Of a stretch of 64,000 nt of DNA, positions 1-64,000 are shown in pieces. The first letter of the stretch is position 1, and every line of letters starts with the position of its first letter. This stretch comes from Caulobacter vibrioides. Lineage in GTDB: Bacteria; Pseudomonadota; Alphaproteobacteria; Caulobacterales; Caulobacteraceae. Where the stretch lies: the NCBI RefSeq assembly GCF_002858865.1, contig NZ_PJRR01000009.1, positions 1 to 64,000 on the forward strand. Direction: 5' to 3'. Below the pieces are notes generated by a model. The model was not told the origin of the DNA. It saw only the letters and a program-made list of their open reading frames with translations, and did no database searches. The translations under genes were made by a program, and so were the position numbers.

Positions 1-130
1 GCTGCTTCTCAAAGCTCAAGCAGTTCCGGCGCGTTGCAACCCGCTTCGAAAAGACCGCTCGCAACTATCTCGCCGTCGTCACCCTCGCCGCTATTGCCTT
101 GTGGCTGCGATAAGTGTCCACACCGCCTAG
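1..130 (+). mobile_element. Right end of an IS5-type insertion sequence (partial)
   Basis: The window opens inside an insertion sequence. Positions 3-113 encode a transposase C-terminus, followed at once by AAGTGTCCACACCGCCTAG, which I take as the terminal inverted repeat and junction, ending at the CTAG at 127-130. Only one end is present, so the target duplication cannot be checked. The IS family is inferred from the transposase tail. Confidence 0.6.
3..113 (+). CDS. IS5-family transposase, C-terminal fragment
   Basis: The frame starting at base 3 is open to TAA at 111-113 and encodes 37 residues. They include KLKQFRRVATRFEKTARNYL, then AVVTLAAIALWLR. This basic segment followed by a hydrophobic helix ending in WLR is typical of the extreme C-terminus of DDE transposases of the IS5/IS427 type, just after the catalytic Glu. 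The rest lies outside the window, so the DDE triad cannot be inspected and activity is unknown. Confidence 0.6.
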   Translation, partial: CFSKLKQFRRVATRFEKTARNYLAVVTLAAIALWLR

Positions 131-981
131 TCCGGCTTCCGCGCGCTGCTGCGACCAGCCGGGCAGACCCGCCGGGATCCCGTCTGCCTGAACTCCGCCG
201 GCCGGATCTTCGACTCGTGGTCTGGCGCGCCGGGACGCCCGTCCGGGTGCAGGCCGCGATAATAGAGCTTCTGCCACTGATCGGCCGGCGTCTTGGGCTT
301 GTTTTGCTTGATCCATTCCTGGAAGGCGGCGCGCGAGGCGGCCCAGCCTCGGTAGCTTTCCAGCAGCTCGGGCGCGTCCTCCATCGGACGCAGCTCCGGC
401 TTCAGGCGGTCCATCACGCCGCGCGGGGTCGGGAAGAAAAAGCAGAACGGCTCGTTCTCCTCGAACCGCACCCAATGGTTCGGTCGGGTGAAGCGCCAAT
501 TCATCGTGAAGGTGTACGGAGCCCAGTCCGTCTCGATCACCCCGCCCATCGGCGCGATGCCGTCCTTCATGGCGTTGGGCGGCCCGCCGACCCAGAGATT
601 CCAGCCCTCGGAGGTGCGCATAACCCCTTCGACATGGAAGGTCAGGGTGCCGCTGCCGAACAGCGAGACCGGCGCGCGCTTCTTGTCGGCGCCTTCGTCG
701 AGAACGATCTCGACCGAATGGGTGCCCACATCACCCAGCCAGCGGGCGGAGAAGCCGCAAGGGCTCAACATGACCCAGCCGTGCGCGTTGGCGATGGCCA
801 GGGGCAGACACCGATAGGCAAAGCTTTCGGGCGTCGCGGTCATCCAGTCGCGCTTGGCTGACGCCGGCTCGACCTTGGGCTGCCAGCCCTCGTGGACGTA
901 GCAGATCAGTTCAGTCTCGGCGGCGCGGGCTGGAGCATTCCGGGGACGCTCAGGAACCGAGCCCTTCAACCGCTTCCGCAT
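127..981 (-). CDS. DUF6065 family protein
   Basis: A 284-residue cytosolic protein with no signal peptide or membrane helix. The stretch RDWMTATPESFAYRCLPLAI (about residues 44-63), followed by ANAHGW, is characteristic of the DUF6065 family, whose function is unknown. The start at ATG 981 is the first in-frame codon before the conserved region. The C-terminus is odd: its TAG stop (129-127) falls in the CTAG at the IS end, and the last 20 or so residues (rich in Arg and Ser) look unlike the rest. The natural end may therefore have been altered by the IS insertion. Family assignment is confident; intactness is not. Confidence 0.75.
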   Translation of the reverse strand: MRKRLKGSVPERPRNAPARAAETELICYVHEGWQPKVEPASAKRDWMTATPESFAYRCLPLAIANAHGWVMLSPCGFSARWLGDVGTHSVEIVLDEGADKKRAPVSLFGSGTLTFHVEGVMRTSEGWNLWVGGPPNAMKDGIAPMGGVIETDWAPYTFTMNWRFTRPNHWVRFEENEPFCFFFPTPRGVMDRLKPELRPMEDAPELLESYRGWAASRAAFQEWIKQNKPKTPADQWQKLYYRGLHPDGRPGAPDHESKIRPAEFRQTGSRRVCPAGRSSARKPD

Positions 982-1168
982 TGTCTCGCCTCAAAGCTGA
1001 CCACCGCTCGGCCTATCGGTCTGGCATGACAGTTTCGTGTCGCTCGCAAGACTCCCACGGGCTCGCGCCTTCAGCCCGCCCCTTCCCGCCGCAATCCCGA
1101 AACACCGCCGCAACAATAGAGGCTCAATCACACCGCCCAGGGACATCACCCTGGAAGGAATCGCCTAC

Positions 1169-1504
1169 ATGCGCCGCACGCTTCTCGTCGCGCTCGCTTC
1201 GCTCACCACCCTGGCCGCCGGCGCCGCCGTGGCCCAGCAGGACGGGCCGCCGCGTGGCATGCCCGCGCCGGAGGACGTCTTCAAGCGCTGGGACGCCAAT
1301 GCCGACGGCGCCGTCGACAAGGCCGAATGGACCGGCGCGGGTCGCCCCGAGGACCGTTTCGCCATGATCGACGGCAACAAGGACGGCAAGATCACGCTCG
1401 ACGAGCTGAAGACGGCGTTCGAAACCATGCGCCAGCGCCGGATGCAGCAGGGCGAAGGCCCGCCTCCGGGCCCGCCGCCGGAAGGCGCTCCGCCGCAGGA
1501 TTAA
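1169..1504 (+). CDS. Secreted EF-hand calcium-binding protein
   Basis: A 111-residue exported protein. Residues 1-22 (MRRTLLVALASLTTLAAGAA, then VA) form a Sec signal peptide. Two EF-hand loops follow: DANADGAVDKAE and DGNKDGKITLDE, each with Asp/Asn at loop positions 1, 3 and 5, Gly at 6 and Glu at 12. The tail is rich in Pro and Gly. ATG 1169 is chosen over a longer frame because it begins the signal peptide and has AAGGAA about 9 bases upstream. It probably binds Ca2+ in the periplasm; its partner is unknown. A strong hairpin terminator follows. Confidence 0.85.
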   Translation: MRRTLLVALASLTTLAAGAAVAQQDGPPRGMPAPEDVFKRWDANADGAVDKAEWTGAGRPEDRFAMIDGNKDGKITLDELKTAFETMRQRRMQQGEGPPPGPPPEGAPPQD

Positions 1505-1523
1505 CCCCTTCGACGGAACGTCG

Positions 1524-1565
1524 AACGCCGCCCGGTCAGCCCACCGGGCGGCGTTCTTCGTTTGG
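1524..1565 (+). terminator. Rho-independent terminator after the EF-hand gene
   Basis: A 13-bp perfect stem (AACGCCGCCCGGT with its complement at 1543-1555), a 6-base loop and a T-rich tail. It begins 20 bases after the stop codon. Confidence 0.75.
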
Positions 1566-1672
1566 GGCGCGAGGTCGCCGGGATAACGGTAACAAAGCTC
1601 GTGACAACGCTGTCTCTATGCCGCTAGCTTCGCGCCAAGGCGCGCGAGCGACGCGCCGTGGAGGAAGCGTCG

Positions 1673-3535
1673 ATGATCCGCCTGGCCGCCCTTTCATTTG
1701 TCTTCGCCCTGGCCGTGTCGAGCGCGGCCCTGGCCGACGAAACGCCCCGCCAGATCCGCCTCAATCAGACGGGCTTCGAAGCTCAGGGCCCCAAGCGCGC
1801 CATCCTCGCCGATCCGTCCAAGACGCCGCTGGACTGGACGCTGCACGACGCCGCCGGTGTCGCGATCGTCAAGGGCAAGACCCGTGTCTTTGGCGATGAC
1901 GCCGCCTCGGGCGAGCATGTCCATCAGATCGACCTGTCGGCGTTCCGCAAGGCCGGCGACGGCTATCGGCTGAAGGTCGGCGCCGCCGAGAGCCGGCCGT
2001 TCGCCATCAAGGCCAAGCCCGATGGTCGTCTGACCCGCGCGGCCATGTCCTTCTTCTATCAGCAGCGCGCCAGCGTCCCGATCGAGGCCAAGTATGTCGA
2101 GCGCCCCGACCTTGCGCGACCGGCGGGTCACGCCCCGGACAAGGCGACCTGTTTCGATCAGGCCGACGAACGTGGTCAGGTCTGGCCGGGCTGCGACTAC
2201 ACGCTCGACGCCAGCAAGGGCTGGTACGACGCCGGCGACCACGGCAAGTACGTCGTCAATGGCGGGATCACGGTCTGGACCCTGGTCAACGCCTGGGAGC
2301 GGGCCACGCTGCTCAACCGCCCCGGCGCGCTGGCGGCGCTCGGCGACGGGGCCTTGGCCCTGCCCGAAGCCGGCAATGGGGTTCCGGATCTGCTGGACGA
2401 GGTCCGTTTCCAGCTGGACTTCCTGCTGGCCATGCAGGTCCCAGAGGGCAAGACCTTGCAGGTCCCGGTCGGCAATCAGCGCCCGGGGAACGGCAAGCTG
2501 GCTCTGAGCGCGATCAACGCCTCGGGCATGGCGCACCAGAAGCTGGCCGACCGCTACTGGACCGCCCTTCCCACCGCCCCGGCCGACGACAAGCAGGTGC
2601 GCTATCTCTATTATCCGACCACCGGCGCAACGTTGAACCTCGCCGCCGTGGCGGCCCAGGCCGCCCGCGTCTGGAAGACGATCGACCCGGCGTTCTCGGC
2701 CAAGTGCCTGGAGGCCGCGCGCCGCGCCTTCGCCGCCGCCCAGCGCCATCCGGACATCTACGCCATCGGCCCCTTCACGGGCTCAGGCGGCTATGGCGAC
2801 GGCGACCTGACCGACGAGTTCTACTGGGCCGCCGCCGAGCTCTACGCCACAACCGGCGAGGCGGCCTACGAGCGGGCCCTGCGCGCCTCGCCGCTGTTTC
2901 TGGCCTCGCCGACCGAGGGCGCTGTTCCGACCGGCGACATCGGCTGGAACCGCGTGGGCGCCCTGGGCACGATGACGCTGGCCTTGGTCCCCAATGGCCT
3001 GAAGCCCGCAGAGATCGCCCAGGCCCGCGCCAATCTGGTGGCCACGGCCGGCAAGCACCTGTCGGACGATGTCAGCCAGGGCTACGCCCTGCCGTACGCC
3101 GCCCCCGGCTATCCCTGGGGCTCGAACGCGTCGGTGCTGAACCGCGCCTTCGTCCTGGGCCTGGCCCACGATTTCACCGGCGAGATCGCCTATCGCTACG
3201 GCGCGGTCGACGCGATGGACTATGTGCTGGGCCGCAACCCGCTGGACCAGTCTTATGTCTCAGGCTTCGGCGCGCGGCCGATGCGCCACCCGCACCACCG
3301 CTTCTGGGCAAAGCAGGCCAATCCGGACTATCCCGCCCCACCGTCGGGCGTGCTCTCGGGCGGCCCGAACTCGACCAACATGAGCGATACCGTCGCCAGC
3401 GCCATGAAGGGCAAATGCCGCCCGCAGACCTGCTGGACCGACGACTACCGCGCCTTCACCCAGAACGAGGTCGCCATCAACTGGAACGCGCCGCTGGTCT
3501 GGGTGTCGGCGTTCCTCGACGACACCGCGCGTTGA
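1673..3535 (+). CDS. Glycoside hydrolase family 9 cellulase (secreted)
   Basis: A 620-residue exported enzyme. A signal peptide (about residues 1-22, ending AALADE) is followed by an immunoglobulin-like CelD N-terminal domain (about 25-115) and the (alpha/alpha)6 GH9 catalytic domain. WYDAGDHGKYVVNGG (residues 185-199) holds the conserved Asp pair DAGD. RHPHHRF, near the C-terminus, and NEVAINWNAP hold the remaining conserved residues, with general acid Glu about residue 599. This matches inverting endoglucanases that cut beta-1,4-glucans. GAGGAA lies 6 bases before ATG 1673. Growth on plant polysaccharide suits a Caulobacter-like organism. The exact substrate (endoglucanase, cellobiosidase or other beta-glucan) cannot be read from sequence. 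Confidence 0.9.
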   Translation: MIRLAALSFVFALAVSSAALADETPRQIRLNQTGFEAQGPKRAILADPSKTPLDWTLHDAAGVAIVKGKTRVFGDDAASGEHVHQIDLSAFRKAGDGYRLKVGAAESRPFAIKAKPDGRLTRAAMSFFYQQRASVPIEAKYVERPDLARPAGHAPDKATCFDQADERGQVWPGCDYTLDASKGWYDAGDHGKYVVNGGITVWTLVNAWERATLLNRPGALAALGDGALALPEAGNGVPDLLDEVRFQLDFLLAMQVPEGKTLQVPVGNQRPGNGKLALSAINASGMAHQKLADRYWTALPTAPADDKQVRYLYYPTTGATLNLAAVAAQAARVWKTIDPAFSAKCLEAARRAFAAAQRHPDIYAIGPFTGSGGYGDGDLTDEFYWAAAELYATTGEAAYERALRASPLFLASPTEGAVPTGDIGWNRVGALGTMTLALVPNGLKPAEIAQARANLVATAGKHLSDDVSQGYALPYAAPGYPWGSNASVLNRAFVLGLAHDFTGEIAYRYGAVDAMDYVLGRNPLDQSYVSGFGARPMRHPHHRFWAKQANPDYPAPPSGVLSGGPNSTNMSDTVASAMKGKCRPQTCWTDDYRAFTQNEVAINWNAPLVWVSAFLDDTAR

Positions 3536-3603
3536 TCGCGTCTGGAGCAAGGGATAGCCGCTTGAGTACCAAGACGTCCCGGGCTAAACGGAGCGTCTTC
3601 TGA

Positions 3604-3678
3604 GCGGGCGTAGTTCAGAGGTAGAACGTCAGCTTCCCAAGCTGAATGTCGGGGGTTCGATTCCCCCCGCCCGCTCCA
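3604..3678 (+). tRNA. tRNA-Gly (anticodon CCC)
   Basis: A complete cloverleaf with encoded CCA. The acceptor stem is GCGGGCG paired with CGCCCGC, followed by discriminator T and CCA. The anticodon stem-loop TCAGC-TTCCCAA-GCTGA gives anticodon CCC, which reads GGG. The T-arm contains GGTTCGATTCC. Its 3' 48 bases are the phage attachment core, so this copy is attL and was regenerated by the prophage end. Confidence 0.95.
3631..3678 (+). repeat. attL core (48-bp direct repeat)
   Basis: Identical to 47463-47510. It starts at AGCTTCCCAAGCTGAATG in the anticodon arm and ends with the CCA of tRNA-Gly. The sequences diverge immediately outside on both sides. Confidence 0.95.
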
Positions 3679-3700
3679 AGGATTTCAATGACTTAGAGCC

Positions 3701-4855
3701 CTACTCGCCACCCTCGTCGGACAGGGTTGGGAAAGAGTTGGGAGCGGCTGAGCCGGATTCGTTCCGCGCGATGCGCTCGGCGAGCGCCCGAACGATGGTG
3801 TCTCGGTCGACATATTTCGCCAAAATCCGCTCCACGCGCTTTTCATCCCAGGCCAGGATGTCGGCGATTTCGGGCGCGGTCAGGCCAGCCTTGCGCAGGC
3901 GGGTGGCGAACGTGCCCCGGGCGTCGTGAAGGTGCTTGCCGACGCCGGCCTTGGTCTTGGTGTCGATGACCTGGTGCTCGAGGCCGGAGACCGACCAGGG
4001 CTGGCCTCGGGTGTTCGACAGGACCGTCAAGCAGACCGGCGGCGGCGGCCGCTTCTTCTTGGTCGCGACGGCGACCAGCTCGGCATGGCGCGCGGTCTGC
4101 TGGGCCTTGATCTCCGAGAGGAGGATCTTGGCGTCGGGCAACAGAGGGATCGTGACGGAGCGTCGCCCTTGGCTTTTGCCGGTGGCGACGACGATCGCGA
4201 GATCTCCGACGTGCTTCCAGGTCAGTTTGGCCAGGTCCTCGCGGCGCAGCCCGGTCACGCAAGCCAGCGCGACGATGTAGCCGACCTCTGGCGACGGCGC
4301 GGCCGCGCGATAGGCGGCGACCTCCTCGGCCGTCCAGATCTGATCAGCGCGGTCGGACTTGTAGAGCTGCTCGACGCCGGCGGCGATGTTGATGGCCAGG
4401 CGGCCGCGATCGACAGCCCAGCCCAGGACGCGCGACAGGACCTGCATGCCGTAGTCCGCGGTTCTGGGGCGGTCGGCGTATTGATCGCGCCAGTCCAGGA
4501 CGTCTTCACGGGTTCGGCGATCGTCCAGCAGCTTAAGCGTCAGGCCGCCGATGTCATTGGTGGCCTCGTCGGCGCTGATCCGGTCCAGCCAGCGTCGCCA
4601 CTCGGCTTGGGTGCTGGTCGCCAGCTTCTGGAATTCGGGGGCGGCCTTGTAGGCGGTGACCAGGCCGGCCAGGGTGTCGTTGCGCGGGGCGCGGCGTTGA
4701 TCGACGGCGCGGTTGTAGCTGGCGATGAACTCGGGCGACCCGGGCTGGCCTTCCAGCTTAGGTCCGCCCTTCCAGGCATACCAGTGAACGCGGACAGAGC
4801 CGTCCTTCAGGACCTTGCGGACCCTATTTAGCCCCTTCAGCCGCACGACGGGCAT
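3701..4855 (-). CDS. int: Phage tyrosine recombinase (integrase)
   Basis: 384 residues from ATG 4855, which has GGAAGA just upstream; a start at 4888 would add 11 residues. The N-terminal part (about 1-75) is an arm-type DNA-binding region. A core-binding helical domain follows (about 60-165), then the catalytic domain. Catalytic Arg lies in TGLRREDLAKLTW (about residue 204), the H-x-x-R box in HLHDARG (about 310-313) and the nucleophile Tyr in ILAKYVD (about 348). It catalyses attP x attB recombination at the adjacent tRNA-Gly and reads toward attL, 23 bp from the core, the usual position for a tRNA-targeting integrase. Confidence 0.95.
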   Translation of the reverse strand: MPVVRLKGLNRVRKVLKDGSVRVHWYAWKGGPKLEGQPGSPEFIASYNRAVDQRRAPRNDTLAGLVTAYKAAPEFQKLATSTQAEWRRWLDRISADEATNDIGGLTLKLLDDRRTREDVLDWRDQYADRPRTADYGMQVLSRVLGWAVDRGRLAINIAAGVEQLYKSDRADQIWTAEEVAAYRAAAPSPEVGYIVALACVTGLRREDLAKLTWKHVGDLAIVVATGKSQGRRSVTIPLLPDAKILLSEIKAQQTARHAELVAVATKKKRPPPPVCLTVLSNTRGQPWSVSGLEHQVIDTKTKAGVGKHLHDARGTFATRLRKAGLTAPEIADILAWDEKRVERILAKYVDRDTIVRALAERIARNESGSAAPNSFPTLSDEGGE

Positions 4856-5045
4856 TCTTCCGCTCTCTCCACTCCGCAAGTTCGTCACGCTCTGCCTTTG
4901 GGGTGGTGCTGGTCAAGGGGGCGGGAGTGATCTCGATCTCGCCGCCTGGTCGGATCACGATGCTCGCCGCGCCCAGGCCGTTCTTGGCGAGGGCCTTGAG
5001 TGCGCGGTCAATGTCCGCTTGGCGGGTGGCGGGGGCCCTACTCAC
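4824..5045 (-). CDS. Small early phage protein overlapping int
   Basis: 73 residues from GTG 5045, with the key segment RALKALAKNGLGAASIVIRP then GGEIEITP. Small proteins of this pattern (short helix, then a beta strand ending in a GG-x-I-x-I motif, then a charged tail rich in Glu and Arg) commonly precede the integrase in alphaproteobacterial prophages. The start codon overlaps the stop of the upstream gene (GTGAGTAG), and the 3' end overlaps the start of int by 32 bases, so the genes are translationally coupled. It may be a recombination-directionality factor, but no diagnostic motif proves this. Confidence 0.6.
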   Translation of the reverse strand: MSRAPATRQADIDRALKALAKNGLGAASIVIRPGGEIEITPAPLTSTTPKAERDELAEWRERKNARRAAEGAK

Positions 5046-5508
5046 TTTCGCCCCCGCTCGGAGGCTTTGGCGGCGCGAACATGAAATGGGTCGGCTGCTT
5101 GGTGAGAACGTTCGTAACTGTCGGGTACCCGTGCTCGCGCACCCAGGACCTGTGTCGCTCGCTCCAACCGTAACCGATGAGCCGTTCCCCATCCCGCCAA
5201 AGATCGACCTCGGTTCCGTCTCGAGGGGCCATCGCGATCGGGATCCACGCGCGCTCGATGTTATCCAGAAGACCCAGGATGGTCTCCGGGTTCGCCAGGG
5301 CGATGAACAGAGCGTTGGCCGTGTGCTCTTCGTGCCTGTTGCCGTCTATCACGACGGCTCCACGGACTTCGGCGACGACCGTATCGTCGGTCTCTATCGA
5401 GGCGCCGACCAGCGCTGGGAAGCCCTGATAGTTCGAGAATTCCCGCACGATCCAACGCCCCTTGGTCGCATGTTCGGCGGCTGTGCGGAGGGCTCGATAG
5501 TGGTTCAC
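5038..5508 (-). CDS. Ead/Ea22-like phage protein with DUF551-like C-terminus
   Basis: 156 residues from GTG 5508. The N-terminal half has the Ead/Ea22 pattern (an AAEHATKGRW segment, then an F-I-A-L-A-N-P stretch followed by a helix ending LLDNIE). The C-terminal half, WIPIAMAPRDGTEVDLWRDG then GWSE and HFMFAPPKPP, resembles DUF551, a small domain of accessory phage proteins. Function is unknown. It is cytosolic and lies in the leftward early operon between a membrane protein and the small int-proximal gene. Confidence 0.65.
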   Translation of the reverse strand: MNHYRALRTAAEHATKGRWIVREFSNYQGFPALVGASIETDDTVVAEVRGAVVIDGNRHEEHTANALFIALANPETILGLLDNIERAWIPIAMAPRDGTEVDLWRDGERLIGYGWSERHRSWVREHGYPTVTNVLTKQPTHFMFAPPKPPSGGESE

Positions 5509-5511
5509 GTC

Positions 5512-5721
5512 TCAGCCCTCCCCGCGCTGCAGGGCCCGGCGCAGGATCGCCGCTGCCCCCATAACGAACATCACCACCAGCGTCACTGGCCCAGCTGCTA
5601 CGAGGATAAGATCACGCCGATCAATGAGCTGTGGGCCGTCGGCGCGAGGGTAGGAAGCCAAAACCCACACGAACGCAGAGCATGCAGCCCAAGCGATGGC
5701 GGCCATGTAAAACCGCGCCAT
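5512..5721 (-). CDS. Small membrane protein
   Basis: 69 residues from ATG 5721, which begins two bases past the upstream stop. There are two hydrophobic segments (about residues 5-24 and 39-61) and a short basic C-terminus, so it is probably an inner-membrane hairpin. It is tightly spaced in the leftward early operon. No family is recognised. Possible roles include exclusion or host modification, with no direct evidence. Confidence 0.5.
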   Translation of the reverse strand: MARFYMAAIAWAACSAFVWVLASYPRADGPQLIDRRDLILVAAGPVTLVVMFVMGAAAILRRALQRGEG

Positions 5722-5724
5722 CAA

Positions 5725-6201
5725 TCAGCCCTCCCCGCGCTTCATCGGCGCCGCCCAGGCCGCGCCGGCGCAGATCAGGACGGCGGCGCCCCAGCTGCAG
5801 GTCAGCAGGATCCGGATCGGATCGCCGCCCCGCGTGGCCGCGTCGATCAGGTCGGCCAGGAGCATCAGACCCGCGAAGAAGCCGGCCAGGAGGGCCGAGG
5901 AGCGCAACAGATAGCCGTGCGCGTTCAGCGCCGGCGGCTGGGGCTGCGGGGGCCGATAGTCCGGCCAGGCCCCGAGGTCGCCGCAGCGCCAGTCGTCGAG
6001 GAATCGGCTCCGCTCGGCAGTGTCGTCGATTTTGTCCATGGCGAAGTTGAGCGCATCCAGGGCGGTGCCCAGCCGGCGCTGGTTGGCGCGGATATGCGCT
6101 TTGGCCTGCTGGGTCGTTCGGATCGCTTCGGCAAGGCGAGCGGCGGGGATGATGCGCGGTAACGGCCTAGCCCCGATGGGGGGCGACTTGGTCGGCGGCA
6201 T
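5725..6201 (-). CDS. Hypothetical protein with C-terminal membrane hairpin
   Basis: 158 residues. A charged helical N-terminal half (about 20-75, ARLAEAIRTTQQAKAHIRAN) is followed by a Pro-rich linker and two hydrophobic segments (about 100-118 and 130-150). It therefore looks like a soluble helical domain tethered to the inner membrane. It ends with KRGEG, like the neighbouring small membrane protein (QRGEG), hinting at a shared origin of the two C-termini. Function is unknown. Confidence 0.55.
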   Translation of the reverse strand: MPPTKSPPIGARPLPRIIPAARLAEAIRTTQQAKAHIRANQRRLGTALDALNFAMDKIDDTAERSRFLDDWRCGDLGAWPDYRPPQPQPPALNAHGYLLRSSALLAGFFAGLMLLADLIDAATRGGDPIRILLTCSWGAAVLICAGAAWAAPMKRGEG

Positions 6202-6212
6202 GGGCTGTCCTT

Positions 6213-6602
6213 TCAGGCGACTTGGGCGGGGTGAAGCGGGAGGCGGATTGGCAGTTCGACGCCGGGGATCTGGATGAAGCCCTCGTCGGGGAAGTCCTCC
6301 TCCGAGGCCCGACGGATGAAGGTCGCCGGGATCAGGACCATGTCGCCGCGCTGGACCTGGTCGAGCGGCCGGAGCATCGAGATCCAGGTCCCGTAGTCGG
6401 TGTACTGCTGAGCCAGCTGCAGGGCCTCGCGGGCGGCTTGCTCGTACCGGCTCGCCTGCACCAGGTTCGGTCGGATCTGGTCGGTGCCGGCCTTGAACAC
6501 CTCGGCCTGGGCGATGTGCTGGCGGGCGATCGCGGCGTAGCGCGTGGCCTTGTCCTTCAGGTACGCCAGCAGTTCGTGCGGCGTCGCATTAAGCGGCGGC
6601 AT
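6213..6602 (-). CDS. Hypothetical early phage protein
   Basis: 129 residues from ATG 6602, overlapping the end of the ParB-domain gene by 14 bases. The first 75 residues are helical and rich in Ala and Gln. The second half is strand-rich (GDMVLIPATFIRRASEEDF). There is no signal peptide or membrane segment. It is translationally coupled to the large ParB-like gene upstream, so a shared role is possible but unproven. Not recognised as a known family. Confidence 0.55.
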   Translation of the reverse strand: MPPLNATPHELLAYLKDKATRYAAIARQHIAQAEVFKAGTDQIRPNLVQASRYEQAAREALQLAQQYTDYGTWISMLRPLDQVQRGDMVLIPATFIRRASEEDFPDEGFIQIPGVELPIRLPLHPAQVA

Positions 6603-9168
6603 GGTCTTCCCCCTTCGTGGTGTGGGTGTTGGCCCGCGCGAACGCGGCGATCTCGGTCAGGGCCAGGGCGGCCGGTTTGCCGTAGTCCTTGCCGTGACGG
6701 ATGGGTTGAGCCCGGAAGACGATGCGGGGCCCGTCGCTCTCGGCGCGTTCGAGCAGCCGGTGCGCGGTCGCCCCGCCGGGGTATTTCTCGACGACGTCGC
6801 CCCGGTTCAGCACCAGCAACGGCCCGTTCTTCTTGGCGTAGCTGAGGTCGGTCAGCGCGCCGGCCAGATCGCGATAAAGGTGCTCGGCGTCCGGAAGCGC
6901 GTGGAGTTCATCATAGTTCTTGACCATGAAGTCCTGGACGGCTCGGCCGGCGCGATAGAGCTTGGAGGCAGGATCCTGGCCCTCGGGACGGTTCGGTCCC
7001 TCGACGGCGGCGTGCAGGATCTTGGTGGCCTCGAACCCGTCGCCGGCGCGCTGAAGCAGCCCCATAAGCGAGACCATGGCGTCGACGACATCCAGGCGAA
7101 GAACCTGGTTGATCGCGAGCGAAGCCAGCTCCGAAAGCGACAGATCAGGATCATTCCAGCGAGCCGCTGTGCCGAGGCTCTGCGAAAGGTTCTCGCGCAA
7201 GAGGTCGATGAGCGTCGTAAGCGCTTCATCGTCATCTTCCTCGTCGCGATCCTCCCGCGAGGAGGCGGCGGTGTGTGCGGCGGCTAGCTCCGAGCGAACC
7301 TCCGCCATGCGCGGCGTGACTGCCCGTTGCGCATCGGCGTCGGCGCGGGCGATAGCTTCCTGAGCACGCTCGCGCGCGGTTTCGACTATGGCCGTCCTCT
7401 CTGGGCTGTCCGCATCGGGAAGCCGGTCGGCCGGAGGCCAGCGAAGGAAGGCATTGTGATAGAGCGAGGGCGAGAGCGCGCCGTCGAACATCAGAGGAGG
7501 TAGTCCCGCTAACTCCCTCGCATGGACAATGCTTCTGGCGTTCCTCTGAACCAAGGCCTGCAGCGCGCGGTCGGTGAAGGTCAGATAGGTGTTGACCAAG
7601 TGCGAGCCGTCGCTCCTCGGCTCCGTCACGATGGCGCCCACGCCAAAGCGGCGCAGCTGACGGTCGAGATCGTTTGGATAGTGAGCGGTCAAAATCACCG
7701 CCCGGGACATGTCAGGGTGCGTGCCCTCATCGCTCTGGAAGCGCGTGACGGCCTCTGCAAGCACCAGGAGCAGATCGGGGCTCATGAGGTCGAACGACGT
7801 CTGCCCGAGGCGGGAGGGCTTTTCCGGCGTGTCTTCGGTCGCGTCGGGCGGGTTCAGCCATTCGCTGTGGTAGAGGCCGGTTCGCTTGCAGCGATCGGCG
7901 GCAGCCTGAGATACGGCTTGGCGAACCTGATAGAGGATGTCCGCACGGTTTGCCCCGGAGGTGAGCAGGCCGCGATCCTCCAGCCACTTCATCGTCACAG
8001 GGTGAACGTGAGCGGTGTGCGGCTTGCCGCCACCGGAGGCGCTTCCGCAGCCATATTCGCTAACCAGATCCTGGGGCATCGATGCGCCCAGGTGGTTCTT
8101 CCAGACTAGCGTAGCGGCTTCGTGCAAGCCGTCGGGGGCTGGCCTCCAATGGCAGGCGTCGGCGAGTTCGACGAGCGCCAAGAGGTTGCGGGGGCTGATC
8201 TTGCAAAGGGCGTGCAGAAGCTTCCGTCGAACCCATTCCTCATGGTCGACGTCGCGGCTCCAAGGACCCGGGTCCTCGATGTCGGTTTGCGTCGGTTCGG
8301 CCGGCTCGGGATCCGCCGCCGGCGGTGCCGAGACGCTGACGCTGTCGCGGAGCTGTTCCCAGGTCCACAGACCGCTTTCGTGCAGAGCGATGTTGGCCTG
8401 GGTCGCCTCCGTGGCGACCTTGATCTTGACCTGGACGTCGCGAACGCCCTTCTCCTTGCCCTCCTTGGCTCGGCCGGTGGCGAACGCGATCGCGCGCGCC
8501 GAGAGCTGCGTCTCGGTCTGATAGGCCTTAAGCGCCTGGGCTTCCTCCCATGGCGTCAGGTCCTCGCGCTGGCCGTTCTCGATCAAGCCGACCAGCAGCG
8601 CTTCCGCGAGCGTACCTTCGCGCTCAATGTACGGCAGGCCGTGCGCCAGGGCCTCTGGTAGGCGATCTTCGCCCGCGAGCAACCTGCAGGCCAGGGTTCG
8701 GCGGGTCCCGGCATGCAGCATGCGAACGCCGTTCGCATCGGCCGGATAGAGGACGATCGGCTGCAGCAAACCCTTGGCCGTGACGATCGTCTCGGCGAAC
8801 AGCTCCAGCGGCTCGGCGGCGACCGTCTTGCGCGGGTTCGCCGGGTTCTCGACTATCTTGTCCAGCGGCCAGGTCGGCAGGCCGGCGACCTCCACGCCAA
8901 CGCCATTGGCGCGGTCCAGGGCCTCCAGGCCTGCAATGCCTTCAGCCGAACAGCGGTAGACAGTTACTCCGCCGTCGAGCTCGGTGTTCAGCAGTTCGGC
9001 CTTGACCCAGCTGTTCAGGCCTCGACGGGTGTTCGATGGGTCCTTGCCAAGTGCTTTGGCGACCTGGTCCGCAGTCATTGCCCGCTGGTAGGGGATCTCC
9101 CCCTCGCCACGCAGGAGGCGCAGGACATCCTCAGCCTCAAGAAGGGCCTTGGTAATCAGCGACGTCAT
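6589..9168 (-). CDS. Large ParB N-terminal-domain protein with winged-helix start
   Basis: 859 residues. About residues 5-75 form a winged helix (MTADQVAKALGKDPSNTRRG then LNSWVKAELL). About 98-215 form a ParB/sulfiredoxin-fold domain: PLDKIVENPANPRKT, GLLQPIVLYP, HAGTRRTLACRLL and the ENGQREDLTPWEEA box. The remaining 640 residues are mostly helical and unrecognised, with an acidic stretch (REDRDEEDDDE). Phage ParB-like proteins may bind DNA, act as nucleases or regulate transcription. No ParA-type ATPase is seen in the prophage. One of the dispersed palindromes lies inside the ParB domain (residues 143-150). It could recognise those sites, but that is inference. Confidence 0.75.
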   Translation of the reverse strand: MTSLITKALLEAEDVLRLLRGEGEIPYQRAMTADQVAKALGKDPSNTRRGLNSWVKAELLNTELDGGVTVYRCSAEGIAGLEALDRANGVGVEVAGLPTWPLDKIVENPANPRKTVAAEPLELFAETIVTAKGLLQPIVLYPADANGVRMLHAGTRRTLACRLLAGEDRLPEALAHGLPYIEREGTLAEALLVGLIENGQREDLTPWEEAQALKAYQTETQLSARAIAFATGRAKEGKEKGVRDVQVKIKVATEATQANIALHESGLWTWEQLRDSVSVSAPPAADPEPAEPTQTDIEDPGPWSRDVDHEEWVRRKLLHALCKISPRNLLALVELADACHWRPAPDGLHEAATLVWKNHLGASMPQDLVSEYGCGSASGGGKPHTAHVHPVTMKWLEDRGLLTSGANRADILYQVRQAVSQAAADRCKRTGLYHSEWLNPPDATEDTPEKPSRLGQTSFDLMSPDLLLVLAEAVTRFQSDEGTHPDMSRAVILTAHYPNDLDRQLRRFGVGAIVTEPRSDGSHLVNTYLTFTDRALQALVQRNARSIVHARELAGLPPLMFDGALSPSLYHNAFLRWPPADRLPDADSPERTAIVETARERAQEAIARADADAQRAVTPRMAEVRSELAAAHTAASSREDRDEEDDDEALTTLIDLLRENLSQSLGTAARWNDPDLSLSELASLAINQVLRLDVVDAMVSLMGLLQRAGDGFEATKILHAAVEGPNRPEGQDPASKLYRAGRAVQDFMVKNYDELHALPDAEHLYRDLAGALTDLSYAKKNGPLLVLNRGDVVEKYPGGATAHRLLERAESDGPRIVFRAQPIRHGKDYGKPAALALTEIAAFARANTHTTKGEDHAAA
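8721..8737. repeat. Dispersed palindrome, copy 1 (TGCGAACGCCGTTCGCA)
   Basis: A perfect 17-bp palindrome, extended to 19 bp (8720-8738), within the ParB-domain gene. It encodes ANGVRM on the minus strand. Confidence 0.9.
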
Positions 9169-9686
9169 TCGTCGTCTCCGGTTAGGATCTCGGGGGTTTC
9201 GGTCGGCTCGCCGTCGCGGGGAGCGCGGATCGCCGGCGGTAGGCGAACCGGCTTCTTCAGGACCACGTTGAATGTCACCCAGCTGACGCCCTTCACGAAC
9301 GCCAGGCGTTCACCGGGAAGCTCGCCGCGTTCGCCGGCGGCCTCGTGGATGTAGGCTAGGCCGAAGGGGTCGGGCTCGCCGCCGAAGGGGTCCTTGATGT
9401 GGCGGGCGTCGCTGGCGATCAGCTGGTCGGCGGCTCGGCCGAGGCGGCGCTCGAGCTCCTGGATGACCTTGCATGTGGTCGCGCCGTAAAGGACCGAGAC
9501 CGCTGCGTCGCGGCCCTCGAAGGCGCGATAGAAGATCGAGACCTCGTCGCCCTCTTCGCCAGCGAACCGGATCGACGGCGGCATGGGTTCGGCCGCCGAT
9601 CCGCTGGGGATCAACGTGGCCACGACCTGCCCGCCGAGAGCCTCGAGGCGGTTGGCGGCGTCCGCCAGCGACAGGACCTCGCCCAT
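9165..9686 (-). CDS. Hypothetical early phage protein
   Basis: 173 residues, overlapping the ParB-domain gene start by 4 bases (ATGA), so the two are probably co-translated. The fold looks mixed alpha/beta. A negatively charged C-terminus is preceded by a segment rich in Pro and Arg. No catalytic motif, signal peptide or membrane helix is seen. Position suggests an accessory role to the ParB-domain protein; no family is recognised. Confidence 0.55.
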   Translation of the reverse strand: MGEVLSLADAANRLEALGGQVVATLIPSGSAAEPMPPSIRFAGEEGDEVSIFYRAFEGRDAAVSVLYGATTCKVIQELERRLGRAADQLIASDARHIKDPFGGEPDPFGLAYIHEAAGERGELPGERLAFVKGVSWVTFNVVLKKPVRLPPAIRAPRDGEPTETPEILTGDDE

Positions 9687-9688
9687 GA

Positions 9689-10021
9689 TCAGCCGCGCCC
9701 CATCGGGGTGAGCATGCGAACGGCGTTCGCACGGAAGCGCAGGAGCTCGGCCATGCCCAGGCGCGCGCGCAGGCTGTTGGCGATGGCGCTCGATCCCGCG
9801 AACGGCCGATCCTCGGTCAGGACCCGGGCGGTCAACTCGACCTCGCCGGCGTCGAGCGCGAACCGGCGGCCGCCGGCGAACACGCCGATGACGACGCGGG
9901 GCTCGGCGACGCGGTCGATGACGCAGAGCGCGGCCGAGCGCATGGCCGTTGGCGTGGCCTCGAGCGCGGCCAGGACGTTGGCGACGCGCTCGACCTCGCG
10001 GTCATAAGCGGGGGCGACCAT
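9689..10021 (-). CDS. Hypothetical early phage protein carrying a dispersed palindrome
   Basis: 110 residues from ATG 10021, whose first base overlaps the stop of the XRE gene. It contains a strand-rich segment (PRVVIGVFAGGRRFALDAGE). The C-terminal RANAVRML is encoded by the palindrome at 9715-9731. No recognised domain. It lies between the XRE regulator and the ParB-domain gene in one leftward operon. Confidence 0.5.
   Translation of the reverse strand: MVAPAYDREVERVANVLAALEATPTAMRSAALCVIDRVAEPRVVIGVFAGGRRFALDAGEVELTARVLTEDRPFAGSSAIANSLRARLGMAELLRFRANAVRMLTPMGRG
9715..9731. repeat. Dispersed palindrome, copy 2 (centre G)
   Basis: TGCGAACGGCGTTCGCA within the minus-strand gene at 9689-10021, encoding ANAVRM. 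Confidence 0.9.
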
Positions 10022-10443
10022 CACGCTGCCGCCGCTTCGGAAGCGGTCACCATCACGTCAGCGATGTTGGCCAGTTGCGCCAGAAGATCCGGCCGGAGGC
10101 GCTGGGCGGCGATCGCCAGGCGGACGCCGGCGGTCGAGTCCGTGAGAGCGGCGCCGGCGGCGGGGACGTTGATCACCGCGTCCGGATCCGTGACAGGGTC
10201 GGGCACATCACTGAAGAAGTCGGCGATCGGCGTGTTCAGGAACCTAGCGGCCGCGTAAAGCTTGGAGGCGCTGATGCGGTTCGCGCCGCTCTCGTATTTC
10301 TGGATCTGCTGAAAGGTGAGGCCCAGCGCGTCTGCGAGCGCACCCTGGCTGATGCGCAGGAACCGGCGGCGCGCTCTCAGGCGTCGACCAACGGCGCGAT
10401 CGACGGGATCGGGGGTGTGTTCGGCGGGTGCGTCAAAGGCCAT
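10021..10443 (-). CDS. XRE-family transcriptional regulator (alphaproteobacterial type)
   Basis: 140 residues from ATG 10443, with GGGAGA about 7 bases upstream. The helix-turn-helix region VGRRLRARRRFLRISQGALA then DALGLTFQQIQKYESGANRI (about residues 18-62) is the classic XRE fold common in Caulobacter and rhizobia. The C-terminal half is probably for dimerisation. It is the first gene of the leftward early operon, so it is the product made first from the PL-like promoter and may control early transcription (a role like lambda cII/cIII or Cro). Its own binding site is not identified. Confidence 0.85.
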   Translation of the reverse strand: MAFDAPAEHTPDPVDRAVGRRLRARRRFLRISQGALADALGLTFQQIQKYESGANRISASKLYAAARFLNTPIADFFSDVPDPVTDPDAVINVPAAGAALTDSTAGVRLAIAAQRLRPDLLAQLANIADVMVTASEAAAA

Positions 10444-10557
10444 GGTTCGTCTCCCTCGGGCCTCACGCCGTCCCCCAGACATTCCCTGCGACTAGGAACC
10501 TGGTCGGACCGTCCGAACGACGAGTGGGGCGTCGCGAGTACGGCGTGAGGTTGAGAG

Positions 10558-10587
10558 AAAACGAAACCGTTTCGTTGCCATTGTCAA
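10558..10587 (-). promoter_or_regulatory. Leftward early promoter (PL-like)
   Basis: TTGACA (10587-10582) is followed by ATGGC and then the operator. The -10 region is not canonical (TCGTTT at about 17-base spacing). The assignment rests on its match to the rightward promoter and on its place upstream of the early operon. The leader to the first gene is about 115 bases. Confidence 0.5.
10560..10576 (-). promoter_or_regulatory. Operator OL within the leftward early promoter
   Basis: A 17-bp perfect palindrome, AACGAAAC-C-GTTTCGTT. It starts 5 bases after the TTGACA -35-like hexamer (10587-10582, minus strand). The same 5-base offset and a 14/17 matching operator occur at the rightward promoter. 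It is likely the binding site of the prophage repressor. Confidence 0.7.
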
Positions 10588-10690
10588 CGAGCAAACAAAA
10601 CAAAATCGTTGGAGGAAACGAAACGGCCGCTGTTCAGCCGCGCGCGCGGCTGGTCGGATGGGACGTCGGGAGAGACAAAAGGGGTGCGTT

Positions 10691-10996
10691 ATGAAAGTCG
10701 AGAAGGCGCGGATCGGCAGCGGCCAGGGCTACATCTGGACGGGCGCCGCGGTGTTCGCGCTGGCCGGCTTTCTGGCCATGGCCGCCTCTGGCGGCGCAGC
10801 CGAAGCCCTTCCCCTGGCGATCGCACTGGCGACCCTGGGCGCTGGCCTGGTGGCGCTGGGCTTCTGGAAGGGACTGTTCAACAAGATCGAGTTGCGCCTG
10901 ATCGACATTCAGGTCGCATTGACCTCGCCGGGCTCCGCTGAAGCGCCGGCGACGAAGCCTGCAGGAGGCGAGCCGTCCTCGGATTATCTGGGCTAG
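10691..10996 (+). CDS. Small two-helix membrane protein in the immunity region
   Basis: 101 residues from ATG 10691. Two transmembrane segments (about residues 14-33 and 37-60) are joined by a short turn, with a cytosolic C-terminal tail (KGLFNKIELRLIDIQ onward). It is a lone plus-strand gene between the leftward early operon and the repressor gene, and its end overlaps that of the repressor gene tail to tail by 4 bases. This location, separate from lytic operons, is typical of lysogenically expressed genes such as superinfection-exclusion factors. That role is inference; no family is recognised. Confidence 0.6.
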   Translation: MKVEKARIGSGQGYIWTGAAVFALAGFLAMAASGGAAEALPLAIALATLGAGLVALGFWKGLFNKIELRLIDIQVALTSPGSAEAPATKPAGGEPSSDYLG

Positions 10997-11757
10997 TAGC
11001 GGCGCAGCGAGCCGACGACTAGGCCACGGATCCGGACCTCAGCGTCCTCGCCCTCCTCGAGACCTTCGGTCAGGGAAATCGGCGTGCGATAGAGCTCATT
11101 GGTCGAGCGCGGCCACAAGATCACGCCATCGGCGGTCACCTCGACTTGCTTGACCGTGAGCTCTCGCATCCGGCCGGCAAAGCGCAGGCGCTCGACCTCG
11201 ACGATGTCGCCAGTGCGGGGCGTATAGCCGATGTCGATCGCCGAGACGCAATGGACCAGGTCCCCGTCAACGATGCCCAGCAGGTTCACCGAGTCGCCGA
11301 CCACTTGTGAAAGCCATTGTTCGGCGGCGGGGTAACGGGCGTCGCGCACGGCCGGATAGGGCCGAGGCTCAACTTGGGACAGATCGTCGGCGACGAGGAA
11401 CGCGCCCGCCTGCACGCGATCGCGGATGACGAGCTCGCCGACCTGATGGCGGGGGCGAAACTCCCGGATCTCGGCGGTGTGGCGCGGACGCTCCGACTGC
11501 CCCTCTAGCGCGCGGCGGGCCTCGACGAGGTCGTCGAGCGTCAAGCCCAGGGCGGCCGTCAGCTTGCGCTGTGTCTCAGGCCGGAAGATCCCGCGCCGCT
11601 TGCCGCCCTCATAGAGGCCCCAGCCCTGCGCGCTGATACCGGCTTCGCCGAAGGCGTCGGCCGCTTGAGCTTGGCTCCAACCCTTGGAATGACGCAGCAC
11701 GCTAAGCGCCCTGCCCCACAGGACGGCTTCATCATCATCGCTGCGTTCGTTTGCCAT
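10993..11757 (-). CDS. Prophage repressor, S24/LexA-like, self-cleaving type
   Basis: 254 residues from ATG 11757; longer in-frame starts would place the operators inside the coding region. An N-terminal helix-turn-helix (about 14-75, with SKGWSQAQAADAFGEAGISA) is followed by a C-terminal S24 domain (about 110-254). Cleavage-site Ala117-Gly118 (VQAGAFLVADD), nucleophile Ser156 (VVGDSVNLLGIVDGDLV) and catalytic Lys203 (ELTVKQVEV) are all present, as in CI/LexA. RecA-stimulated autocleavage and SOS induction are therefore expected. It should bind the 17-bp operators at 10560, 11813 and 11839, silencing both early operons and regulating itself. Confidence 0.9.
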   Translation of the reverse strand: MANERSDDDEAVLWGRALSVLRHSKGWSQAQAADAFGEAGISAQGWGLYEGGKRRGIFRPETQRKLTAALGLTLDDLVEARRALEGQSERPRHTAEIREFRPRHQVGELVIRDRVQAGAFLVADDLSQVEPRPYPAVRDARYPAAEQWLSQVVGDSVNLLGIVDGDLVHCVSAIDIGYTPRTGDIVEVERLRFAGRMRELTVKQVEVTADGVILWPRSTNELYRTPISLTEGLEEGEDAEVRIRGLVVGSLRRY

Positions 11758-11812
11758 AAGGCGAAACTGAGCAGGTGATGCCCTGACAGCGAGCGACAGC
11801 ATCGTTTGTTTA

Positions 11813-11829
11813 TATGAAACGCTTTCGTT
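11813..11829 (-). promoter_or_regulatory. Operator OR2-like, between repressor and cro-like genes
   Basis: Read on the minus strand this matches the perfect operator at 14 of 17 positions (AACGAAAGCGTTTCATA). It overlaps the -35 of the rightward promoter and lies where the repressor promoter should be, so it could mediate repressor autoregulation. Confidence 0.6.
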
Positions 11830-11856
11830 GACAAATGCAACGAAGCAGTTTCGCTT
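11828..11856 (+). promoter_or_regulatory. Rightward early promoter (PR-like)
   Basis: TTGACA at 11828-11833 is followed by AATGC and then an operator, the same layout as the leftward promoter. The -10 region (about TCGCTT) is not canonical. The predicted start of transcription would be within a few bases of the cro-like ATG (11866), so the mRNA may be nearly leaderless. Confidence 0.55.
11839..11855 (+). promoter_or_regulatory. Operator OR1-like in the rightward promoter
   Basis: AACGAAGCAGTTTCGCT matches the perfect OL palindrome at 14 of 17 positions. Its centre is 26 bp from that of the neighbouring operator at 11813-11829. It occupies the -35/-10 spacer of the rightward promoter. Confidence 0.65.
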
Positions 11857-11865
11857 GCACGGTCG

Positions 11866-12147
11866 ATGCAACCTGGGACATCGACCGTGTCAGCCCCCTC
11901 CAAGCCGCGCGCCAAGACGCCGTTTCGGCGCTGGATGTTCGAAAACGACGTCACCCTGCGCCAGGCGGGCGATGCGTTGGGCTGCTCTCACGAGCACGTT
12001 CGGCGGATCTGCCTGCACCCGGACGACGCCGGCCGGAGCTACCCAGACGATGACCTGATCGCGCGGATCGAGGCTTTTACCCAGGGCGCCGTCACGCGGA
12101 AGGACTTTCCCCTTCCCGAGGCCCTGCAGGCGGGCGCGGTTCAATGA
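11866..12147 (+). CDS. Cro-like/YdaS-type helix-turn-helix protein
   Basis: 93 residues from ATG 11866; GTG 11887 is an alternative, and neither has a clear ribosome-binding site. FRRWMFENDVTLRQAGDALG then CSHEHVRRICLHPDDAG (about residues 20-58) reads as a small HTH domain with recognition helix SHEHVRRICL. It diverges from the repressor gene and shares its operators, the classic position of Cro: it would turn off repressor synthesis in lytic growth. Function is inferred from fold and context. Confidence 0.7.
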   Translation: MQPGTSTVSAPSKPRAKTPFRRWMFENDVTLRQAGDALGCSHEHVRRICLHPDDAGRSYPDDDLIARIEAFTQGAVTRKDFPLPEALQAGAVQ

Positions 12148-12385
12148 ACGCGATCGCGCTCTCAACCTCCGACAGCGCCCGGTCGATCGTGTCGACGGCC
12201 GTCTCGGCGAAGGTCCTGGCCCGTTCAAGCCGCCCGCGCAACTCACTCCGCTGGCTCGGCGGCAAGGCGTATCGCTGCGCGGCGCAAGTCGCGCACTGGT
12301 CCAGGCGCTTTTCGCCTTCATGCATGAGCATTGTCTCGAGCGCGGTCAGCACGCGGCGGATCGCAAGCTTCTCGGAACTCAACAT
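12092..12385 (-). CDS. Hypothetical helical protein, antisense to the cro-like gene end
   Basis: 97 residues from ATG 12385. The sequence reads as a real helical protein (RLDQCATCAAQRYALPPSQR then an amphipathic ERARTFAETAVDTIDRALSE), with a CATC cysteine pair that could bind a metal. The opposite strand gives a Ser-rich low-quality translation. Its 3' end overlaps the 3' end of the cro-like gene by 56 bases on the opposite strand. A leftward gene at this place would run against rightward early transcription. Moderate confidence only. Confidence 0.45.
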   Translation of the reverse strand: MLSSEKLAIRRVLTALETMLMHEGEKRLDQCATCAAQRYALPPSQRSELRGRLERARTFAETAVDTIDRALSEVESAIAFIEPRPPAGPREGESPSA

Positions 12386-12484
12386 CAAATTAACGCCCCA
12401 CTTGTTTACTCGTGTGGCGAGTATTCAAGCCGCGCCAAAATGTCGCACGCAACCAGAAATCATCCTTCCAAGTTGCGACAATGC

Positions 12485-12521
12485 GACTCAGTTGACCCTA
12501 GGTTGCGCTTCGAGTCATAAA
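12485..12521 (+). promoter_or_regulatory. Candidate promoter of the rightward operon with two GANTC sites
   Basis: TTGACC (12492-12497), an 18-base spacer, then CATAAA (12516-12521), in a locally AT-rich gap about 50 bases before the first gene. GACTC (12485-12489) abuts the -35 and GAGTC (12512-12516) touches the -10. GANTC is the CcrM methylation site, and GcrA activates promoters carrying methylated GANTC near the -10. Confidence 0.45.
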
Positions 12522-12568
12522 CCGGAATTCGCTTTATTGGCGAATTCTTCGCCCGAAGGGCGCGTGCG

Positions 12569-12904
12569 ATGAGCCGTCGCCGCCCGCCCGAGCCGTCTTC
12601 AGAAGACATCCGCAAGTGGAAAACCCTAATCGGGGTCGCGCAGAGGCAAGCCCTCGCGCCGCTATCCTACGCGGGCGATCTGGGCAAGCGCGCCAAGTCG
12701 GCGGCTAAGGCCGTGATGCCGCCCGCCCACCAGGTGCGCGGGAGCGTCTTCGCGCGCCTGGTCGAGCTTGGGAAGGTCTGGGCAGGCCTCGATCGCGACC
12801 AGCGCGTCCGACGGGCCGATGAACTGGCCGGACTGGCTGATGCCGTCGAGCAGGCCCTGAGCGAAGGCCACGGCGGTCGCTCTCGAGCGGACCTGGATGG
12901 CTGA
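12569..12904 (+). CDS. Hypothetical early/middle phage protein
   Basis: 111 residues, basic and helical, starting MSRRRPPEPSSEDIRKWKTL. It is the first gene of the rightward operon. No domain is recognised and there is no signal peptide or membrane helix. It overlaps the next gene by 8 bases, so the two are coupled. The basic character suggests nucleic-acid binding, but this is a guess. Confidence 0.5.
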   Translation: MSRRRPPEPSSEDIRKWKTLIGVAQRQALAPLSYAGDLGKRAKSAAKAVMPPAHQVRGSVFARLVELGKVWAGLDRDQRVRRADELAGLADAVEQALSEGHGGRSRADLDG

Positions 12905-13277
12905 GATGCGCAAGCGCCCCTTCGCCGTCGAGCAGGCTCGCCGCCAGGCCCAGATGACCCCGCATGTGCGTTGGCGTCGCTTGGCCCTGCAGGCGCTGCA
13001 GCTGGGCGGCTGCGCCCTGGGCGAGATCCACGGCCCTCGGCCCGACGCCACGGGCGCCGCCCGCTGGAGCGCGATCGCTTTCGCCGCCGAGCTCGCCCAG
13101 GCGGGCGCACCGCCGCCGTTGCTGAACCATGAGGACGGGCGCCGGGCCTTGGCTTTGCTGGTGGTGGCCGGGAAGGCCTTCGCCGAAGCCGGCCCGCGCC
13201 GCCGGCGGATCTTCGCCCCCGCGCTGATCGCGGCGGGCCAGCTGGTCGAGGACCTGTTCACGGAGGCAATGGCATGA
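12897..13277 (+). CDS. Hypothetical phage protein
   Basis: 126 residues, helical and rich in Ala and Arg (RKRPFAVEQARRQAQMTPHV near the start). It overlaps both neighbours by a few bases, which indicates operon membership. The family is not recognised and no functional residues are identified. Confidence 0.5.
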   Translation: MAEMRKRPFAVEQARRQAQMTPHVRWRRLALQALQLGGCALGEIHGPRPDATGAARWSAIAFAAELAQAGAPPPLLNHEDGRRALALLVVAGKAFAEAGPRRRRIFAPALIAAGQLVEDLFTEAMA

Positions 13278-13837
13278 AGGGACTGACCGCGAAGGACCGC
13301 GAGGTCTTGGGCCTTTACGCCGCGCGCATGTCGACGGCGTCGATCGCGGCCATGTGCGGCGGCACCGAGGCCGCGATTTACAACCGTTTGACCCGCCTGC
13401 AGGTCACTAGCGTCAGCCAGGCGCTGGAGCAGCTGCGCGTCGACGACGAGGCCAGGAAGGCCCCGCGCGCGCCGGCCGACCCGAAGCCGCGACCGCCATG
13501 TCGGCTCGATGGTCTTGCCGAAATTGGCTCGCCCGCATTCGGCAAGTTGCTAGCTGACCTCACCCGTGGCGCTGAACTAGCGGCCGCATGGTCGGCGATC
13601 GATCCTGCTTTCCCATCCGCCGCCACCGCGCCGCCCTCTCCGGCGCCGGCGGCGTCGCCCACCGCCGCCAGACCGCCCGCGTACAGTAGGGGCGGTCTGC
13701 GCTTGAACCCGGTCTCCGACCGGGTCGCGCGGTGGGCGGGCCACTTCCTGCGCGCCCGCTGGCCGCTGCATGAAGTGGCCGACCTTTTCGATGTCGCCGA
13801 GGACGACCTGGCCCAGGCCCGCGTGGGGCTAGCATGA
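13274..13837 (+). CDS. HTH-domain phage protein
   Basis: 187 residues. The N-terminus KGLTAKDREVLGLYAARMST then ASIAAMCGGTEAAIYNRL (residues 2-39) resembles a LuxR/sigma-region-4 helix-turn-helix. The middle is a low-complexity linker rich in Pro and Ala (about 110-140). The C-terminal part (RVARWAGHFLRARWPLHEVA) again looks like a small helical DNA-binding module. It probably acts as a regulator within the rightward operon; target unknown. Confidence 0.55.
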   Translation: MKGLTAKDREVLGLYAARMSTASIAAMCGGTEAAIYNRLTRLQVTSVSQALEQLRVDDEARKAPRAPADPKPRPPCRLDGLAEIGSPAFGKLLADLTRGAELAAAWSAIDPAFPSAATAPPSPAPAASPTAARPPAYSRGGLRLNPVSDRVARWAGHFLRARWPLHEVADLFDVAEDDLAQARVGLA

Positions 13838-14574
13838 GCCGTCAGCCATCCCGCGCGGTCATGGAGGCCCGAGCGCCGGCGGCTGTCGAGACCGACGACG
13901 CCCAGGAGGCGCTTTACCGCGCCCTGGACTTTTTCCCGACCCCGCCTTGGGCCGGCCGCGCCGGCGGCGAGGTCCTGCTGCTGGCCGACCCTTCAGCCGT
14001 GACGATCGACGAGCCGGCATGCGGCCAGGGCCACATGGCCGCGCCGCTGGGCGAGGCGTTCAGCGTCAGGGCCAGCGACATCCACCCGCACGGCTTCGGC
14101 GCCATCGAGGACTTCCTCGATCCCTCGGCGCGGACTTCGGCTGATCGGCCTGACTGGGTATTCACCAATCCGCCGTTCAAGCACCTGGGCGCGTTCGTCG
14201 ATCGCGGGCTCGAGGTCGCGCGCAACGGCGTTGGCCTGCTGTTGCGCACAACCGCTCTCGAAAGCGAGGGCCGGTACGATCTCATGAGCCGCCTGTCCCT
14301 GCAGGCGACCTTCTCCGAGCGTGTTTCGATGCGCCTGGGCTACTGGGACCCCACTGGCAGCTTCGCGACCGCCTATTCCTGGTTCCTGTGGATGCACCCG
14401 GCGGCCGAGGCCGTCTCGCCTCTCGCCGAGGCGATCGCGGCGACGCGGCGGTTCAAGGCCTGGCCCAGCCTGCTAATCCCGCCCGGGACCAAGGCCCGCC
14501 TGACGCGGCCCGACGATGTGCGCCGCTTCGCGCCGGCGGCCCCCGCGCCCCTGTTCGACGAGGCGCGCCCATGA
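13834..14574 (+). CDS. Phage N6-adenine DNA methyltransferase-like protein
   Basis: 246 residues. The N-terminal FFPTPPWAGR motif is typical of phage adenine methyltransferases. Motif I is IDEPACGQGHMAAPL (about 58-72), which binds AdoMet. Motif IV is VFTNPPF (about 109-115), the N/D-P-P-Y/F catalytic tetrapeptide. It probably methylates adenine in the phage genome to evade restriction or control gene timing. Specificity cannot be read from sequence. It is the first of two methyltransferases in this prophage and overlaps both neighbours by 4 bases. Confidence 0.75.
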   Translation: MSRQPSRAVMEARAPAAVETDDAQEALYRALDFFPTPPWAGRAGGEVLLLADPSAVTIDEPACGQGHMAAPLGEAFSVRASDIHPHGFGAIEDFLDPSARTSADRPDWVFTNPPFKHLGAFVDRGLEVARNGVGLLLRTTALESEGRYDLMSRLSLQATFSERVSMRLGYWDPTGSFATAYSWFLWMHPAAEAVSPLAEAIAATRRFKAWPSLLIPPGTKARLTRPDDVRRFAPAAPAPLFDEARP

Positions 14575-14786
14575 ACTACCGCGCCCTGGACGATCGCGAG
14601 CGCTACGTCGTCCACCGCATCCTGCAGAGCGAGGCGATGGGCTCCGCCTGGGCGACCCTTGCCTATCGCGAGGACCAGGCGGCCGCTCTGCGCCTGGCGC
14701 GCCTCGAGCTCGTGTTGTTCGCGGAGGCCGGCGCCGACTTTACCGTCCGGCGTGCGAACGGCGTTCGCATCGAGGACCTCGCATGA
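14571..14786 (+). CDS. Small hypothetical protein carrying a dispersed palindrome
   Basis: 71 residues from ATG 14571 (ATGA overlap with the methyltransferase). Helical, with no recognised domain. The C-terminal RRANGVRIEDLA is encoded across the palindrome at 14753-14769. It ends by overlapping the primase start by 4 bases. Confidence 0.5.
   Translation: MNYRALDDRERYVVHRILQSEAMGSAWATLAYREDQAAALRLARLELVLFAEAGADFTVRRANGVRIEDLA
14753..14769. repeat. Dispersed palindrome, copy 3 (centre G)
   Basis: TGCGAACGGCGTTCGCA within the plus-strand gene at 14571-14786, encoding ANGVRI; 5,038 bp after copy 2. Confidence 0.9.
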
Positions 14787-15979
14787 GCGAGCTCACCGAC
14801 CTGATCCGCCAGGCGAACCAGATCTCGACGGTGTTCGACGTCCTGGGACCTGAGCACAAGGTGTTCCGCTCGGGTCGGCGATTCCGCGGTGCATGCCCGG
14901 TCTGTGGTGACGGCAAGAGCAGGACCTCGACGCGGTTCTGGGTGACTGACGACGGACGACGCTGGGGATGCTTCAACGGCGGCGCGTCGGCCTGCGCTCG
15001 CGGCGGCGACGCCGTCGATCTCTACGCCTTCCTGGCCGGCATGAGCCTGAAGGAAGCGGCCGAGACGATGGTTGGCCGCCCATTGCCGAAGCGCTCGCGC
15101 CCTTCGGAACCGGAGCGCCGGCGGCCTGTTCGCACGGCCGAGGATGAGGAGCTCTGGAAGCTCAAGTTCGCGGCCGAGATGTGGAAGAAGGCCCGCCCCG
15201 CCACGGGCACGCTGGTCGAGACCTATCTTCGCGCGCGGGGCATGGACGGCCCGATCCTGGAGGCCGCGCTGCGCCAGCTGCGCTTCCGGCGCAGCGCCTA
15301 TCACAGCGGCCCCCGGAGCAAGCCGGTCAAGTTCCCGGCCATGGTCGGCCTGGTCCGAACGCCGGCCGGACCGACGGGTGGCGTCCATGTCACCTATCTC
15401 GCGCCCGACGGCGGCGGGAAAGCGCCGATCGAAAAGGCCAAGCGCATGTGGGGGCCGCAGGCTGGTCTGGTCGACGGTGTCTGGGTGCCTGGTTGCGTTT
15501 GGCTCTCCCATCCCGAGGCTGAAGGCGGCCTGGTCGAGGCGGAAGGGATAGAAACCGCCCTGTCGGCCGCGATCCTGCAGGGCGGGCCTCGGCGAGTAGT
15601 GGCGGCGCTGTCCTTGCGCGCGGTCCAGGGCGGGATCCTGCAGGACAAGTACAACCGCATCGATCCGGCCGTCATCCGACCGGATCCAGCCATGCCGGCG
15701 TTCACTTGGCCTGAGCCCGCCAAGCGGCCCTGGGGCGAGGTCGCGATTGCGATCGACCGCGACATGAAGCCGGTCAAGGTCCGCGTCCGCAAGGCCGGCG
15801 GCGGTACCATGGAGCGGATCCTCGGCGCTGAGGACCGCGCGCGGATCTGCGCCGGCCTGGCCGTCGCCGCATGGAAGGCGACCACGGCTGCCCGGGTTCG
15901 CGCGATCGGCGCGCCGGCCGGGATGGATTTCAACGACGAGCTGCGCGCCCGCCGGGCCGCTGGGGAGGGGCTGCAGTGA
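14783..15979 (+). CDS. Zinc-finger/Toprim-domain phage primase
   Basis: 398 residues from ATG 14783. The N-terminal zinc-binding module has Cys38, Cys41, Cys63 and Cys71 (ACPVCGDGKSRTST then WGCFNGGASACA), the CHC2-like motif that reads template DNA. A helical linker follows. A Toprim-like domain contains LVEAEGIETALSAAI (about 250-265), with the catalytic Glu. The C-terminal PAGMDFNDELRARRAAGEG closes the domain. It synthesises RNA primers with the downstream helicase; the start codon of that gene overlaps this stop (GTGA), so the pair is coupled. Confidence 0.8.
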   Translation: MSELTDLIRQANQISTVFDVLGPEHKVFRSGRRFRGACPVCGDGKSRTSTRFWVTDDGRRWGCFNGGASACARGGDAVDLYAFLAGMSLKEAAETMVGRPLPKRSRPSEPERRRPVRTAEDEELWKLKFAAEMWKKARPATGTLVETYLRARGMDGPILEAALRQLRFRRSAYHSGPRSKPVKFPAMVGLVRTPAGPTGGVHVTYLAPDGGGKAPIEKAKRMWGPQAGLVDGVWVPGCVWLSHPEAEGGLVEAEGIETALSAAILQGGPRRVVAALSLRAVQGGILQDKYNRIDPAVIRPDPAMPAFTWPEPAKRPWGEVAIAIDRDMKPVKVRVRKAGGGTMERILGAEDRARICAGLAVAAWKATTAARVRAIGAPAGMDFNDELRARRAAGEGLQ

Positions 15980-17580
15980 GCGGCGAAGAGTACGATTTTG
16001 ACGACGCGCCGACGGCCGACGAGCTCGCCAGGTTCGACCTCAACGACTACGGCAACAGCCGGCGATTCATCCGCCTGATCGGCGGCGTGATCGACGACGA
16101 CGGCGACGTGATCACCACGCGCTGTACCCTGCTCTATCAGCTGGGCCAGGGCTGGGTCGGCTACAATGGCCAGTTCTGGGACCGCAAGCTCGGCGATCAG
16201 CTGGCCCGCAAGATGGGCCACAAGGTCGCCAGCAAGATGCGCGGCCTATGGACGGATCTGAAGGCGGCCCACACCGGCGCCTCCGAAAAGGAGCTGTTCA
16301 AGTACCTGGACGGCCTGGGCAACCGCTCGACGCAGTCGGCCATGCTGTCCCTGGCCGAGCCCTATCTCACCGTCGAGATCGACGCGTTCGACCGCCACCC
16401 CATGGCCTTGAATTGCCGGAACGGGACGCTCTGGTTGTCCCATGACGCGGCGGCGCCCGAAGGGGGGCAATTCAAAGCCGTGCTGCGCAAGCACGACCCC
16501 GGCGACCGCCTCACGCGGCTGATCGACCTGGACTACGATCCGGACGCCCAGGCCCCGCTGTTTCGCAAGACGGTCGAGACGTCGATCTCCGATCCGACCA
16601 TGCGGGCGTTCTTCCATCGCGCGCAGGGCTACTCAGCGACGGCCGCGATCCATGAGCAGGCGATCTTCCTCTGCCAGGGCCTCGGCCGCGACGGGAAGTC
16701 GACGATCCTGGACGCGATCCGCGAGACCCTGGGCTCCTATGGCGCGGTCGGCGCAGTAGCGACCTTCCTCGACACAGGCCTGCAGGCTGGCGGCCAGGCC
16801 GCGCCCGACATCGTCAAGTTGGCGGGCGATGCTCGGATGGTCGTGCTCTCCGAGCCGCCCAGGGGCGCTAAGTGGAACGAGGGCCTGCTGAAGGCCTGGA
16901 CCTCGGGCTCGCCGATCACCGCCCGCGAGCTCCGCGAGAAGCCTTTCGACTTCCGGCCGACCGGAAAGCTCTGGGTCGAGTGCAACGCCTTCCCGGTGGC
17001 GCGGGGCGACGATGACGGGATCTGGCGGCGCATGATGCCCATCCTTTTCCCGAACCAGGTCGACCCGGACGAGGTCGACCGCCTGCTGCCCAAGAAGCTC
17101 GAGGCCGAGCGCGCGGGGATCCTGAACTGGCTGATCGAAGGCGTCGCGGCCTGGCTCTCCGAAGGCCTGGCGCCGCCGGAGGGCGTCACCAAGGTCCGGG
17201 ACGACTACCGCAAGCAATCCAGCCCCTTCGGCGACTGGCTCAACGAGCGCTGCGTCTGGGGCAAAGCCGCCGACCAGGCCAAGACCCTCTCGACGGTCCT
17301 TCACAACGACTACAAGGCCTGGGCCGAGGACCAGGGGATCGACAAGCCCATGTCCATCCGCGCGTTCGGCGACGCCCTGCAGCAGCGCCAGATCCTGTCT
17401 GCGGGCAAGGACCGCAACGGCAACAAGCAGCGCGGCCCGATCCGCCTGAAAACCCCCGAGGAACGACAAGCCGATATCGCCTTGGCTAGCGCCGGCGGCC
17501 CAGACGCGAATGACGCTCGCGGGGCGGCCCTGGACGACGCGATGGGGGCTTTCGAAAGCCCGCCGCCGTGGGAGGGCTGA
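15976..17580 (+). CDS. P4/D5-type phage primase-helicase (SF3 helicase)
   Basis: 534 residues from GTG 15976. The N-terminal region has the D5_N-type pattern. The SF3 helicase Walker A is CQGLGRDGKSTILDAI (about 234-249), with Walker B-type and sensor segments downstream (DARMVVLSEPPRGAKWNEG, LWVECNAFPVARGDDDGIWR). The C-terminal wing contains DDYRKQSSPFGDWLNERCVW. It should unwind the phage origin as a hexamer, working with the Toprim primase. An iteron-like repeat tract follows at once, a natural candidate for the origin. Confidence 0.85.
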   Translation: MSGEEYDFDDAPTADELARFDLNDYGNSRRFIRLIGGVIDDDGDVITTRCTLLYQLGQGWVGYNGQFWDRKLGDQLARKMGHKVASKMRGLWTDLKAAHTGASEKELFKYLDGLGNRSTQSAMLSLAEPYLTVEIDAFDRHPMALNCRNGTLWLSHDAAAPEGGQFKAVLRKHDPGDRLTRLIDLDYDPDAQAPLFRKTVETSISDPTMRAFFHRAQGYSATAAIHEQAIFLCQGLGRDGKSTILDAIRETLGSYGAVGAVATFLDTGLQAGGQAAPDIVKLAGDARMVVLSEPPRGAKWNEGLLKAWTSGSPITARELREKPFDFRPTGKLWVECNAFPVARGDDDGIWRRMMPILFPNQVDPDEVDRLLPKKLEAERAGILNWLIEGVAAWLSEGLAPPEGVTKVRDDYRKQSSPFGDWLNERCVWGKAADQAKTLSTVLHNDYKAWAEDQGIDKPMSIRAFGDALQQRQILSAGKDRNGNKQRGPIRLKTPEERQADIALASAGGPDANDARGAALDDAMGAFESPPPWEG

Positions 17581-17595
17581 CCGTGGCCTGGGCGA

Positions 17596-17762
17596 TGACG
17601 GACATTGACGGACAGACGGACATTCCGGCCCGGGGTCTCCACGGGAGACCAACCCAGCGCGCCGCGCGACGGACGGTGAAAGGTCCGGCGCGGCTTAAAG
17701 GTCCGTCCGCTAAGGCTCTGTCTCAGAACAGGAAACGGACACTCAGAACAATACGGACATTC
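17596..17762 (+). repeat. Iteron-like direct repeats after the replication genes
   Basis: No convincing gene occupies 17581-17851. The nonamer ACGGACATT occurs at 17598-17606, 17616-17624 and 17753-17761. Variants ACGGACAGA and ACGGACACT are at 17608-17616 and 17735-17743. AAAGGTCCG is repeated at 17679-17687 and 17697-17705, and CTCAGAACA at 17722-17730 and 17742-17750. A pyrimidine-rich stretch follows (TCTGTCTGTCTCTCTCTTC). The pattern suits a replication origin or regulatory array. Confidence 0.5.
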
Positions 17763-17851
17763 CGCCCCAGTGGAGAACGGGGCGCATGCCGTGTGCGAAG
17801 TCGCGACCCTTCTCTGTCCGTCTGTCTGTCTCTCTCTTCGAGTTCCTTCCA

Positions 17852-18547
17852 ATGATCCAAGATCAAGAAATCCAGAACCCTGAAGACGAAGCCGCCCAGC
17901 TGCTGCGCTCGATCGAGACGCTCGGCGACCAGGCCGCCGATCAGATGGTCCGCCTTCGCGAGGCCATGCGCCTTTCGATCTCCGGCCAGCCGGGCGCGGC
18001 GCTGGAGGCGGCTCGCCGTGTGGCCGTTGTTCGCGCCGAACTGGACGCCATGCACCAGAGGGCGCGGGACGCTGGCCTGCGCCGGCAGGACATCGTCGTC
18101 CCCTTCGACGACCGCGCCATCCAGGCCCTGGGTCGGGACGGCGTGGCCTACCTTGCTCGCAAGGGTTCGCTGACCTCGACCGACGTGAGCACGGCCATGA
18201 CCTATCGCTTCCTCTATGAGAACGCAGGCAAGGGCGCGGGCCTCGGCTCCCAGCTGGAGGACAAGCCCAAGGCGATCCGCTCGACGTCCCACGGCGCGGT
18301 CGCCGCCGGCCTCTTCCGCGCCTACATCGGCGTTCACTTGACCCGCATCGACCAGGCGGTGATGGCCTCCGACCGGACAGGCCGCCGCCTGTCCTACGTT
18401 CGCTCTGTTGCGGGCGAGGGTCAGACGATCCGCTCGCTCGGGCTCGGCGGCCGCGCCAGGGAGCAGGCCGTCGTGATCCTGCGCGAGGGCCTGGGCGTGG
18501 TGGCCTACGAGCTTCACGACGTGAAGCGCCGCTTGTTCATGAAATAG
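17852..18547 (+). CDS. Hypothetical phage protein, possible late regulator
   Basis: 231 residues from ATG 17852. The N-terminal half is helical with heptad-like spacing. The C-terminal half (AYLARKGSLTSTDVSTAMTY, then RRLSYVRSVAGEGQTIRSLG and REQAVVILREGLGVVAYEL) weakly recalls the DUF6456-type C-terminal domain of alphaproteobacterial regulators. It is the last gene before a terminator and the late operon, the place where lambda-type phages carry the antiterminator Q. A late-regulator role is inference only. Confidence 0.55.
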   Translation: MIQDQEIQNPEDEAAQLLRSIETLGDQAADQMVRLREAMRLSISGQPGAALEAARRVAVVRAELDAMHQRARDAGLRRQDIVVPFDDRAIQALGRDGVAYLARKGSLTSTDVSTAMTYRFLYENAGKGAGLGSQLEDKPKAIRSTSHGAVAAGLFRAYIGVHLTRIDQAVMASDRTGRRLSYVRSVAGEGQTIRSLGLGGRAREQAVVILREGLGVVAYELHDVKRRLFMK

Positions 18548-18606
18548 GGGCTAGCGAATCAGGGGCCAGTTCCTCCATAGATAGCTCAAGCACAGAGGTG
18601 CGACTG

Positions 18607-18638
18607 AAGCCCGCCCGGGTCACCGCGGCGGGCTTTCT
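18607..18638 (+). terminator. Terminator between the early/middle and late operons
   Basis: A 9-bp stem, AAGCCCGCC with GGCGGGCTT, an 11-base loop, then TCTCAT. It lies 60 bases after the stop of the last early/middle gene. Late transcription would have to start after it or read through it by antitermination. Confidence 0.7.
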
Positions 18639-18701
18639 CATGCCCAAAACCTCAATCAAATCAAGCGCCTAGCCGTCATCACCCCACCCCCTCGGGTCCT
18701 C

Positions 18702-18717
18702 CCCGGGGTACCCCGGG
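18702..18717. other. Candidate cos/packaging palindrome
   Basis: A perfect 16-bp palindrome, CCCGGGGTACCCCGGG, 72 bases before the small terminase gene and beyond the early terminator. Lambda-type phages with GpA-family terminase carry cosN in this position, and cosN is rotationally symmetric. Assignment is by position and symmetry only. Confidence 0.4.
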
Positions 18718-18761
18718 TGTATGCGGTGGGGCTGAGCGCGACCTCGCGTTAGTTATCCCGC

Positions 18762-18790
18762 TGAATTCATTATGAAAGTCGTGAATTCAT
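18762..18790. repeat. Paired TGAATTCAT repeats at the terminase start
   Basis: TGAATTCAT at 18762-18770 and 18782-18790, 20 bp apart (about two helical turns). The second overlaps the small terminase start codon. The spacing suggests binding sites for a dimeric protein on one DNA face, for example TerS (cosB-like) or a late regulator. Confidence 0.4.
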
Positions 18791-19427
18791 GGCTATGATG
18801 ACCAAGTCCGAATTTGCCGCCTTCATGAAGGTTGGCCCCTCGGCGGTGTCGAACTGGGCCAAGCGCGGCTTGATCGTGATGGGTCCGGATCCGGACTGCC
18901 CAGGCCGTGAGAAGGTCGACGCGGAGAAGTCCGCGATCCTGATCAACGCCACCGTCGACCGATCGCGCGGTCGCCCCAAGAATTCCGAACGCACCGCCGC
19001 CGAAGCGCCGGCGGACGAGAAAAATCCGAACAAGTCGCCGACGCTGGAAGGGGCTTCGCCCACAAAGCTGAGCCAGGTAGAGCAAGCGCGTCTGGACGAA
19101 ATGCGCGAACGCACGACGCGGCGGCGCATCGAGAACGGCCAGTTGCTAGGCCAGCTGGTCCCGGTGGCGGAGTATGAGCGCCGCGCCGGCGACATGGGCC
19201 GAATGATCCGCGAGAGGACGCACGGCCTAATCCGCCAGCACGCCGAGCGCCTCGCGGCCGAAACGGACCCGCGCGCTGTGGCGGCGCTGCTGGCCGGCGA
19301 GTTCGACAAGCTTTTCGAGAAGATCGCCAGCGAGCTCGAGGCGGAGGCCGTCGCCGAGCTCTCGGCCGATATCACCCTGGCGGCGGTTGAGGCCGAAATC
19401 GAGGAGGACGAACCCCCAGCGACCTAG
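18789..19427 (+). CDS. Terminase small subunit (Nu1-like)
   Basis: 212 residues. The N-terminal winged helix-turn-helix MTKSEFAAFMKVGPSAVSNW then AKRGLIV (about 4-31) resembles lambda Nu1 and other TerS DNA-binding domains. A charged linker (about 58-100) leads to a long helical region (about 100-212) suited to oligomerisation and TerL contact. It should recognise the packaging site just upstream and hand the DNA to TerL, encoded 8 bases downstream. Confidence 0.8.
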   Translation: MAMMTKSEFAAFMKVGPSAVSNWAKRGLIVMGPDPDCPGREKVDAEKSAILINATVDRSRGRPKNSERTAAEAPADEKNPNKSPTLEGASPTKLSQVEQARLDEMRERTTRRRIENGQLLGQLVPVAEYERRAGDMGRMIRERTHGLIRQHAERLAAETDPRAVAALLAGEFDKLFEKIASELEAEAVAELSADITLAAVEAEIEEDEPPAT

Positions 19428-19435
19428 GAGGGCCG

Positions 19436-21586
19436 ATGAACGCACCGACCTTCCTGATCCCATCGCCCTACGCGGCGGAGGTCCTGGGTGCGAACGCCGT
19501 TCGCATCAACCACGCTTTCGCCGCTGGCCTTCGCCCGCCACCGAGGATGACGCCGGCGGAGTGGGCGGAGAAGTATCGCGAGTTTCCGGACGATGCGCCG
19601 TTGCCCGGGCCGTGGGTCCATAGCAATGCGCCGTACCTGGTCGAAATCATGGAGGCGCTTTCGCCGCACGATCCGTGCAGCGAGATCGACATCATGAAGT
19701 GCGCCCAGTCGGGCGGATCGGCCTCGGGCGAGAACTGGATCGGCTACATCAGCGACATTGCCCCGGGGCCGCTGATGTACGTTCAGGCGACGATCACGGC
19801 GGCCAAGGATTGGCTGGCCGAGAAGTTCTGGCCGATGGTGGAGGCCACGCGCCGCCTAAACCCCGAAAAGGGCGGGACGGTGATGCCCAAGGGTGCGCGC
19901 AAGGGCGACGGCTCGACCAGCCTGCGCGTGCGCTTCCGGCGGGGCGGCTGGATGCTGATCGCCGGCGCCAACTCGGCCGCCACGCTGCGCCAGCACTCAA
20001 TCCGCTATGTGATCGAGGACGACCTCGATCAGTTTCCGGACAACCTGGACAACCAGGGCTCGCCCGAGGGCATGATCACGGCCCGCCTGCGCACCTACGC
20101 GCGGCAGGGGATCTCCAAGCGCCTCGGGATCTCGACGCCGACGATCAAGGGCGGATCCAAGATCGGCAGGCGCTATCGCGCGAGCGATCAGCGCCGGTTC
20201 TATCTGAAGTGCCGCCACTGCGGATCGCGCTTTGACCCGGTGTTCTCCGATCTCCGCTGGCCGGATACGCGCCCCGACCTGGTCGAGCTCGTTGCGCCTT
20301 GCTGCGGGGTTCCTGTCGCGCACTGGGAAAAGGAGCTTATGAGCCTGGCTGACGGCTGGGTTCCGACGGTCGAGATCAATGGCGAGAAGCCGCCGCGCGT
20401 CCTGGCTGAGCAGGAAATCGCCTATTGGAAGGCGCGCGATCTGCAGGGCCGCCGCCGGGGCTACCACATCACCGGCCTGATCAGCGCGTTCATGACCTGG
20501 GCGCAGCTGGCGGTCGGCTTCGTGGACGCGCAGGGCGACGTCAACAAGCTCAAGACCTGGACCAACCTCGACATGGGGGACGAGTTCGAGGTCAAGGGCG
20601 ATGCGCCGCCGGCGGAGGAGCTCGCCATCCTGCGCGAACAGGATTGGGGCCGCGACCAGGTTCCCTGGGGGCCTTCGATCTTCACGCTTGGCGTCGATGT
20701 CCAGGGCGACGGCCTCTACTTCGAGGGCGTCGGCTGGGCCTATGGATTGGAAAGCTGGGGCTTGGACTTCGGCTTCATCCCCGGCGCGACTGACGTGCCC
20801 GGCGAGGGCGCCTGGGCGATCCTGGAAAAGGTCGCGCAGCGCACCTTCGTCATGCCGGGGGGCAAGGCCTACGGCTACGACCAGATCTGCGTCGACGCTG
20901 GTTACAACACCGAAGCGGCCAAGGCGTTCTGCAAGCGAAGCCCAAAGCGCCTTGCCGTCTTCGGCAGGCCCGGATGGTCCATGCCGATCCTCGGCCGTGG
21001 CCAGGCAATCGCCTATCAGGTCGGCGTGAACAACCGGCGGAAGGCCAAGAAGAAGGCGGGGGACGACGCGCACCTGGTCGGCACCTTCGGTGCCAAGCTG
21101 TGGTTCTACGGCGTCCTGCGTATGTCGATCGCGCACGCCAAGGCGGATGGCGAGGGCCCGTCGCCCATGGGCCTGGTCCACTTCGGCCGAGACGCAACGA
21201 CCGAGTACTTCGAGATGCTGACGGCCGAAAGCGTTGTCACCGAAAAGGTTGGCGGCGAGACCCGGCGCGTCTGGAAGCCCGACCCGGGCCGGCAGAACCA
21301 CTGGCTCGACTGCCGGATCTACAACCGTGCGGCCGCCGAGGCCCTGGCCCTCGGGAGCCTTTCCGAGGCCGACTGGCTGGCCGGCCAGGCCCTGCGCTAT
21401 GCGCCCGCTGACCCTAACCAGGGCGACCTGGTTAGCATGATGAACCGACCGCTTTCGGGGTCGTCACCCGTCGTTTCCCCGACGGCCCCGGAACCCTCCG
21501 CCGCCCCTGAAGCCCGTGGGGCGGCGGAGGTCCCTCGAACGGATCCCGACGGGGTCTACATCGACAGCTCTGACTGGAGGCTTTGA
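19436..21586 (+). CDS. Terminase large subunit, GpA family
   Basis: 716 residues, the usual size for GpA-type terminases. The ATPase domain starts with MKCAQSGGSASGENWIGY (about 86-103, the unusual Walker A region of this family) and has the Walker B-like YVIEDDLDQFP (about 188-198). A zinc-ribbon-like insert follows (CRHCGSRFD then CCGVP, about 259-295). The nuclease domain includes LGVDVQGDGLYFEGVGW and the Asp of ICVDAGYN. It cuts concatemers and drives DNA into the capsid. A dispersed palindrome encodes residues 18-23 near the N-terminus (GANAVRIN). Confidence 0.9.
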   Translation: MNAPTFLIPSPYAAEVLGANAVRINHAFAAGLRPPPRMTPAEWAEKYREFPDDAPLPGPWVHSNAPYLVEIMEALSPHDPCSEIDIMKCAQSGGSASGENWIGYISDIAPGPLMYVQATITAAKDWLAEKFWPMVEATRRLNPEKGGTVMPKGARKGDGSTSLRVRFRRGGWMLIAGANSAATLRQHSIRYVIEDDLDQFPDNLDNQGSPEGMITARLRTYARQGISKRLGISTPTIKGGSKIGRRYRASDQRRFYLKCRHCGSRFDPVFSDLRWPDTRPDLVELVAPCCGVPVAHWEKELMSLADGWVPTVEINGEKPPRVLAEQEIAYWKARDLQGRRRGYHITGLISAFMTWAQLAVGFVDAQGDVNKLKTWTNLDMGDEFEVKGDAPPAEELAILREQDWGRDQVPWGPSIFTLGVDVQGDGLYFEGVGWAYGLESWGLDFGFIPGATDVPGEGAWAILEKVAQRTFVMPGGKAYGYDQICVDAGYNTEAAKAFCKRSPKRLAVFGRPGWSMPILGRGQAIAYQVGVNNRRKAKKKAGDDAHLVGTFGAKLWFYGVLRMSIAHAKADGEGPSPMGLVHFGRDATTEYFEMLTAESVVTEKVGGETRRVWKPDPGRQNHWLDCRIYNRAAAEALALGSLSEADWLAGQALRYAPADPNQGDLVSMMNRPLSGSSPVVSPTAPEPSAAPEARGAAEVPRTDPDGVYIDSSDWRL
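19489..19505. repeat. Dispersed palindrome, copy 4
   Basis: TGCGAACGCCGTTCGCA near the start of the large terminase gene, encoding ANAVRI; 4,736 bp after copy 3. Confidence 0.9.
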
Positions 21587-21804
21587 TGCCCGCACCCGAC
21601 TACGCCGCCGAAATCGCCGCGCTTAGGTCGGGCCTGGCCAACAGCGAACTGACGATCGAGACCAATGGCGAGCGCGTCACCTACACGACGTTCACCGAGA
21701 TCCGCCGGCGCATCGACTATTTCGAGAACCTGGCCGCCCAAGCCTCGGCGTCGTCGCGCGGCGCGGGCTTCGGGTTCTCGGCCGTCGCCTATTCGGGGGA
21801 CTGA
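21586..21804 (+). CDS. gpW-like head-tail joining protein
   Basis: 72 residues from ATG 21586, which overlaps the TerL stop (TGATG). Pattern: an N-terminal helix (AALRSGLANSEL), a beta hairpin (TIETNGERVTYTTFTEI) and a second helix (RRRIDYFENLAAQAS), as in lambda gpW. gpW-type proteins plug the portal after DNA filling. Position between TerL and portal matches lambda. Confidence 0.75.
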   Translation: MPAPDYAAEIAALRSGLANSELTIETNGERVTYTTFTEIRRRIDYFENLAAQASASSRGAGFGFSAVAYSGD

Positions 21805-21805
21805 C

Positions 21806-23299
21806 ATGGACCTGGGCGACCTGCTCGACCGCGCGATCGAACCCTTCGCGCCAGCCCTGGCCCGGCGCCGTCATGCCCAGCGCTCCGCTTTGAAGCTGCA
21901 GCGCCAGTTCGACGTCGCCGCCAACGGTCGCCGCCAGGAGAACTGGCGGCGCACCAGCGGCAGCCAGGACCGCGAGATCCAGCAGGGCCTGCGCGGCGCC
22001 CGCAATGCCGCGCGCGAGCTCGTGAGGAACAACAAGTACGCCTCTTCCGCGCTGCGCCACATGGTCGTGGCGACGATCGGCGACGGTATCGAGGCTCGCG
22101 CCGTTCATCCGGACGAGGCCGTCGCGCGAAAGGCTCAGGAAGCCTGGGAAGCTTGGGCGCACGGCCCCGTCGATGGGCGAAACGACTTCTACGCCGTCCA
22201 AAAGCTGGTCTTCCGGGGCATGGTTGAGTGCGGCGACATGCTGATCGTCTGGCAACCCGACGCCAAGGGGCCGGATGGCCGCGTGCGCGTCCTCGAGGGC
22301 GACCTGCTGGACGAGACCAAGAACGAGGACCGCGCCGACGGCACCCGGATCGTTCAGGGTGTGGAATTCGATAAGGACGGCAATCGCGTCGCTTACTGGA
22401 TTCTGCCCCGTCATCCTGGCGACATTGGCGGCGCGTGGGCGCGCTCGACCCGTTACGACGCGGCGAACGTCGACCACGTCTTCGAAGAGCTACGCGCCGG
22501 CCAAGCGCGCGGGATCTCCTGGTTCGCGCCCGTCGGCATGGATTTTCGTGACGTCGCCGACGTTGAGCAGGCTCGCCTGCTCAAAGAGAAGATCACCGCC
22601 TGCCTGGCTATCGTGTTCAATGCGCCCGAAGGCAGTGGCCCTACGACTCCGTTCACTGAAGAGGGCGCTACGGTCACTGCAAAGACTGGCGAGAAGCCGG
22701 TCGAGACCATCCGTCCCGGCCTCGTCATGCGTGGCCGGCCGGGCGAGACCGCCACTGTTGTCCAGCCGCCAGCTGGAGGCGAGACGACTCAGTTCATCAA
22801 GCAACAGGTCGCGGCGATGACCGCTCAGTTTGCGCCCTACTACCGGGTCACCGGCGACGTGAGCGAGGCGAACTATACCAGCCAGCGCGCCGCGCAGATC
22901 GGCGAGTATGGCCTCCTCGACGATCGTCAGCAGAACATGATGATCCCTCTAGCCTGCAATCCGGCTTTCAAGCGGCGCATGCGCCGCCTGGCGGCCGAGA
23001 CCGGTGACAAGCGCTTTCTCGAGGTCAAGGTTCAGTGGGCCGTCTACGTCCGCCGCCTGATCGACCCGGTAAAGGATGTCGCCGGCGAGAAGGCGGAAAT
23101 TCGGGCGGGTCTTAAGACCATGCCGCAGGCTCTGTCGGAGCGTGGCCGCAATTGGCGAGATCACGTCGCCGAACAGCGGCAATGGCAGGAAGCCACGGAC
23201 GCGGCCGGCGTTGTCTTCGACACCGACGCGCGCCGCATCGACGGTAGCGGCGGCCTCCAACCGCCCGCCGGCTACATCGCGCCCACCAGCGCAAACTAG
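21806..23299 (+). CDS. Portal protein, lambda family
   Basis: 497 residues from ATG 21806. RELVRNNKYASSALRHMVVA (about 70-89) and the VECGDMLIVW, DFRDVADVEQARLLKEKITA and YYRVTGDVSEANYTSQRAA segments are characteristic of lambda B-like portal proteins. It forms the dodecameric ring at one capsid vertex through which DNA enters, and on which TerL docks. Length is typical for the family. Confidence 0.9.
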   Translation: MDLGDLLDRAIEPFAPALARRRHAQRSALKLQRQFDVAANGRRQENWRRTSGSQDREIQQGLRGARNAARELVRNNKYASSALRHMVVATIGDGIEARAVHPDEAVARKAQEAWEAWAHGPVDGRNDFYAVQKLVFRGMVECGDMLIVWQPDAKGPDGRVRVLEGDLLDETKNEDRADGTRIVQGVEFDKDGNRVAYWILPRHPGDIGGAWARSTRYDAANVDHVFEELRAGQARGISWFAPVGMDFRDVADVEQARLLKEKITACLAIVFNAPEGSGPTTPFTEEGATVTAKTGEKPVETIRPGLVMRGRPGETATVVQPPAGGETTQFIKQQVAAMTAQFAPYYRVTGDVSEANYTSQRAAQIGEYGLLDDRQQNMMIPLACNPAFKRRMRRLAAETGDKRFLEVKVQWAVYVRRLIDPVKDVAGEKAEIRAGLKTMPQALSERGRNWRDHVAEQRQWQEATDAAGVVFDTDARRIDGSGGLQPPAGYIAPTSAN

Positions 23300-23310
23300 A
23301 GGACCCCATC

Positions 23311-25365
23311 ATGACGCGTTCGGCTCTTCCCGCGCGAGCGGAAGACCGTCGCAGTGCGCCTCCTGATCACCACGGAACGCGCCTCGCGACCTTCAACGGC
23401 TCGAGCTACGACGCCGCCAACCGGACGGTCGAAGCCGTTCTCTCGGTCGGCGCTCGTGTGCGGCGCTGGTTCGGTTTCGAAGAACTATCCATGGACGCCC
23501 GCGCGGTCGACCTGGCGCGCGTGGCCATGGGCCAGGTGCGGCTGCTCGACAGCCACAACCAGTGGGACATCGACGCCGTGCTGGGCGTGGTCGTCACCGC
23601 TCGCGTGCAGAACGGCCAGCTGGTCGGCACTCTGAAATTCGCGGACACCGAACGCGCTCGCATCGCCGAGGGCATGGTGTCTCGCGGCGAACTGACCGGG
23701 ATCTCGATCGGCTACAACATCCGCGCCTGGCGGCTGGTCGAGATCGACGCCAACGACAACGAGATCTGGCAGGCCTCCGAATGGGAGTTGCTCGAGGCCA
23801 GTCTCGTCTCCGTACCCGCCGACCCGAACGCCGGGGTTCGATCAGCGGCCGCCCCTCCCGGCTCCAACCCTTCTCAACCGAACGAGGATCCCGACATGGC
23901 AACCCGCAACCAGCCGGGCGCCCCGGCCGCCCCGGCTGCACCGGCCCCGGCCGAGCCCGCCGCCCGCGCTCAAACCCCGCCGGCTGCGCCGGCTCCCGCC
24001 GACCCGGCCGCTGTTGCTGCACCGGAAGTTCGCGCCGCCCCGGCCGCCCCGGCTGCTCCCGCTGCCTCGGCCGGCGATGCGAACGCCGTTCGCATGTCGG
24101 GCGTGGACGCCATCGACTTCACCGAGACCGCTCGCTCCTTCGGCTTCGAGGGCGCCCAGGTCCGGAACTGGGTTGAGAACATGACGCCCCAAGCGGCCCG
24201 CGACGCCCTGCTGTCGGCCGCCGCTGAGCGCCAGCGCGCCGCCGCGCCGCTGGCCCCGGCGATGTCGGCTGGCCGGGTGACGGTTGACGAGCGCGACACC
24301 ATGCGTTCGGCCATCACCTCGGCCCTGCTGCACCGCTTCAATCCGTCCAACGAGCTCAGCGAGCCGGGCCGCGAATTCCGGGGCATGAGCCTCCTGGAAA
24401 TCTGCCGCCGCAACCTGGAGCGCAACGGCGAGCGCGTGGCCGGGCTCGGCCGCCGCGAGATCGCCGATCTCGCGCTGCGCCAGCACTCCACCAGCGACTT
24501 CCCGAATATCCTGGGCAACGTCACCGGCCGGACGCTGCGCGGCGCCTATGAAGCCTCGCCGCGCACTTTCACCCAGTGGCAGCGCCGGGCTACCGCGCCG
24601 GACTTCAAGCAGGTGACGCGCCTGCAGATGGGCGGCGCGCCGTCCCTGCTGGCCGTGCCCGAAGGCGGCGAGTTCAAGATGGGCACCATCGGCGAGGCCA
24701 AGGAGGTCTATGCCCTGGCGACCTACGGCCGCCGCTTCTCGGTGACGCGTCAGACGATCATCAACGATGATCTGGACGCCTTCACTCGGATCCCGACGCT
24801 GTTCGGCCGCGCTGCCGCCGACTTCGAGAGCGACGCGGCCTACGCCCCGCTGATCTCGAACCCGAACATGGGCGACAATATCGCGCTCTTCCACGCCAGC
24901 CACGGCAACCTCGCCGGCGCCGGCGCGGCGATCAGCGAAACGTCAGTTCAGAACGCGGAAATCGCCTTTGGCGCTCAAACTGGTATCGAGGGCCGCCCGA
25001 TCAACGTCTTGCCCCGCTGGATGATCGTGGCGACCAAGGATCGTGTCCCGGCGCTAAAACTCCGCGGTTCCACGGGGTCCCAAGCGGCGAATTCGCAGCC
25101 GAACACCACCAACGTTTATCAGAACGCCTTCGACGTGATCGTCGAGGCCCGCCTGTCTCGTGCTTCGGGCGCGGTCCCGTGGTTCATGGCCGCCGACAAC
25201 GCCCAGATCGACACGATCGAGTACTGCTACCTGGAAGGCGACGACGGAGTTTACCTCGAGGAGCGTAATGGCTTCGAGGTCGACGGCATCGAGTACAAGG
25301 CCCGCCTGGACTTCGCGGTGAAGGCCATCGACTACCGTGGCCTCTACATGAACCCGGGCACCTAA
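23311..25365 (+). CDS. Prohead protease-major capsid protein fusion
   Basis: 684 residues. Residues about 25-175 form a herpesvirus/HK97-type prohead protease, with catalytic His82 (LLDSHNQWD) and Ser132 (GISIGY). A linker rich in Ala and Pro follows (about 203-258). The rest (about 310-684) is an HK97-fold/gpT-like capsid domain, with TLRGAYEASPRTFTQW and ALATYGRRFSVTRQTIINDD. Met196 (23896) has GAGGA 8 bases upstream, so a separate scaffold-capsid product of 489 residues may also be made. The palindrome at 24078-24094 falls near the linker end. Self-cleavage would free the mature capsid. Confidence 0.9.
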   Translation: MTRSALPARAEDRRSAPPDHHGTRLATFNGSSYDAANRTVEAVLSVGARVRRWFGFEELSMDARAVDLARVAMGQVRLLDSHNQWDIDAVLGVVVTARVQNGQLVGTLKFADTERARIAEGMVSRGELTGISIGYNIRAWRLVEIDANDNEIWQASEWELLEASLVSVPADPNAGVRSAAAPPGSNPSQPNEDPDMATRNQPGAPAAPAAPAPAEPAARAQTPPAAPAPADPAAVAAPEVRAAPAAPAAPAASAGDANAVRMSGVDAIDFTETARSFGFEGAQVRNWVENMTPQAARDALLSAAAERQRAAAPLAPAMSAGRVTVDERDTMRSAITSALLHRFNPSNELSEPGREFRGMSLLEICRRNLERNGERVAGLGRREIADLALRQHSTSDFPNILGNVTGRTLRGAYEASPRTFTQWQRRATAPDFKQVTRLQMGGAPSLLAVPEGGEFKMGTIGEAKEVYALATYGRRFSVTRQTIINDDLDAFTRIPTLFGRAAADFESDAAYAPLISNPNMGDNIALFHASHGNLAGAGAAISETSVQNAEIAFGAQTGIEGRPINVLPRWMIVATKDRVPALKLRGSTGSQAANSQPNTTNVYQNAFDVIVEARLSRASGAVPWFMAADNAQIDTIEYCYLEGDDGVYLEERNGFEVDGIEYKARLDFAVKAIDYRGLYMNPGT
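24078..24094. repeat. Dispersed palindrome, copy 5
   Basis: TGCGAACGCCGTTCGCA (19 bp with flanks) near the end of the protease-capsid linker, encoding ANAVRM; 4,589 bp after copy 4. Confidence 0.9.
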
Positions 25366-25398
25366 GCCGCCCGGCTGAGACTTCCCCCTCCCCACCTT

Positions 25399-25436
25399 CC
25401 GAAGGGCCGTCCTCTGTGGCGGCCCTTCGGCTTTCT
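25399..25436 (+). terminator. Hairpin after the capsid gene
   Basis: An 11-bp perfect stem, CCGAAGGGCCG with CGGCCCTTCGG, a 10-base loop, then CTTTCTGG. It may act as a partial terminator or mRNA-stabilising hairpin after the highly expressed capsid gene. Two more hairpins follow before the next gene (25455-25475 and 25486-25501). Confidence 0.65.
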
Positions 25437-25522
25437 GGACCTGCGCAGATCTCCAAGGCCGCGCCGCGCGGCCTTCGACGTCTTCGCCGGAATCGTCCGG
25501 CTTCCATCGAAGGACCTGCACC

Positions 25523-25855
25523 ATGAAGACCATGCTTTCGTCCGGCGACCGCGTGAACGTCACGACGCCCGCCGGCGGCCTGACCTCGGGCCTGGGCGCC
25601 CTGATTGGCGCCATGTTTGGCGTCGCCATGAACACGACCGTCCAGGGCGATCCGAACGTCCTCGTCCGCGAGGGCGAGTTCACGCAACCGAAGGCCACCG
25701 GCGAGGCCTGGACCCAGGGTCAGCTGCTGTACTGGGACAACACGAACAAGCGCTTCACGACGACGGCGTCCGGCAACACCAAGGCCGCCGTCGCGTCGGC
25801 CGCGCAGCTGGCGGCCGCGACCACCGGCGACGTCATCCTGGTCCCGACGATCTAA
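25523..25855 (+). CDS. DUF2190-type capsid cement/decoration protein
   Basis: 110 residues, strand-rich and soluble. VNVTTPAGGLTSGLGALIGA (about 12-31), then WTQGQLLYWDNTNKRFTTTA, matches the DUF2190 family of small head proteins found next to the major capsid gene. Proteins of this family are thought to stabilise the capsid surface. GAAGGA precedes the start. Confidence 0.8.
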   Translation: MKTMLSSGDRVNVTTPAGGLTSGLGALIGAMFGVAMNTTVQGDPNVLVREGEFTQPKATGEAWTQGQLLYWDNTNKRFTTTASGNTKAAVASAAQLAAATTGDVILVPTI

Positions 25856-25906
25856 CCGATCGCCGGACCACTCGCCCTCTCCCTCAACTGATCCAGGAGC
25901 GCCACG

Positions 25907-26557
25907 ATGCGCCTGTATGCTTCCCTGGCGAGCGTGAGCGCGCTCGCCCTGCTCGCCGCCGAGACCGGCTCGGGCTCCGCCGCGCCGGAAACGCCGCCGG
26001 CTCCGACGCCTGAAGAACTGCAGGCAGCCGAAGGCGCCCGCGCTAAGGCGGTCACCGACCTGGCCAAGGTCAAGGAAGAGACCGCTTCCGCGATCGCCGA
26101 GTCCGAAAAGCAGATCAAGGCGGCCGACGAAGCGAAGGCCAAGGCGGACAAGGCCAAGGCCGCCGCCGAGACCGCCAAGGCGGAGGCCTCCAAGGCCAAG
26201 TCCGACGCCGAGGCCGAAGCCAGGGCGGCCGACAACGCCAAGGCCGATGCGCAACGGGCGCGCAGCGAGCTCGCGCAGGCTCAGAGCGATCTGGAGCAGG
26301 CCAAGGTCGCTCTGGCCGAGGCCCAGGCCGCCGCCGAAGCTCCCGAAAAGGGCGTCTCGGAAGTCGAGCCGTACACCGGCCCGCGCCAGGTGATCGTCTG
26401 GGCCGAGCCCGGTCACCCGATGATGTCGATCGGTGTCCTGGTCAGCGTCCCGGCCGACGAGGCCGAGGCGCTGCGCGCCCGGGGCCGCGCTCGCTTCGCT
26501 TCGCCGGAAGAGGTCGAGGCCGGCGGCGAGGACATCCCCGAACTGCAGGGGCTGTAG
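25907..26557 (+). CDS. Coiled-coil head-region protein
   Basis: 216 residues. Residues about 36-145 are a long repeat-rich coiled coil of Ala, Lys, Glu and Asp (such as EAKAKADKAKAAAETAKAEA). The C-terminal domain (about 150-216) has VSEVEPYTGPRQVIVWAEPG. The first 20 residues are hydrophobic (RLYASLASVSALALLAA), but an export signal is doubtful in a head-gene cluster. It may be a capsid fibre or a head-tail connector accessory. No family is recognised. Confidence 0.55.
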   Translation: MRLYASLASVSALALLAAETGSGSAAPETPPAPTPEELQAAEGARAKAVTDLAKVKEETASAIAESEKQIKAADEAKAKADKAKAAAETAKAEASKAKSDAEAEARAADNAKADAQRARSELAQAQSDLEQAKVALAEAQAAAEAPEKGVSEVEPYTGPRQVIVWAEPGHPMMSIGVLVSVPADEAEALRARGRARFASPEEVEAGGEDIPELQGL

Positions 26558-26560
26558 GCC

Positions 26561-26923
26561 ATGAGCTCGCCGGCGAACCGCCGGGCGCGGACCCTCGAGT
26601 CGGTTTACCGCGCCTGGGGCGAGCCGGCGGGCTGGATCTCGGTAAACGGTGACGTGATCACCGGGATCAAGGTGCGTCGGATCGCCCAGGAGGAGGACGT
26701 CGTCGACTACGGCGGCAGCAGCCGCGCCGTGGTCGAGCGGATCGTTCTGCGCGTCCGCGTCGCCGAGGTCTCGACTGCCCGCAAGGGCGACCGGATCGAG
26801 ATCATGGACGACGCGGGCGAGGTGATCGACGCCTACCTGGTCGCGGATCGCCCGCTGAAAGCGCGGATGGGCCAGGAATGGCGCGTCGAGGTCGAGGTGG
26901 CCGATCATGGGAATGGGGGTTGA
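26561..26923 (+). CDS. Head-tail connector/stopper protein
   Basis: 120 residues. The layout (GEPAGWISVNGDVITGIKVR, then VVERIVLRVRVAEVSTARKG then DRIEI and VEVEVAD) is that of the small beta-rich head-completion proteins of lambda-like phages. It probably forms the ring that seals the portal and docks the tail. It overlaps the next gene by 17 bases. Confidence 0.65.
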   Translation: MSSPANRRARTLESVYRAWGEPAGWISVNGDVITGIKVRRIAQEEDVVDYGGSSRAVVERIVLRVRVAEVSTARKGDRIEIMDDAGEVIDAYLVADRPLKARMGQEWRVEVEVADHGNGG

Positions 26924-27629
26924 TGGTCCGAAGTCGCGCGACGTGGCGTCGGGCCTCGAGGAGGACCTCGCGCGGATCCAGACGGCCGCTGTGCGCGAGG
27001 CTAGCCAGCTGTTCCGCGACGACCTGCGCCAGGAAACCCGCGAGGCGTTTATCGGCCGCACGGACTTTCGCAGTCGCCTGCCGATGGCCTGGCGGATGAA
27101 GGCCTATCCCCAGTCGGGTGCTAGTCTAGATCCGGCCGGCTGGATCTACGTGCGCGGCCCGCGCCCCGGCGCGCCGACGGCAGGCACACCGGCCGCCGTA
27201 CTGATCGACGCCTTCGAAAAGGGCGTGACGATCAGCGCTCGCCGAGGGGGGTGGCTGGCGATCCCCACCGAGGCGGCCGGCAAGCGCGCGCCGCTACCGG
27301 GTGCGCCGGCGCGCGGACGCGGATCCCAGCAAGCGCGGATCACGCCGCAAGGCTTTGAACGTCGCAGCGGCATGACCCTGCGCTTCGTCCCCAAGGGGCC
27401 GGGTAAGGCCTATCTGGTGGTCGACAACGCGCGCCGTGACCGCCTTTGGCGAGCGCAGCCCTACAGCGCCAAGGGCCGTGGCTCGAAGCTGTACGGCCCG
27501 GCGGGTCAGACCATCGTCGTGTTCACCCTGGTGCGCCAGGTGCGCCTGCCCAAACGCCTCGATTTCACCGGCGCCGTTCAGCGGGCCGAACAGCGCTGGG
27601 AGGGCTTGCTCTCGAAGCATTGGAGATAG
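26907..27629 (+). CDS. DUF6441-like phage tail-connector protein
   Basis: 240 residues. The segments AFIGRTDFRSRLPMAWRMKA and GWIYVRGPRPGAPTAGTPAA, then the basic C-terminal region ending LLSKHWR, resemble the DUF6441 family found between head completion and tail terminator genes in alphaproteobacterial siphoviruses. It may play the role of HK97 gp10 or lambda Z. Family assignment comes from memory of the pattern. Confidence 0.6.
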   Translation: MGMGVDGPKSRDVASGLEEDLARIQTAAVREASQLFRDDLRQETREAFIGRTDFRSRLPMAWRMKAYPQSGASLDPAGWIYVRGPRPGAPTAGTPAAVLIDAFEKGVTISARRGGWLAIPTEAAGKRAPLPGAPARGRGSQQARITPQGFERRSGMTLRFVPKGPGKAYLVVDNARRDRLWRAQPYSAKGRGSKLYGPAGQTIVVFTLVRQVRLPKRLDFTGAVQRAEQRWEGLLSKHWR

Positions 27630-27631
27630 CC

Positions 27632-28051
27632 ATGGCTGATCCGCGACAACTGCAGATTCTTGAGGCGATCGAGGAGTTGCTGCGGAGCGGCTTGGCGGCG
27701 GCGGAAGTTGAGTTCCGCCGCAATGATTTCTCGCTCACAGATCCTGGCGAGAGCGACAGCGTGAGCATGTATGACGGCGATCCAGGAGCGCCGATCGAGG
27801 AGCTGGTCGGCGGTTCCAAGACCTACCGCCACGAGATCCCGCTGGAGATCGCGCCGACGCAAAGCAGCGCGGATCGCCGGATCCACGACATCCACGGTCG
27901 CATCAAGATCCTGGTGAAGGCCGATCGGTCCCTGGGTGGCCTGGTCGACTACCTGGACCTGACCGAACTGGCGAACGCGCCGGTCCCGGTGAGCGAGTCG
28001 AAGACCCTCACCACTGGCCTGGCGAGCCTGATCGCCGAGTACACCCTCTAA
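27632..28051 (+). CDS. Tail terminator-like protein
   Basis: 139 residues from ATG 27632. A helix (DPRQLQILEAIEELLRSGLA) then strands with a C-terminal EYTL, and position just before the tail tube gene, match minor tail proteins such as lambda gpU that cap the tail and bind the head. No catalytic residues are expected. Confidence 0.65.
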   Translation: MADPRQLQILEAIEELLRSGLAAAEVEFRRNDFSLTDPGESDSVSMYDGDPGAPIEELVGGSKTYRHEIPLEIAPTQSSADRRIHDIHGRIKILVKADRSLGGLVDYLDLTELANAPVPVSESKTLTTGLASLIAEYTL

Positions 28052-28066
28052 CCACGGAGAACTGAC

Positions 28067-29359
28067 ATGGGCGCTCGAGCTCGTGGTGCGAACGTTCAAG
28101 CGGCGCTCGCCTTCGCCTCGACCTACGGAGCCGTTCCGGCTTCCGGCTTCTACCAGATCGAGGGCGCCGACCTCGGCGACCTGGGCGACAAGCAAGGGCT
28201 GATCGAGGACGATCTGCTGGGCGGCGGCCGCGAGCCGAACGCGCCGACGGACGACGTCATCAGCAACGGCACGAACATGACCGTTCCGGTCGATACGCGT
28301 TGGATCGGTCTGTGGCTGAAACTGCACTTCGGCGCGCCGCAAACGACTCAGGGCTATGCGGCCGTCGGCTCGATCACCTTCGCGAACAATCCGACGGCGG
28401 ACGACACAATCACGGTCGGCGGTCAGGTGTTCACGTACAAGGCCAGCGCCCCGGCGGCGAACCAGATCCTGATCGGCGCCACCCTGGCCGACACCGTTCG
28501 CAACACGGTCTGGGCGTTGAACGAAAGCGCGGTGGCCGGCGTCGCGGCGGCGTCCTACTCGACCGACCGCGACTACAATGCGGTCTCGATCGAGCACAAG
28601 ACGATCGGCACCGCCGGCAACAGCTTCGCGATCGCAGCCTCGGCCGCCACGGCGTCCGGCGCGACCCTTTCGGGCGGTTCGGCGACCGGACCCTATAACC
28701 ACGTTTTCACGTCGGGCGCTCTTTCGCTGCCCGACGCCGCGATCGAGATCGGCCATCCCGAGGTGCCGTCCTATCACATGAACTACGGCGTGATGGGCAA
28801 TACCGGCTCGATCGCCCTGCAGCGCAGCGGCCTGCTGAACCTGGTCCAGGCGGTCATCGCCCAGGGCGAGAAGGCCGCGAGCAACACGTCCGCCGCCGGT
28901 ACGCCGACGGTCTTCAACAACGGTCTGGTCGAGCGCTTCGCCCAGGCCGCCGGCGATATCCTGGACCGGGGCGTCCCGCTGGCCGAACTCGTGTCCGGCG
29001 AGGTCAGCTGGAGCAACAATCTGGACGTCGCCGAAAACATCCGTCCCGACGGGCGGATCGACGGCGCGGATCCGGGGAAGTTCAGCGCCGGGGCGCGGGT
29101 CACGGTGCGGTTCAAGGATCGCCTCTATTACGACCTGGCCCGGGCGCGAAAGGATCTCGACTTGGCCGCCCGCTGGACGCGCGCCGGCGCGAGCCTGAAG
29201 ATCCGGCTTCCCGCCTTCCGCCTGCCGGCCATGGTCGCCAAGCCGCTGAACGGCCCGGGCGGCATCCAGCAGACCTATGAGGGCCAGGGCTACAAGCACC
29301 CGACCCTGGGGCGCACGATGATTATCACCCTGGTCAACGACGTCCCCAACTACAACTAG
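28067..29359 (+). CDS. Major tail tube protein
   Basis: 430 residues with GGAGAA before ATG 28067. The N-terminal GARARGANVQAALAFASTYG is typical of tail tube proteins of this phage group. About residues 100-220 contain an inserted immunoglobulin-like/decoration module rich in Thr, Ala and Gly. The C-terminal LGRTMIITLVNDVPNYN closes the tube domain. It polymerises around the tape measure. A dispersed palindrome lies just after its stop codon. Confidence 0.8.
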   Translation: MGARARGANVQAALAFASTYGAVPASGFYQIEGADLGDLGDKQGLIEDDLLGGGREPNAPTDDVISNGTNMTVPVDTRWIGLWLKLHFGAPQTTQGYAAVGSITFANNPTADDTITVGGQVFTYKASAPAANQILIGATLADTVRNTVWALNESAVAGVAAASYSTDRDYNAVSIEHKTIGTAGNSFAIAASAATASGATLSGGSATGPYNHVFTSGALSLPDAAIEIGHPEVPSYHMNYGVMGNTGSIALQRSGLLNLVQAVIAQGEKAASNTSAAGTPTVFNNGLVERFAQAAGDILDRGVPLAELVSGEVSWSNNLDVAENIRPDGRIDGADPGKFSAGARVTVRFKDRLYYDLARARKDLDLAARWTRAGASLKIRLPAFRLPAMVAKPLNGPGGIQQTYEGQGYKHPTLGRTMIITLVNDVPNYN

Positions 29360-29372
29360 CCCCCGCGCCCCA

Positions 29373-29389
29373 TGCGAACGCCGTTCGCA
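29373..29389. repeat. Dispersed palindrome, copy 6 (intergenic, extended)
   Basis: TGCGAACGCCGTTCGCA between the tail tube and tail chaperone genes. The symmetry extends to 29 bp (29367-29395). It lies 5,295 bp after copy 5. Confidence 0.9.
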
Positions 29390-29411
29390 TGGGGCCGCAT
29401 AGGATCCCGAC

Positions 29412-29855
29412 ATGCCTGTTTTGAACGCCGCGAGCGACACGCCCGCGCTGCACGTCGTCGATTTGCCGCCCGACGCGGATGGCGACATCGGCCGTCTTCA
29501 CCTTCGCCCGTGGGGCGCGGGAATTCGTCTCGCCGCCCTTCGCGCCTACTGGCAGGCCCTGGCCGCCACCAACGACGTGGCTATCGCGGACGTCGCCTAT
29601 ACCGTGGGGGCCATCGGCGCGGCCGTGGCGGGATGGGACGGCTTCAAGGACGCAGCCAGCCAGCCTCTGGACTTCGCGCCAGAACTCGTCGGCGCGCTGA
29701 AGGATCTGATCGCGTCCGATTACGAGATCTACAGCGCGATCCACGCCGACTACGTCGCGCCGGCCTTGGCCCGGGATGCGGAAAAAAACGCATCATCGCT
29801 TCCGCGCGCTGGTGGTTCGCCGGCGGAAGCGAAGACGGAGACAGCGAACCCCTAG
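29412..29855 (+). CDS. Tail assembly chaperone (gpG-like)
   Basis: 147 residues in frame 0. Mostly helical, with an LRPWGAGIRLAALRAYWQAL segment typical of tail chaperones. The gene lies between tail tube and tape measure. Its codons 124-126 are GAA AAA AAC, a slippery A AAA AAC heptamer (29783-29789). A -1 shift there makes the longer chaperone described next. It should coat the tape measure during tail assembly. Confidence 0.8.
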   Translation: MPVLNAASDTPALHVVDLPPDADGDIGRLHLRPWGAGIRLAALRAYWQALAATNDVAIADVAYTVGAIGAAVAGWDGFKDAASQPLDFAPELVGALKDLIASDYEIYSAIHADYVAPALARDAEKNASSLPRAGGSPAEAKTETANP

Positions 29856-30184
29856 TCGAGCGCTGGGGCGGCCGGAACTACTGCAGCGCTTGCGAAACAC
29901 CCTGCGACGCCTGCCCGCTGCGCAACCGCGTCACGCGGCGCGAAGACGGCGAGCTGATCTATACGCCCGCGCCGCTGGGGCCGGTTGGCGAGACGGTCTG
30001 GGATGTCGTCCAGGAGTGCGGCCACCAGGTGCGCGTCGCACCCATGGGCGGCGTCGTCGGGCTGGATTTCAACGCCGTCTATGCCCACGCCGCCGCGCGC
30101 GGCGCTGATCTCAGCCTGCTGGCCGATGTGCTGCCGGCGGTCGAGCCCTTCATCCTCTTCGCCTGGAGCCCGCCGCCGTCATGA
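29412..30184 (+). CDS. Tail assembly chaperone frameshift fusion (gpGT-like)
   Basis: About 257 residues: the first 126 come from frame 0, then about 131 from the -1 frame after the slip at 29783-29789. The extension runs RIIASARWWFAGGSEDGDSE and carries a four-Cys motif, YCSACETPCDACPLR (CxxCxxxCxxC), which could bind zinc. The -1 frame has no convincing start of its own after the site and stays open to the tape-measure start, which it overlaps by 4 bases. Lambda gpGT uses its extension to bind the tail tube protein; a similar role is inferred. Confidence 0.8.
29783..29789 (+). other. Programmed -1 ribosomal frameshift site (A AAA AAC)
   Basis: In frame 0 the codons are GAA-AAA-AAC. Sliding back one base gives AAA-AAA and continues into the open frame ending at 30184. 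This is the canonical slippery heptamer class used for lambda G/GT-type fusions and sits at the equivalent place. Confidence 0.85.
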
Positions 30185-32613
30185 CCGTGCGCCAGATCTC
30201 CTATCGCCTGAAGGCGGACGGCAAGGCCGAGCTGCAGCGCGACGCCCAGGCTGTCGGCGACGCCCTCGAGGACGCCGGTCGGCGTGGCGACGCGGCTTTC
30301 GTGGCCGCCGGTCGCAGCATGCAGCACACCAGCGAGCTCAGCGACCGCCAGGTGGCCAAGTACAAGGCTCTGGCCCAGGCCGCTCGTGAGGCGGAGCGCG
30401 CCGAGCAGGCTCAGGCGAGGTTCAATTCGGCCCTAGGCGTGGGCGGCGGCACGGGGCTTCGTCCCTCCGACTTCCTAGGCGCTGACGAGGTCGGCGGCGG
30501 CGTCCTGACCCGAGGCCAGCGCGCCGGTCGTCTGAACCTGGTCCGCCAGGGCGCCGACGTCTTCACGACCGCCAGCATGGGCATGAGCCCGGGCATGATC
30601 GCGATCCAGCAGGGCCCGCAGATCCTGGACGCGCTGGCGCAGGCCGGTCTCAAGGCGACCCCCGCCATGATAGCGCTGGGCGCGGGCATTACGGCGGTCG
30701 GCGTGGCGGTGATCGCGGCGGCGGCCGCGCAGAACGCCTACGAGAAAAGCATGATCGGCCTGGACGTGGCCGCGCGGGGCCTGGGCGCCAGCGCGGGCAT
30801 GACGGCCGATCAGATCAATGCCCAGGCCATGGCGGCGGCTGATGCGAGCGACATCTCGAACAGATCGGCGCGGTCGATGGCGGCGGACTATGCCGCGACC
30901 GGCCGGATCGGTCAGACCGTCTTGGGCGACCTGGTGGCGATCACTGGCAGCTATGCCGCGACCACCCGGCAGGACGCTGCGTCGGCGACCAAGGAACTCG
31001 CTTCGGCCTTCTCCGACCCGGCCAAGGGTGCCGCCGACCTGAACCAGAAGCTGAACTTCCTGAGCGTCGCCCAGGAACAGCACATCGAGAACCTGGCCAA
31101 GAGCGGCCGCGAGGCCGAAGCCCAGGCCGAGCTGGTCAGGGCGTTGCGCGGCGCGATGATCGACGCCAGCGATACGACGACGGGGTGGGCTCATGCCTTC
31201 CAGGGCCTTTCCACGGAGGCCGGCAACGCCTTCGATGCGGTCGGGCGCTATATCGACCGCCTGGTCACCGGTGGTTCGAAGGCCGAGCAGCTGACCCGGG
31301 CGCGCCAGGGCCTGGCCCAGGCGAACACGATGCTGGGCCTCGACCCGACGAACATCGTGGCCCAGAACAACAAGCGGCAGTTTCAGGCCGAAATCGACGC
31401 GCTCTACAAGGACTTCGTCGCCGAGACGAACAGGCTGCGCGACGCCGGCATCAACCAGCGTGACCGCGATCGGCAGGTGATCGCCGATCGCTATGTCGAC
31501 CCCAAGGTCAAGTCTCTGCGCGACAAGCAGGCCGAGCGCGCCAACTACCTTTCCAAGGGCGGGAAGGAAGGCGACGACACGATCAAGAAGATCGACGCCG
31601 ATATCCAGGCGCTGAAGGCTGGCTATAGCTCCGCCGCCGACATGGCCGCCAAGCTGAAGTCCGAGCACGAGAGGGCCATTCGCGAGGGCCAGAAGGCCAC
31701 GCGCGAAAGAGAGGCCGAGGCGCGGAAGGCAGCCCGCGATACCGAGGAAGCGATCCGTCTGGAAGGCGCGCGGGCCGACCACGTGTTGGACAACCAGCGT
31801 CGCGTCGCGCAGGCCGCCAACGACGACAGCACGCTCGACCTCCTGGCGCGCCAAGGCCGCCTGCAGGAGGAAATCAACCGCTGGGTCCGCGAGGGCCTGA
31901 GCGTCGAGCAGGCCCGCGTCAACGCCCGGGCGCAGATTGCGGCCGAAATGCAGGCCGAGTCGGACGCGCTGCGAAAGTCGCTTTCGAACCCGGAAGGCTT
32001 CGTGTCGTCCCAGGATCGGATGGCCACGGCGCTGTCGGGCGCGACCATCAAGCCCTACAGCGCCCTGGACGACTACGCTGAGCAGCTGCGGATCTCGACC
32101 GGCCAAGCGTTCAACGACGGCCTGGTGTCGGGCATCATGAACGGCAACTTCTGGGACGCCTTCACGAGCCGGCTGAAGTACGCCGCCGCCACTGGCCTGG
32201 CCGACAGCCTGACCTCGAGCCTGTTTGGCAAGAGGGACGGCACCGGCAAGGCAGGGGCGTTGGTCAGCTTAGCTTCCAAGCTGATCCCCGGGTTCGCGGT
32301 AGGCACGAATTCCGCGCCCGGTGGCCTGTCTCTTGTCGGCGAATACGGCCCCGAGATCGTCGAGCTGCCGCAAGGAGCGAAGGTGAAAACATCGTCCGCG
32401 ACCCAAGCCATGTTGCATGGCCTGGGGGCGCGGGCGGCGAACGTTGGAACGGGAGAAGTCGTGAACTTCCACTACAGCCCGACCTACCACCTCCAAGGAA
32501 CGGCGGAGGAAATCAGGGCCCTTCGCGGAGAAATGGCCCAGGACCGCGCCAATTTCCGCGCCAACGCCATCCAGGCATATGCCGATGCCAAAGCGCGGCG
32601 GGTGATCCAATGA
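30181..32613 (+). CDS. Tail tape measure protein
   Basis: 810 residues, the longest helical tail protein. The N-terminal region (about 1-100) is coiled coil. GMSPGMIAIQQGPQILDALA then a hydrophobic stretch (IALGAGITAVGVAVIAAAAA, about 162-181) are typical of TMP_2-type proteins. The DTTTGWAHAFQGLSTEAGNA region is conserved in this family. At roughly 1.5 angstrom per residue it predicts a tail of about 120 nm. The C-terminus, AVGTNSAPGGLSLVGEYGPE, is a common tape-measure end. Its start overlaps the frameshifted chaperone stop. Confidence 0.9.
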   Translation: MTVRQISYRLKADGKAELQRDAQAVGDALEDAGRRGDAAFVAAGRSMQHTSELSDRQVAKYKALAQAAREAERAEQAQARFNSALGVGGGTGLRPSDFLGADEVGGGVLTRGQRAGRLNLVRQGADVFTTASMGMSPGMIAIQQGPQILDALAQAGLKATPAMIALGAGITAVGVAVIAAAAAQNAYEKSMIGLDVAARGLGASAGMTADQINAQAMAAADASDISNRSARSMAADYAATGRIGQTVLGDLVAITGSYAATTRQDAASATKELASAFSDPAKGAADLNQKLNFLSVAQEQHIENLAKSGREAEAQAELVRALRGAMIDASDTTTGWAHAFQGLSTEAGNAFDAVGRYIDRLVTGGSKAEQLTRARQGLAQANTMLGLDPTNIVAQNNKRQFQAEIDALYKDFVAETNRLRDAGINQRDRDRQVIADRYVDPKVKSLRDKQAERANYLSKGGKEGDDTIKKIDADIQALKAGYSSAADMAAKLKSEHERAIREGQKATREREAEARKAARDTEEAIRLEGARADHVLDNQRRVAQAANDDSTLDLLARQGRLQEEINRWVREGLSVEQARVNARAQIAAEMQAESDALRKSLSNPEGFVSSQDRMATALSGATIKPYSALDDYAEQLRISTGQAFNDGLVSGIMNGNFWDAFTSRLKYAAATGLADSLTSSLFGKRDGTGKAGALVSLASKLIPGFAVGTNSAPGGLSLVGEYGPEIVELPQGAKVKTSSATQAMLHGLGARAANVGTGEVVNFHYSPTYHLQGTAEEIRALRGEMAQDRANFRANAIQAYADAKARRVIQ

Positions 32614-33296
32614 CGACTTACCCCTTGGCCATGCCGGATACGGGCCCTGCGTCGCTTCGCTTCGATCCCAAGCGGGTCGACTACATTTCGCCCAAGGCCG
32701 GCGGGCGGCTGAACGCGGTCTCGGCTGGCGTTCCGCTTTGGTACGGGCGCTGGGAGTTGGGCGGTTCGATTGGCGCTCGCCGGTCGGAGATCTGGCAGGC
32801 TTTCGTCGACCAGCTGGACGGCCCACGCCGCTACTTCCTCGGCTGCGATCATTTTCGGCCCATGCCACTGGCTTATCTGGCCTCGGGAATGACCGGCCTG
32901 GTCCGGTCGGGCGGCGGCGCGTTCGATGGCTCGGCGACCAGCTGGTCGCAGACAATCGCAGCCGACGATCAGCCCTTGCTGGATCTCGCCGGGCTACCGC
33001 CAGGCTTCGTGGTCTCGATCGGAGACTATGTCGGCTTTCGCTGGCAGACCGGCGGCGAGGATCGGCGCCACCTGGTGCGCGCTCAGCAGGCCGCCGTCGC
33101 CAGCGCTGGCGGGGCGATCGTCGGCCTGGCCATCCGGCCGGCGGTGCATACCGTCGTCCCGGTGAACGCGGTCGCACACTTCGACAAGCCCGCCTGCCTG
33201 ATGAAGCTGATCCCAGACGAGACCGATCTCGGCTCCAAGGATCGTCGAGGATCTCTTTCAGGCGTGGTGGCCGGCATTCAGGACCTGATCGAATGA
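32610..33296 (+). CDS. Distal tail protein
   Basis: 228 residues, beta-rich. FDPKRVDYISPKAGGRLNAV then WELGGSIGARRSEIWQAFVD (about 18-70) recurs in the first tail-tip gene after the tape measure in many Gram-negative siphoviruses. It should form the ring at the tail end to which the hub binds. It overlaps both neighbours by 4 bases. Confidence 0.7.
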   Translation: MTTYPLAMPDTGPASLRFDPKRVDYISPKAGGRLNAVSAGVPLWYGRWELGGSIGARRSEIWQAFVDQLDGPRRYFLGCDHFRPMPLAYLASGMTGLVRSGGGAFDGSATSWSQTIAADDQPLLDLAGLPPGFVVSIGDYVGFRWQTGGEDRRHLVRAQQAAVASAGGAIVGLAIRPAVHTVVPVNAVAHFDKPACLMKLIPDETDLGSKDRRGSLSGVVAGIQDLIE

Positions 33297-33922
33297 AGAT
33301 CTTCTCCGAGGCCGCGTTGGCGGCGCTGAACCAGGGCGCGGTCGTCGCCGGCGCGATGCTGATTGCCTGCGACCCTCCGGTGAAGGTCTGGAGCGGCTAC
33401 GGCGCGGTGACGATCGGCGACGACGTCTTTCAAGGGATCGGCGATCGCGGGTTAGTCCAGGCCTCTGGCGGCGCGATCGGCGGCGCGGCCGAGCAGGTTA
33501 CGGTGACGCTGAGCGGCGTTGAGCCCGCCCTTCTGGGCCTGGTCGACGCCGCGTCGCTGCGCAACGTGCCGGCGGTGCTGTGGCGGCTTGTCTTCGACGC
33601 CTTGGGGCACACCCTTCTGGACGCCAAGGTCTTCGCGCGCGGTCGTCTCGACCAGGTGATCACCAACGAGGTGGTCGGCGGGGACGCGACGATCAGCGCC
33701 ATGATCGAGGGCGCGGCCAAGGGTCTGGGGCGATTCCGCGGCCGTTTGCGCAGCGACGCGGACCAGAAGCTGAACAACCCGGAGGACGATGGGTTCAAGG
33801 CCGTCAGCTATGCGGGCCAGAAGATCCTGTACTGGGGCGGTGCGATCCCCTCGACCGTCACCGGAGCGACCTACAGCAGCGCCGTCGCCGCCGGCGGCTA
33901 TCTCGACAAGTTCACCGGCTGA
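33293..33922 (+). CDS. Tail-tip/baseplate hub-associated protein
   Basis: 209 residues from ATG 33293, mostly strands. The GDDVFQGIGDRGLVQASGGA region and the position between distal tail and peptidase genes match lambda gpL-like or DUF2163-type proteins. Unlike lambda gpL, no cysteine cluster for an Fe-S centre is present. It probably forms part of the hub below the tape measure. Confidence 0.65.
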   Translation: MKIFSEAALAALNQGAVVAGAMLIACDPPVKVWSGYGAVTIGDDVFQGIGDRGLVQASGGAIGGAAEQVTVTLSGVEPALLGLVDAASLRNVPAVLWRLVFDALGHTLLDAKVFARGRLDQVITNEVVGGDATISAMIEGAAKGLGRFRGRLRSDADQKLNNPEDDGFKAVSYAGQKILYWGGAIPSTVTGATYSSAVAAGGYLDKFTG

Positions 33923-33932
33923 GGCCTTTCGC

Positions 33933-34331
33933 ATGGTTCGGAATTATGAGGCGCTGCACGCCTATGTGGCGTCGCACATGCGAACGCCGTTCGCATGGGG
34001 CCAGCATGACTGCGTGCTGTTCGCGGCGGGTGCGGTGCAGGCCCAGACTGGCGAGGATCCGCTGCGGGCCTATCGCGGCCGCTGGGCCTCCGAGCGCGGC
34101 GCTGCGCGCGTCCTGAAGCGCCTGGGCGGCATGGAGGCGGCCGTGAACACCGTCCTGCAGCCGATCACGCCAGCGATGGCACAGCGCGGGGACGTCGCCG
34201 GCTGGCTGGACGCCAGGGGGCGTCTGCAGCTGGCGATCGTCGAAGGTGAAACCCTGGTCGGCCCTGGGCCGTCCGGACAACTTCGCCTGCCCCGTAAGGC
34301 CATGACCCGCGCCTGGAGCGCCATGCGATGA
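33933..34331 (+). CDS. NlpC/P60-like tail peptidase (DUF6950 type)
   Basis: 132 residues from ATG 33933. TPFAWGQHDCVLFAAGAVQA (residues 18-37) is the NlpC/P60-like active-site block, with nucleophile Cys27. The partner His is less clear (no obvious GHVA-type box), so activity is uncertain. Phage tail proteins of this type locally open peptidoglycan during DNA entry. The palindrome at 33979-33995 encodes residues 16-21, directly before the active-site Cys. Confidence 0.75.
   Translation: MVRNYEALHAYVASHMRTPFAWGQHDCVLFAAGAVQAQTGEDPLRAYRGRWASERGAARVLKRLGGMEAAVNTVLQPITPAMAQRGDVAGWLDARGRLQLAIVEGETLVGPGPSGQLRLPRKAMTRAWSAMR
33979..33995. repeat. Dispersed palindrome, copy 7
   Basis: TGCGAACGCCGTTCGCA (21 bp with flanks, 33977-33997) in the tail peptidase gene, read in a different frame (MRTPFA); 4,606 bp after copy 6. 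Confidence 0.9.
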
Positions 34332-37300
34332 CCCGACTGACCCGCGCTCAGCGCCGGGCGATCCTGGCGCTGAGCGCGACTGTCGCGTTCTTGACGCCCG
34401 CCTGTGCGCATGCCGATCCGATCACCGCGACGATCGTCGCCGTGGTCAACGTCATTGGCGGTGCCACGATCGCCGCCGCCGTCGGCAACTTCCTGATTGC
34501 CTACGGCGCGATCATCTACTCCACGGCCGCCAGCTGGGCGCTGTCCAAGGTCAGCGGAGCCAAGGCGGCTTCGGCGAAGGACCGCCAGGCGTCGGTGGCG
34601 ACGCTGTCGGTGGGCGAGGTTGCCCGCGAGGCCCTGGTCGGCGAGGCCGGTACGGGCGGTTCGCTGGTCGACGGTTACTACTACGGTGGCAAGAACGGCA
34701 CTGACTGGAACGTTCTGGTTATCGCCGTGGCCGATCACCGTTGCCACGCCCTGACCGGCTACTATGTCCAGGACACCTACCGCACCCACACAGGCGACGG
34801 CGTCGTCCCGGGCTACAATGGCCAGCTGAAGGTCTGGTGGCGGCCGGGCGCGGCCGACGACGCTCCCCTGCCGCCCGAGATCTCGGGCCTGGGTCCGGCT
34901 GTCGCGGACGGCGCGCTGCGGGGCGTGGCTCGGGTGATCGTCGCCTATCAGGCTGATGCGCCCGACGCGAAGAACCCGATCTGGACCACGGGCCGTCCGT
35001 CGTTCGTCTGGGTAGTCAAGGGCCTGCTCTGTTACGACCCGCGCAAGGACGACACGGTCGAGGGCGGGTTCGGCGGTCATCGCTGGGACGATCCCAGCAC
35101 GCGCGAATGGTCGGAGAACGCCGAGGTCATCCGCTACAACATTGCGCGCGGGATCTACTTCCTGGACCAGGTCGACCAGCCAGCCGCGCTGATGCTGGGT
35201 CGGGGCCTCACCGCCTACGAAGCGCCGCCCGAACGCGTGGCCCCGATCGCCAACGTCTGCGACGAGTTGGTTGAGGTGATCGACGCCGAAACCGGCGAGA
35301 CCCGTCACGAACCGCGCTATCGCGTCGGTGGCGTGATCGGCGCGGACCAGACCTTCGACACGGTCGAGCAGTGGTTCGCAGACGCCATGGGCGGCCACAT
35401 CGTCCAGCCCGAGGGCGGGGTGGCGGTCGAGCCTGGCTATGCCCGCAACCCAGTCGCGGACATCACCGATAACGACCTGGTCGTCGGCGAGGCCGTGCAG
35501 TGGTCCGACGAGGTTTCGGACGGCGATCGCATCAACAGCGTCGTCGTCAGCTACGTCGAGCCCGACCAGAAGTTCGCGATGACGACCGCCGGTGTCCTGC
35601 GGGACGAGGCTGACATTGTCGCCGACGGCGGGCCCAAGGAGCTGCAGCTGTCGCTCGTGCTGGTCCGCCACAGGAGCCAGGCGCTGCGGATTGGCGAGAT
35701 CCGCCGGCGTTCAGCGCGTCTCGAGAAGCGCGGCGCGCTTGTGCTGGGGCCGGAATACGCGGGGCTCGAGGAGGGCGACTGGATCACCTACACCTCCGAG
35801 CGGCGAACCGGCGGCCAACCGATCACCATGCGGGTGGCCCGCTACGGCCTGGCCGCCAACTGGCGTAACAGCCTGGCGCTGGAGCAAACCGCGTTCAGCG
35901 TTTACGGCGCCGGCGGCCCGGCCGTGGTGGTTCCGACCGTGCCCGTCGAGATCCCGCCTGGCGCGCTGGCGCTGGACGGTGTCTCGGTGATCCCGATCCT
36001 GCTGCAGGGCGAGAATGACAGCTTGCTGCCCGCCGTGGCGGTCGGCTGGGAAACGCCCGTCGACTCGGCGATCACCACTATCCGCGTCGAGGTCCGCCTG
36101 CAGGGCCAGTTGGCGACCACGCCGACCAGCACGACCGAGGTCAACGCCGGCCAGCTGGTGGTGACCAACGGCGTGCCGCCGGCGGCGCATATCGAGGTCC
36201 GCTTAGTTCCGCTCGGCGCGCCGGGCCGGTCGATCGTGCCGAGTAACTGGATCTCCGTCACGACGGGCGGTCTGGTCGCGACCGACACCATCAACATTGG
36301 GGAGTTCACCAAGGAGCAGCTGCGGACTTGGACGCAGCTGACGGACCTTGCGAACGCCAATTCCCGCGACGCACTGATCCGCGTGGCCAATGCCATGGCC
36401 GTTGCGGAGGCGGCGGATCAGGACCTCCTCGGTCAGATCCGCCCCGCGAGCGGTCGGCCGATCGGCGCGACCCTCGACGACCAGGTTCGCATCGTCGAGG
36501 ACAACACCCAGGCGATCGCCGAGCACTACGTGGAGATGACGGTTGGTTTCGCTAACGCGGCCGCCGCGCTTTCCCTTGAGATGCTCACCCGGGCGACCGC
36601 CGACGAGGCCCTGTCCGTTTTCCAGATCAACCTCGCTGCCGTCGTCGCGGACAACTACGCCACGGTAACCAGCCAACTGGCGACCCTGACCACGAACCAG
36701 AGCGCCACGGCCACGGCCCTGACGGCCCTGACGACGAACTTCAACAACAACGTCGCCTCGGTCAGCACTCAGCTGACGACCTTGTCAAACGCCCAGAGCG
36801 CCCAGGCGTCCAGCATTAGTTCGCTGTCCTCTACCGTGAGCGGCCATACGTCCTCGATCAGCTTCATCGCCACTACGCTGGCGACGCTGAATGGACAGGT
36901 CGGCGCAGCCGTCGGGGTCAATCTGACAGTCGACGGGCGTTCGATCGGCTGGAAGGGCATCAATAGCGGCGCGACGGGTGGCTGGGTCATGGACGGGGAC
37001 TACTTCTTCTTCCGAACCTCGGGCGGCGACCGGCAGTTGGTCTCGATCCTAGGCGACCTGATCTATCTGGGCACCAATGTCCGGATCGGCGGCAACCTAG
37101 TGGTCGAGGGGACGATCGACGCTCCGCAGCTGGCCTCGCGCGCGGCGACGAGTGTCTCCCGCTCAAGCGCTTCCTGGGTCATGTCGGGGTCGGGCGGCTA
37201 TCAGACGTTGCTGTCCCACTACGTCTACCTCTCCAAGGCCGGGACGATCGACGTTCACGCAGCCATTTCGCAGCACTTCCCGAGCGGCGACCGCAGCTGG

Positions 37301-37486
37301 GCCTTGGAGCTCTATATCGACGGTGGCCTTGAGTACCGAACCTACGGCGCCAATGCCCAGGACTCGGTGCCCCTGAGCGGCTCTCGCGACTGCGCGGCGG
37401 GCTATCGCTTGGTCGAGATTCTTTGGTCCGGCCACAGCAGCACAAACGTCGACTATCGAAGCATGACCTCCATGGCGAGCTGGTGA
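34328..37486 (+). CDS. Tail tip/host-specificity protein (gpJ-like)
   Basis: 1052 residues. The N-terminus has two hydrophobic stretches (about 14-70: ILALSATVAFLTPACAHA, then AVVNVIGGATIAAAV) typical of the gpI/gpJ junction region. The hub domains follow (about 80-530), then fibronectin-type modules (about 540-650, rich in Val and Thr). A helical coiled coil with TTLSNAQSAQASSISSLSST (about 740-860) and a C-terminal receptor-binding part complete it. It anchors the tail to the host surface and triggers ejection. Confidence 0.8.
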   Translation: MTRLTRAQRRAILALSATVAFLTPACAHADPITATIVAVVNVIGGATIAAAVGNFLIAYGAIIYSTAASWALSKVSGAKAASAKDRQASVATLSVGEVAREALVGEAGTGGSLVDGYYYGGKNGTDWNVLVIAVADHRCHALTGYYVQDTYRTHTGDGVVPGYNGQLKVWWRPGAADDAPLPPEISGLGPAVADGALRGVARVIVAYQADAPDAKNPIWTTGRPSFVWVVKGLLCYDPRKDDTVEGGFGGHRWDDPSTREWSENAEVIRYNIARGIYFLDQVDQPAALMLGRGLTAYEAPPERVAPIANVCDELVEVIDAETGETRHEPRYRVGGVIGADQTFDTVEQWFADAMGGHIVQPEGGVAVEPGYARNPVADITDNDLVVGEAVQWSDEVSDGDRINSVVVSYVEPDQKFAMTTAGVLRDEADIVADGGPKELQLSLVLVRHRSQALRIGEIRRRSARLEKRGALVLGPEYAGLEEGDWITYTSERRTGGQPITMRVARYGLAANWRNSLALEQTAFSVYGAGGPAVVVPTVPVEIPPGALALDGVSVIPILLQGENDSLLPAVAVGWETPVDSAITTIRVEVRLQGQLATTPTSTTEVNAGQLVVTNGVPPAAHIEVRLVPLGAPGRSIVPSNWISVTTGGLVATDTINIGEFTKEQLRTWTQLTDLANANSRDALIRVANAMAVAEAADQDLLGQIRPASGRPIGATLDDQVRIVEDNTQAIAEHYVEMTVGFANAAAALSLEMLTRATADEALSVFQINLAAVVADNYATVTSQLATLTTNQSATATALTALTTNFNNNVASVSTQLTTLSNAQSAQASSISSLSSTVSGHTSSISFIATTLATLNGQVGAAVGVNLTVDGRSIGWKGINSGATGGWVMDGDYFFFRTSGGDRQLVSILGDLIYLGTNVRIGGNLVVEGTIDAPQLASRAATSVSRSSASWVMSGSGGYQTLLSHYVYLSKAGTIDVHAAISQHFPSGDRSWALELYIDGGLEYRTYGANAQDSVPLSGSRDCAAGYRLVEILWSGHSSTNVDYRSMTSMASW

Positions 37487-37490
37487 CCCG

Positions 37491-37742
37491 ATGACCGAAG
37501 CGACGATGATCAACGCCGTGATCTACGAACCCCTTCCAGGCGACCCGACGTCTGGAAGGGTGCTTTGGTCTACCCGGGCTCCCGCCGGCGCGATGGCCAT
37601 GGAGCAGCGGCCATGGATCGCCACCGTCGAATACGACGGCGAGTACGACCGCAGCCACAAGGTCGAGGGCGGCCAACTCATCCAGACCCATCGCTGGATC
37701 CTGGACGCCGATGGCCGCCGGGTCGGCCTGGAGCCTCTCTAA
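37491..37742 (+). CDS. Small tail-associated protein
   Basis: 83 residues. INAVIYEPLPGDPTSGRVLW and the C-terminal ILDADGRRVGLEPL suggest a small beta domain. Location between the tip protein and the fibre implies a tip adaptor or fibre chaperone. No family is recognised. Confidence 0.6.
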   Translation: MTEATMINAVIYEPLPGDPTSGRVLWSTRAPAGAMAMEQRPWIATVEYDGEYDRSHKVEGGQLIQTHRWILDADGRRVGLEPL

Positions 37743-37762
37743 CCACAACGAAGGACGTCGAG

Positions 37763-38053
37763 ATGTCTGACGAAACCACGGCCGCCGCGTCGGCCGGGGC
37801 GAGCCTTGCCGCGCTCGCAGCCCTGAAGAAGCAGCAGTTGCAGGCCAGCCTAGACCCGCTGCGAACCCTGGTCGCGCAGGCCGATACGCTGACAGCCAGC
37901 CAGCTGGCTACGGTCGCCCTGACGCTCTCGCAGCTGGTGGATGACCCCCAGGCCAAGAACACGATGGCGCAGGTCGGCATGCAGATCCTGCCGAACCTCG
38001 CGACCTCCCTGCGCGAGGCCTTCACGAAAATCGAGAAGCAACTGGAAGCCTAA
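37763..38053 (+). CDS. Small helical tail-region protein
   Basis: 96 residues from ATG 37763. Rich in Ala, Leu and Gln, with helical segments (ASLAALAALKKQQLQASLDP and a C-terminal amphipathic helix). It probably trimerises, perhaps as a chaperone or connector for the following fibre. It is 3 bases from the fibre gene start region and is not recognised as a known family. Confidence 0.55.
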   Translation: MSDETTAAASAGASLAALAALKKQQLQASLDPLRTLVAQADTLTASQLATVALTLSQLVDDPQAKNTMAQVGMQILPNLATSLREAFTKIEKQLEA

Positions 38054-38056
38054 GAC

Positions 38057-41000
38057 ATGGCCATCGGTATCCCGGAATTCGCTACGCAGCTCGCCGCCCT
38101 GCAGGCGCAATTCGCGGCCGGGGAAATCGACCAGGCGGAGTTGGCGGCGGGCCTGCAGGCCCTTTGGGAGGAGACGGAGAATATCGTCCTCCTCTTCCAG
38201 AACATGCAGGAAGTCATCGCCATCAAGGCGACGATCCTCACGGCGCTGCAGGCGGCCCTGAACCTGAAAGGCACGGTGGCAAGCGTCAGCGCGCTGCCGG
38301 CCGAGGCCGAGGATGGCGAAGCCTATCAGCTCGTGAACCCTGTCGATGCGCTCGACGGCCACCTGTTCCGACGAGTGGCGGGGGCCTGGACCGACGCGGG
38401 TCCGCTGCGTGGTCGTGTCGGTCTAAGTGCGTTCGAGATTGCGGTTGCTGTCGCGGAAGCGGCTGAAGAAGAACCGCCCCCGAACGAAGCGGCTTTTATC
38501 GCCGCGATCAAGCAACCGGCTTTGGACGCCGCCGCTGCAGCGGATGCGGTAAGGGAAGCCACGGACCAGGCGCGCCTCGATGCGCTGGACGCCAAAGAGG
38601 CGACGGAAGCCGTTATTGATGCGGCGAACCTCAAGATCGACGAAACCGAGGACGTCCGCGCTGCTACAGACCAAGCGCGTCTGGAAGCGCTCGAGGCTAA
38701 GGTCGAGGCGCTCGCGGCGGCCGCATCCGCGAACCTCGCTCGCGACGTCGCCCGCTTCAAGGCGATCTATCTCACCCGCGCCGCTCTCTATGCGGACCTT
38801 GACCATGATGCGAAGGTCCTGGGCATCGTCGCGGACGACAGCAATCCGACCTACAACGGGACCTATGTAAAGCAGGGCGCCAGCGGGACCGGTTCGTGGT
38901 CGAAGATCGACTCGGTCAATGGCCTGACCTTCCAGGAGCTGCCCCGCGACACCGGCTATCTGGCCGCGTTCTGTGATGCGGCCGGCCGTCCGGCTTGGCT
39001 TGTGCGCCTCGACGGCGCGTTCGAGGTCCGCAAGATCGTCATGCCGGCGGGCATCCTGGCGGGGGCTTCTCTGTCACCAGGCACCGTCGACGCGTCGAAG
39101 CTCGAGGCGACGATTCAGTCCAGCCTCACCCGTATCCCTGCCGAGTCTCCGGTCGAGGAAACGGGCTATGTCTATGCGATCACCGACGCGGCCAAGCGGC
39201 TGTTGTTCGGCATCGCGCGCGACGGCTCGACGTTCATTCCCAAGTTCTCGCCGCTTACCGCCCTGATCCCCAAAGACTTGTCGGTCACGAGCGCGAAGCT
39301 GGCGACGGACCTCGCCGCCCTGATCGCAAGCCCCATGCTGGCGTCAGAGACCGGCTACGTCTGGACGATCACGGACGCGGCCAATCGCCTGCTCGCGGGG
39401 ATCAAGCGCGACGGGACCTTCTACGCCGCCAAGTTCGAACTGAAGGATGCCTCGATCACGGAGGCCAAGTTCTCGGCCGAGGTTCGCCAGCTGATGGCGA
39501 CGAGCCTCTCGCCGGAGAGCGGTTATGTCTACGCCATCGTGGATGCGGCAAACCGTAGGCTGTTCGGGATCAGGACCGACGGCACTCTGGTCGGCAAGTT
39601 TGAGAACGCTCTGAACGACGGCGCCGTGACGACGCTGAAAATCGCCAGCGGCGCGGTCACCGAGGGAAAGCTGGACCCGCCGATGGCGCGCCTTGCGGTT
39701 CCACGGGTCGGGGACGTCATTGAGGTTCCACCCGACGCCTGGCGTTCCAAACTTGGAAGCGTTGCGGTGCGTACCGAGGCGATCGGCAGCCTATGGGCTC
39801 AGTTCCCGAGGTTCATGACCAAGGCGCTTCGTGGGCTGAACCCGGCATCGACCTCGATCGACTTCCGCAAGTCGGCTGGGCTGTCGTTCAGGGGCAAGCG
39901 ACAAGGGAACGACTGGAGCCCCGTCGCGACGACAGCCGTGCCTTCGCTCGTCAACAAGGGCAACACGACCGATCCATCCGCGCTGTCCACGGCCGGCCGC
40001 GTGCTCGGCGACTACTATCGCTACTCGGTAACGAGCAGCACGACCACCTTTGACGGGCAAACGGTCGGCCTGGGCGACCTGATCGTCTACGACGGCTCGG
40101 ATTTCCGCGTTCAGAAGGGGCCGACCCCGCCGAATGGCGGCGGCTACACCAGCCGAGAGCGTGGCGATTGGTGGGTCGTGACGGCTGACGGAACGTTCGA
40201 CGGCGTGTCCTACGTAGCCGGCGACCGGATCGTCTGCATCGGTTTCGATAGCCAATCAGGCTTTGGCGTCATGCTTTGGTTCAAGGGCCAAGCCGCCGAA
40301 GGTGACCTGTTCTATCGCGGCGAACATGACGCGTCGGGCGGCGCCTATCCGGCCAGCCCAGCCCATGGCCACACTTGGCAGATCTCGGTCGCGGGCACGA
40401 TTGGCGGTGAGGCGTTCGCGGCGAACGACTACTTGATCTACGACAGCGGTGTTTGGGGGCGCGTGCCTGGTAACCCGATCACGACGGTGGCCAGCGGCAA
40501 GATGATCCCTGGACTGTCTTGTGTGCAAAGCGCTTCGGAATGGGAGGTGCGGCGCACCGACAAGAACAACAATCGCGTCGGCGTCACTGCGGCCGGCCGC
40601 CATCAGCTTTCTCCTCGACGCAGCTCGGACGGCATAGTCTGCCGGTCCGACAGTATGTTCGGCGTCGCCGCGATCCAGACGAACCTCGGCAACCTTGTAA
40701 CGCCGCGCCAGGTCGTGGCGATCGCAAGGGGCGGAGGCACCAGCGACAACGTCCTGGCGACTATGGAGCATGAGATCGCGAACCGGGGCGATCCGTATCG
40801 TGGCTGGTTCGAGTTCATCTGGCAGGGTCAGAACAACCAGCCGGGCGCCGTTGGCGATGCGAACTGGTGTCGCACGATCGAGGCCGCGCTGCGGATCGCC
40901 GAACTGATCGGCGTTCGGGATAGTCGGTTCGCCTTCCTGTCCATCCTGGGCAGCATGGCGATGACCTTTGACGGCACGCGGATCAACTGCACCCAGTGGG

Positions 41001-41485
41001 AACCGATGCACGCCGGCACCCACGTCCTAGCCAAGCTGGAGGACTGGTACGCCACCAACTTCCCGGGCCAGTTCGTGAACACCCGCAAGGTCCTGCTGGC
41101 GAAGGCTGCCGCGAGCGCGGTTCCCGATCCGCGTGTCCTGGGCGCCATGACCGAGGCGCAGACGGCCGCAGCCTATGGCTGGGTGCCGTATAGCTGGATG
41201 AACAAGAACACGGCCTACAGCTTCTCGCTGGTGGGGCTGAACTATATCGGCTGGTGGTCCGGCGCGGGGACTCTCCCCAGCGGCGGCGCTGATGGCGACG
41301 CCTATGTGCGCAGCGGCGGGGCCACCACGATCGGAACCGGCGGTGTCGGCAATCTCATCGTCCGGCAAGATGGAGTTTGGGGCGAGTACGCGCCCGACAC
41401 CATCCACATCGGCGGAGGGGCCACCCAAGGCGGCCCGCAGCTCGCCGCCGCGCTTAACGATCACCTCATCACGACCAAACTATAG
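38057..41485 (+). CDS. Tail fibre with four beta repeats and C-terminal SGNH hydrolase
   Basis: 1142 residues. A helical, coiled-coil-rich N-terminal third (about 1-250) is followed by four related repeats of the form ETGYVYAITDAAKRLLFGI-xx-DG (nt about 38950-39030, 39154-39240, 39336-39425 and 39510-39590), then beta-rich shaft. The C-terminal part (about 820-1142) shows SGNH-esterase blocks: Ser866 in CRSDSMFGVA, the Gly block ARGGGTSD, the Asn block WQGQNN, and Asp1114/His1117 in DTIHIGGG. It may deacylate a host surface polysaccharide during adsorption. The SDS box replaces the usual GDS. Confidence 0.75.
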   Translation: MAIGIPEFATQLAALQAQFAAGEIDQAELAAGLQALWEETENIVLLFQNMQEVIAIKATILTALQAALNLKGTVASVSALPAEAEDGEAYQLVNPVDALDGHLFRRVAGAWTDAGPLRGRVGLSAFEIAVAVAEAAEEEPPPNEAAFIAAIKQPALDAAAAADAVREATDQARLDALDAKEATEAVIDAANLKIDETEDVRAATDQARLEALEAKVEALAAAASANLARDVARFKAIYLTRAALYADLDHDAKVLGIVADDSNPTYNGTYVKQGASGTGSWSKIDSVNGLTFQELPRDTGYLAAFCDAAGRPAWLVRLDGAFEVRKIVMPAGILAGASLSPGTVDASKLEATIQSSLTRIPAESPVEETGYVYAITDAAKRLLFGIARDGSTFIPKFSPLTALIPKDLSVTSAKLATDLAALIASPMLASETGYVWTITDAANRLLAGIKRDGTFYAAKFELKDASITEAKFSAEVRQLMATSLSPESGYVYAIVDAANRRLFGIRTDGTLVGKFENALNDGAVTTLKIASGAVTEGKLDPPMARLAVPRVGDVIEVPPDAWRSKLGSVAVRTEAIGSLWAQFPRFMTKALRGLNPASTSIDFRKSAGLSFRGKRQGNDWSPVATTAVPSLVNKGNTTDPSALSTAGRVLGDYYRYSVTSSTTTFDGQTVGLGDLIVYDGSDFRVQKGPTPPNGGGYTSRERGDWWVVTADGTFDGVSYVAGDRIVCIGFDSQSGFGVMLWFKGQAAEGDLFYRGEHDASGGAYPASPAHGHTWQISVAGTIGGEAFAANDYLIYDSGVWGRVPGNPITTVASGKMIPGLSCVQSASEWEVRRTDKNNNRVGVTAAGRHQLSPRRSSDGIVCRSDSMFGVAAIQTNLGNLVTPRQVVAIARGGGTSDNVLATMEHEIANRGDPYRGWFEFIWQGQNNQPGAVGDANWCRTIEAALRIAELIGVRDSRFAFLSILGSMAMTFDGTRINCTQWEPMHAGTHVLAKLEDWYATNFPGQFVNTRKVLLAKAAASAVPDPRVLGAMTEAQTAAAYGWVPYSWMNKNTAYSFSLVGLNYIGWWSGAGTLPSGGADGDAYVRSGGATTIGTGGVGNLIVRQDGVWGEYAPDTIHIGGGATQGGPQLAAALNDHLITTKL

Positions 41486-41495
41486 GAGCCTGATA

Positions 41496-42410
41496 ATGGG
41501 CCAGCGCGTCAGCCTTAGTGACTATGTCACCGACACGAATATCCAGCCCCTCTACGATGATCCAGGCATTTCGGCAGGCACGCTGTTCCTGATGGACGGC
41601 GCGCACTCGAAAGGGGCCTTCACCGGGGTTCCGGCCAACGGCGGCAGCATCCCCAACATTGCTGCCTCGGCCGCCGCGGAGCTCACCGGGGCGGCCCCCG
41701 CGACCCTGAACGGGCTAGTCACCTTCGCCCGCGAGTCCACGAGCACCCTACTGGTCGAGCGCACAACCAAGCTCGGCCTGCACGGTCTGCCGTCGCAGAG
41801 CGCGCAGACAATCGCGAACAACGGCTGGTTCTTCACGCTGCCGAACGCCATTCGCGACTACATCTGGGGCCTCGTTCCCACCGGGGGCCTCTACGTGTCC
41901 CTCATGAGCTGCAAGACTCGCGAGTACACCGGTAGCCCGGCGGCACCGCAGTCCCACGCCCACATCCACAGCGCTACGGCGGCCACGACGAATTACCTGC
42001 TGCACTCGCTTGGCGGACAGGCGCCCGTACCAATATCGGGATCGCAGCTCATCGGTAAAACGCCGGCCTCGCCCCCGGCCGTTAATACCAGCATGCTATC
42101 GGCCATCGGCGTCAGCAACTGGACGGGAACTAAGCCCTCTTCCGGCGCGAACACGATCACGGGGTTTGGCGTGGGCATCTTCGGCTCGTGGTCGTCCCTG
42201 AACATCAACAAGGGCGACGGCATAGTCCTGTACCGGATAAAGGTTGAGGACCTCACGAACACCAGGCGGGCCAACAACGGTGCAGGCGGCACGCTTGCCG
42301 AAGAATATGCAGCCGCTCTGGCGCGCGACCAGGAGGACTTCAACACGTTCTTTGGTGTCGGCGGAAAGTTCAACGGCGACACTTGGACCAACCCGGCGAC
42401 GTTCCCGTGA
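41496..42410 (+). CDS. Tail fibre-associated/receptor-binding protein
   Basis: 304 residues from ATG 41496. Compositionally rich in Ser, Thr, Gly and Asn, as in virion surface proteins. A central THAHIHSATAA-like segment (QSHAHIHSATAATTNYLLHS) could bind metal. No signal or membrane segment. It is co-directional with the fibre, ending before the reversed gene at 42471. It is probably a second fibre subunit or adsorption accessory. Confidence 0.55.
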   Translation: MGQRVSLSDYVTDTNIQPLYDDPGISAGTLFLMDGAHSKGAFTGVPANGGSIPNIAASAAAELTGAAPATLNGLVTFARESTSTLLVERTTKLGLHGLPSQSAQTIANNGWFFTLPNAIRDYIWGLVPTGGLYVSLMSCKTREYTGSPAAPQSHAHIHSATAATTNYLLHSLGGQAPVPISGSQLIGKTPASPPAVNTSMLSAIGVSNWTGTKPSSGANTITGFGVGIFGSWSSLNINKGDGIVLYRIKVEDLTNTRRANNGAGGTLAEEYAAALARDQEDFNTFFGVGGKFNGDTWTNPATFP

Positions 42411-42470
42411 GGCGGCTCGATACGCGGCGAAGCGAACGCCTTCGTCCTGCCGTCGTGCTGCCGAGCATGT

Positions 42471-42923
42471 TTACTGGCGACGCGTCGTCGGCGGCGCAGC
42501 GCCAAGCTGCGCGACTGCTCGCTTTAGGCCTGGCGAAATCTCGAGTAGTGCTCCAATGGCCCGGAACAGCCCCGCCAGCAGATCGTGGGGAACCGGCGAT
42601 CCGAGGTGAGCCGGTCCAGCGCTCTTGAGCGTCAGGTAGGCTTGATCATTCTCGGGGTCGTGGGTCAGGCCCAGGGTCTGGATTGGGAACGGCACGACGA
42701 CTGGTCCGTCAGGGCGTTCCTCCGCCAACTGATCAGCCTTTGCCTTGATCGCTTGTAGCTCTCGAATGACGTGATCGAGAACGGACGGCTCACAGTCGAA
42801 GAGGATCGTAGGGCCGCCTTCCACCTTCAGCCCGAACCCTGCACGCTCGCCTTTGGGCCACATGAGCACCTGGTCAGGACCGGAGATAGGGTAAGGGCCC
42901 TCTTCGTCTCTCTCTTCGCTCAA
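42471..42923 (-). CDS. Reversed accessory ('moron') gene in the late operon
   Basis: 150 residues on the strand opposite to all flanking late genes. A predicted beta-rich core (AGFGLKVEGGPTILFDCEPS; PIQTLGLTHDPENDQAYLTL) precedes a helical end (LLAGLFRAIGALLEISPGLK). It is cytosolic. Inverted orientation between tail and lysis genes is typical of morons expressed from the lysogen. Function is unknown. The opposite strand carries no better reading. Confidence 0.6.
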   Translation of the reverse strand: MSEERDEEGPYPISGPDQVLMWPKGERAGFGLKVEGGPTILFDCEPSVLDHVIRELQAIKAKADQLAEERPDGPVVVPFPIQTLGLTHDPENDQAYLTLKSAGPAHLGSPVPHDLLAGLFRAIGALLEISPGLKRAVAQLGAAPPTTRRQ

Positions 42924-43016
42924 GCTCGCCCTCCTCTTCGAAGGCGGCAGCTAAGCCTTAACCACGCGCGGGAGTCGAGCCCGCCAGTAACGCATCACCA
43001 TACAAAGGGGGCGGCC

Positions 43017-43394
43017 ATGGCCGACAATTCGGGGGACCCGCATCTGCTGGCCCTCCTCAGCAAACTCGCGCCGATGACGCCTGGGGTCGCTGGCGCTGTT
43101 TTGTCGCTGGCGTTCGGTGAAAAGCTCACGGTCAGAGGTAAGGCCTTCAGCGTTCTAGGCGGCTTCCTCTGCGCTCTGTGGATCGCGCCGGCGATCGTCG
43201 CGGGCGTCGGCGCGGTGTGGCCCTGGGGCAAGCCGCCGGCCGAGTTCGGCAGCGCCTTCGCGTTCCTGACCGGCTTGTTCGGCATGATAGTGCTGGCCGG
43301 CCTAGCCCAGGCGGCCGCCAAGTACGCGGGCGATCCGCTGAAGCTGATCAAGTTCGAGGTCGGCGGACTGCGCATCGGCGGCGGGGAGGCTTAA
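43017..43394 (+). CDS. Holin-like membrane protein
   Basis: 125 residues from ATG 43017. Hydrophobic segments lie at about 22-33, 46-68 and 80-99 (FSVLGGFLCALWIAPAIVAG and AFAFLTGLFGMIVLAGLAQA), with a short C-terminal tail. It comes just before the other lysis genes. Size and topology suit a holin that permeabilises the inner membrane so the endolysin can act. Family not assigned. Confidence 0.7.
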   Translation: MADNSGDPHLLALLSKLAPMTPGVAGAVLSLAFGEKLTVRGKAFSVLGGFLCALWIAPAIVAGVGAVWPWGKPPAEFGSAFAFLTGLFGMIVLAGLAQAAAKYAGDPLKLIKFEVGGLRIGGGEA

Positions 43395-43398
43395 GGCC

Positions 43399-43761
43399 AT
43401 GGCGCAGATCCTCTCGATGATCGCGGCGAGTGTCCTCGTGGGCATGGTCTGCCTCCTGCTGCTGGGCTGGGGCGGCCTGCTGTCCCGGCTGCAGCGCCTG
43501 GGCCTGGCCATGTTCGCCTCAGGTCTGGTCCTAGCCGCGATTCCGCGGTTCAACGGCCAGCCCCCAGGCCTTGGTGATTTCCTGATGTTGGCCGGCCTGG
43601 CGCTGTTCTTCGGCGCGACCTACGGCCCCAAGATCCTGCGTCACGTTGACGGCCTGGACGGCGTCATCGACGGCCGCGCGCGGGTTGGGCCGATCTCGAT
43701 CAGCCCCGAAGCGATCCGCCAGGCGATGGCGCTCGATCGCCGCCGGCGGCTTCTGCCCTAG
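43399..43761 (+). CDS. Second small membrane protein of the lysis cassette
   Basis: 120 residues with GGAGG before ATG 43399. Three hydrophobic segments (about 5-23, 32-47 and 59-75) and a basic C-terminal tail (AMALDRRRRLLP). Tandem small membrane proteins before an endolysin are commonly a holin and antiholin pair. Which of the two is the holin cannot be decided. Confidence 0.6.
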   Translation: MAQILSMIAASVLVGMVCLLLLGWGGLLSRLQRLGLAMFASGLVLAAIPRFNGQPPGLGDFLMLAGLALFFGATYGPKILRHVDGLDGVIDGRARVGPISISPEAIRQAMALDRRRRLLP

Positions 43762-43766
43762 TTCTC

Positions 43767-43783
43767 TGCGAACGCCGTTCGCA
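43767..43783. repeat. Dispersed palindrome, copy 8 (intergenic)
   Basis: TGCGAACGCCGTTCGCA between the second holin-like gene and the endolysin; 9,788 bp after copy 7, about twice the usual interval. Confidence 0.9.
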
Positions 43784-43814
43784 TCCCTCTCCATCGTCAA
43801 AAAGGATCCTCGTC

Positions 43815-44309
43815 ATGGCCGATGCGCCTTGGCTCGCGGTCGCACGCGCCTTGATCGGCGTGCGCGAGACCCCTGGGCCTGCCAACACTCCCAAGATCAT
43901 GGAAATGGCCGCCAAGGTCGGCGCGCGAAAGCTGGGCGTCGCCTACGCCAGCGACAGCACGCCCTGGTGCGGCCTGTTCGTCGCGCACTGCGTCAACGCC
44001 GTGGGGATCGAGCTGCCGCCGATCGCCGTCCGCGCCAAGGCCTGGACGACGTGGGGCCTGGCTGTCACGCCGTGCGTCGGCGCGGTCCTGGTCTTCGAGC
44101 GCGAAGGCGGCGGCCATGTCGGCTTCTATGTCGGCGAGGACGAGACCCACTTCCACGTCCTGGGCGGCAACCAGGGCGACAAGGTCTGCGTCACGCGGAT
44201 CGATAAGGCCCGCAAGGTCGCCTGCCGTTGGCCAGGGGGCCGGCCGATTGACGCGCGGCCGCTTCGCGTGAGCGCCGCCGGCGTGCCGGTGACGACGGGG
44301 GAGGCCTAG
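43815..44309 (+). CDS. Endolysin, TIGR02594/CHAP-like cysteine peptidase
   Basis: 164 residues. The N-terminal helix WLAVARALIGVRETPGPANT leads to the active-site Cys52 (STPWCGLFVAHC), His101 (GGGHVGFYVGED) and Asn119 (LGGNQGDKV), a Cys-His-Asn arrangement as in TIGR02594 proteins. These cut peptide bonds in peptidoglycan. No signal peptide is seen, so export would depend on the holin. A dispersed palindrome lies 32 bp upstream (43767-43783). Confidence 0.85.
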   Translation: MADAPWLAVARALIGVRETPGPANTPKIMEMAAKVGARKLGVAYASDSTPWCGLFVAHCVNAVGIELPPIAVRAKAWTTWGLAVTPCVGAVLVFEREGGGHVGFYVGEDETHFHVLGGNQGDKVCVTRIDKARKVACRWPGGRPIDARPLRVSAAGVPVTTGEA

Positions 44310-44311
44310 CC

Positions 44312-44683
44312 GTGGCGCAGCTTTCCATCATTCTCCGCTCTATCGAAGGCGGCGGGCTGGCCTTCTGGTGTCCTGGTTGTCAGGCCTCGCATATGATCGC
44401 GGTTGGGCAGGGACCTGGCCCGCGATGGGGTTTCAACGGCGATCCCGGAAAGCCCACCTTCACGCCCTCGATCCTGGTCCGTCAGGGCCACTTCATCGAA
44501 GGTCACTCAGGCCAATGCTACTGCACCTGGCCTGACAAGGATGAGTTCCCGGACCTGAAGTGTGGCGTCTGCCACAGCTTCGTGACGGACGGCCGCATCC
44601 AGTTCCTGGCCGACAGCACCCACGACCTGGCCGGCCATACCGTCGACCTGCCGGCCTGGCCCGAGGGCGAGGTGGCGTCGTGA
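44312..44683 (+). CDS. DUF6527-type phage protein
   Basis: 123 residues from GTG 44312. FWCPGCQASHMI (about 19-30) and FPDLKCGVCHSFVTDGRIQF (about 79-98) with STHDLAGHTVDLP match the DUF6527 pattern: two Cys pairs likely holding a zinc, then a short conserved C-terminus. Found widely near phage lysis genes; function unknown. It overlaps the Rz-like gene by 4 bases. Confidence 0.7.
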   Translation: MAQLSIILRSIEGGGLAFWCPGCQASHMIAVGQGPGPRWGFNGDPGKPTFTPSILVRQGHFIEGHSGQCYCTWPDKDEFPDLKCGVCHSFVTDGRIQFLADSTHDLAGHTVDLPAWPEGEVAS

Positions 44684-45111
44684 TCGCGCCGATCGCCGCT
44701 CGCTTTGGGCCGTGGGTTCTGGCCGGCGTCCTTGGCCTCCTGACGCTTTACCAGCACGACCAGCTGGTGACCTGGCGGCTGAAGGACAAGGACCAGCAGG
44801 CCCGCGAGTACAACCTCCGCCGCGACATCGGCGAGCGCGATCGCAAGATCCTCGCGCGCGCCGGCGACGAGGCCGACGATCGGGGCGAGGCCGACCAAGC
44901 CTGCGCCACCGAGATCTCCAGCAGCTTTCAGAAGGGCGTGGCCGTTGGCCGCGCGATCAACCATGCGAAAGGCGCTCCTCCTCCCGCTCCTGGCCGCCAG
45001 CCTGGCCCTGGCGGCATGCTCGACTATCGGCAGGCCTGGGAAGCTTCCGCATTCAAGCCCGGCGCCGCCGGATCCGCCGCCAGCGGCGATCTGCGCGCCC
45101 CTCGAGGCTGA
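44680..45111 (+). CDS. Rz-like inner-membrane spanin
   Basis: 143 residues from GTG 44680. A single N-terminal membrane anchor (about 8-26, FGPWVLAGVLGLLTLYQHDQ) is followed by a charged periplasmic helical region (KDKDQQAREYNLRRDIGERD). A second gene with a lipoprotein signal is nested in another frame, the classic Rz/Rz1 arrangement. With Rz1 it should fuse inner and outer membranes in the last lysis step. Confidence 0.75.
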   Translation: MIAPIAARFGPWVLAGVLGLLTLYQHDQLVTWRLKDKDQQAREYNLRRDIGERDRKILARAGDEADDRGEADQACATEISSSFQKGVAVGRAINHAKGAPPPAPGRQPGPGGMLDYRQAWEASAFKPGAAGSAASGDLRAPRG

Positions 45112-45307
45112 ACCGCTTCCCCCCGCCGGCGTCGACCAGGATCTGCTCTATCAGGCGATCGTCGCCGCGCTGGGCGAGGTGAAGGCCGTTGCCTTCCTGC
45201 AGTGGCGCGAGACGGATTGGCCGGCCTGGGCGCGGCGCGGCTGGCGACGCCTCGAGCAGGGCCAGGCACGCTGCACGCCCCCGCCCGACGATCGAAAACG
45301 ACCCTAG
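44963..45307 (+). CDS. Rz1-like outer-membrane lipoprotein spanin, nested in Rz
   Basis: 114 residues from ATG 44963, in a different frame and overlapping Rz by 149 bases. MRKALLLPLLAASLALAACS carries a lipobox (LAAC) with Cys19, and a Pro-rich segment follows (PAPPDPPPA), as in Rz1. The C-terminal part (LLYQAIVAALGEVKAVAFLQ onward) is longer than in lambda Rz1. Last gene of the late operon. Confidence 0.75.
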   Translation: MRKALLLPLLAASLALAACSTIGRPGKLPHSSPAPPDPPPAAICAPLEAEPLPPAGVDQDLLYQAIVAALGEVKAVAFLQWRETDWPAWARRGWRRLEQGQARCTPPPDDRKRP

Positions 45308-45368
45308 CCCGGTCTTGGCCGGGCCGATCCTCTACACCCGCGCTCGCTATGGCTTGAGCGCGCCAAAC

Positions 45369-45404
45369 AAAGCCCGCCGCCGGCTCGCGCTGGCGGCGGG
45401 CTTT
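45369..45404 (+). terminator. Late operon terminator (bidirectional)
   Basis: A 13-bp perfect stem, AAAGCCCGCCGCC with its complement at 45392-45404, and a 10-base loop. It lies between the convergent Rz1 gene and the minus-strand gene at 45419 and could serve both. Confidence 0.8.
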
Positions 45405-45418
45405 CACTTGTCCCGGGC

Positions 45419-45859
45419 CTAGCCTGCAGCCAGCCACGCCTCTGAGTATTCTGGCCCGCCGGATACCTGGTTAGCGATGCTGATCAGAAACGGCTCGAGG
45501 TGCTTTGCCAGCGCCGCCGGCGTGGGCACCAGCAGTTGCTCCTCGTTGGGCATGTAGCGCCAGAAGTGGCGCTTATGAGGGACGGCCATCATATCGATCA
45601 TCCCGGCAAGCCCGGGATCATCCTCACCGCCCTGGCGAAGGTAGTCGCTGTAGAGCGCATTCAGGTCGTGATCGAATTTGAAGGTGGCGCCCCGGCCAGA
45701 CAGAAAGGCCTTGAACCCGAGCTCCAAGACGAAGCCGCCAAGGAGATAGATCGCCGGCGAGTGGTGGCTGTGAACATCCGGCGACTCCGAAGCCAGATGC
45801 TTGATGCTCAAGAGGTACGACCAGGCGGTCTTCCAGCGACTTTGCGGCGTTTCGCTCAT
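45419..45859 (-). CDS. Moron gene; possible HEPN-like helical protein
   Basis: 146 residues. Helical, with PAIYLLGGFVLELGFKAFLS then FDHDLNALYSDYLRQGG (about 35-77), a layout that recalls HEPN-fold proteins (a helix with ELxxKAxL, then a His-Asp-Leu turn). HEPN proteins are often RNases in toxin or defence modules, but the RxxxxH catalytic motif is not visible. It is reversed relative to the late operon, in the right-end accessory cassette. Confidence 0.55.
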   Translation of the reverse strand: MSETPQSRWKTAWSYLLSIKHLASESPDVHSHHSPAIYLLGGFVLELGFKAFLSGRGATFKFDHDLNALYSDYLRQGGEDDPGLAGMIDMMAVPHKRHFWRYMPNEEQLLVPTPAALAKHLEPFLISIANQVSGGPEYSEAWLAAG

Positions 45860-45898
45860 GCTTGCTAACCTTGGGTCCTCGAGCGCGAAGCGCCCAAT

Positions 45899-46150
45899 CT
45901 ATCCACTAAGCCCGTCGCACTGCGCCATGGTCCAGGCCGCGTCGTCGACTGGCCAAGCCTCGACACTGGTCGGCCGGCCCCAATACTCCCCCATCAAGAC
46001 CAAGCTGGTGGGCTGGCGACAGACCCCGCAACCAAGCGCCCCTGCCCGCTGGATCTCGTCGATAGTCCAGGACCGGAAGGCGCGGCAGACCTCTCTGGCC
46101 TTGAAGGCGCGGACGGTATCGCAGGCGCGGCAATAGGTCCGCAACTCCAT
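45899..46150 (-). CDS. Small zinc-finger-like protein behind a LexA box
   Basis: 83 residues from ATG 46150. Two Cys pairs, YCRACDT (about 7-13) and GCGVCRQP (about 42-49), could hold one zinc ion. FRSWTIDEIQRAGALG lies between them. A start at 46243 would put the LexA box inside the gene, so the downstream start is preferred; no strong ribosome-binding site is seen. Its promoter region holds GTTC-N7-GTTC at 46225-46239. It is therefore probably expressed in the lysogen after DNA damage. Function unknown. Confidence 0.55.
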   Translation of the reverse strand: MELRTYCRACDTVRAFKAREVCRAFRSWTIDEIQRAGALGCGVCRQPTSLVLMGEYWGRPTSVEAWPVDDAAWTMAQCDGLSG

Positions 46151-46224
46151 GCCGCGATCGGCGCAATGGCCGAGGCTTCTCGGCGGCTGGTTTAGGCCAG
46201 GATACATGATGGGCCATCGCGATT

Positions 46225-46239
46225 GTTCTCGCGATGTTC
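46225..46239. promoter_or_regulatory. LexA (SOS) box GTTC-N7-GTTC
   Basis: GTTC-TCGCGAT-GTTC is an exact match to the direct-repeat LexA operator known in Caulobacter and other alphaproteobacteria. It lies 75 bases upstream of the minus-strand gene starting at 46150 and about 190 bases upstream of the rightward methyltransferase. Confidence 0.7.
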
Positions 46240-46305
46240 TCATGCCGGCGGCGACCTCGAGTCAAGCCGCCGCGACATTCCGCCCCCTCCGGATAGGGCG
46301 GGACC

Positions 46306-46395
46306 GGCGCGCGGCAACGCGCCGATCGGCGATAGCTCCATCGCCACGCGACGCCGTCGATCGCCGACGGCGCGTCCGCCCCAGCCTCCGGAGGC
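46306..46395 (+). other. Run of four hairpins in the methyltransferase leader
   Basis: Consecutive perfect stems lie at 46306-46323 (GGCGCG/CGCGCC), 46328-46345 (GGCGAT/ATCGCC), 46352-46372 (CGCCGTC/GACGGCG) and 46384-46395 (GCCTCCGGAGGC). The last is 19 bases before the ribosome-binding site of the gene at 46431. They may form a structured 5' leader or a small RNA. Confidence 0.45.
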
Positions 46396-46430
46396 GGCGG
46401 ACTCCTAATCGCTCACAGGAGTAACCCACA

Positions 46431-47294
46431 ATGACGCACAACCCTGAAGGGGTGCGAATTCCGTACCTGCCTGTTTCCTCGGCCGAGCCGCCCGCCCCCT
46501 GGATTGGCGGCAAGCGCCACCTAGCCAAGCGGATCTGCCAGGTGCTGGCCAGCACGCCGCACGACGCCTACTGCGAAGTTTTCCTCGGCATGGGCGGTGT
46601 GTTCCTGCGCCGGTCGGTTCGGCCGGCTGTCGAGGTGATCAACGACGTATCCGGCGACGTCGTGACCCTCTTCCGCGTGCTGCGCTCACATCCCGAGGCG
46701 CTGCTGCGCGAGCTCCGCTGGCGGCCGGCGATGCGGGTCGAGTTTGATCGCCTGAAGACGGTCGCCGCGCACGACCTGACCGACATCGAGCGCGCGGCGC
46801 GGCTGCTCTATCTGCAGACACTTGCCTTCGGCGGAAAAGTCCGAGGGCGGAACTACGGCGTCGATCCGTCCAAGCCCCATAACTTCGACCTGGCCCGCCT
46901 CGAGCCGCGCCTGAAGCGGATCCACGACCGCCTGGCGACGGTGATCATCGAGAACCTGGACTGGGCGGACTTCATCCCCCGCTATGACAGGCCGGGGACC
47001 CTGTTCTATCTCGATCCGCCCTACTACGGCTCGGAGGACGACTATGGCCGCGAGATCTTCGCCCGGGCGGACTTCCTGCGCCTGGCCGAAACCCTGGCCG
47101 GGATCCGGGGCCGCTTCCTGCTGTCGATCAACGACGTCCCGGAAATGCGAGCGGCGTTCGCATGGGCGGACATCGAGGCGGTTCAAACGACCTATTCGAT
47201 CGCTGGCGGAGACCACGTCGCGCCGGCGGCCGAGCTCCTGATCGCGAAGGGCGTTCCGCTCGGCCTGGCTGAGCCCCAGGCGGCGCTGTTCTAG
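46431..47294 (+). CDS. D12-class N6-adenine DNA methyltransferase (Dam-like)
   Basis: 287 residues with CAGGAG about 11 bases before ATG 46431. APWIGGKR (about 22-29) and motif I FLGMGGVFLR (51-60) bind AdoMet; FLGMGG is a variant of the usual F-x-G-x-G. ND at 71-72 and the catalytic tetrapeptide DPPYYG (195-200) complete the D12 pattern. It methylates adenine, possibly GATC or another palindrome. A palindrome variant (47146-47162) encodes MRAAFAW. It is the last gene before attR and the second methyltransferase of the prophage. Confidence 0.9.
   Translation: MTHNPEGVRIPYLPVSSAEPPAPWIGGKRHLAKRICQVLASTPHDAYCEVFLGMGGVFLRRSVRPAVEVINDVSGDVVTLFRVLRSHPEALLRELRWRPAMRVEFDRLKTVAAHDLTDIERAARLLYLQTLAFGGKVRGRNYGVDPSKPHNFDLARLEPRLKRIHDRLATVIIENLDWADFIPRYDRPGTLFYLDPPYYGSEDDYGREIFARADFLRLAETLAGIRGRFLLSINDVPEMRAAFAWADIEAVQTTYSIAGGDHVAPAAELLIAKGVPLGLAEPQAALF
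47146..47162. repeat. Dispersed palindrome, copy 9 (one mismatch)
   Basis: TGCGAGCGGCGTTCGCA (A to G at position 6) in the D12 methyltransferase gene, encoding MRAAFA; 3,379 bp after copy 8. Confidence 0.8.
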
Positions 47295-47300
47295 GGCTAG

Positions 47301-47331
47301 GCGCCCGGGTGGCGGCGCGCCTCCCGGGCGC
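47301..47331 (+). terminator. Hairpin after the methyltransferase gene
   Basis: A 9-bp stem, GCGCCCGGG with CCCGGGCGC, and a 13-base loop, 6 bases after the stop. No T-run follows, so it may be a weak or Rho-assisted terminator. Confidence 0.45.
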
Positions 47332-47462
47332 AATTCACCCGGCTTCCGAGCCGAAAATTCCCTGCCCTTTTGGTTGGGAAAATCCAGCTAACCCATTGAT
47401 TCACGGTAGCGGGTTTTGTCGGAAGTTGGGCTTCAAGCCATTGAAAACATTAGATCAGCCCT

Positions 47463-47510
47463 AGCTTCCCAAGCTGAATGTCGGGGGTTCGATTCCCCCC
47501 GCCCGCTCCA
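47463..47510 (+). repeat. attR core (48-bp direct repeat, tRNA-Gly fragment)
   Basis: A perfect copy of 3631-3678, lacking the 5' half of the tRNA. It marks the right end of the prophage. Confidence 0.95.
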
Positions 47511-47560
47511 GTTTCCGCTTAAAATCATCGGCTTTCGACCCCGAGGGGACCTTGGCTCCC

Positions 47561-47666
47561 TGCGTCCTTCGAGGCGCGCTCAAGAGCGCGCACCTCAGGA
47601 TGAGGGGCGTAGCAGCAGTGTTCCTCATCCTGAGGTGTGAGCCGAAGGCGAGCCTCGAAGGACGCA
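47561..47666. repeat. Caulobacter-type intergenic inverted repeat
   Basis: TGCGTCCTTCGAGGC at the left end pairs with its complement at the right end, with an inner pair around CCTCAGGATGAGG and CCTCATCCTGAGG. Elements with this core are common between genes in Caulobacter and related genomes. It lies between attR and the next host gene. Confidence 0.7.
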
Positions 47667-47754
47667 CTCAACCACAAGCCCGACCTCTGCGGCGCGTGCG
47701 ATTGCCTGCCGTGGCTAGGTTGCGCTACACGACCCTTCGTCTGAGGAGAGATCC

Positions 47755-48303
47755 ATGAAGCCCCTCGTCCTGTCCGTGATCGCTATCCTCGCCGCGGGGA
47801 GCGCGATGGCCGCCGTCGGTGTCGCCGACTGGTCCGGGGTCTACAAGCAGCGGTTCAACGTGACGGGGCCTGCGCCGGGCGTGTCGGAGGACGTGCTCGA
47901 AATCGTGCCCGTTGGGCCAAACCGCGCGTATGTCCGCGCCGATCTCTCCTTCTCAGCGGCCAACAGCTGCAAATTCTATGGCGTGGCGACCCTGGAGGGC
48001 GATCGTCTGCGCTATCGCGGTCCGGTCGACGGCCATCAGGGCGAGCGCTGCACGCTGACGCTCGAGCGCGGCAGGGACGCCAAGGGCAATCAGACGATCG
48101 TGCTGCGCGACGAAGGCAGCCGGTGCGAGGCGGCGACCTGCTCGAAACGCGGGTCCTACGACACCCAGTCCTTTCCCGTGAGCGCCCGGCGGACGATCCG
48201 GTATCTGCCGCGCCTTAAGGCCTCGAGCGAATTTGCCTACGCGCTGAAGGAGGCCGGCATCGCGGCGCCCCCTGCGACGCCCGCGACCAGACCCAATCCG
48301 TAG
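47755..48303 (+). CDS. Secreted hypothetical protein
   Basis: 182 residues with GAGGAG before ATG 47755. Residues 1-20 form a signal peptide (LSVIAILAAGSAMAAVG). The mature part has four Cys residues (near about 66, 99, 123 and 128), perhaps forming disulfides, and a beta-rich pattern. Probably periplasmic. First host gene after the prophage; family not recognised. Confidence 0.7.
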   Translation: MKPLVLSVIAILAAGSAMAAVGVADWSGVYKQRFNVTGPAPGVSEDVLEIVPVGPNRAYVRADLSFSAANSCKFYGVATLEGDRLRYRGPVDGHQGERCTLTLERGRDAKGNQTIVLRDEGSRCEAATCSKRGSYDTQSFPVSARRTIRYLPRLKASSEFAYALKEAGIAAPPATPATRPNP

Positions 48304-48320
48304 CGCGACGTACGGCGGGC

Positions 48321-48659
48321 ATGACCAAGTACCTGATCTCCTTCCCCAGCGCGGCCATGCAGGTGTCGCCCGAGGACCTGCCCGCCGTCGGCGACGCCGC
48401 CCGTGCGGTGATCGAAGAGGCCAAGGCGGCCGGGGTCTATGTGTTCGCCGGCGGTATCCATGAGGGGGTCGCGCCGGTGCGGGTGTCGGCCGATGGCGCG
48501 GTCTCGGCAGAGATCTATCCGGGCAGTCATCTGGATGGCGGCTTCGCCGTGCTGGAGCTGCCGTCTCGCGACGCCGCCATCGCCTGGTCCCGCAAGATGG
48601 CCGCCGCCTGCCAGTGCGATCAGGAGCTGCGCGAGTTCATGTACGACCCGGCCAGCTAG
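48321..48659 (+). CDS. YCII-related domain protein
   Basis: 112 residues. MTKYLISFPSAAMQVSPEDL onward, with GVYVFAGGIHE, GGFAVLELPSRDAAIAWSRK and the acidic end, fits the YCII family: small ferredoxin-like dimers often next to ECF sigma factors, with unclear enzymatic roles. It is cytosolic and follows the secreted protein by 17 bases, so the two may be cotranscribed. Confidence 0.75.
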   Translation: MTKYLISFPSAAMQVSPEDLPAVGDAARAVIEEAKAAGVYVFAGGIHEGVAPVRVSADGAVSAEIYPGSHLDGGFAVLELPSRDAAIAWSRKMAAACQCDQELREFMYDPAS

Positions 48660-48708
48660 AGCCCTTTCCGATCTGATTGAACCAATCAGATCGGACAAAA
48701 AGGGCTCT
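48658..48708. repeat. Inverted repeat after the YCII gene
   Basis: AGAGCCCTTTCCGATCTGAT pairs with ATCAGATCGGA and GGGCTCT across a short loop. It probably works as a terminator for the plus-strand pair. Confidence 0.65.
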
Positions 48709-48720
48709 ACTTCAAAAGCT

Positions 48721-48767
48721 TAGAGCGTTCTCCGATCACCGCTTCACACTGATCGGAGAACGCTCTA
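48721..48767. repeat. 18-bp-arm inverted repeat between convergent genes
   Basis: TAGAGCGTTCTCCGATCA and its exact complement (48750-48767), with an 11-base loop. The right arm includes the stop codon of the minus-strand gene. It is a likely terminator and belongs to a repeat type common in Caulobacter. Confidence 0.65.
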
Positions 48768-50030
48768 GGGGGCGTCACGAGCCCCCAGCACGGTGGACGC
48801 GGACAGTTCCGGCGCCACAACGGCGAGGTCGTACCCGCGGATGAGCGCGCGCCATTCAGGCGTCAGGGCTTCCAGATCGGCGCTGCGCAATTGGCGCAAA
48901 TCCACCACGAACCAGTCGCTCGCCGGCGCGTTCGATGGGCGGGCCAGCATCACATCCTTGCGCCAGTCGCCGTCCTTAGTGGTCCCATCGAAGGTCTTCG
49001 CGGTCACCTGGCGGCCGACGCCGGCATATCCGCCCAGCGCGCCTTTCGCGCCGGCGACGATGAGGTTGAGGGACTTCACGCCCTCTCCGTCGGCACGTTC
49101 GGCGACGAAATTGCCCAGGTCGCGCTGACCGAGCGGATTGTAGCCCTTGTAGAGATGGTAGGCGCCGAACTTCATCAGCAGGCGCGCCTGCGGCGCCTCG
49201 GCGAAATGCGCCGCCAGCGTCCGCTTCATCAGGCGCGCCCTGCGCCCGTTCGAGTCGCCGGTGCGGGTCCGCGAGCCCTGATAGATGGCGCGTGTTTCGC
49301 GCAAGGCGGCGAACAACGCCTTGGCCCGTTCGCCGCCGTCCTGGTCGATGGCTGTTCCCGCCTGATCCAGCGTCGCATCGGTGACCTTGAGCAGGAACAG
49401 GTCGAAAGGTGAGCCGGAGGCCAGCGCGGCCTGCGTCGCCGCCCGCTCCTGTTCGGCCAGAGCCTTGATCTGGGCGCTGGCGAGCGGTCCTGGACCAGCC
49501 GCCAGCATCTGTTCGAACAGATAGCCGCTGACGCCGAAGAACTCCTGATCAAGCCCCCACAGCTTGAAGTTCGGCCCGGCGAGGCCCGCGCAATCGGCCG
49601 CCGTCTGACCTTCGTCCCGGCCGTTGAGGAAGGCCATCGCGTCGGGATGGGCGCGCATGAAATCGGAAATCTGCTGTTCCCGGTTCGGCGCTCTCAGCCG
49701 CGCGTTGACCACGCCGGCCGCCTCCGGTCCGATCTCGACGACCATGGCCGTCAGGCCGCCCGGCGCCATCAAGCGACAGATGTTCGTGGTGAAGGCGGGG
49801 ATCTCGCGCGAATGATGGCTCTCGCCGACAAGAACGTACCGGCTGGCGTTGACAGCCTCCGACAGGATCGCGGCTCCTGGACCCGAAAAACCCTGCGGCC
49901 GGACGGTCAGCGGCGCCCCCGCTTGCGTCAGGCGCTCAACGAAGGTCAGCGGCTTAGCGGTCTCGGCGTGAGCGGAAGCCGCGCACGAGCCTGCCAGCGC
50001 CAAGGCGGCTACGATGGATTTCAGACTCAT
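48765..50030 (-). CDS. Exported EreA/ChaN-like protein
   Basis: 421 residues from ATG 50030; a longer frame exists, but this start gives a clean signal peptide (SLKSIVAALALAGSCAASAH). RYVLVGESHHSREIPAFTTN carries the G-E-x-H-H motif of the erythromycin esterase/ChaN fold, where Glu and His form the active site or haem-binding site. MKFGAYHLYKGYNPLG holds a second conserved His. It is probably periplasmic. Substrate is unknown; the antibiotic-esterase label would be too specific. Confidence 0.7.
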   Translation of the reverse strand: MSLKSIVAALALAGSCAASAHAETAKPLTFVERLTQAGAPLTVRPQGFSGPGAAILSEAVNASRYVLVGESHHSREIPAFTTNICRLMAPGGLTAMVVEIGPEAAGVVNARLRAPNREQQISDFMRAHPDAMAFLNGRDEGQTAADCAGLAGPNFKLWGLDQEFFGVSGYLFEQMLAAGPGPLASAQIKALAEQERAATQAALASGSPFDLFLLKVTDATLDQAGTAIDQDGGERAKALFAALRETRAIYQGSRTRTGDSNGRRARLMKRTLAAHFAEAPQARLLMKFGAYHLYKGYNPLGQRDLGNFVAERADGEGVKSLNLIVAGAKGALGGYAGVGRQVTAKTFDGTTKDGDWRKDVMLARPSNAPASDWFVVDLRQLRSADLEALTPEWRALIRGYDLAVVAPELSASTVLGARDAP

Positions 50031-50207
50031 ATCACTCACCCCGTTGGATGAAGCGGCCTTACGGCGATCCCCCAACAACCGCGAGTTAAATCGCGGCTGC
50101 AGATCGCTTTTCTGCTTGGCGAGGATTGGGAAGAAGGGCGTTGAACCCATGATCCCGACGCCTCAAGCGCGGGAGGGAAGCGTCAGAAAGGATCCACTAG
50201 GCCCACG

Positions 50208-50238
50208 AAAAAGCCCGCCCGGACGAACCGGGCGGGCT
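50208..50238 (-). terminator. Terminator of the TraB/GumN gene
   Basis: On the minus strand an 11-bp stem (AGCCCGCCCGG with its complement), a 5-base loop and a TTTTTC tail. It lies about 24 bases after the stop of the minus-strand gene at 50262. Confidence 0.8.
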
Positions 50239-50261
50239 CTTCAGATCAAGGGCGACGTGAC

Positions 50262-51152
50262 CTATTTGACGCGTTCGGCCTTGATCCCGAGCTTGGCCAG
50301 CTGGGCCTGCACGCTCTCGGCGCCGACCAGGTGGCCCGAGCCGACGGCCACGAAGCTGACGCCCGAACCGGCCAGCTTGGTCTTGAGCTGGTTGGCCCAG
50401 TCGACATTCCGTTTGACCAGCAGCAGCTCATAAAGGTCCGGATACTGGGTCTTCATCTCGGTGATGAACTGGGCTTCCAGCCCGCTCACGTCGCCCGCCG
50501 CCCAGGCCGCCACCATCTTGTCGAGCTTTTCGACGCCGCCCTCGGCGTCCTTCAGGCTGGACTTGAGGAACTCGATCTCGGTGGCCGACGGCAGGTCGGC
50601 GAAGAAGCGGATCTGCTGCTCGGGGGTCTCCAGGCCGGCGATCGGCTTGTTGGCGGCCTTGACCTCGCGGGTCAGCACGCCCTCGACGCCGCTCTTGGGG
50701 TCGTAGCCGGCCTTGATCATCGGCGCCATGGCCAGCGAAACGGCGGCGAGCCACGGACGCATCATCTCCAGGGCCTGGGGCGGCATGCCGGCCGACTGGC
50801 CGATGTCCGTGGCGCGCTTGAAGTCCTCAGTGCCGATCTTGGCCGACAGCTTGTTGGCCTGATCGAGGCCGTAGCGCATGACCAGCGGCTGCATCACCGC
50901 CGGATCGTCCGCGCCGACCAGTTCGAGCGTCAGGTCGCCGCTGTCGGCCAGGGCCTTGTCGATCTTGGCCGAGCGCCACTGGGTGTCGGGCTTCAGCACG
51001 TGGATCGTGCCGAACAGGTAGATGGTCGAGTCCTTGTCCTTGATCGCCCAGAGGGCCGGTTCGGCCAGGGCGGTCCCGGCGAAGCCGAGCGCGAACACAG
51101 AGGCCAGGCCGGCCAGGAGGCGGCGAGCGGGACGGTTGAATTTGAACAGCAT
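50262..51152 (-). CDS. TraB/GumN family protein (exported)
   Basis: 296 residues. A signal peptide (about 1-30, LLAGLASVFALGFAGTALAE) precedes the TraB/GumN domain: DSTIYLFGTIHVLKPDTQW (the GTIH box), GVEGVLTREVK, AGLETPEQQIRFF and FVAVGSGHLVG, each a family hallmark with conserved His and Glu, suggesting a metal-dependent hydrolase fold. It acts in the periplasm or is lipid-attached. Some homologues are peptidase-like; the substrate is unknown here. Confidence 0.85.
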   Translation of the reverse strand: MLFKFNRPARRLLAGLASVFALGFAGTALAEPALWAIKDKDSTIYLFGTIHVLKPDTQWRSAKIDKALADSGDLTLELVGADDPAVMQPLVMRYGLDQANKLSAKIGTEDFKRATDIGQSAGMPPQALEMMRPWLAAVSLAMAPMIKAGYDPKSGVEGVLTREVKAANKPIAGLETPEQQIRFFADLPSATEIEFLKSSLKDAEGGVEKLDKMVAAWAAGDVSGLEAQFITEMKTQYPDLYELLLVKRNVDWANQLKTKLAGSGVSFVAVGSGHLVGAESVQAQLAKLGIKAERVK

Positions 51153-51245
51153 GGGAACCCCGATGGCTTGATATGAAGAGAAGTGAGGCGGGTCTGAGGT
51201 CAGCGCAAGGCCAAGTTCGACCCAGGATTGATTTTTCTTGGTAAG

Positions 51246-52184
51246 CTACTTGAGGAAGTCAGCGACCGCCTGGGCGAACGCTTGAGGCTGGTCGAGCATG
51301 ATGAAGTGGCGCGCATCATCGATGCGGGTCGCCTTCAGGCCCGGCAGACCGGCATAGGCGTCGACGAACAGCCGGTCGGCGGCGGTCGACGGCATGCCCA
51401 TGGCGGTGTCGTAGGCATAGAGCAGCGTGGTCGGCGCCTTGACCTTGGCCAGGTCGCCGCGCGCGTCGGTGACCAGGAGGTCGTACATGGCGCGTCCGAC
51501 CACCGAGGGCGACGAGGCGCCACCCCAGGCGATGACCTGCTTCTGGCCCTCCGCCGACTTCACAAAGCGCGGCGCGCCCATGGCCTGCTGGCCGGCGAAA
51601 GCTTCGGGGCTCATCGCCGCCGTCGCGTCGCGCATCTGAACGGCTTGCGGACGCACCGTCTCGGGCGTCGCCGCCGGCGAGAACAGCAGCGAGAAGAACG
51701 GCAGGCTGTCGACGATCATCAGACGGCCGATCGACTCCGGATGGCGCTGGGCCAGCAAGAGGCCGGTGAACCCGCCCAGGGAGTGGCCGATCACGGCGGG
51801 CGACTTCAGGCCCTTGGCCTTGATGTAGCCGTCGACCGCCTCCACCAGCGGACCGACCACCGCGCCGTCGGCGTTGCCGGCCACCGGCGCGCCGGCGAAA
51901 CCCGCCACTTGCACCACGTGGACCCGATGGGTCGCCGACAGCTGCTTGACGGTGGCGTCCCAGACCGCGCTGGACGAAGCCAGGCCCGGGATCAGGATGA
52001 CGTCGGGGCCTTGGCCGACGACCGTCACGGTCATGCGGTCGGCGGCGGGGCTGGCGGCGATCGGCGCCAGGGGCGCGGCGTGGGCGTGGTCGCCGCCGAA
52101 CACGCCGGTGGCGGCAAGAATGGCCACGAAAACCGCTGAAGCGCCGAGGCGGTTGCGACGGGAGCACGAGGTCTTGAGGGTCAC
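51246..52184 (-). CDS. Exported alpha/beta hydrolase
   Basis: 312 residues from GTG 52184, with AAGGA upstream; the longer reading upstream lacks protein-like sequence. Signal peptide (about 10-35, GASAVFVAILAATGVFGGDH). The alpha/beta hydrolase blocks are present: oxyanion-hole region VILIPGLASSSAVWD, nucleophile elbow GHSLGGFTG, and acid/His regions (RIDDARHFIMLDQP). It probably hydrolyses an ester in the periplasm. Specific substrate not readable. Confidence 0.85.
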   Translation of the reverse strand: MTLKTSCSRRNRLGASAVFVAILAATGVFGGDHAHAAPLAPIAASPAADRMTVTVVGQGPDVILIPGLASSSAVWDATVKQLSATHRVHVVQVAGFAGAPVAGNADGAVVGPLVEAVDGYIKAKGLKSPAVIGHSLGGFTGLLLAQRHPESIGRLMIVDSLPFFSLLFSPAATPETVRPQAVQMRDATAAMSPEAFAGQQAMGAPRFVKSAEGQKQVIAWGGASSPSVVGRAMYDLLVTDARGDLAKVKAPTTLLYAYDTAMGMPSTAADRLFVDAYAGLPGLKATRIDDARHFIMLDQPQAFAQAVADFLK

Positions 52185-52300
52185 GATCTTTGTCCTTGGA
52201 TAGGGGCGCGCGGAAGGCTTCAGCGTCGCGCGCCGGTGTTGGGGTGACGAAGGGTTTGGTGGAATGGCCGCCCGGGTGGTCCGGGCGCGGGCGTAAGGGC

Positions 52301-52975
52301 CTAGCTGGCCAGGCCCCGGCGCCAGGTGATGAACAGACCGATCACCAGGTAGGCGGCCATCATGATGCTGGCGGCGTCCCATAGGGTGAGTTGCGGCAGA
52401 AGGCCCAGCTTCTCGCCCGCCGCCCACAGGAAGAGCAGGCCCTGGAGGATGGCGAAGCTGATAGCGGCGCTTTCGCCCATGGCGCGGCGCATGAACTCGT
52501 CGCTTCGAACCCAGATGGCGATGTTGCCCGCCGTCTGGATCAGCAAGAGCGCGATCAGTCCCGCCATCGCCGCCGAGGCGATCATCGGCGACAGCGGCGC
52601 GAAGACGAGCGGAACCATGACCGGCGTGGCCATCATCACGCCCGCAAGGAACAGCACGAAGCCGTTCTGGGCGTAGAAGACCGCCTGGGCGGGAGTCGCC
52701 GGTCGCACCTCCTCGGGATTGATCTGGCGTCCAAGGGCGCGGCGGCTGAGGCTCATCAAAAGGGTGATGAGACCGGTCAGCGCCATCATAGCGGCCAACG
52801 CCACGGCCAAAACGTCAGACCAGGACAGGTCGACCGAAACGGCCGCGCCAGCCTCTTCCAGCGAAACCAGATAGCCGCCGAACAGGTAGCCCAGAGGCGC
52901 GGCCACCACGGCGCCGACCAGGGCCTGGAGCAGGCGATGGCGGCGCGGCTTGGGAGACTTCGAAACGAGGTTCAT
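52301..52975 (-). CDS. Polytopic membrane protein
   Basis: 224 residues from ATG 52975. At least five hydrophobic segments (about 16-38, 52-74, 101-122, 126-148 and 168-183, with a sixth near 195-215). No catalytic motif or transporter signature is seen. It is separated by 27 bases from the XRE gene upstream, so it is likely the last gene of the same leftward operon. Confidence 0.65.
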   Translation of the reverse strand: MNLVSKSPKPRRHRLLQALVGAVVAAPLGYLFGGYLVSLEEAGAAVSVDLSWSDVLAVALAAMMALTGLITLLMSLSRRALGRQINPEEVRPATPAQAVFYAQNGFVLFLAGVMMATPVMVPLVFAPLSPMIASAAMAGLIALLLIQTAGNIAIWVRSDEFMRRAMGESAAISFAILQGLLFLWAAGEKLGLLPQLTLWDAASIMMAAYLVIGLFITWRRGLAS

Positions 52976-53002
52976 CACGGTATCCTCGAACTGTGCGGGC
53001 CC

Positions 53003-53197
53003 TTAGGCCTCGTCCTGGAAGATGGACTCGATGGGTTGCCCAAACAGGCGGGCGATCTTGAAGGCGAGCGGCAAGCTGGGGTCGTACTTGCCGGTCTCCA
53101 GGGCGTTGATGGTCTGGCGGGAGACCTCCAGCCGGTCAGCGAGATCCGCCTGGCTCCAGTCGCGCTCGGCGCGCAGCACCTTGAGGCGGTTCTTCAC
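53003..53197 (-). CDS. Small XRE-family regulator
   Basis: 64 residues from GTG 53197, with GGAGG 6 bases upstream. NRLKVLRAERDWSQADLADR then LEVSRQTINALETGKYDPSL is a textbook XRE helix-turn-helix of the short type that regulates adjacent membrane-protein genes. Its start overlaps the upstream stop (GTGA). It probably binds the TGACAA/TTGTCA palindrome at 54369-54388 and represses its own operon. Confidence 0.9.
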   Translation of the reverse strand: MKNRLKVLRAERDWSQADLADRLEVSRQTINALETGKYDPSLPLAFKIARLFGQPIESIFQDEA

Positions 53198-53595
53198 TTG
53201 TACCTCCAGCGAACCAGAGGTTGGGCCAGACCGAAAGCTCCGCAGAACACCGGGAAGGCCAGATAGGTCGGCGCATGACCCAGCACCCCGAAGTTCTCGA
53301 GGAAGCCCCAGACGGTCGCGCCGGCCAGGGTAAGCCCCATCGCCCACAGCAAGGCCTGGACGGACATGTTCCGCTGAAACTCGTCGGTCTCCTCGGCGAG
53401 GTAGACGCCCATGATGGCGATCACCGCGACGATCGGGAGCGCCGGCGCCACCGCCACCGCCCAAAGCGCCAAGCCGGTCGGCTTGAAGTGCTCGTAGAGC
53501 AGGATCGAGCAAGGCAAGACCGCCACATAGGCCAGCATCGCGGGCGTGAACCGGAGCAGGTAGCGGCGCATGGCGGGAGACATCTTCTGGGCCAT
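53194..53595 (-). CDS. Membrane protein, four helices
   Basis: 133 residues with GGAGAA upstream. Hydrophobic segments lie at about 18-34, 42-63, 78-97 and 104-123. YLAEETDEFQRNMSVQALLW (between helices 2 and 3) is a motif seen in small proteins encoded next to short XRE regulators. Function is unknown. It is translationally coupled with the regulator. Confidence 0.7.
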   Translation of the reverse strand: MAQKMSPAMRRYLLRFTPAMLAYVAVLPCSILLYEHFKPTGLALWAVAVAPALPIVAVIAIMGVYLAEETDEFQRNMSVQALLWAMGLTLAGATVWGFLENFGVLGHAPTYLAFPVFCGAFGLAQPLVRWRYK

Positions 53596-53619
53596 CGCAA
53601 TTCTCCTTTTCAGCGGCGC

Positions 53620-54057
53620 TCAGCGCTGGCGCAGCCACCAGATCGACCAGACCAGGCTGTAGGCCGCCAGCTGCACGGCCATCAGGCTGAACATGCCGAT
53701 CGCGAACCATTCGGAAGGCGAGTGCGGGCCGGCCATGGCGACGAGCCGATCGTCGCCGATCAGCAGCGCCACGCCCACGCCCAACAGCATCGTGGTCGAA
53801 CCGCCCCAGAACCAGGCGAACTTGTGCGCCTCGCGAGCGGCTTCATCGATGTTGCGCCAGTAGATGACCGAGATGCCGACCAGGATCGGGGTCAAGATCA
53901 GCAGCGAGATCCCCATCCATTGCGACGGCGGCGACACACCCATCTTGTTCAGGAGCGCATAGCTCGCGCCGCAGACGGCGCCGAACATGCCGCAGCCCAC
54001 AAGCATTCGCAGCGCGATCGCCTGTCGGCGGGCCTGGGTTCCGTTTTGTTCGCTCAT
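53620..54057 (-). CDS. Membrane protein related to its operon neighbour
   Basis: 145 residues from ATG 54057. Four hydrophobic segments, with YWRNIDEAAREAHKFAWFWG between the second and third, the same architecture as the next gene (E-x-D-E-x-x-R before a helix), so the two may be paralogues or partners. Function unknown. Confidence 0.7.
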   Translation of the reverse strand: MSEQNGTQARRQAIALRMLVGCGMFGAVCGASYALLNKMGVSPPSQWMGISLLILTPILVGISVIYWRNIDEAAREAHKFAWFWGGSTTMLLGVGVALLIGDDRLVAMAGPHSPSEWFAIGMFSLMAVQLAAYSLVWSIWWLRQR

Positions 54058-54085
54058 TGGGAAAGCCTTGCTCCGGATCGGGCGA

Positions 54086-54349
54086 CTAGAGGGCGGCCAG
54101 CGCTTCGACCGCGCCGTCCTGCTCGCTCTTCGAGGTGTCCTTGGGGCCCTTCGACGGGCGCTCCCGGAGAACCAGGAACAAGACCGCTCCCAGCGCCGCC
54201 AGCCCCAGGGCCAGACCCGCCGCCAGCAGCGGACCACCCATCTCACGCGCCGCGCCGATCGCCACCACCAGCGAACCGGAGCTGGCGGCCATACCAATGG
54301 CCAGCTTCTGGGTGCGGGTGGCGGGGGTGCGTTGAGCGTTCTTCTTCAT
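54086..54349 (-). CDS. Small membrane protein, first gene of the XRE operon
   Basis: 87 residues from ATG 54349, with GAGGAGG upstream. Two hydrophobic segments (about 15-30 and 34-56) then a charged tail (RERPSKGPKDTSKSEQDG). It leads a five-gene leftward operon (54349 to about 52301) controlled from a promoter with a palindromic operator. Confidence 0.65.
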   Translation of the reverse strand: MKKNAQRTPATRTQKLAIGMAASSGSLVVAIGAAREMGGPLLAAGLALGLAALGAVLFLVLRERPSKGPKDTSKSEQDGAVEALAAL

Positions 54350-54368
54350 GACAAGCCTCCTCGTCGAA

Positions 54369-54388
54369 ATGACAAGGATGTTTGTCAT
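54369..54388. promoter_or_regulatory. Operator at the XRE/membrane operon promoter
   Basis: ATGACAAGGATGTTTGTCAT: arms ATGACAA and TTGTCAT with a 6-base centre. Two further TGACA direct repeats lie just upstream at about 54404-54421, next to a TTGACATAAT promoter-like segment on the minus strand. It is the likely site of the operon's own XRE protein. Confidence 0.55.
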
Positions 54389-54465
54389 GCATTCGCAGCA
54401 TTATGTCAAGCGTAGTTGTCATTTTGTCTTGCGAGCAAGACTAAATGACGGATCTGCTTGATGTT

Positions 54466-54768
54466 TCAGGCTGCGCGACGGCCCAGGAAGGGGTCTTCGT
54501 TCAAGGTCTCGCCGACCAAACCGCGCCAATGGACCGCCACGAGTCGCCGCCGCAAGAGCGCGCGGCCCAGCACGCCGGTCGGCGGCAAAGCCATCACCTC
54601 CCAGCCGTAGCGTGAGAAGCGATCGCCAAAATCAGACCAGCGGATGACCCGCCCTTGGGCGTCCTGTCGCCACAGCGACTTGTCGCAGCCGGGAATCCGC
54701 ATGCACCGTTCCCAGGCCTCGACGCGACCTTGGAGGATCAGGAACGGGTCATGAGCGATGCGGGCCAA
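54466..54768 (-). CDS. Degenerate HNH-like protein
   Basis: 100 residues from TTG 54768, chosen because GGAGG lies 9 bases upstream; ATG 54930 would add a low-quality basic N-terminus rich in Arg and Ser. CDKSLWRQDAQGRVIRWSDF then GDRFSRYGWEV resembles the front half of HNH nucleases (W-x-x-D-x-x-G-x-x-I then GWE). The expected DHIxP and N-x-x-x-x-H residues are missing from ALPPTGVLGRALLRRRLVAV. It is probably a nuclease fold that has lost activity, or a distinct function. Confidence 0.5.
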   Translation of the reverse strand: MARIAHDPFLILQGRVEAWERCMRIPGCDKSLWRQDAQGRVIRWSDFGDRFSRYGWEVMALPPTGVLGRALLRRRLVAVHWRGLVGETLNEDPFLGRRAA

Positions 54769-55102
54769 GAAGGGCCTCCGTAGAAACCTGCGCCATCCTC
54801 CGCGTCGGACAGGACTGAGTCGCGCCCCAGGAGAACGACGACTAGATTTTGTGTAACCGCACAGACTGTCCACTAGATGCGGTTGCGGCGCGTTGACGCG
54901 CGACAGCCCCTGCGACAGGTCATCGGACACGGCGCACCGCCGCTTCCGCCCGGGCGCGCGCCGGCGGCAGATCCGATAATCCCTGTGCAGCGTCGCGCGG
55001 CATCGCCAAAAGGCCCGTGTAAAAGCACGCGCCCAGCAAACCGCATCTCGGTTACCCGGCTCGTAACCCGGGCCGCGACCTATCGCCCCAAGTCAGAAGA
55101 CT
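54769..55102. other. Intergenic region, nothing identified
   Basis: About 330 bases between the HNH-like gene and the dCTP deaminase gene. An in-frame upstream extension of the HNH-like gene reaches 54930 but looks non-coding. No tRNA, strong hairpin, IS or repeat was seen. Confidence 0.4.
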
Positions 55103-56128
55103 CTAGCGCCAAGCCTTGAAGTGCTTGGACAATTTGAGCCCTTGCCGCTGATAGTGGGAGCCACCTTCGCCGTAGAGCCGCGCGGGACGGGCGGTGAGCG
55201 GCTCATAGACCAGGCGTGCGACCGTCTGGCCGTCCTCCAGCAGGAACGGCGTCTCGTGGCTGCGGACCTCGAGCACGCCCTTGGAGCCGACGGCGGCGGC
55301 CTCCTCGGTGCCGAAGCCCGGATCGAAGAAACCGGCATAGTGCACACGGAACTCACCGACCGATGGGTCGATCGGCGTCATCTCGGCGGCTTCCAGAACC
55401 GGGATCTCGATGTCGTCCTTGCTGGCCAGGATGTAGAACTCGCCCGGATCCAGCAGCAGTTCGCCGCGGCGCGCCTCCAGCGGCTCCCAGAAGTCGCGCG
55501 GATCATGGCCGTCCTCGTGATCGAGATCCACCACCCCGGCGTGGCGACGCCCGCGGAAGCCGACGATCCCGGTCTCGGACAGCAGGTCCACCCCGACGCT
55601 GCGGGTGGCCAGCTTGGCCGGCTCGCCGCGCTTCAAGCGCAGTTGGTTGAGGCGCGTGCCGGCGCGGACCAGAACCGAAAAGGTCTGCGGCGCGATCTCG
55701 ATATAGAGCGGCCCGGTGTAGCCCGCGTCCACGTCGTCAAAGGCGCGGCTGTGATCGGTGAGCAGACGCACAAACACGTCGACCCGCCCCGTCGAACTCT
55801 TGGGATTGCCGCGCGCCGACACCGTCATCGGCAGGGCCAGGCGCTCCTGGATCTCGGCGATATAGACACAGCCCTTCTCCAGCACCGCGCCCTTGGTCAG
55901 GTCCAGCTCGTGCATGGCCACGTCCTTCAGGCGCTCGGGTACCCTCCTGGAAAGACCGGGCAAGAACGAGGCGCGGATGCGCCAGGCGCGCGCGCCCAGC
56001 CGCAAGTCCAGGCTCGCAGGCTGCACCTGATCGACGTCGAACGGTGTGGCCGAGGTGATGGCCTCTTCAGCGATCAGCTCTTCGATGGTCTGGCAGGGCA
56101 GAATCCCTGCGGAATGGGCGTCGGTCAT
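55103..56128 (-). CDS. dcd: 2'-Deoxycytidine 5'-triphosphate deaminase (long form)
   Basis: 341 residues from ATG 56128. Long-form deaminases have two dUTPase-like halves, seen here. The first contains VDQVQPASLDLRLGARAWRI and SARGNPKSSTGRVDVFVRLL, with the substrate-binding Ser/Arg and the catalytic Glu region. The second has VHYAGFFDPGFGTE and a C-terminal lid. It converts dCTP to dUTP for thymidylate synthesis in the cytosol. It diverges from metZ. Confidence 0.85.
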   Translation of the reverse strand: MTDAHSAGILPCQTIEELIAEEAITSATPFDVDQVQPASLDLRLGARAWRIRASFLPGLSRRVPERLKDVAMHELDLTKGAVLEKGCVYIAEIQERLALPMTVSARGNPKSSTGRVDVFVRLLTDHSRAFDDVDAGYTGPLYIEIAPQTFSVLVRAGTRLNQLRLKRGEPAKLATRSVGVDLLSETGIVGFRGRRHAGVVDLDHEDGHDPRDFWEPLEARRGELLLDPGEFYILASKDDIEIPVLEAAEMTPIDPSVGEFRVHYAGFFDPGFGTEEAAAVGSKGVLEVRSHETPFLLEDGQTVARLVYEPLTARPARLYGEGGSHYQRQGLKLSKHFKAWR

Positions 56129-56303
56129 CGGCGCGACACTCGCCAAACCCGGCCGCAAACGCAAGGCGCGAGCGAATGGCGCTCGCCTGTGACACCGCAC
56201 TTTTCCCCTATGACAATTCTCTGACGCTCTGGCAGGCGTTCTGGCTTGACCCCGCCCCCTCCCCCGCTCCTTATGCGCGCGTTTTTGCGTAGGAGGCGGG
56301 CCC

Positions 56304-57488
56304 GTGGCCGAGAACCCGAAGGACTGGGACGTCGCGACGAAATTGATCCGTGGGGGGATCGCGCGCTCTCAGTTCATGGAGACCGCCGAGGCGCTCTACC
56401 TGACGCAAGGCTTCACCTATGACAGCGCCGAGGGCGCCGACCGCCGCTTCGCCGGCGAAGATCCCGGATTCGTCTATTCGCGGTTCAACAATCCGACCGT
56501 GAAGATGTTCGAGGACCGCCTGGCGCTGCTGGAAGGCGCCGAGGTCTGTCGCGCCCAGGCCACCGGGATGGCCTCGATCCACGCCGCCCTGATGGGCCTG
56601 GTCCGCGCCGGCGACCACGTCGTGGCCGGCCGCGCGCTCTTTGGCTCGTGCCGCTGGATCGTCAGCGAGTGGCTGCCGCGTTTTGGCGTCGAGACCACCT
56701 TTGTCGACGCCACCGACCCCAAGGCCTGGGAAGCGGCGATGCGGCCCAACACCAAGGCGGTGCTGGTCGAGACGCCCTCGAACCCGGTGCTGGAGATCAC
56801 CGACATCCGCGCGGTGTCGGAACTGGCCCATGCGGTCGGCGCCAAGGTCATCGTCGACAACGTGTTCGCCACCCCGATCTTCCAGAAGCCGCTGGAGCTG
56901 GGCGCGGACGTCGTCGTCTATTCGGCCACCAAGCATATCGACGGCCAGGGCCGGGTGCTGGGCGGGGCCATCCTGACCAGCGAGGCGATCAACGAGGAGT
57001 TCTACCGCGACAGCCTGCGCCACACCGGCCCGTCGCTGTCGCCGTTCAACGCCTGGGTGATGCTGAAGGGTCTCGAGACCCTGGACCTGCGCGTGCGCCG
57101 CCAGGCCGACAGCGCTTTCGCCCTGGCCAACACCATCGCCGAGCACAAGAAGGTGCAGACGGTGCTCTATCCGTTCCGCCCCGACCACCCCGGCCACAAT
57201 GTCGCCAAGGCGCAGATGACCGGCGGCGGCACCGTGATCGCGCTGGATCTGGGCAGCCGCGAGGCCGCCTTCAAGTTCCTGAACGCGCTGGAGATCGTCG
57301 ACATCTCCAACAATCTCGGCGACGCCAAGTCGATGGCCACGCACCCGCCGACCACCACCCACCGCTCGGTCCCCGAAGCCGAACGCCCGTCACTGGGCGT
57401 CACCGAAGGCGGCGTGCGCCTGTCGGTGGGCCTGGAGAGCGTGGAAGATCTCAAGCGGGATGTGATCCGTGCGCTCGATCAGGCGTGA
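56304..57488 (+). CDS. metZ: O-succinylhomoserine sulfhydrylase
   Basis: 394 residues from GTG 56304, with AGGAGG 8 bases upstream. A Cys/Met-metabolism PLP enzyme: the N-terminal VATKLIRGGIARSQFMETAE, phosphate-binding QATGMASIHAALMGL, and PLP-Lys in VVYSATKHIDGQGRVLGGAI. The C-terminal GVRLSVGLESVEDLKRD closes the fold. It joins sulfide to O-succinylhomoserine to make homocysteine for methionine. No SAM riboswitch is recognised in the 175-base upstream region. apaG follows in the same direction. Confidence 0.9.
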   Translation: MAENPKDWDVATKLIRGGIARSQFMETAEALYLTQGFTYDSAEGADRRFAGEDPGFVYSRFNNPTVKMFEDRLALLEGAEVCRAQATGMASIHAALMGLVRAGDHVVAGRALFGSCRWIVSEWLPRFGVETTFVDATDPKAWEAAMRPNTKAVLVETPSNPVLEITDIRAVSELAHAVGAKVIVDNVFATPIFQKPLELGADVVVYSATKHIDGQGRVLGGAILTSEAINEEFYRDSLRHTGPSLSPFNAWVMLKGLETLDLRVRRQADSAFALANTIAEHKKVQTVLYPFRPDHPGHNVAKAQMTGGGTVIALDLGSREAAFKFLNALEIVDISNNLGDAKSMATHPPTTTHRSVPEAERPSLGVTEGGVRLSVGLESVEDLKRDVIRALDQA

Positions 57489-57501
57489 GACCTCCCCGCC
57501 C

Positions 57502-57933
57502 ATGCAACGCATGAGACGCCGCCGGGGCAGCGACAGCGCCGCCTATGAGGCCCGCACGCGCGACATCGTCGTGCGCGTCTTCCCCACCTATGCGGCCGAG
57601 GAAAGCTCGCCCGAGCAGGGCCTCTATCTGTGGTCCTACACGGTCGAGATCGAGAACCACGGCGAAGAGACGGTCACCCTGATCGCGCGCCGCTGGACGA
57701 TCACCGACGGCTTCAACCGGGTGAACGAGGTCGAGGGCAGCGGCGTGGTCGGCGAACAGCCCGAGCTGAAGCCGCGCGAGGCGTTCCGCTATGTCTCCAA
57801 CTGCCCTCTGCCTACGCCGTCGGGCGCGATGCGGGGGAGCTACCAGATGGTCACCGACGCGGGCGACCTGTTCGACGTGGCGATCCCGGAGTTCTCGCTG
57901 CACCTGCCGGGCGCGGCGATGAAGCTCAACTGA
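57502..57933 (+). CDS. apaG: ApaG protein
   Basis: 143 residues from ATG 57502. An immunoglobulin-like ApaG domain: TRDIVVRVFPTYAAEESSPE, LYLWSYTVEIENHGEETVTL, ARRWTITDGFNRVNEVEGSG then VVGEQPELKPREAFRYVSNC, and a C-terminal GSYQMVTDAGDLFDVAIPEF. All family landmarks are present. Roles linked to Co2+/Mg2+ resistance are reported in enterobacteria. It lies 13 bases after metZ, so it is probably cotranscribed. Confidence 0.92.
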   Translation: MQRMRRRRGSDSAAYEARTRDIVVRVFPTYAAEESSPEQGLYLWSYTVEIENHGEETVTLIARRWTITDGFNRVNEVEGSGVVGEQPELKPREAFRYVSNCPLPTPSGAMRGSYQMVTDAGDLFDVAIPEFSLHLPGAAMKLN

Positions 57934-58006
57934 TCGATTGAGGCGTAATTGACATTAGACGCGGATAGGTAGAGCCTTCAGAGATCAGCTCTGAGGCGCC
58001 TCGCTC

Positions 58007-58441
58007 ATGCTTGTCCGGACCTCCATCTGCGCCTTGATCCTCACCATGGCGCTCGCGCCGCAGGTCATGGCGCAGTCCGCCATCGCCAGGCAGCACTACA
58101 TGCACCAAGGCGTCGTCCTGACCCCTACGGTCGATATCGGGCGCGGGCGCGTGGATTTTCAAACGCCCGCTCAGCAAGCCCGTGTCGAAAGGTTGATGCC
58201 GCAGATCGAGAAGGCCATCGCGATCAAGCTGGCCAACCCCAAAACGGCCGAGTTCAGAGGCATCCGCACTGGCCGCTACCAGAAAGTCATGGTTGTCTGC
58301 GGCGTGGTCGACAGTATCGCCGCCTCGGGCGAGACCGAAAAACGCCGCTTCATCGCGCGTCCCGGCGCCGCCTCCCTTGAGACGTCGGAAAACGCTGACG
58401 CGTTCAGGGCCGGCTGGAAGAGCACGGGTTGCGGTTTCTAA
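58007..58441 (+). CDS. Secreted hypothetical protein
   Basis: 144 residues. Signal peptide (about 1-22, ICALILTMALAPQVMAQS). The mature part has KAIAIKLANPKTAEFRGIRT and VVCGVVDSIAASGETEKRRF, a pattern seen in small exported proteins of proteobacteria with two conserved cysteines (about 98 and 142). Function unknown. TTGACA at about 57949 may be its promoter. Confidence 0.65.
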   Translation: MLVRTSICALILTMALAPQVMAQSAIARQHYMHQGVVLTPTVDIGRGRVDFQTPAQQARVERLMPQIEKAIAIKLANPKTAEFRGIRTGRYQKVMVVCGVVDSIAASGETEKRRFIARPGAASLETSENADAFRAGWKSTGCGF

Positions 58442-58521
58442 AGGTATTGGGTTTGGCCTGAGCTTTGAGGCTGCTCGAAGTCGCTCTGGCCCCACCAATC
58501 CCAAGCTTATTCAGGCACGAA

Positions 58522-58553
58522 AAAGGCCGGCTCCCATCCGAGAGCCGGCCTTT
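58522..58553. terminator. Bidirectional terminator
   Basis: A 12-bp perfect stem, AAAGGCCGGCTC with its complement at 58542-58553, flanked by A-run and T-run. It serves the convergent genes ending at 58441 and 58592. Confidence 0.85.
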
Positions 58554-58591
58554 CTTGTTCGCTATTCTAACTCGGTCAGGCCGAAGGGCCC

Positions 58592-59500
58592 TCACGCCCC
58601 CGGCGGATCCAGCTTGTAGATCCGCGAGCAGTATTCGCAGGTCACGTGGATCTTGCCGTCCGGCTCGACCATCTCGGCGACCTCCTCGGCCGAGAACGAG
58701 TCCATCACCACGCCTATGCGGTCTTCCGAACAGCGGCAGAACGCCTTGAGCGGCTTCTCGTCCAGCAGGCGAACGCCGTCCTCGTTGAACAGGCGCCACA
58801 GCAGCGTCGGGGTCGAAACCGTCGGGTCGATCAGTTCGTCCTCGCCGGTCGTTTCGAACAGCGCCTGCACGTGCGTCCAGGCGTCCTGGGTCTCGCCCCG
58901 CGCCTGATCGCCGGCGATCACCTGGATCAGGATGCCGCCCGCGCGCCAGGTTGCGCCCTGCCCTGTATCGGCCTGCCCCACAGCCAGACGAACACGGGTG
59001 GGGGTCTGCTCGGACTGGGCGAAGTACTGCTCGGCGCACAGGGCCAGGGTCTCACCTTCGATCGGCGTGACGCCCTGGTAGCGATCCATGTCCGGTCCCT
59101 GATCCAGGGTCATGATGAACACGCCGCCGCCCAGCAGGGTCTTGGCGCCGGGGCGCACGAACCCTTCCGAGACCGCCGCCACTTCTGCGGGGTCGAACCG
59201 GCAATAGCCGCGCAGGCCGCCGCTGGTGTCGTAATCGACGACCACATAGCGCACGGGGCCGTCGCCCTGGGCCTGGACGATCAACCGTCCCTCGAACTTC
59301 AGGCTCGACCCGACCAGGGCCGCCAACGCACAGGCCTCGCCCAGCAGGTTGGCCACCGGCTCGGGGTAGTCATGGCGTGTCAGCACCTCGTCGATCGCCG
59401 CGCCAAGGCGCACCACCCGGCCGCGTACGGGCAGGTTCTCGATCTGAAACGCGGAAACGACGTCGTCGAGGACGCCGGTGTCGGGGGCGATGTCGGTCAT
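58592..59500 (-). CDS. hslO: Hsp33 redox-regulated chaperone
   Basis: 302 residues from ATG 59500. The N-terminal domain (about 15-230) contains GRVVRLGAAIDEVLTRHDYP and GGVFIMTLDQGPDMDRYQGV. The C-terminal zinc switch has four Cys: FCRCSEDR and VTCEYCSRIY (C-x-C and C-x-x-C, about residues 259-294). Oxidation of these releases zinc and activates holdase function under oxidative stress. Downstream of argF in the same direction, separated by about 215 bases. Confidence 0.92.
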   Translation of the reverse strand: MTDIAPDTGVLDDVVSAFQIENLPVRGRVVRLGAAIDEVLTRHDYPEPVANLLGEACALAALVGSSLKFEGRLIVQAQGDGPVRYVVVDYDTSGGLRGYCRFDPAEVAAVSEGFVRPGAKTLLGGGVFIMTLDQGPDMDRYQGVTPIEGETLALCAEQYFAQSEQTPTRVRLAVGQADTGQGATWRAGGILIQVIAGDQARGETQDAWTHVQALFETTGEDELIDPTVSTPTLLWRLFNEDGVRLLDEKPLKAFCRCSEDRIGVVMDSFSAEEVAEMVEPDGKIHVTCEYCSRIYKLDPPGA

Positions 59501-59679
59501 GGGGAGGCTAGATAGGAGGTTCTGGCGAAATTGCGAGCCCGGATCGAAGACACACGGCAACGGAGCCCGCACCAGGGTCTCCCGAGATCGGGTGCATGCG
59601 ACCGAACGCCTCGTTGCGACAACGAGGGATTCGGACTCACTTGGGATCGCCGCCGCTTTTGCCCATATGCGACGGCGAC

Positions 59680-59713
59680 ACCGGCCAGCGTTTACCAACC
59701 GGCGCTGGCCGGT
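59680..59713 (-). terminator. Hairpin after argF
   Basis: An 11-bp perfect stem, ACCGGCCAGCG with CGCTGGCCGGT, and a 12-base loop, 5 bases beyond the argF stop on the minus strand. No T-run follows. Two GANTC sites (59628-59632 and 59634-59638) lie close by, upstream of hslO. Confidence 0.6.
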
Positions 59714-59717
59714 AACC

Positions 59718-60653
59718 TTATCCGATCGCGCCGAAGCACCAGGCCAGGACGGACTTCTGGGCGTGAATGCGGTTCTCGGCCTCGTCCCAGACCAGCGAGC
59801 GCGGACCGTCCAGCACCGCGTCGGTGACCTCTTCGCCGCGATGCGCCGGCAGGCAGTGCAGGAAGACGCCGTTACCCGCCGCCAGATCCATTAGCCTGTC
59901 GTCGACCTGATAGGGCTCAAGCGCCGCCAAGCGCTCGTCATGGTCGGTGTCGCCCATCGAGACCCAGGTGTCGGCCACGACCACGTCCGCGCCGCTGACG
60001 GCGGCCTTGGGATCGGTGGTCATGCTGACCTTGCCCTGCAGGCCCTCGGCGCGGGCTAGGTCGTGCAGATCGGCGTGATAGACCGCCGGGCAGGCGATCT
60101 TCAGCTCAAAGCCCAGCAGAGGCGCGGCATGGATGAAGCTGGAGCAGACATTGTTGCCGTCGCCGACCCAGGCGATGGTCTTGCCGGCGATCGGGCCGCG
60201 ATGCTCCTCGATGGTGAGGATGTCGGCCATGATCTGGCACGGGTGGCTCTTGTCGGTCAGGCCGTTGATGATCGGCACGGTCGAGACCTGGGCGAAGCGC
60301 TCGACGTCGGCGTGGCTGTTGGCGCGGATCATCACCGCGTCGACCATGCGCGACAGCACCTTGGCGGTGTCCTCGATGGTCTCGCCGCGGCCCAGCTGCA
60401 TGTCCGAAGCGGTCGAGATGATCGCGCTGCCGCCCAGCTGGCGCATGGCCGCGTCGAACGAGAAGCGGGTGCGGGTCGAGTTCTTCTGGAAGATCATCGA
60501 CAGCACGCGGTCCTTGGCCGGCGCATCGGCGTCGACCTTGCCCTGCGGCCAGCCCTTGCGGGCCGCCTTGCGGGCGTGGGCGTCGTCCAGCAGCAGGCGC
60601 AGGGTCGCACCGTCCAGCTTCCACAGGTCGATGAAGTGGCGGGGTTGAGTCAT
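59718..60653 (-). CDS. argF: Ornithine carbamoyltransferase
   Basis: 311 residues from ATG 60653. Carbamoyl-phosphate site STRTRFSFD (about 58-66), second site [15 protein letters not shown] (about 135-149), ornithine site [10 protein letters not shown] and [18 protein letters not shown] near the C-terminus. It makes citrulline from ornithine and carbamoyl phosphate in arginine synthesis. It lies after argD in the same direction, with a palindromic repeat between the genes. Confidence 0.95.
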
Positions 60654-60675
60654 CGGACGATCCCTATCCCCGCCT

Positions 60676-60749
60676 CCCCGGCGAATGCCGGGGCCCAGAG
60701 TCATCCGGGAACTAGACGGGCTTAATCTGGGTCCCGGCTTTCGCCGGGA
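60676..60749. repeat. Inverted repeat between argD and argF
   Basis: CCCCGGCGAATGCCGGGG then CCCAGA pairs with TCTGGGTCCCGGCTTTCGCC at the other end. This repeat type is common between Caulobacter genes. Here it sits inside a two-gene biosynthetic unit and may affect mRNA processing. Confidence 0.7.
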
Positions 60750-60770
60750 AGGTCGGAAAAAGGGTTGGGT

Positions 60771-61988
60771 CTAGGCGGCGGCCTTGGCGCGCGCGGCCTC
60801 GCAAGCCTTTTCGAGCTTGGCGATCGCCTCGCTGGCTTCCTCGATGGTCAGGTTCAACGGCGGCAGCAGGCGCACGCAGTTGTCCCCGCCGCCGGCGATG
60901 AGAAGCTTCTCGTCGCGCGCCAGGACCATGAAGTCGCGGTTGTTCGGGATCAGCTTGACGCCGATCAGCATGCCCTTGCCGCGCACGTCGACGATGACGT
61001 CCGGGAAGCGGTCCTTGAGGCCGTTCAGCTGTTGGGTGAAGAAGCCCGAAACGGTCTTCACATTGTCCAGCGTCTCAGGCGACTTGATGATCTCCAGCGC
61101 CGCCTTGCCCACGGCCATGGCCAGCGGGTTGCCGCCGAAGGTCGAGCCGTGCGCCGCGACCGTCATGCCCTTGGCTGCTTCGGTGGTGGCCAGGCACGCA
61201 CCGATCGGGAAGCCGCCGCCCAGGGCCTTGGCCACCGCCATGATGTGCGGCTCGCCGCCTTCCGCCCACTCGTAGGCGAAGAGCTTGCCGGTCCGGCCCA
61301 TGCCGCACTGAACTTCGTCATAGATCAGCAGCACGCCGTGCTCGTCGCACAGCTGGCGAAGGCCGACCAGGCACTGGGTCGGGATCGAGCGCGCGCCGCC
61401 CTCGCCCTGCACCGGCTCGACGATGATCGCCGCCGTGGTCGGGCTGGCGATCGCGGCCTTGATCGCGTCGTGGTCGCCGAAAGTCAGTTGGCTGTAGCCC
61501 GGCAGGCGCGGGCCAAAGCCGTCGACATAGCTCGGGTTGCCCGAGGCGTTGACCGCCGCGTAGGTACGGCCGTGGAACGAGCCGTCGAAGCCGTAGATAT
61601 CGATGCGCTCGGGCTGGCCGTTGGCCGAGTGATACTTGCGGGCCGTCTTCAGCGCGCACTCCACGGCTTCCGTGCCCGAGTTGGTGAAGAACACCACATC
61701 GGCGAACGAGTTGGCGCACAGGGCGTCGGCCAGCTCTTCCTGCTCAGGGATCCGGTAGATGTTGGAGACGTGCCAGAGCTTCTCGGCCTGGGCCTTCAGC
61801 ACCTCGACCAGCGCCGGATGGGCGTGACCCAGGCCGTTGGTGGCGATGCCCGCCACGCAGTCCAGGTACTCTTCGCCTTCGGTCGAGATCAGGCGCGCGC
61901 CTCGGCCTCGCTCAAACGCCAGCGGAGCGCGGTTGTACACGCCCATGATGTGGTGCTGCGAGGTGGTGGACGACGTCGCGGTGCTCAA
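60771..61988 (-). CDS. argD: Acetylornithine/succinyldiaminopimelate aminotransferase
   Basis: 405 residues from TTG 61988, chosen because GGGAGG lies 6 bases upstream; ATG 61946 is the alternative. A class-III aminotransferase: FTNSGTEAVECALKTARKYH (PLP-phosphate region), DGSFHGRTYAAV, LIYDEVQCGMGRTGKLFAYE with the PLP-ring Asp, and PLP-Lys in AVAKALGGGFPIGA. It acts in arginine synthesis and probably also lysine/diaminopimelate synthesis. First gene of the arg unit. A GC-rich hairpin (about 62013-62035) lies in the upstream region. Confidence 0.93.
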   Translation of the reverse strand: MSTATSSTTSQHHIMGVYNRAPLAFERGRGARLISTEGEEYLDCVAGIATNGLGHAHPALVEVLKAQAEKLWHVSNIYRIPEQEELADALCANSFADVVFFTNSGTEAVECALKTARKYHSANGQPERIDIYGFDGSFHGRTYAAVNASGNPSYVDGFGPRLPGYSQLTFGDHDAIKAAIASPTTAAIIVEPVQGEGGARSIPTQCLVGLRQLCDEHGVLLIYDEVQCGMGRTGKLFAYEWAEGGEPHIMAVAKALGGGFPIGACLATTEAAKGMTVAAHGSTFGGNPLAMAVGKAALEIIKSPETLDNVKTVSGFFTQQLNGLKDRFPDVIVDVRGKGMLIGVKLIPNNRDFMVLARDEKLLIAGGGDNCVRLLPPLNLTIEEASEAIAKLEKACEAARAKAAA

Positions 61989-62142
61989 GACCGGCCTCCC
62001 TAAAAGGAAACAAGCCCCCGCGCCTTGAGCGCGGGGACTGGAAGGCCGCAGGTTGTCGCCGTGGAACGCCGTCGTGTCAATGAAAGCCCCCTCAAAAAGG
62101 CCCTGAAACGCCAGCGAAATTCCGGGCTATGGCGCCGGCGCC

Positions 62143-62964
62143 TCAGCTCTTGAGACGGTAACCGGTGACGAAGAGCCTCCAGCACCACAGGAACATCACC
62201 ACGGTGAGAAGACCGGCGGTCACGACGCCGATCGCGATCGAGCCGTCGGCATGGCCGATGAAGCCATACCGGAAGCCGTCGATCAGGTAGAAGAAGGGGT
62301 TGAAGTGGCTCGCCGACCGGAACGGCTCGGGCAGCTTGTCGACCAGGTAGAAGGTGCCCGACAGGAAGGTCATGGGCATGATCAGGAAGTTCGTCACGGC
62401 CGCCAGCTGGTCGAACTTCTCGGCCCACAGGCCGGCCAGCACGCCCGCCAGTCCCAGGATCAGCGAAGCCGTAAGCCCGAAATAAAGCACCGCCCAGAGG
62501 TGCGCGACCGACAGGCCCGCGCCCGGCAGGACGCCGATGACGATCGCCGTCACCGCCCCCACGACCACGCCGCGCGTGGCCGCGCCCAGGGCGAAGGCCG
62601 AGACCTGTTCCAGCGCCGATAGCGGCGGCGTCAGGAAGTCCGGCGTCAGGCCCATCATCTTGGCCTGGATCAGCGACGATGAGGAATTGGCGAAGGCGTT
62701 GTTCAGGATCGCCATCATGATCAGGCCCGGGGCCACGAAATGGCCGAAGGTCACGCCGCCCACGGCCGGGCGACTGGCGCCGACCGCGACCACGAAGACC
62801 AGCATGTAGAGCAGCGTCGTGACCACCGGCGCGGCGACCGTCTGGGTGCCGACTTTCCAGAACCGGCGGATCTCACGCTGGTAGAGCGTGACGAAGCCGG
62901 ACCAGTTCCAGCCGCGATAGTCGCGGGGCTGCGGCGGAATGACGCTCTCGGCCGTGTCTCTCAT
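62143..62964 (-). CDS. ABC-2 type transporter permease
   Basis: 273 residues. An N-terminal cytosolic segment (YRGWNWSGFVTLYQREIRRF) precedes six hydrophobic segments, with the ABC-2 signature region PLSALEQVSAFALGAATRGV and the FLSGTFYLVDKLPEPFRSAS loop typical of daunorubicin-type/NodJ-type permeases. It would pair with an ATPase encoded elsewhere; none lies beside it in the window. Substrate unknown (drug or polysaccharide export). Confidence 0.85.
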   Translation of the reverse strand: MRDTAESVIPPQPRDYRGWNWSGFVTLYQREIRRFWKVGTQTVAAPVVTTLLYMLVFVVAVGASRPAVGGVTFGHFVAPGLIMMAILNNAFANSSSSLIQAKMMGLTPDFLTPPLSALEQVSAFALGAATRGVVVGAVTAIVIGVLPGAGLSVAHLWAVLYFGLTASLILGLAGVLAGLWAEKFDQLAAVTNFLIMPMTFLSGTFYLVDKLPEPFRSASHFNPFFYLIDGFRYGFIGHADGSIAIGVVTAGLLTVVMFLWCWRLFVTGYRLKS

Positions 62965-63033
62965 CAGCTCAAACCCTTGTTCTGCTTGGCCATGTGCGCC
63001 TTGGGGGCCCTTTTCGCAAGCGCGGGCTTGCCG

Positions 63034-63099
63034 GAATCAACATCTTGTTTCTGTGGACAGAGTCGATGGCGCCCATTGTGCGTTTTAACGCATTCTTTA
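63034..63099 (+). promoter_or_regulatory. gcrA upstream control region
   Basis: It contains GAATC (63034-63038, a CcrM site), TGTGGACAG (63052-63060, a 7/9 match to a DnaA box) and TTAA-N7-TTTA (63085-63099, one mismatch from the CtrA site TTAA-N7-TTAA). In Caulobacter, gcrA is activated by DnaA and repressed by CtrA, which agrees with this layout. Site calls are by eye. Confidence 0.55.
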
Positions 63100-63202
63100 C
63101 GATATCTAGTAGGACGACCGCCGGCGGGGCGGATCGATCACCATATATAGGGTGACGGGCGTGGGGACGCCCTCACCCTCTCTCGAATGGCGGAGACGGG
63201 TA

Positions 63203-63724
63203 ATGAGCTGGACCGACGAACGGGTTTCCACCCTGAAGAAGCTCTGGTTGGACGGCCTTTCGGCCAGCCAGATCGCCAAGCAATTGGGCGGCGTGACGCG
63301 TAACGCGGTGATCGGCAAGGTGCACCGTCTGGGCCTGTCGGGCCGCGCGGCTCCCTCGCAACCGGCCCGTCCGGCCTTCAAGGCGCCGCGCCCGGCGCGT
63401 CCGGCCGCCCAGGCGATGCCGTCGGCTCCGCGCCGCGTGACGCCGGTCGAGGCCCCCACGTCGGTTCCGGTCGCCGCGGCTCCGGCTCCGCTGCCGGCTT
63501 TCCGTCACGAAGAACCCGGCTCGGCCACCGTGCTGACCCTGGGCGCGCACATGTGCAAGTGGCCGATCGGCGATCCGTCGTCGGAAGGCTTCACCTTCTG
63601 CGGTCGTCGCTCGTCGGAAGGCCCCTATTGCGTCGAGCACGCGCGGGTGGCCTACCAGCCCCAGCAGACCAAGAAGAAGAGCGGCGGCGCCGAACTGGCC
63701 CGCTCGCTTCGCCGCTACATCTAA
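63203..63724 (+). CDS. gcrA: GcrA cell-cycle regulator
   Basis: 173 residues from ATG 63203, with GGAGACGG upstream. The N-terminal DNA-binding domain MSWTDERVSTLKKLWLDGLS then ASQIAKQLGGVTRNAVIGKV (1-40) is a GcrA hallmark. A linker rich in Pro and Ala follows (about 50-110). The C-terminal sigma-70-interacting domain contains HMCKWPIGDPSSEGFTFCGR (about 117-136) and YCVEHARVAYQP. It activates sigma-70 promoters with CcrM-methylated GANTC sites and controls the S-phase programme. Length equals that known for Caulobacter. Confidence 0.95.
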   Translation: MSWTDERVSTLKKLWLDGLSASQIAKQLGGVTRNAVIGKVHRLGLSGRAAPSQPARPAFKAPRPARPAAQAMPSAPRRVTPVEAPTSVPVAAAPAPLPAFRHEEPGSATVLTLGAHMCKWPIGDPSSEGFTFCGRRSSEGPYCVEHARVAYQPQQTKKKSGGAELARSLRRYI

Positions 63725-63752
63725 GAAGAACAATAGTCTCTCAGAGCGGCGG

Positions 63753-63790
63753 ATCCCGGATGGCCCAAACGGCCGTCCGGGATTTCTCAT
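63753..63790 (+). terminator. gcrA terminator
   Basis: A stem of ATCCCGGA-x-GGCC with GGCC-x-TCCGGGAT, a 5-base loop, then TTCTCATTTC. It starts about 29 bases after the gcrA stop. Confidence 0.8.
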
Positions 63791-63828
63791 TTCTGGACGC
63801 AGGCAAAGACCATCCGCGTCTTAACCGG

Positions 63829-63942
63829 CGTCATCCCGCGCTTTATGCGCGGGACCCATTCGTCCGCCGCAAGTGCGGAGCGAAATGAAGTTCTCACGTA
63901 GAAGCTGAGCCATAGATCCCGCGCATAAAGCGCGGGATGACG
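63829..63942. repeat. Inverted repeat with 26-base arms
   Basis: CGTCATCCCGCGCTTTATGC then GCGGGA on the left and its complement at 63917-63942. Repeats of this kind recur between genes in Caulobacter-type genomes. The inner 60 bases carry no gene. Confidence 0.7.
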
Positions 63943-64000
63943 ATCCAATTGGTATCCGACTGGGTGACCCGCAGGCGCTTCCCACTTAGATAAACTGCCA

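Follow-up and report, generated by a model that had tools for sequence, protein, structure and literature searches.

An orphan ParB-type protein and dispersed palindromes that it may read in an integrated Caulobacter prophage

Introduction

Prophages often carry orphan ParB proteins, for which the available sections of a 2025 survey give no DNA target (PMC12704722); the string "palindrom" is absent from its main text (PMC12704722). What such a protein might read, and for what purpose, is the question raised by a 64,000-nucleotide stretch of Caulobacter vibrioides DNA (contig NZ_PJRR01000009.1; the window), in which an integrated Caulobacter prophage (3631-47510) encodes a ParB-type protein and carries a 17-bp palindrome along its length. 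No description of such ParB-linked phage arrays was found in the open-access literature, preprints excluded.

Results

The ParB gene lies on the integrase side of the prophage, not beside the terminase, in a leftward operon. The left part of the prophage and its right end contain the following features:

3631-3678, plus strand: attL, a 48-bp repeat over the 3′ end of tRNA-Gly
3701-4888, minus strand: tyrosine integrase, downstream of ParB and on its strand
6589-9168, minus strand: ParB gene, encoding an orphan ParB-type protein of 859 aa
9165-9686, minus strand: open reading frame (ORF) overlapping the ParB start, with homologs in 7 of the 36 array records (see below)
9689-10024, minus strand: small ORF, member of the ParB operon, containing site 2
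10021-10482, minus strand: XRE-type helix-turn-helix (HTH) regulator, leading the leftward operon
10562-10574, no strand: candidate CI operator CGAAACCGTTTCG at the leftward (P_L-like) promoter, a motif picked by eye
10993-11754, minus strand: CI-like repressor (transcriptional repressor PHROGs, weak)
11815-11853: two degenerate candidate CI operator copies (at 11815 and 11841)
47463-47510, plus strand: attR, a 48-bp repeat identical to attL

The ORF at 6589-9168 has an ATG start and is a real gene, and its product is a Spo0J/Noc/KorB-type orphan ParB with an extra N-terminal winged helix. Pfam ParB_N (PF02195) spans residues 101-171 with 27.4 bits (cut-off, 26.3). The confident modules of an AlphaFold model (mean pLDDT, 73) are a winged helix (33-88), the ParB domain (about 98-200), and an HTH (206-277), followed by two winged-helix-like modules (about 309-445, ending YHSEWLN, and about 464-555) and by C-terminal helices of low confidence. 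Pfam and AlphaFold thus bear out the winged helix and ParB-fold domain originally predicted for this 859-residue protein, and the model reduces the unrecognized remainder from the roughly 640 residues first given to about 580. The HTH fold is confident in the model, and the Pfam HTH_ParB score is 16.3 against a cut-off of 22.6. The ParB/RepB/Spo0J model TIGR00180 gives 50 bits, under its cut-off of 58.45, which is passed by four of six relatives (G156, G171, G398, and G377, not G401 and G399a). A profile of 11 relatives matched the PDB entries of Spo0J (3.3e-36), Caulobacter ParB (1.5e-33), Noc (3.9e-30), and KorB (2e-10). Foldseek retrieved Noc, ParB, and Spo0J, with Noc on top, and VIA-align superposed the window protein on KorB with a Z score of 14.2 over 173 residues (rmsd 4.3), on a par with ParB and Noc. 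The KorB Pfam domain has no match at E≤1, KorB being matched by profile and fold. Pfam likewise gave no C-terminal dimerization domain at E≤1 and no nuclease or methyltransferase domain; together with the clear CTPase-fold ParB, the lack of a Pfam nuclease domain rules out a plain nuclease of the early program. The C-terminal WLN module has no tblastn match in 50,697 phage records.

CTP-binding box III (EN/ANxQR) is mostly retained across the 36 ParB proteins compared; box II reads GERR in 29 of them and GTRR (154-157) in the window protein, with T155 at the glutamate position. Given GTRR and the TIGR00180 score below cut-off, CTP use is not to be assumed; ATP and GTP binders exist within the ParB fold, according to the available part of PMC12704722. 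In Caulobacter ParB, the E102A change leaves the clamp locked and spreading further, as described in the accessible sections of PMC8367383. Because T155 is equivalent to that change, the window clamp may, by analogy, be unusually persistent.

The original prediction of a ParA-independent system without ParA in the prophage is upheld in that respect. AAA_31/ParA was found in 0 of 34 virus records (G405, which matches the window prophage, and 33 others) by a search whose control found rings in 14 of 14 genomes, and the ParA-binding motif (L/F/I)G(K/R)G(L/F/I) is absent from all 36 ParB proteins.

The palindrome TGCGAACGSCGTTCGCA occurs in eight exact copies and one with a single mismatch, all in the prophage, at intervals of about 4.8 kb:

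8721-8737: site 1, exact, within ParB domain codons (DANGVRM)
9715-9731: site 2, exact, within ORF 9689-10024, two genes upstream of ParB
14753-14769: site 3, exact
19489-19505: site 4, exact, close to where the large ORF 19436-21586 (by position probably the terminase) begins; AACC at the orthologous place in G427
24078-24094: site 5, exact, within ORF 23311-25365
29373-29389: site 6, exact, overlapping an ATG at 29372 that may be a start codon; AACC in G422
33979-33995: site 7, exact; AACC in G422
38728-38744: degenerate site in the empty slot of a 9.8-kb gap (15-base core with two mismatches), which may be a chance occurrence
43767-43783: site 8, exact, intergenic relative to the listed genes
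47146-47162: site 9, one mismatch

The coordinates agree with the earlier placement of one copy in the ParB domain and another two genes upstream. In the 3.97-Mb host genome, all nine sites with at most one mismatch are inside the prophage, and in the circular form the spacing closes to 5.4 kb across attP. Eight of the nine sites are within listed genes, not promoters. Translation passes through the sites in three different frames, which places the constraint on DNA and rules out a protein-level repeat as their source. With up to three mismatches there are 10 places, against an average of 0.44 and a maximum of 3 in 100 shuffles; these shuffles, Markov simulations, and a reversed-letter control rule out a chance origin.

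Arrays are also found in relatives. An unguided palindrome scan gave a top family of at least three copies in 35 of 39 ParB-relative records, against at most two copies in each of 20 Markov simulations per record. The sites are spelled GCGAACG, GCGAGCG, GCGCACG, GCGAACC, or GCGCGCG with a one-base center; one spelling is dominant per record, and orthologous sites change spelling together, from AACG to AACC. The 36 array records exclude G399b, G431, and G433 (duplicates of G156, G183, and G377) and G432, whose ParB-like protein lacks the winged helix and which has no array. Also left out were G405, G407, G409, and G419 (apparent duplicates of the window, G131, G171, and G235b) and G416 (88 kb). 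Among the 36, in which counts are not independent since several records are close relatives (e.g., G413, G414, G415, and G417), 32 have a site no more than 1.5 kb from where ParB starts (mean 16 and largest 26 in 2,000 random sets). Of 35 records, 25 have regularly spaced sites (P<0.05). Arrays are weak in G420, G423, and G426, and Acidovorax phage Aval has the gene layout of the window but only a weak three-copy TGCACAC family.

The association also holds when the search starts from the sites. In three DNA scans, a ParB relative is encoded on every one of the 18 contigs that reach 30 kb and carry at least two exact copies, and on 32 of the 46 contigs of that size with at least one exact copy, leaving 14 without; of the shorter contigs with at least two copies, 8 of 10 lack a ParB relative. 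Four of 390 Caulobacteraceae genomes have at least two exact copies, each with ParB in that region. The reversed-letter control, uninformative for GCGAGCG and GCGCGCG, which are identical when reversed, gave 1 stretch against 45 for the true spelling (viral_contigs). Agreement of site type between nearest neighbors does not discriminate between the HTH (22/32), terminase (21/32), and winged helix (20/32), and GCGAACC is found alongside very different HTHs.

Two-way co-occurrence, the dominant spelling, concerted switching, and the nearby site make ParB a well-supported putative reader of the dispersed palindromes, which strengthens the original prediction of a plausible one. On these sequence comparisons, direct binding of the palindrome by ParB is very probable.

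Discussion

The reading that we favor on balance is that ParA-free ParB clamps load at the dispersed palindromes and coat the phage genome. The HTH of this orphan, ParA-independent protein would recognize the 17-bp palindrome, the roughly nine loading sites would be distributed across the entire phage genome, and CTP-bound clamps would slide outward by a few kilobases from every site and so cover essentially all of it. As judged from sequence, CTP-dependent loading and genome-wide coating are probable. The coat may be used while CI is inactive, during early lytic growth or establishment and not for lysogen silencing, a timing that we advance tentatively. It is suggested by the position of ParB in an operon on the integrase side that CI seems to repress; the candidate operator motif, however, is no more frequent in the window than chance would give, and the operator argument is post hoc. 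An unguided search of 11 phages found no shared CI-type operators upstream of ParB. Of the organizing or silencing system originally predicted, lysogen silencing thus appears less likely, the apparent CI operator ahead of the operon being weak grounds, and an organizing role could be one use of the coat.

KorB of RK2 is a mobile-element ParB-family clamp with dispersed palindromic operators, as proposed for the window protein, and the two have a core fold in common. Its operator has a one-base S center, and RK2 carries KorA and the ParA-like IncC. KorB is shorter and acts at promoters, whereas the window system lacks ParA and has evenly spread sites within genes and extra winged-helix modules. 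Noc is also a ParA-independent ParB paralog, with sites spread over a replicon; the window protein differs in its modeled N-terminal winged helix and in being phage borne, and its NCBIfam TIGR04285 score of 53 bits is far from the cut-off of 315. Chromosomal ParB/Spo0J with parS has the core domain, the HTH, and palindromic sites close to its gene in common with the window system, but parS sites are in one region whereas the window array spans the whole phage, and the window protein lacks ParA, the ParA-binding motif, and a Pfam-detected C-terminal dimer domain. SopB of the phage-plasmid N15, likewise a ParB encoded by a phage, has several inverted-repeat sites (IR1-4; PMC7205306, available part), but N15 encodes SopA and persists as a plasmid, whereas the window prophage is integrated and ParA free. 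MrpR of SPbeta, described in the accessible part of PMC10516654, is a single phage protein with many dispersed identical sites (SPBRE); unlike ParB, it is a repressor with a recombinase fold that works at promoters.

These precedents suggest other readings. ParB might repress distant phage promoters from the dispersed sites, perhaps with a promoter-bound partner such as the XRE protein encoded in its operon, as KorB does with KorA on RK2. KorB is the best structural match by Z, although tied with ParB and Noc, and according to the available sections of PMC11790492 it exerts its effect as a sliding clamp from operators at a distance. The position of eight of the nine sites outside promoters argues against such silencing, as does the lack of a conserved partner among the array records (XRE, 15/36; CI, 11/36; Cro, 8/36), and we consider it unlikely. 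Clamps every few kilobases might instead serve packaging or self-marking, setting phage DNA apart from that of the host or guarding it against nucleases or restriction. Even coverage, including across attP in the circle, and a host genome without sites agree with this, and phage ParB-like proteins have been suggested to guide DNA modification in packaging (PMC6536676, in the part available). The integrase-side gene, away from the terminase, and the lack of a Pfam nuclease or methyltransferase domain tell against marking of this kind, which we also hold improbable.

Two further readings are much less credible. A motorless partition system borrowing the host ParA would account for a ParB core with a loading site close to its gene, but is very unlikely for an integrated prophage with att sites whose ParB, like its relatives, lacks the ParA-binding motif. 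Most improbable of all is that a separate immunity repressor uses the palindromes as its operators, with ParB a bystander. MrpR and SPBRE provide the precedent of dispersed operators for one phage repressor (PMC10516654, as available), but SPBRE are at promoters, unlike the window sites, and no other window regulator occurs in more than 15 of the 36 array records, a comparison in which the ParB tally is partly inflated because records were selected via ParB. No copy lies between CI and Cro, where another motif is found, which also rules out the palindrome as the CI operator.

The favored reading, of ParA-free clamps loading at dispersed sites, suggests a family of phages in which a motorless ParB clamp, of a kind that ordinarily serves chromosome segregation, and genome-wide matching sites coat the phage's own DNA. 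The coat might serve silencing, protection, organization, or as a packaging mark; more speculatively, a whole lineage of integrating tailed phages may form, once CI is lifted, a phage chromatin from evenly spaced loading sites that marks, protects, or organizes phage DNA against the host background. With the protein goes its putative target, in five or more spellings, making binding, loading, sliding, and specificity directly testable. The family would offer natural protein-site pairs for ParB specificity, and the window protein a natural substitution at the CTP-hydrolysis glutamate. It also raises the question of why an integrating phage would need a genome-wide clamp array.

The prophage in the window carries eight exact copies of the 17-bp palindrome TGCGAACGSCGTTCGCA and one copy with a single mismatch. 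Allowing up to three mismatches raises the count to 10 (shuffled sequences average 0.44), and a search of the whole 3.97-Mb genome found no match with at most one mismatch outside the prophage. The gaps between sites are, in order, 994, 5038, 4736, 4589, 5295, 4606, 9788, and 3379 bp; the 9788-bp gap contains a degenerate copy near 38729, and in the circular form the gap across attP is 5407 bp. Eight of the nine sites lie within listed genes, and the sites are read in three reading frames, so the constraint acts on DNA. At 29372-29389 (ATGCGAACG), one site and a possible ATG start codon overlap. The prophage is integrated, is bounded by two 48-bp repeats, and encodes an orphan ParB-type protein near its left end, among the following features:

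3631-3678, 48-bp repeat at the left prophage end (3′ end of tRNA-Gly)
3701-4888, minus strand, integrase gene, downstream of ParB beyond further small ORFs
6589-9168, minus strand, ParB ORF (859 aa)
9165-9686, minus strand, small ORF directly before the ParB gene
9689-10024, minus strand, small ORF between the XRE and ParB genes
10021-10482, minus strand, XRE regulator gene, the most upstream of the listed same-strand neighbors
47463-47510, 48-bp repeat at the right prophage end

The same-strand order is thus XRE, two small ORFs, ParB, more small ORFs, and integrase, with several genes overlapping by a few bases. The window genome belongs to the same genus as G171, one of the genomes compared. 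Of the 19 records in which an integrase was matched, 16 have the ParB gene on the same strand as the integrase gene and no more than about 11 kb upstream of it; the exceptions are G423, G428, and G433. Acidovorax phage Aval (L352), whose host belongs to another class, has a large ParB-like gene (3510-6371) in the same slot between repressor and integrase and only a weak palindrome family. Virus contig G399 (IMGVR_UViG_2814123113_000001) holds two different array-carrying ParB regions that adjoin (about 1-51700 and 51701-95665), each with its own site set, and these are apparently tandem prophages.

Prophages and virus contigs, picked mostly by the presence of ParB relatives, were scanned for palindromes with arms of 7 and centers of 0 to 3, blind to motif. 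The top family had at least three copies in 35 of 39 records, whereas none of the order-2 Markov simulations (20 for each record) gave more than two and mirror repeats gave one or two. G420, G423, and G426 fell below three copies and have weaker arrays once mismatches are permitted; no array was found in G432, whose protein match includes nothing before the ParB domain. Run on canonical ParB loci as a positive control, the scan picked up GTTTCAC, the arm of chromosomal parS. Five such arms also occur over 29 kb of a record labeled Listeria phage (L354; OR846716.1, 10000-59000), which may be host DNA. After removal of three duplicates and G432, the 36 records contain 4 to 16 sites each (median, 9), counting those with no more than a single mismatch. 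In 32 of the 36, at least one site falls 1.5 kb or less from the start of ParB; random placement gives 16 on average. The sites are spaced more evenly than expected by chance (P<0.05) in 25 of 35 records; the median coefficient of variation is 0.39, and mean gaps are mostly 3 to 6 kb. Because these phages share ancestry and have inherited part of their site positions, a combined P cannot serve as independent evidence.

The association also holds when approached from the sites. The full set of viral contigs yielded 45, 31, and 54 stretches for three spellings and 1 for a reversed-letter control. Among distinct contigs 30 kb or longer, a ParB relative was present in 32 of the 46 with at least one exact copy and in 18 of the 18 with at least two; among shorter contigs with at least two, which are fragments, it was present in 2 of 10. 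By tblastn, the window protein matches 9 of 50,697 phage records. Of 390 Caulobacteraceae genomes, 11 contain the exact site. All four with at least two copies (G000, G156, G650, and G525) have ParB in the same region. Of the seven single-copy genomes, four (G131, G235, G659, and G538) encode it on the contig that holds the site, about 40 kb away or less, G131 and G235 carrying arrays of related spelling. No ParB was found within that range on the same contig in G537, G320, and G631.

Perfect palindromes of each arm type (69 GCGAACG, 61 GCGAGCG, 42 GCGCACG, 32 GCGAACC, and 6 GCGCGCG) are nearly confined to genomes of that type, with reversed-spelling controls of 0, 0, and 1 for the three informative types. 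Sites with two unlike arms number 58, versus 204 with equal arms. Orthologous sites switch spelling: window site 19489 is GCGAACC in G427, and 29373 and 33979 are GCGAACC in G422, with flanks just 61 to 69% identical. Concerted switching and one dominant spelling per genome are the pattern expected from a single reader per genome. Such a reader must occur in every array record, and window genes were therefore tallied across the 36: homologs of ParB occur in 35, a count that is partly by construction, and those of the regulators XRE, CI, and Cro in 15, 11, and 8, low counts that are not. These comparisons do not single out the ParB helix-turn-helix (HTH) as what sets the spelling, nearest-neighbor agreement being 22/32 for the HTH, 21/32 for terminase, and 20/32 for the winged helix.

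The ParA independence put forward in the original prediction was supported: AAA_31, the ParA family, was absent from all 34 virus records (control genomes, 14 of 14 positive), and the ParA-binding motif is absent from all 36 ParB proteins. Pfam places ParB_N at residues 101-171, just over cutoff, and a PDB search with a profile of eleven relatives matched Spo0J (3.3e-36), Caulobacter ParB, Noc, and KorB. Structure prediction with AlphaFold, a check suggested with the original prediction, gave three confidently modeled parts (winged helix, ParB domain, and HTH), followed by two winged-helix-like modules and low-confidence helices. The N terminus resembles MarR-type winged helices. The model of a shorter, 541-aa relative is better (pLDDT, 83.5) and shows a long helix and a single winged-helix-like module that terminates in YxTxWLN; a regular-expression search found at least one WLN-type motif in most relatives. 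Top Foldseek matches were Noc, ParB, and Spo0J; VIA-align ranked KorB first (Z, 14.2; rmsd, 4.3; 173 residues), in a tie with ParB and Noc. Terminal AA is found in 12 of 40 ParBs, and many end in AA or AAA, a possible ClpXP-type degron; the window ParB's end stretch (6589-6602) overlaps the start of the next gene, another possible reason for this ending.

In box II, 29 of 36 proteins have GERR, the window protein has GTRR, and two have GHRR. The GHRR proteins, from G412 and G423, lack the GERR glutamate, as does the window protein (T155), and loss of this residue, linked to CTP hydrolysis, may be recurrent in the family. In Caulobacter ParB, E102A, a change of the same glutamate, gives a clamp that closes and does not reopen and that spreads over about 26 kb in Escherichia coli (PMC8367383).

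The window ParB would work most like KorB or Noc, and we claim membership in neither; it is far from the Noc model, and the KorB partner was not found. Searches of open-access literature returned no description of such a dispersed ParB-linked array, and the accessible part of a 2025 survey of ParB-fold proteins mentions prophage orphan ParBs and gives no targets (PMC12704722). ParB dimers are known to load onto DNA at a palindrome, form a closed clamp with CTP, and then slide over kilobases (PMC8367383, PMC11790492). With a loading site every 3 to 5 kb, sliding clamps would cover the whole phage genome. A candidate CI operator in front of the ParB operon hints that the lysogen does not express the gene, but weakly, because the motif was chosen by visual inspection and is no more frequent than chance predicts. 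If so, the coat would serve early lytic growth or establishment, where it might protect, organize, or mark phage DNA or time phage genes.
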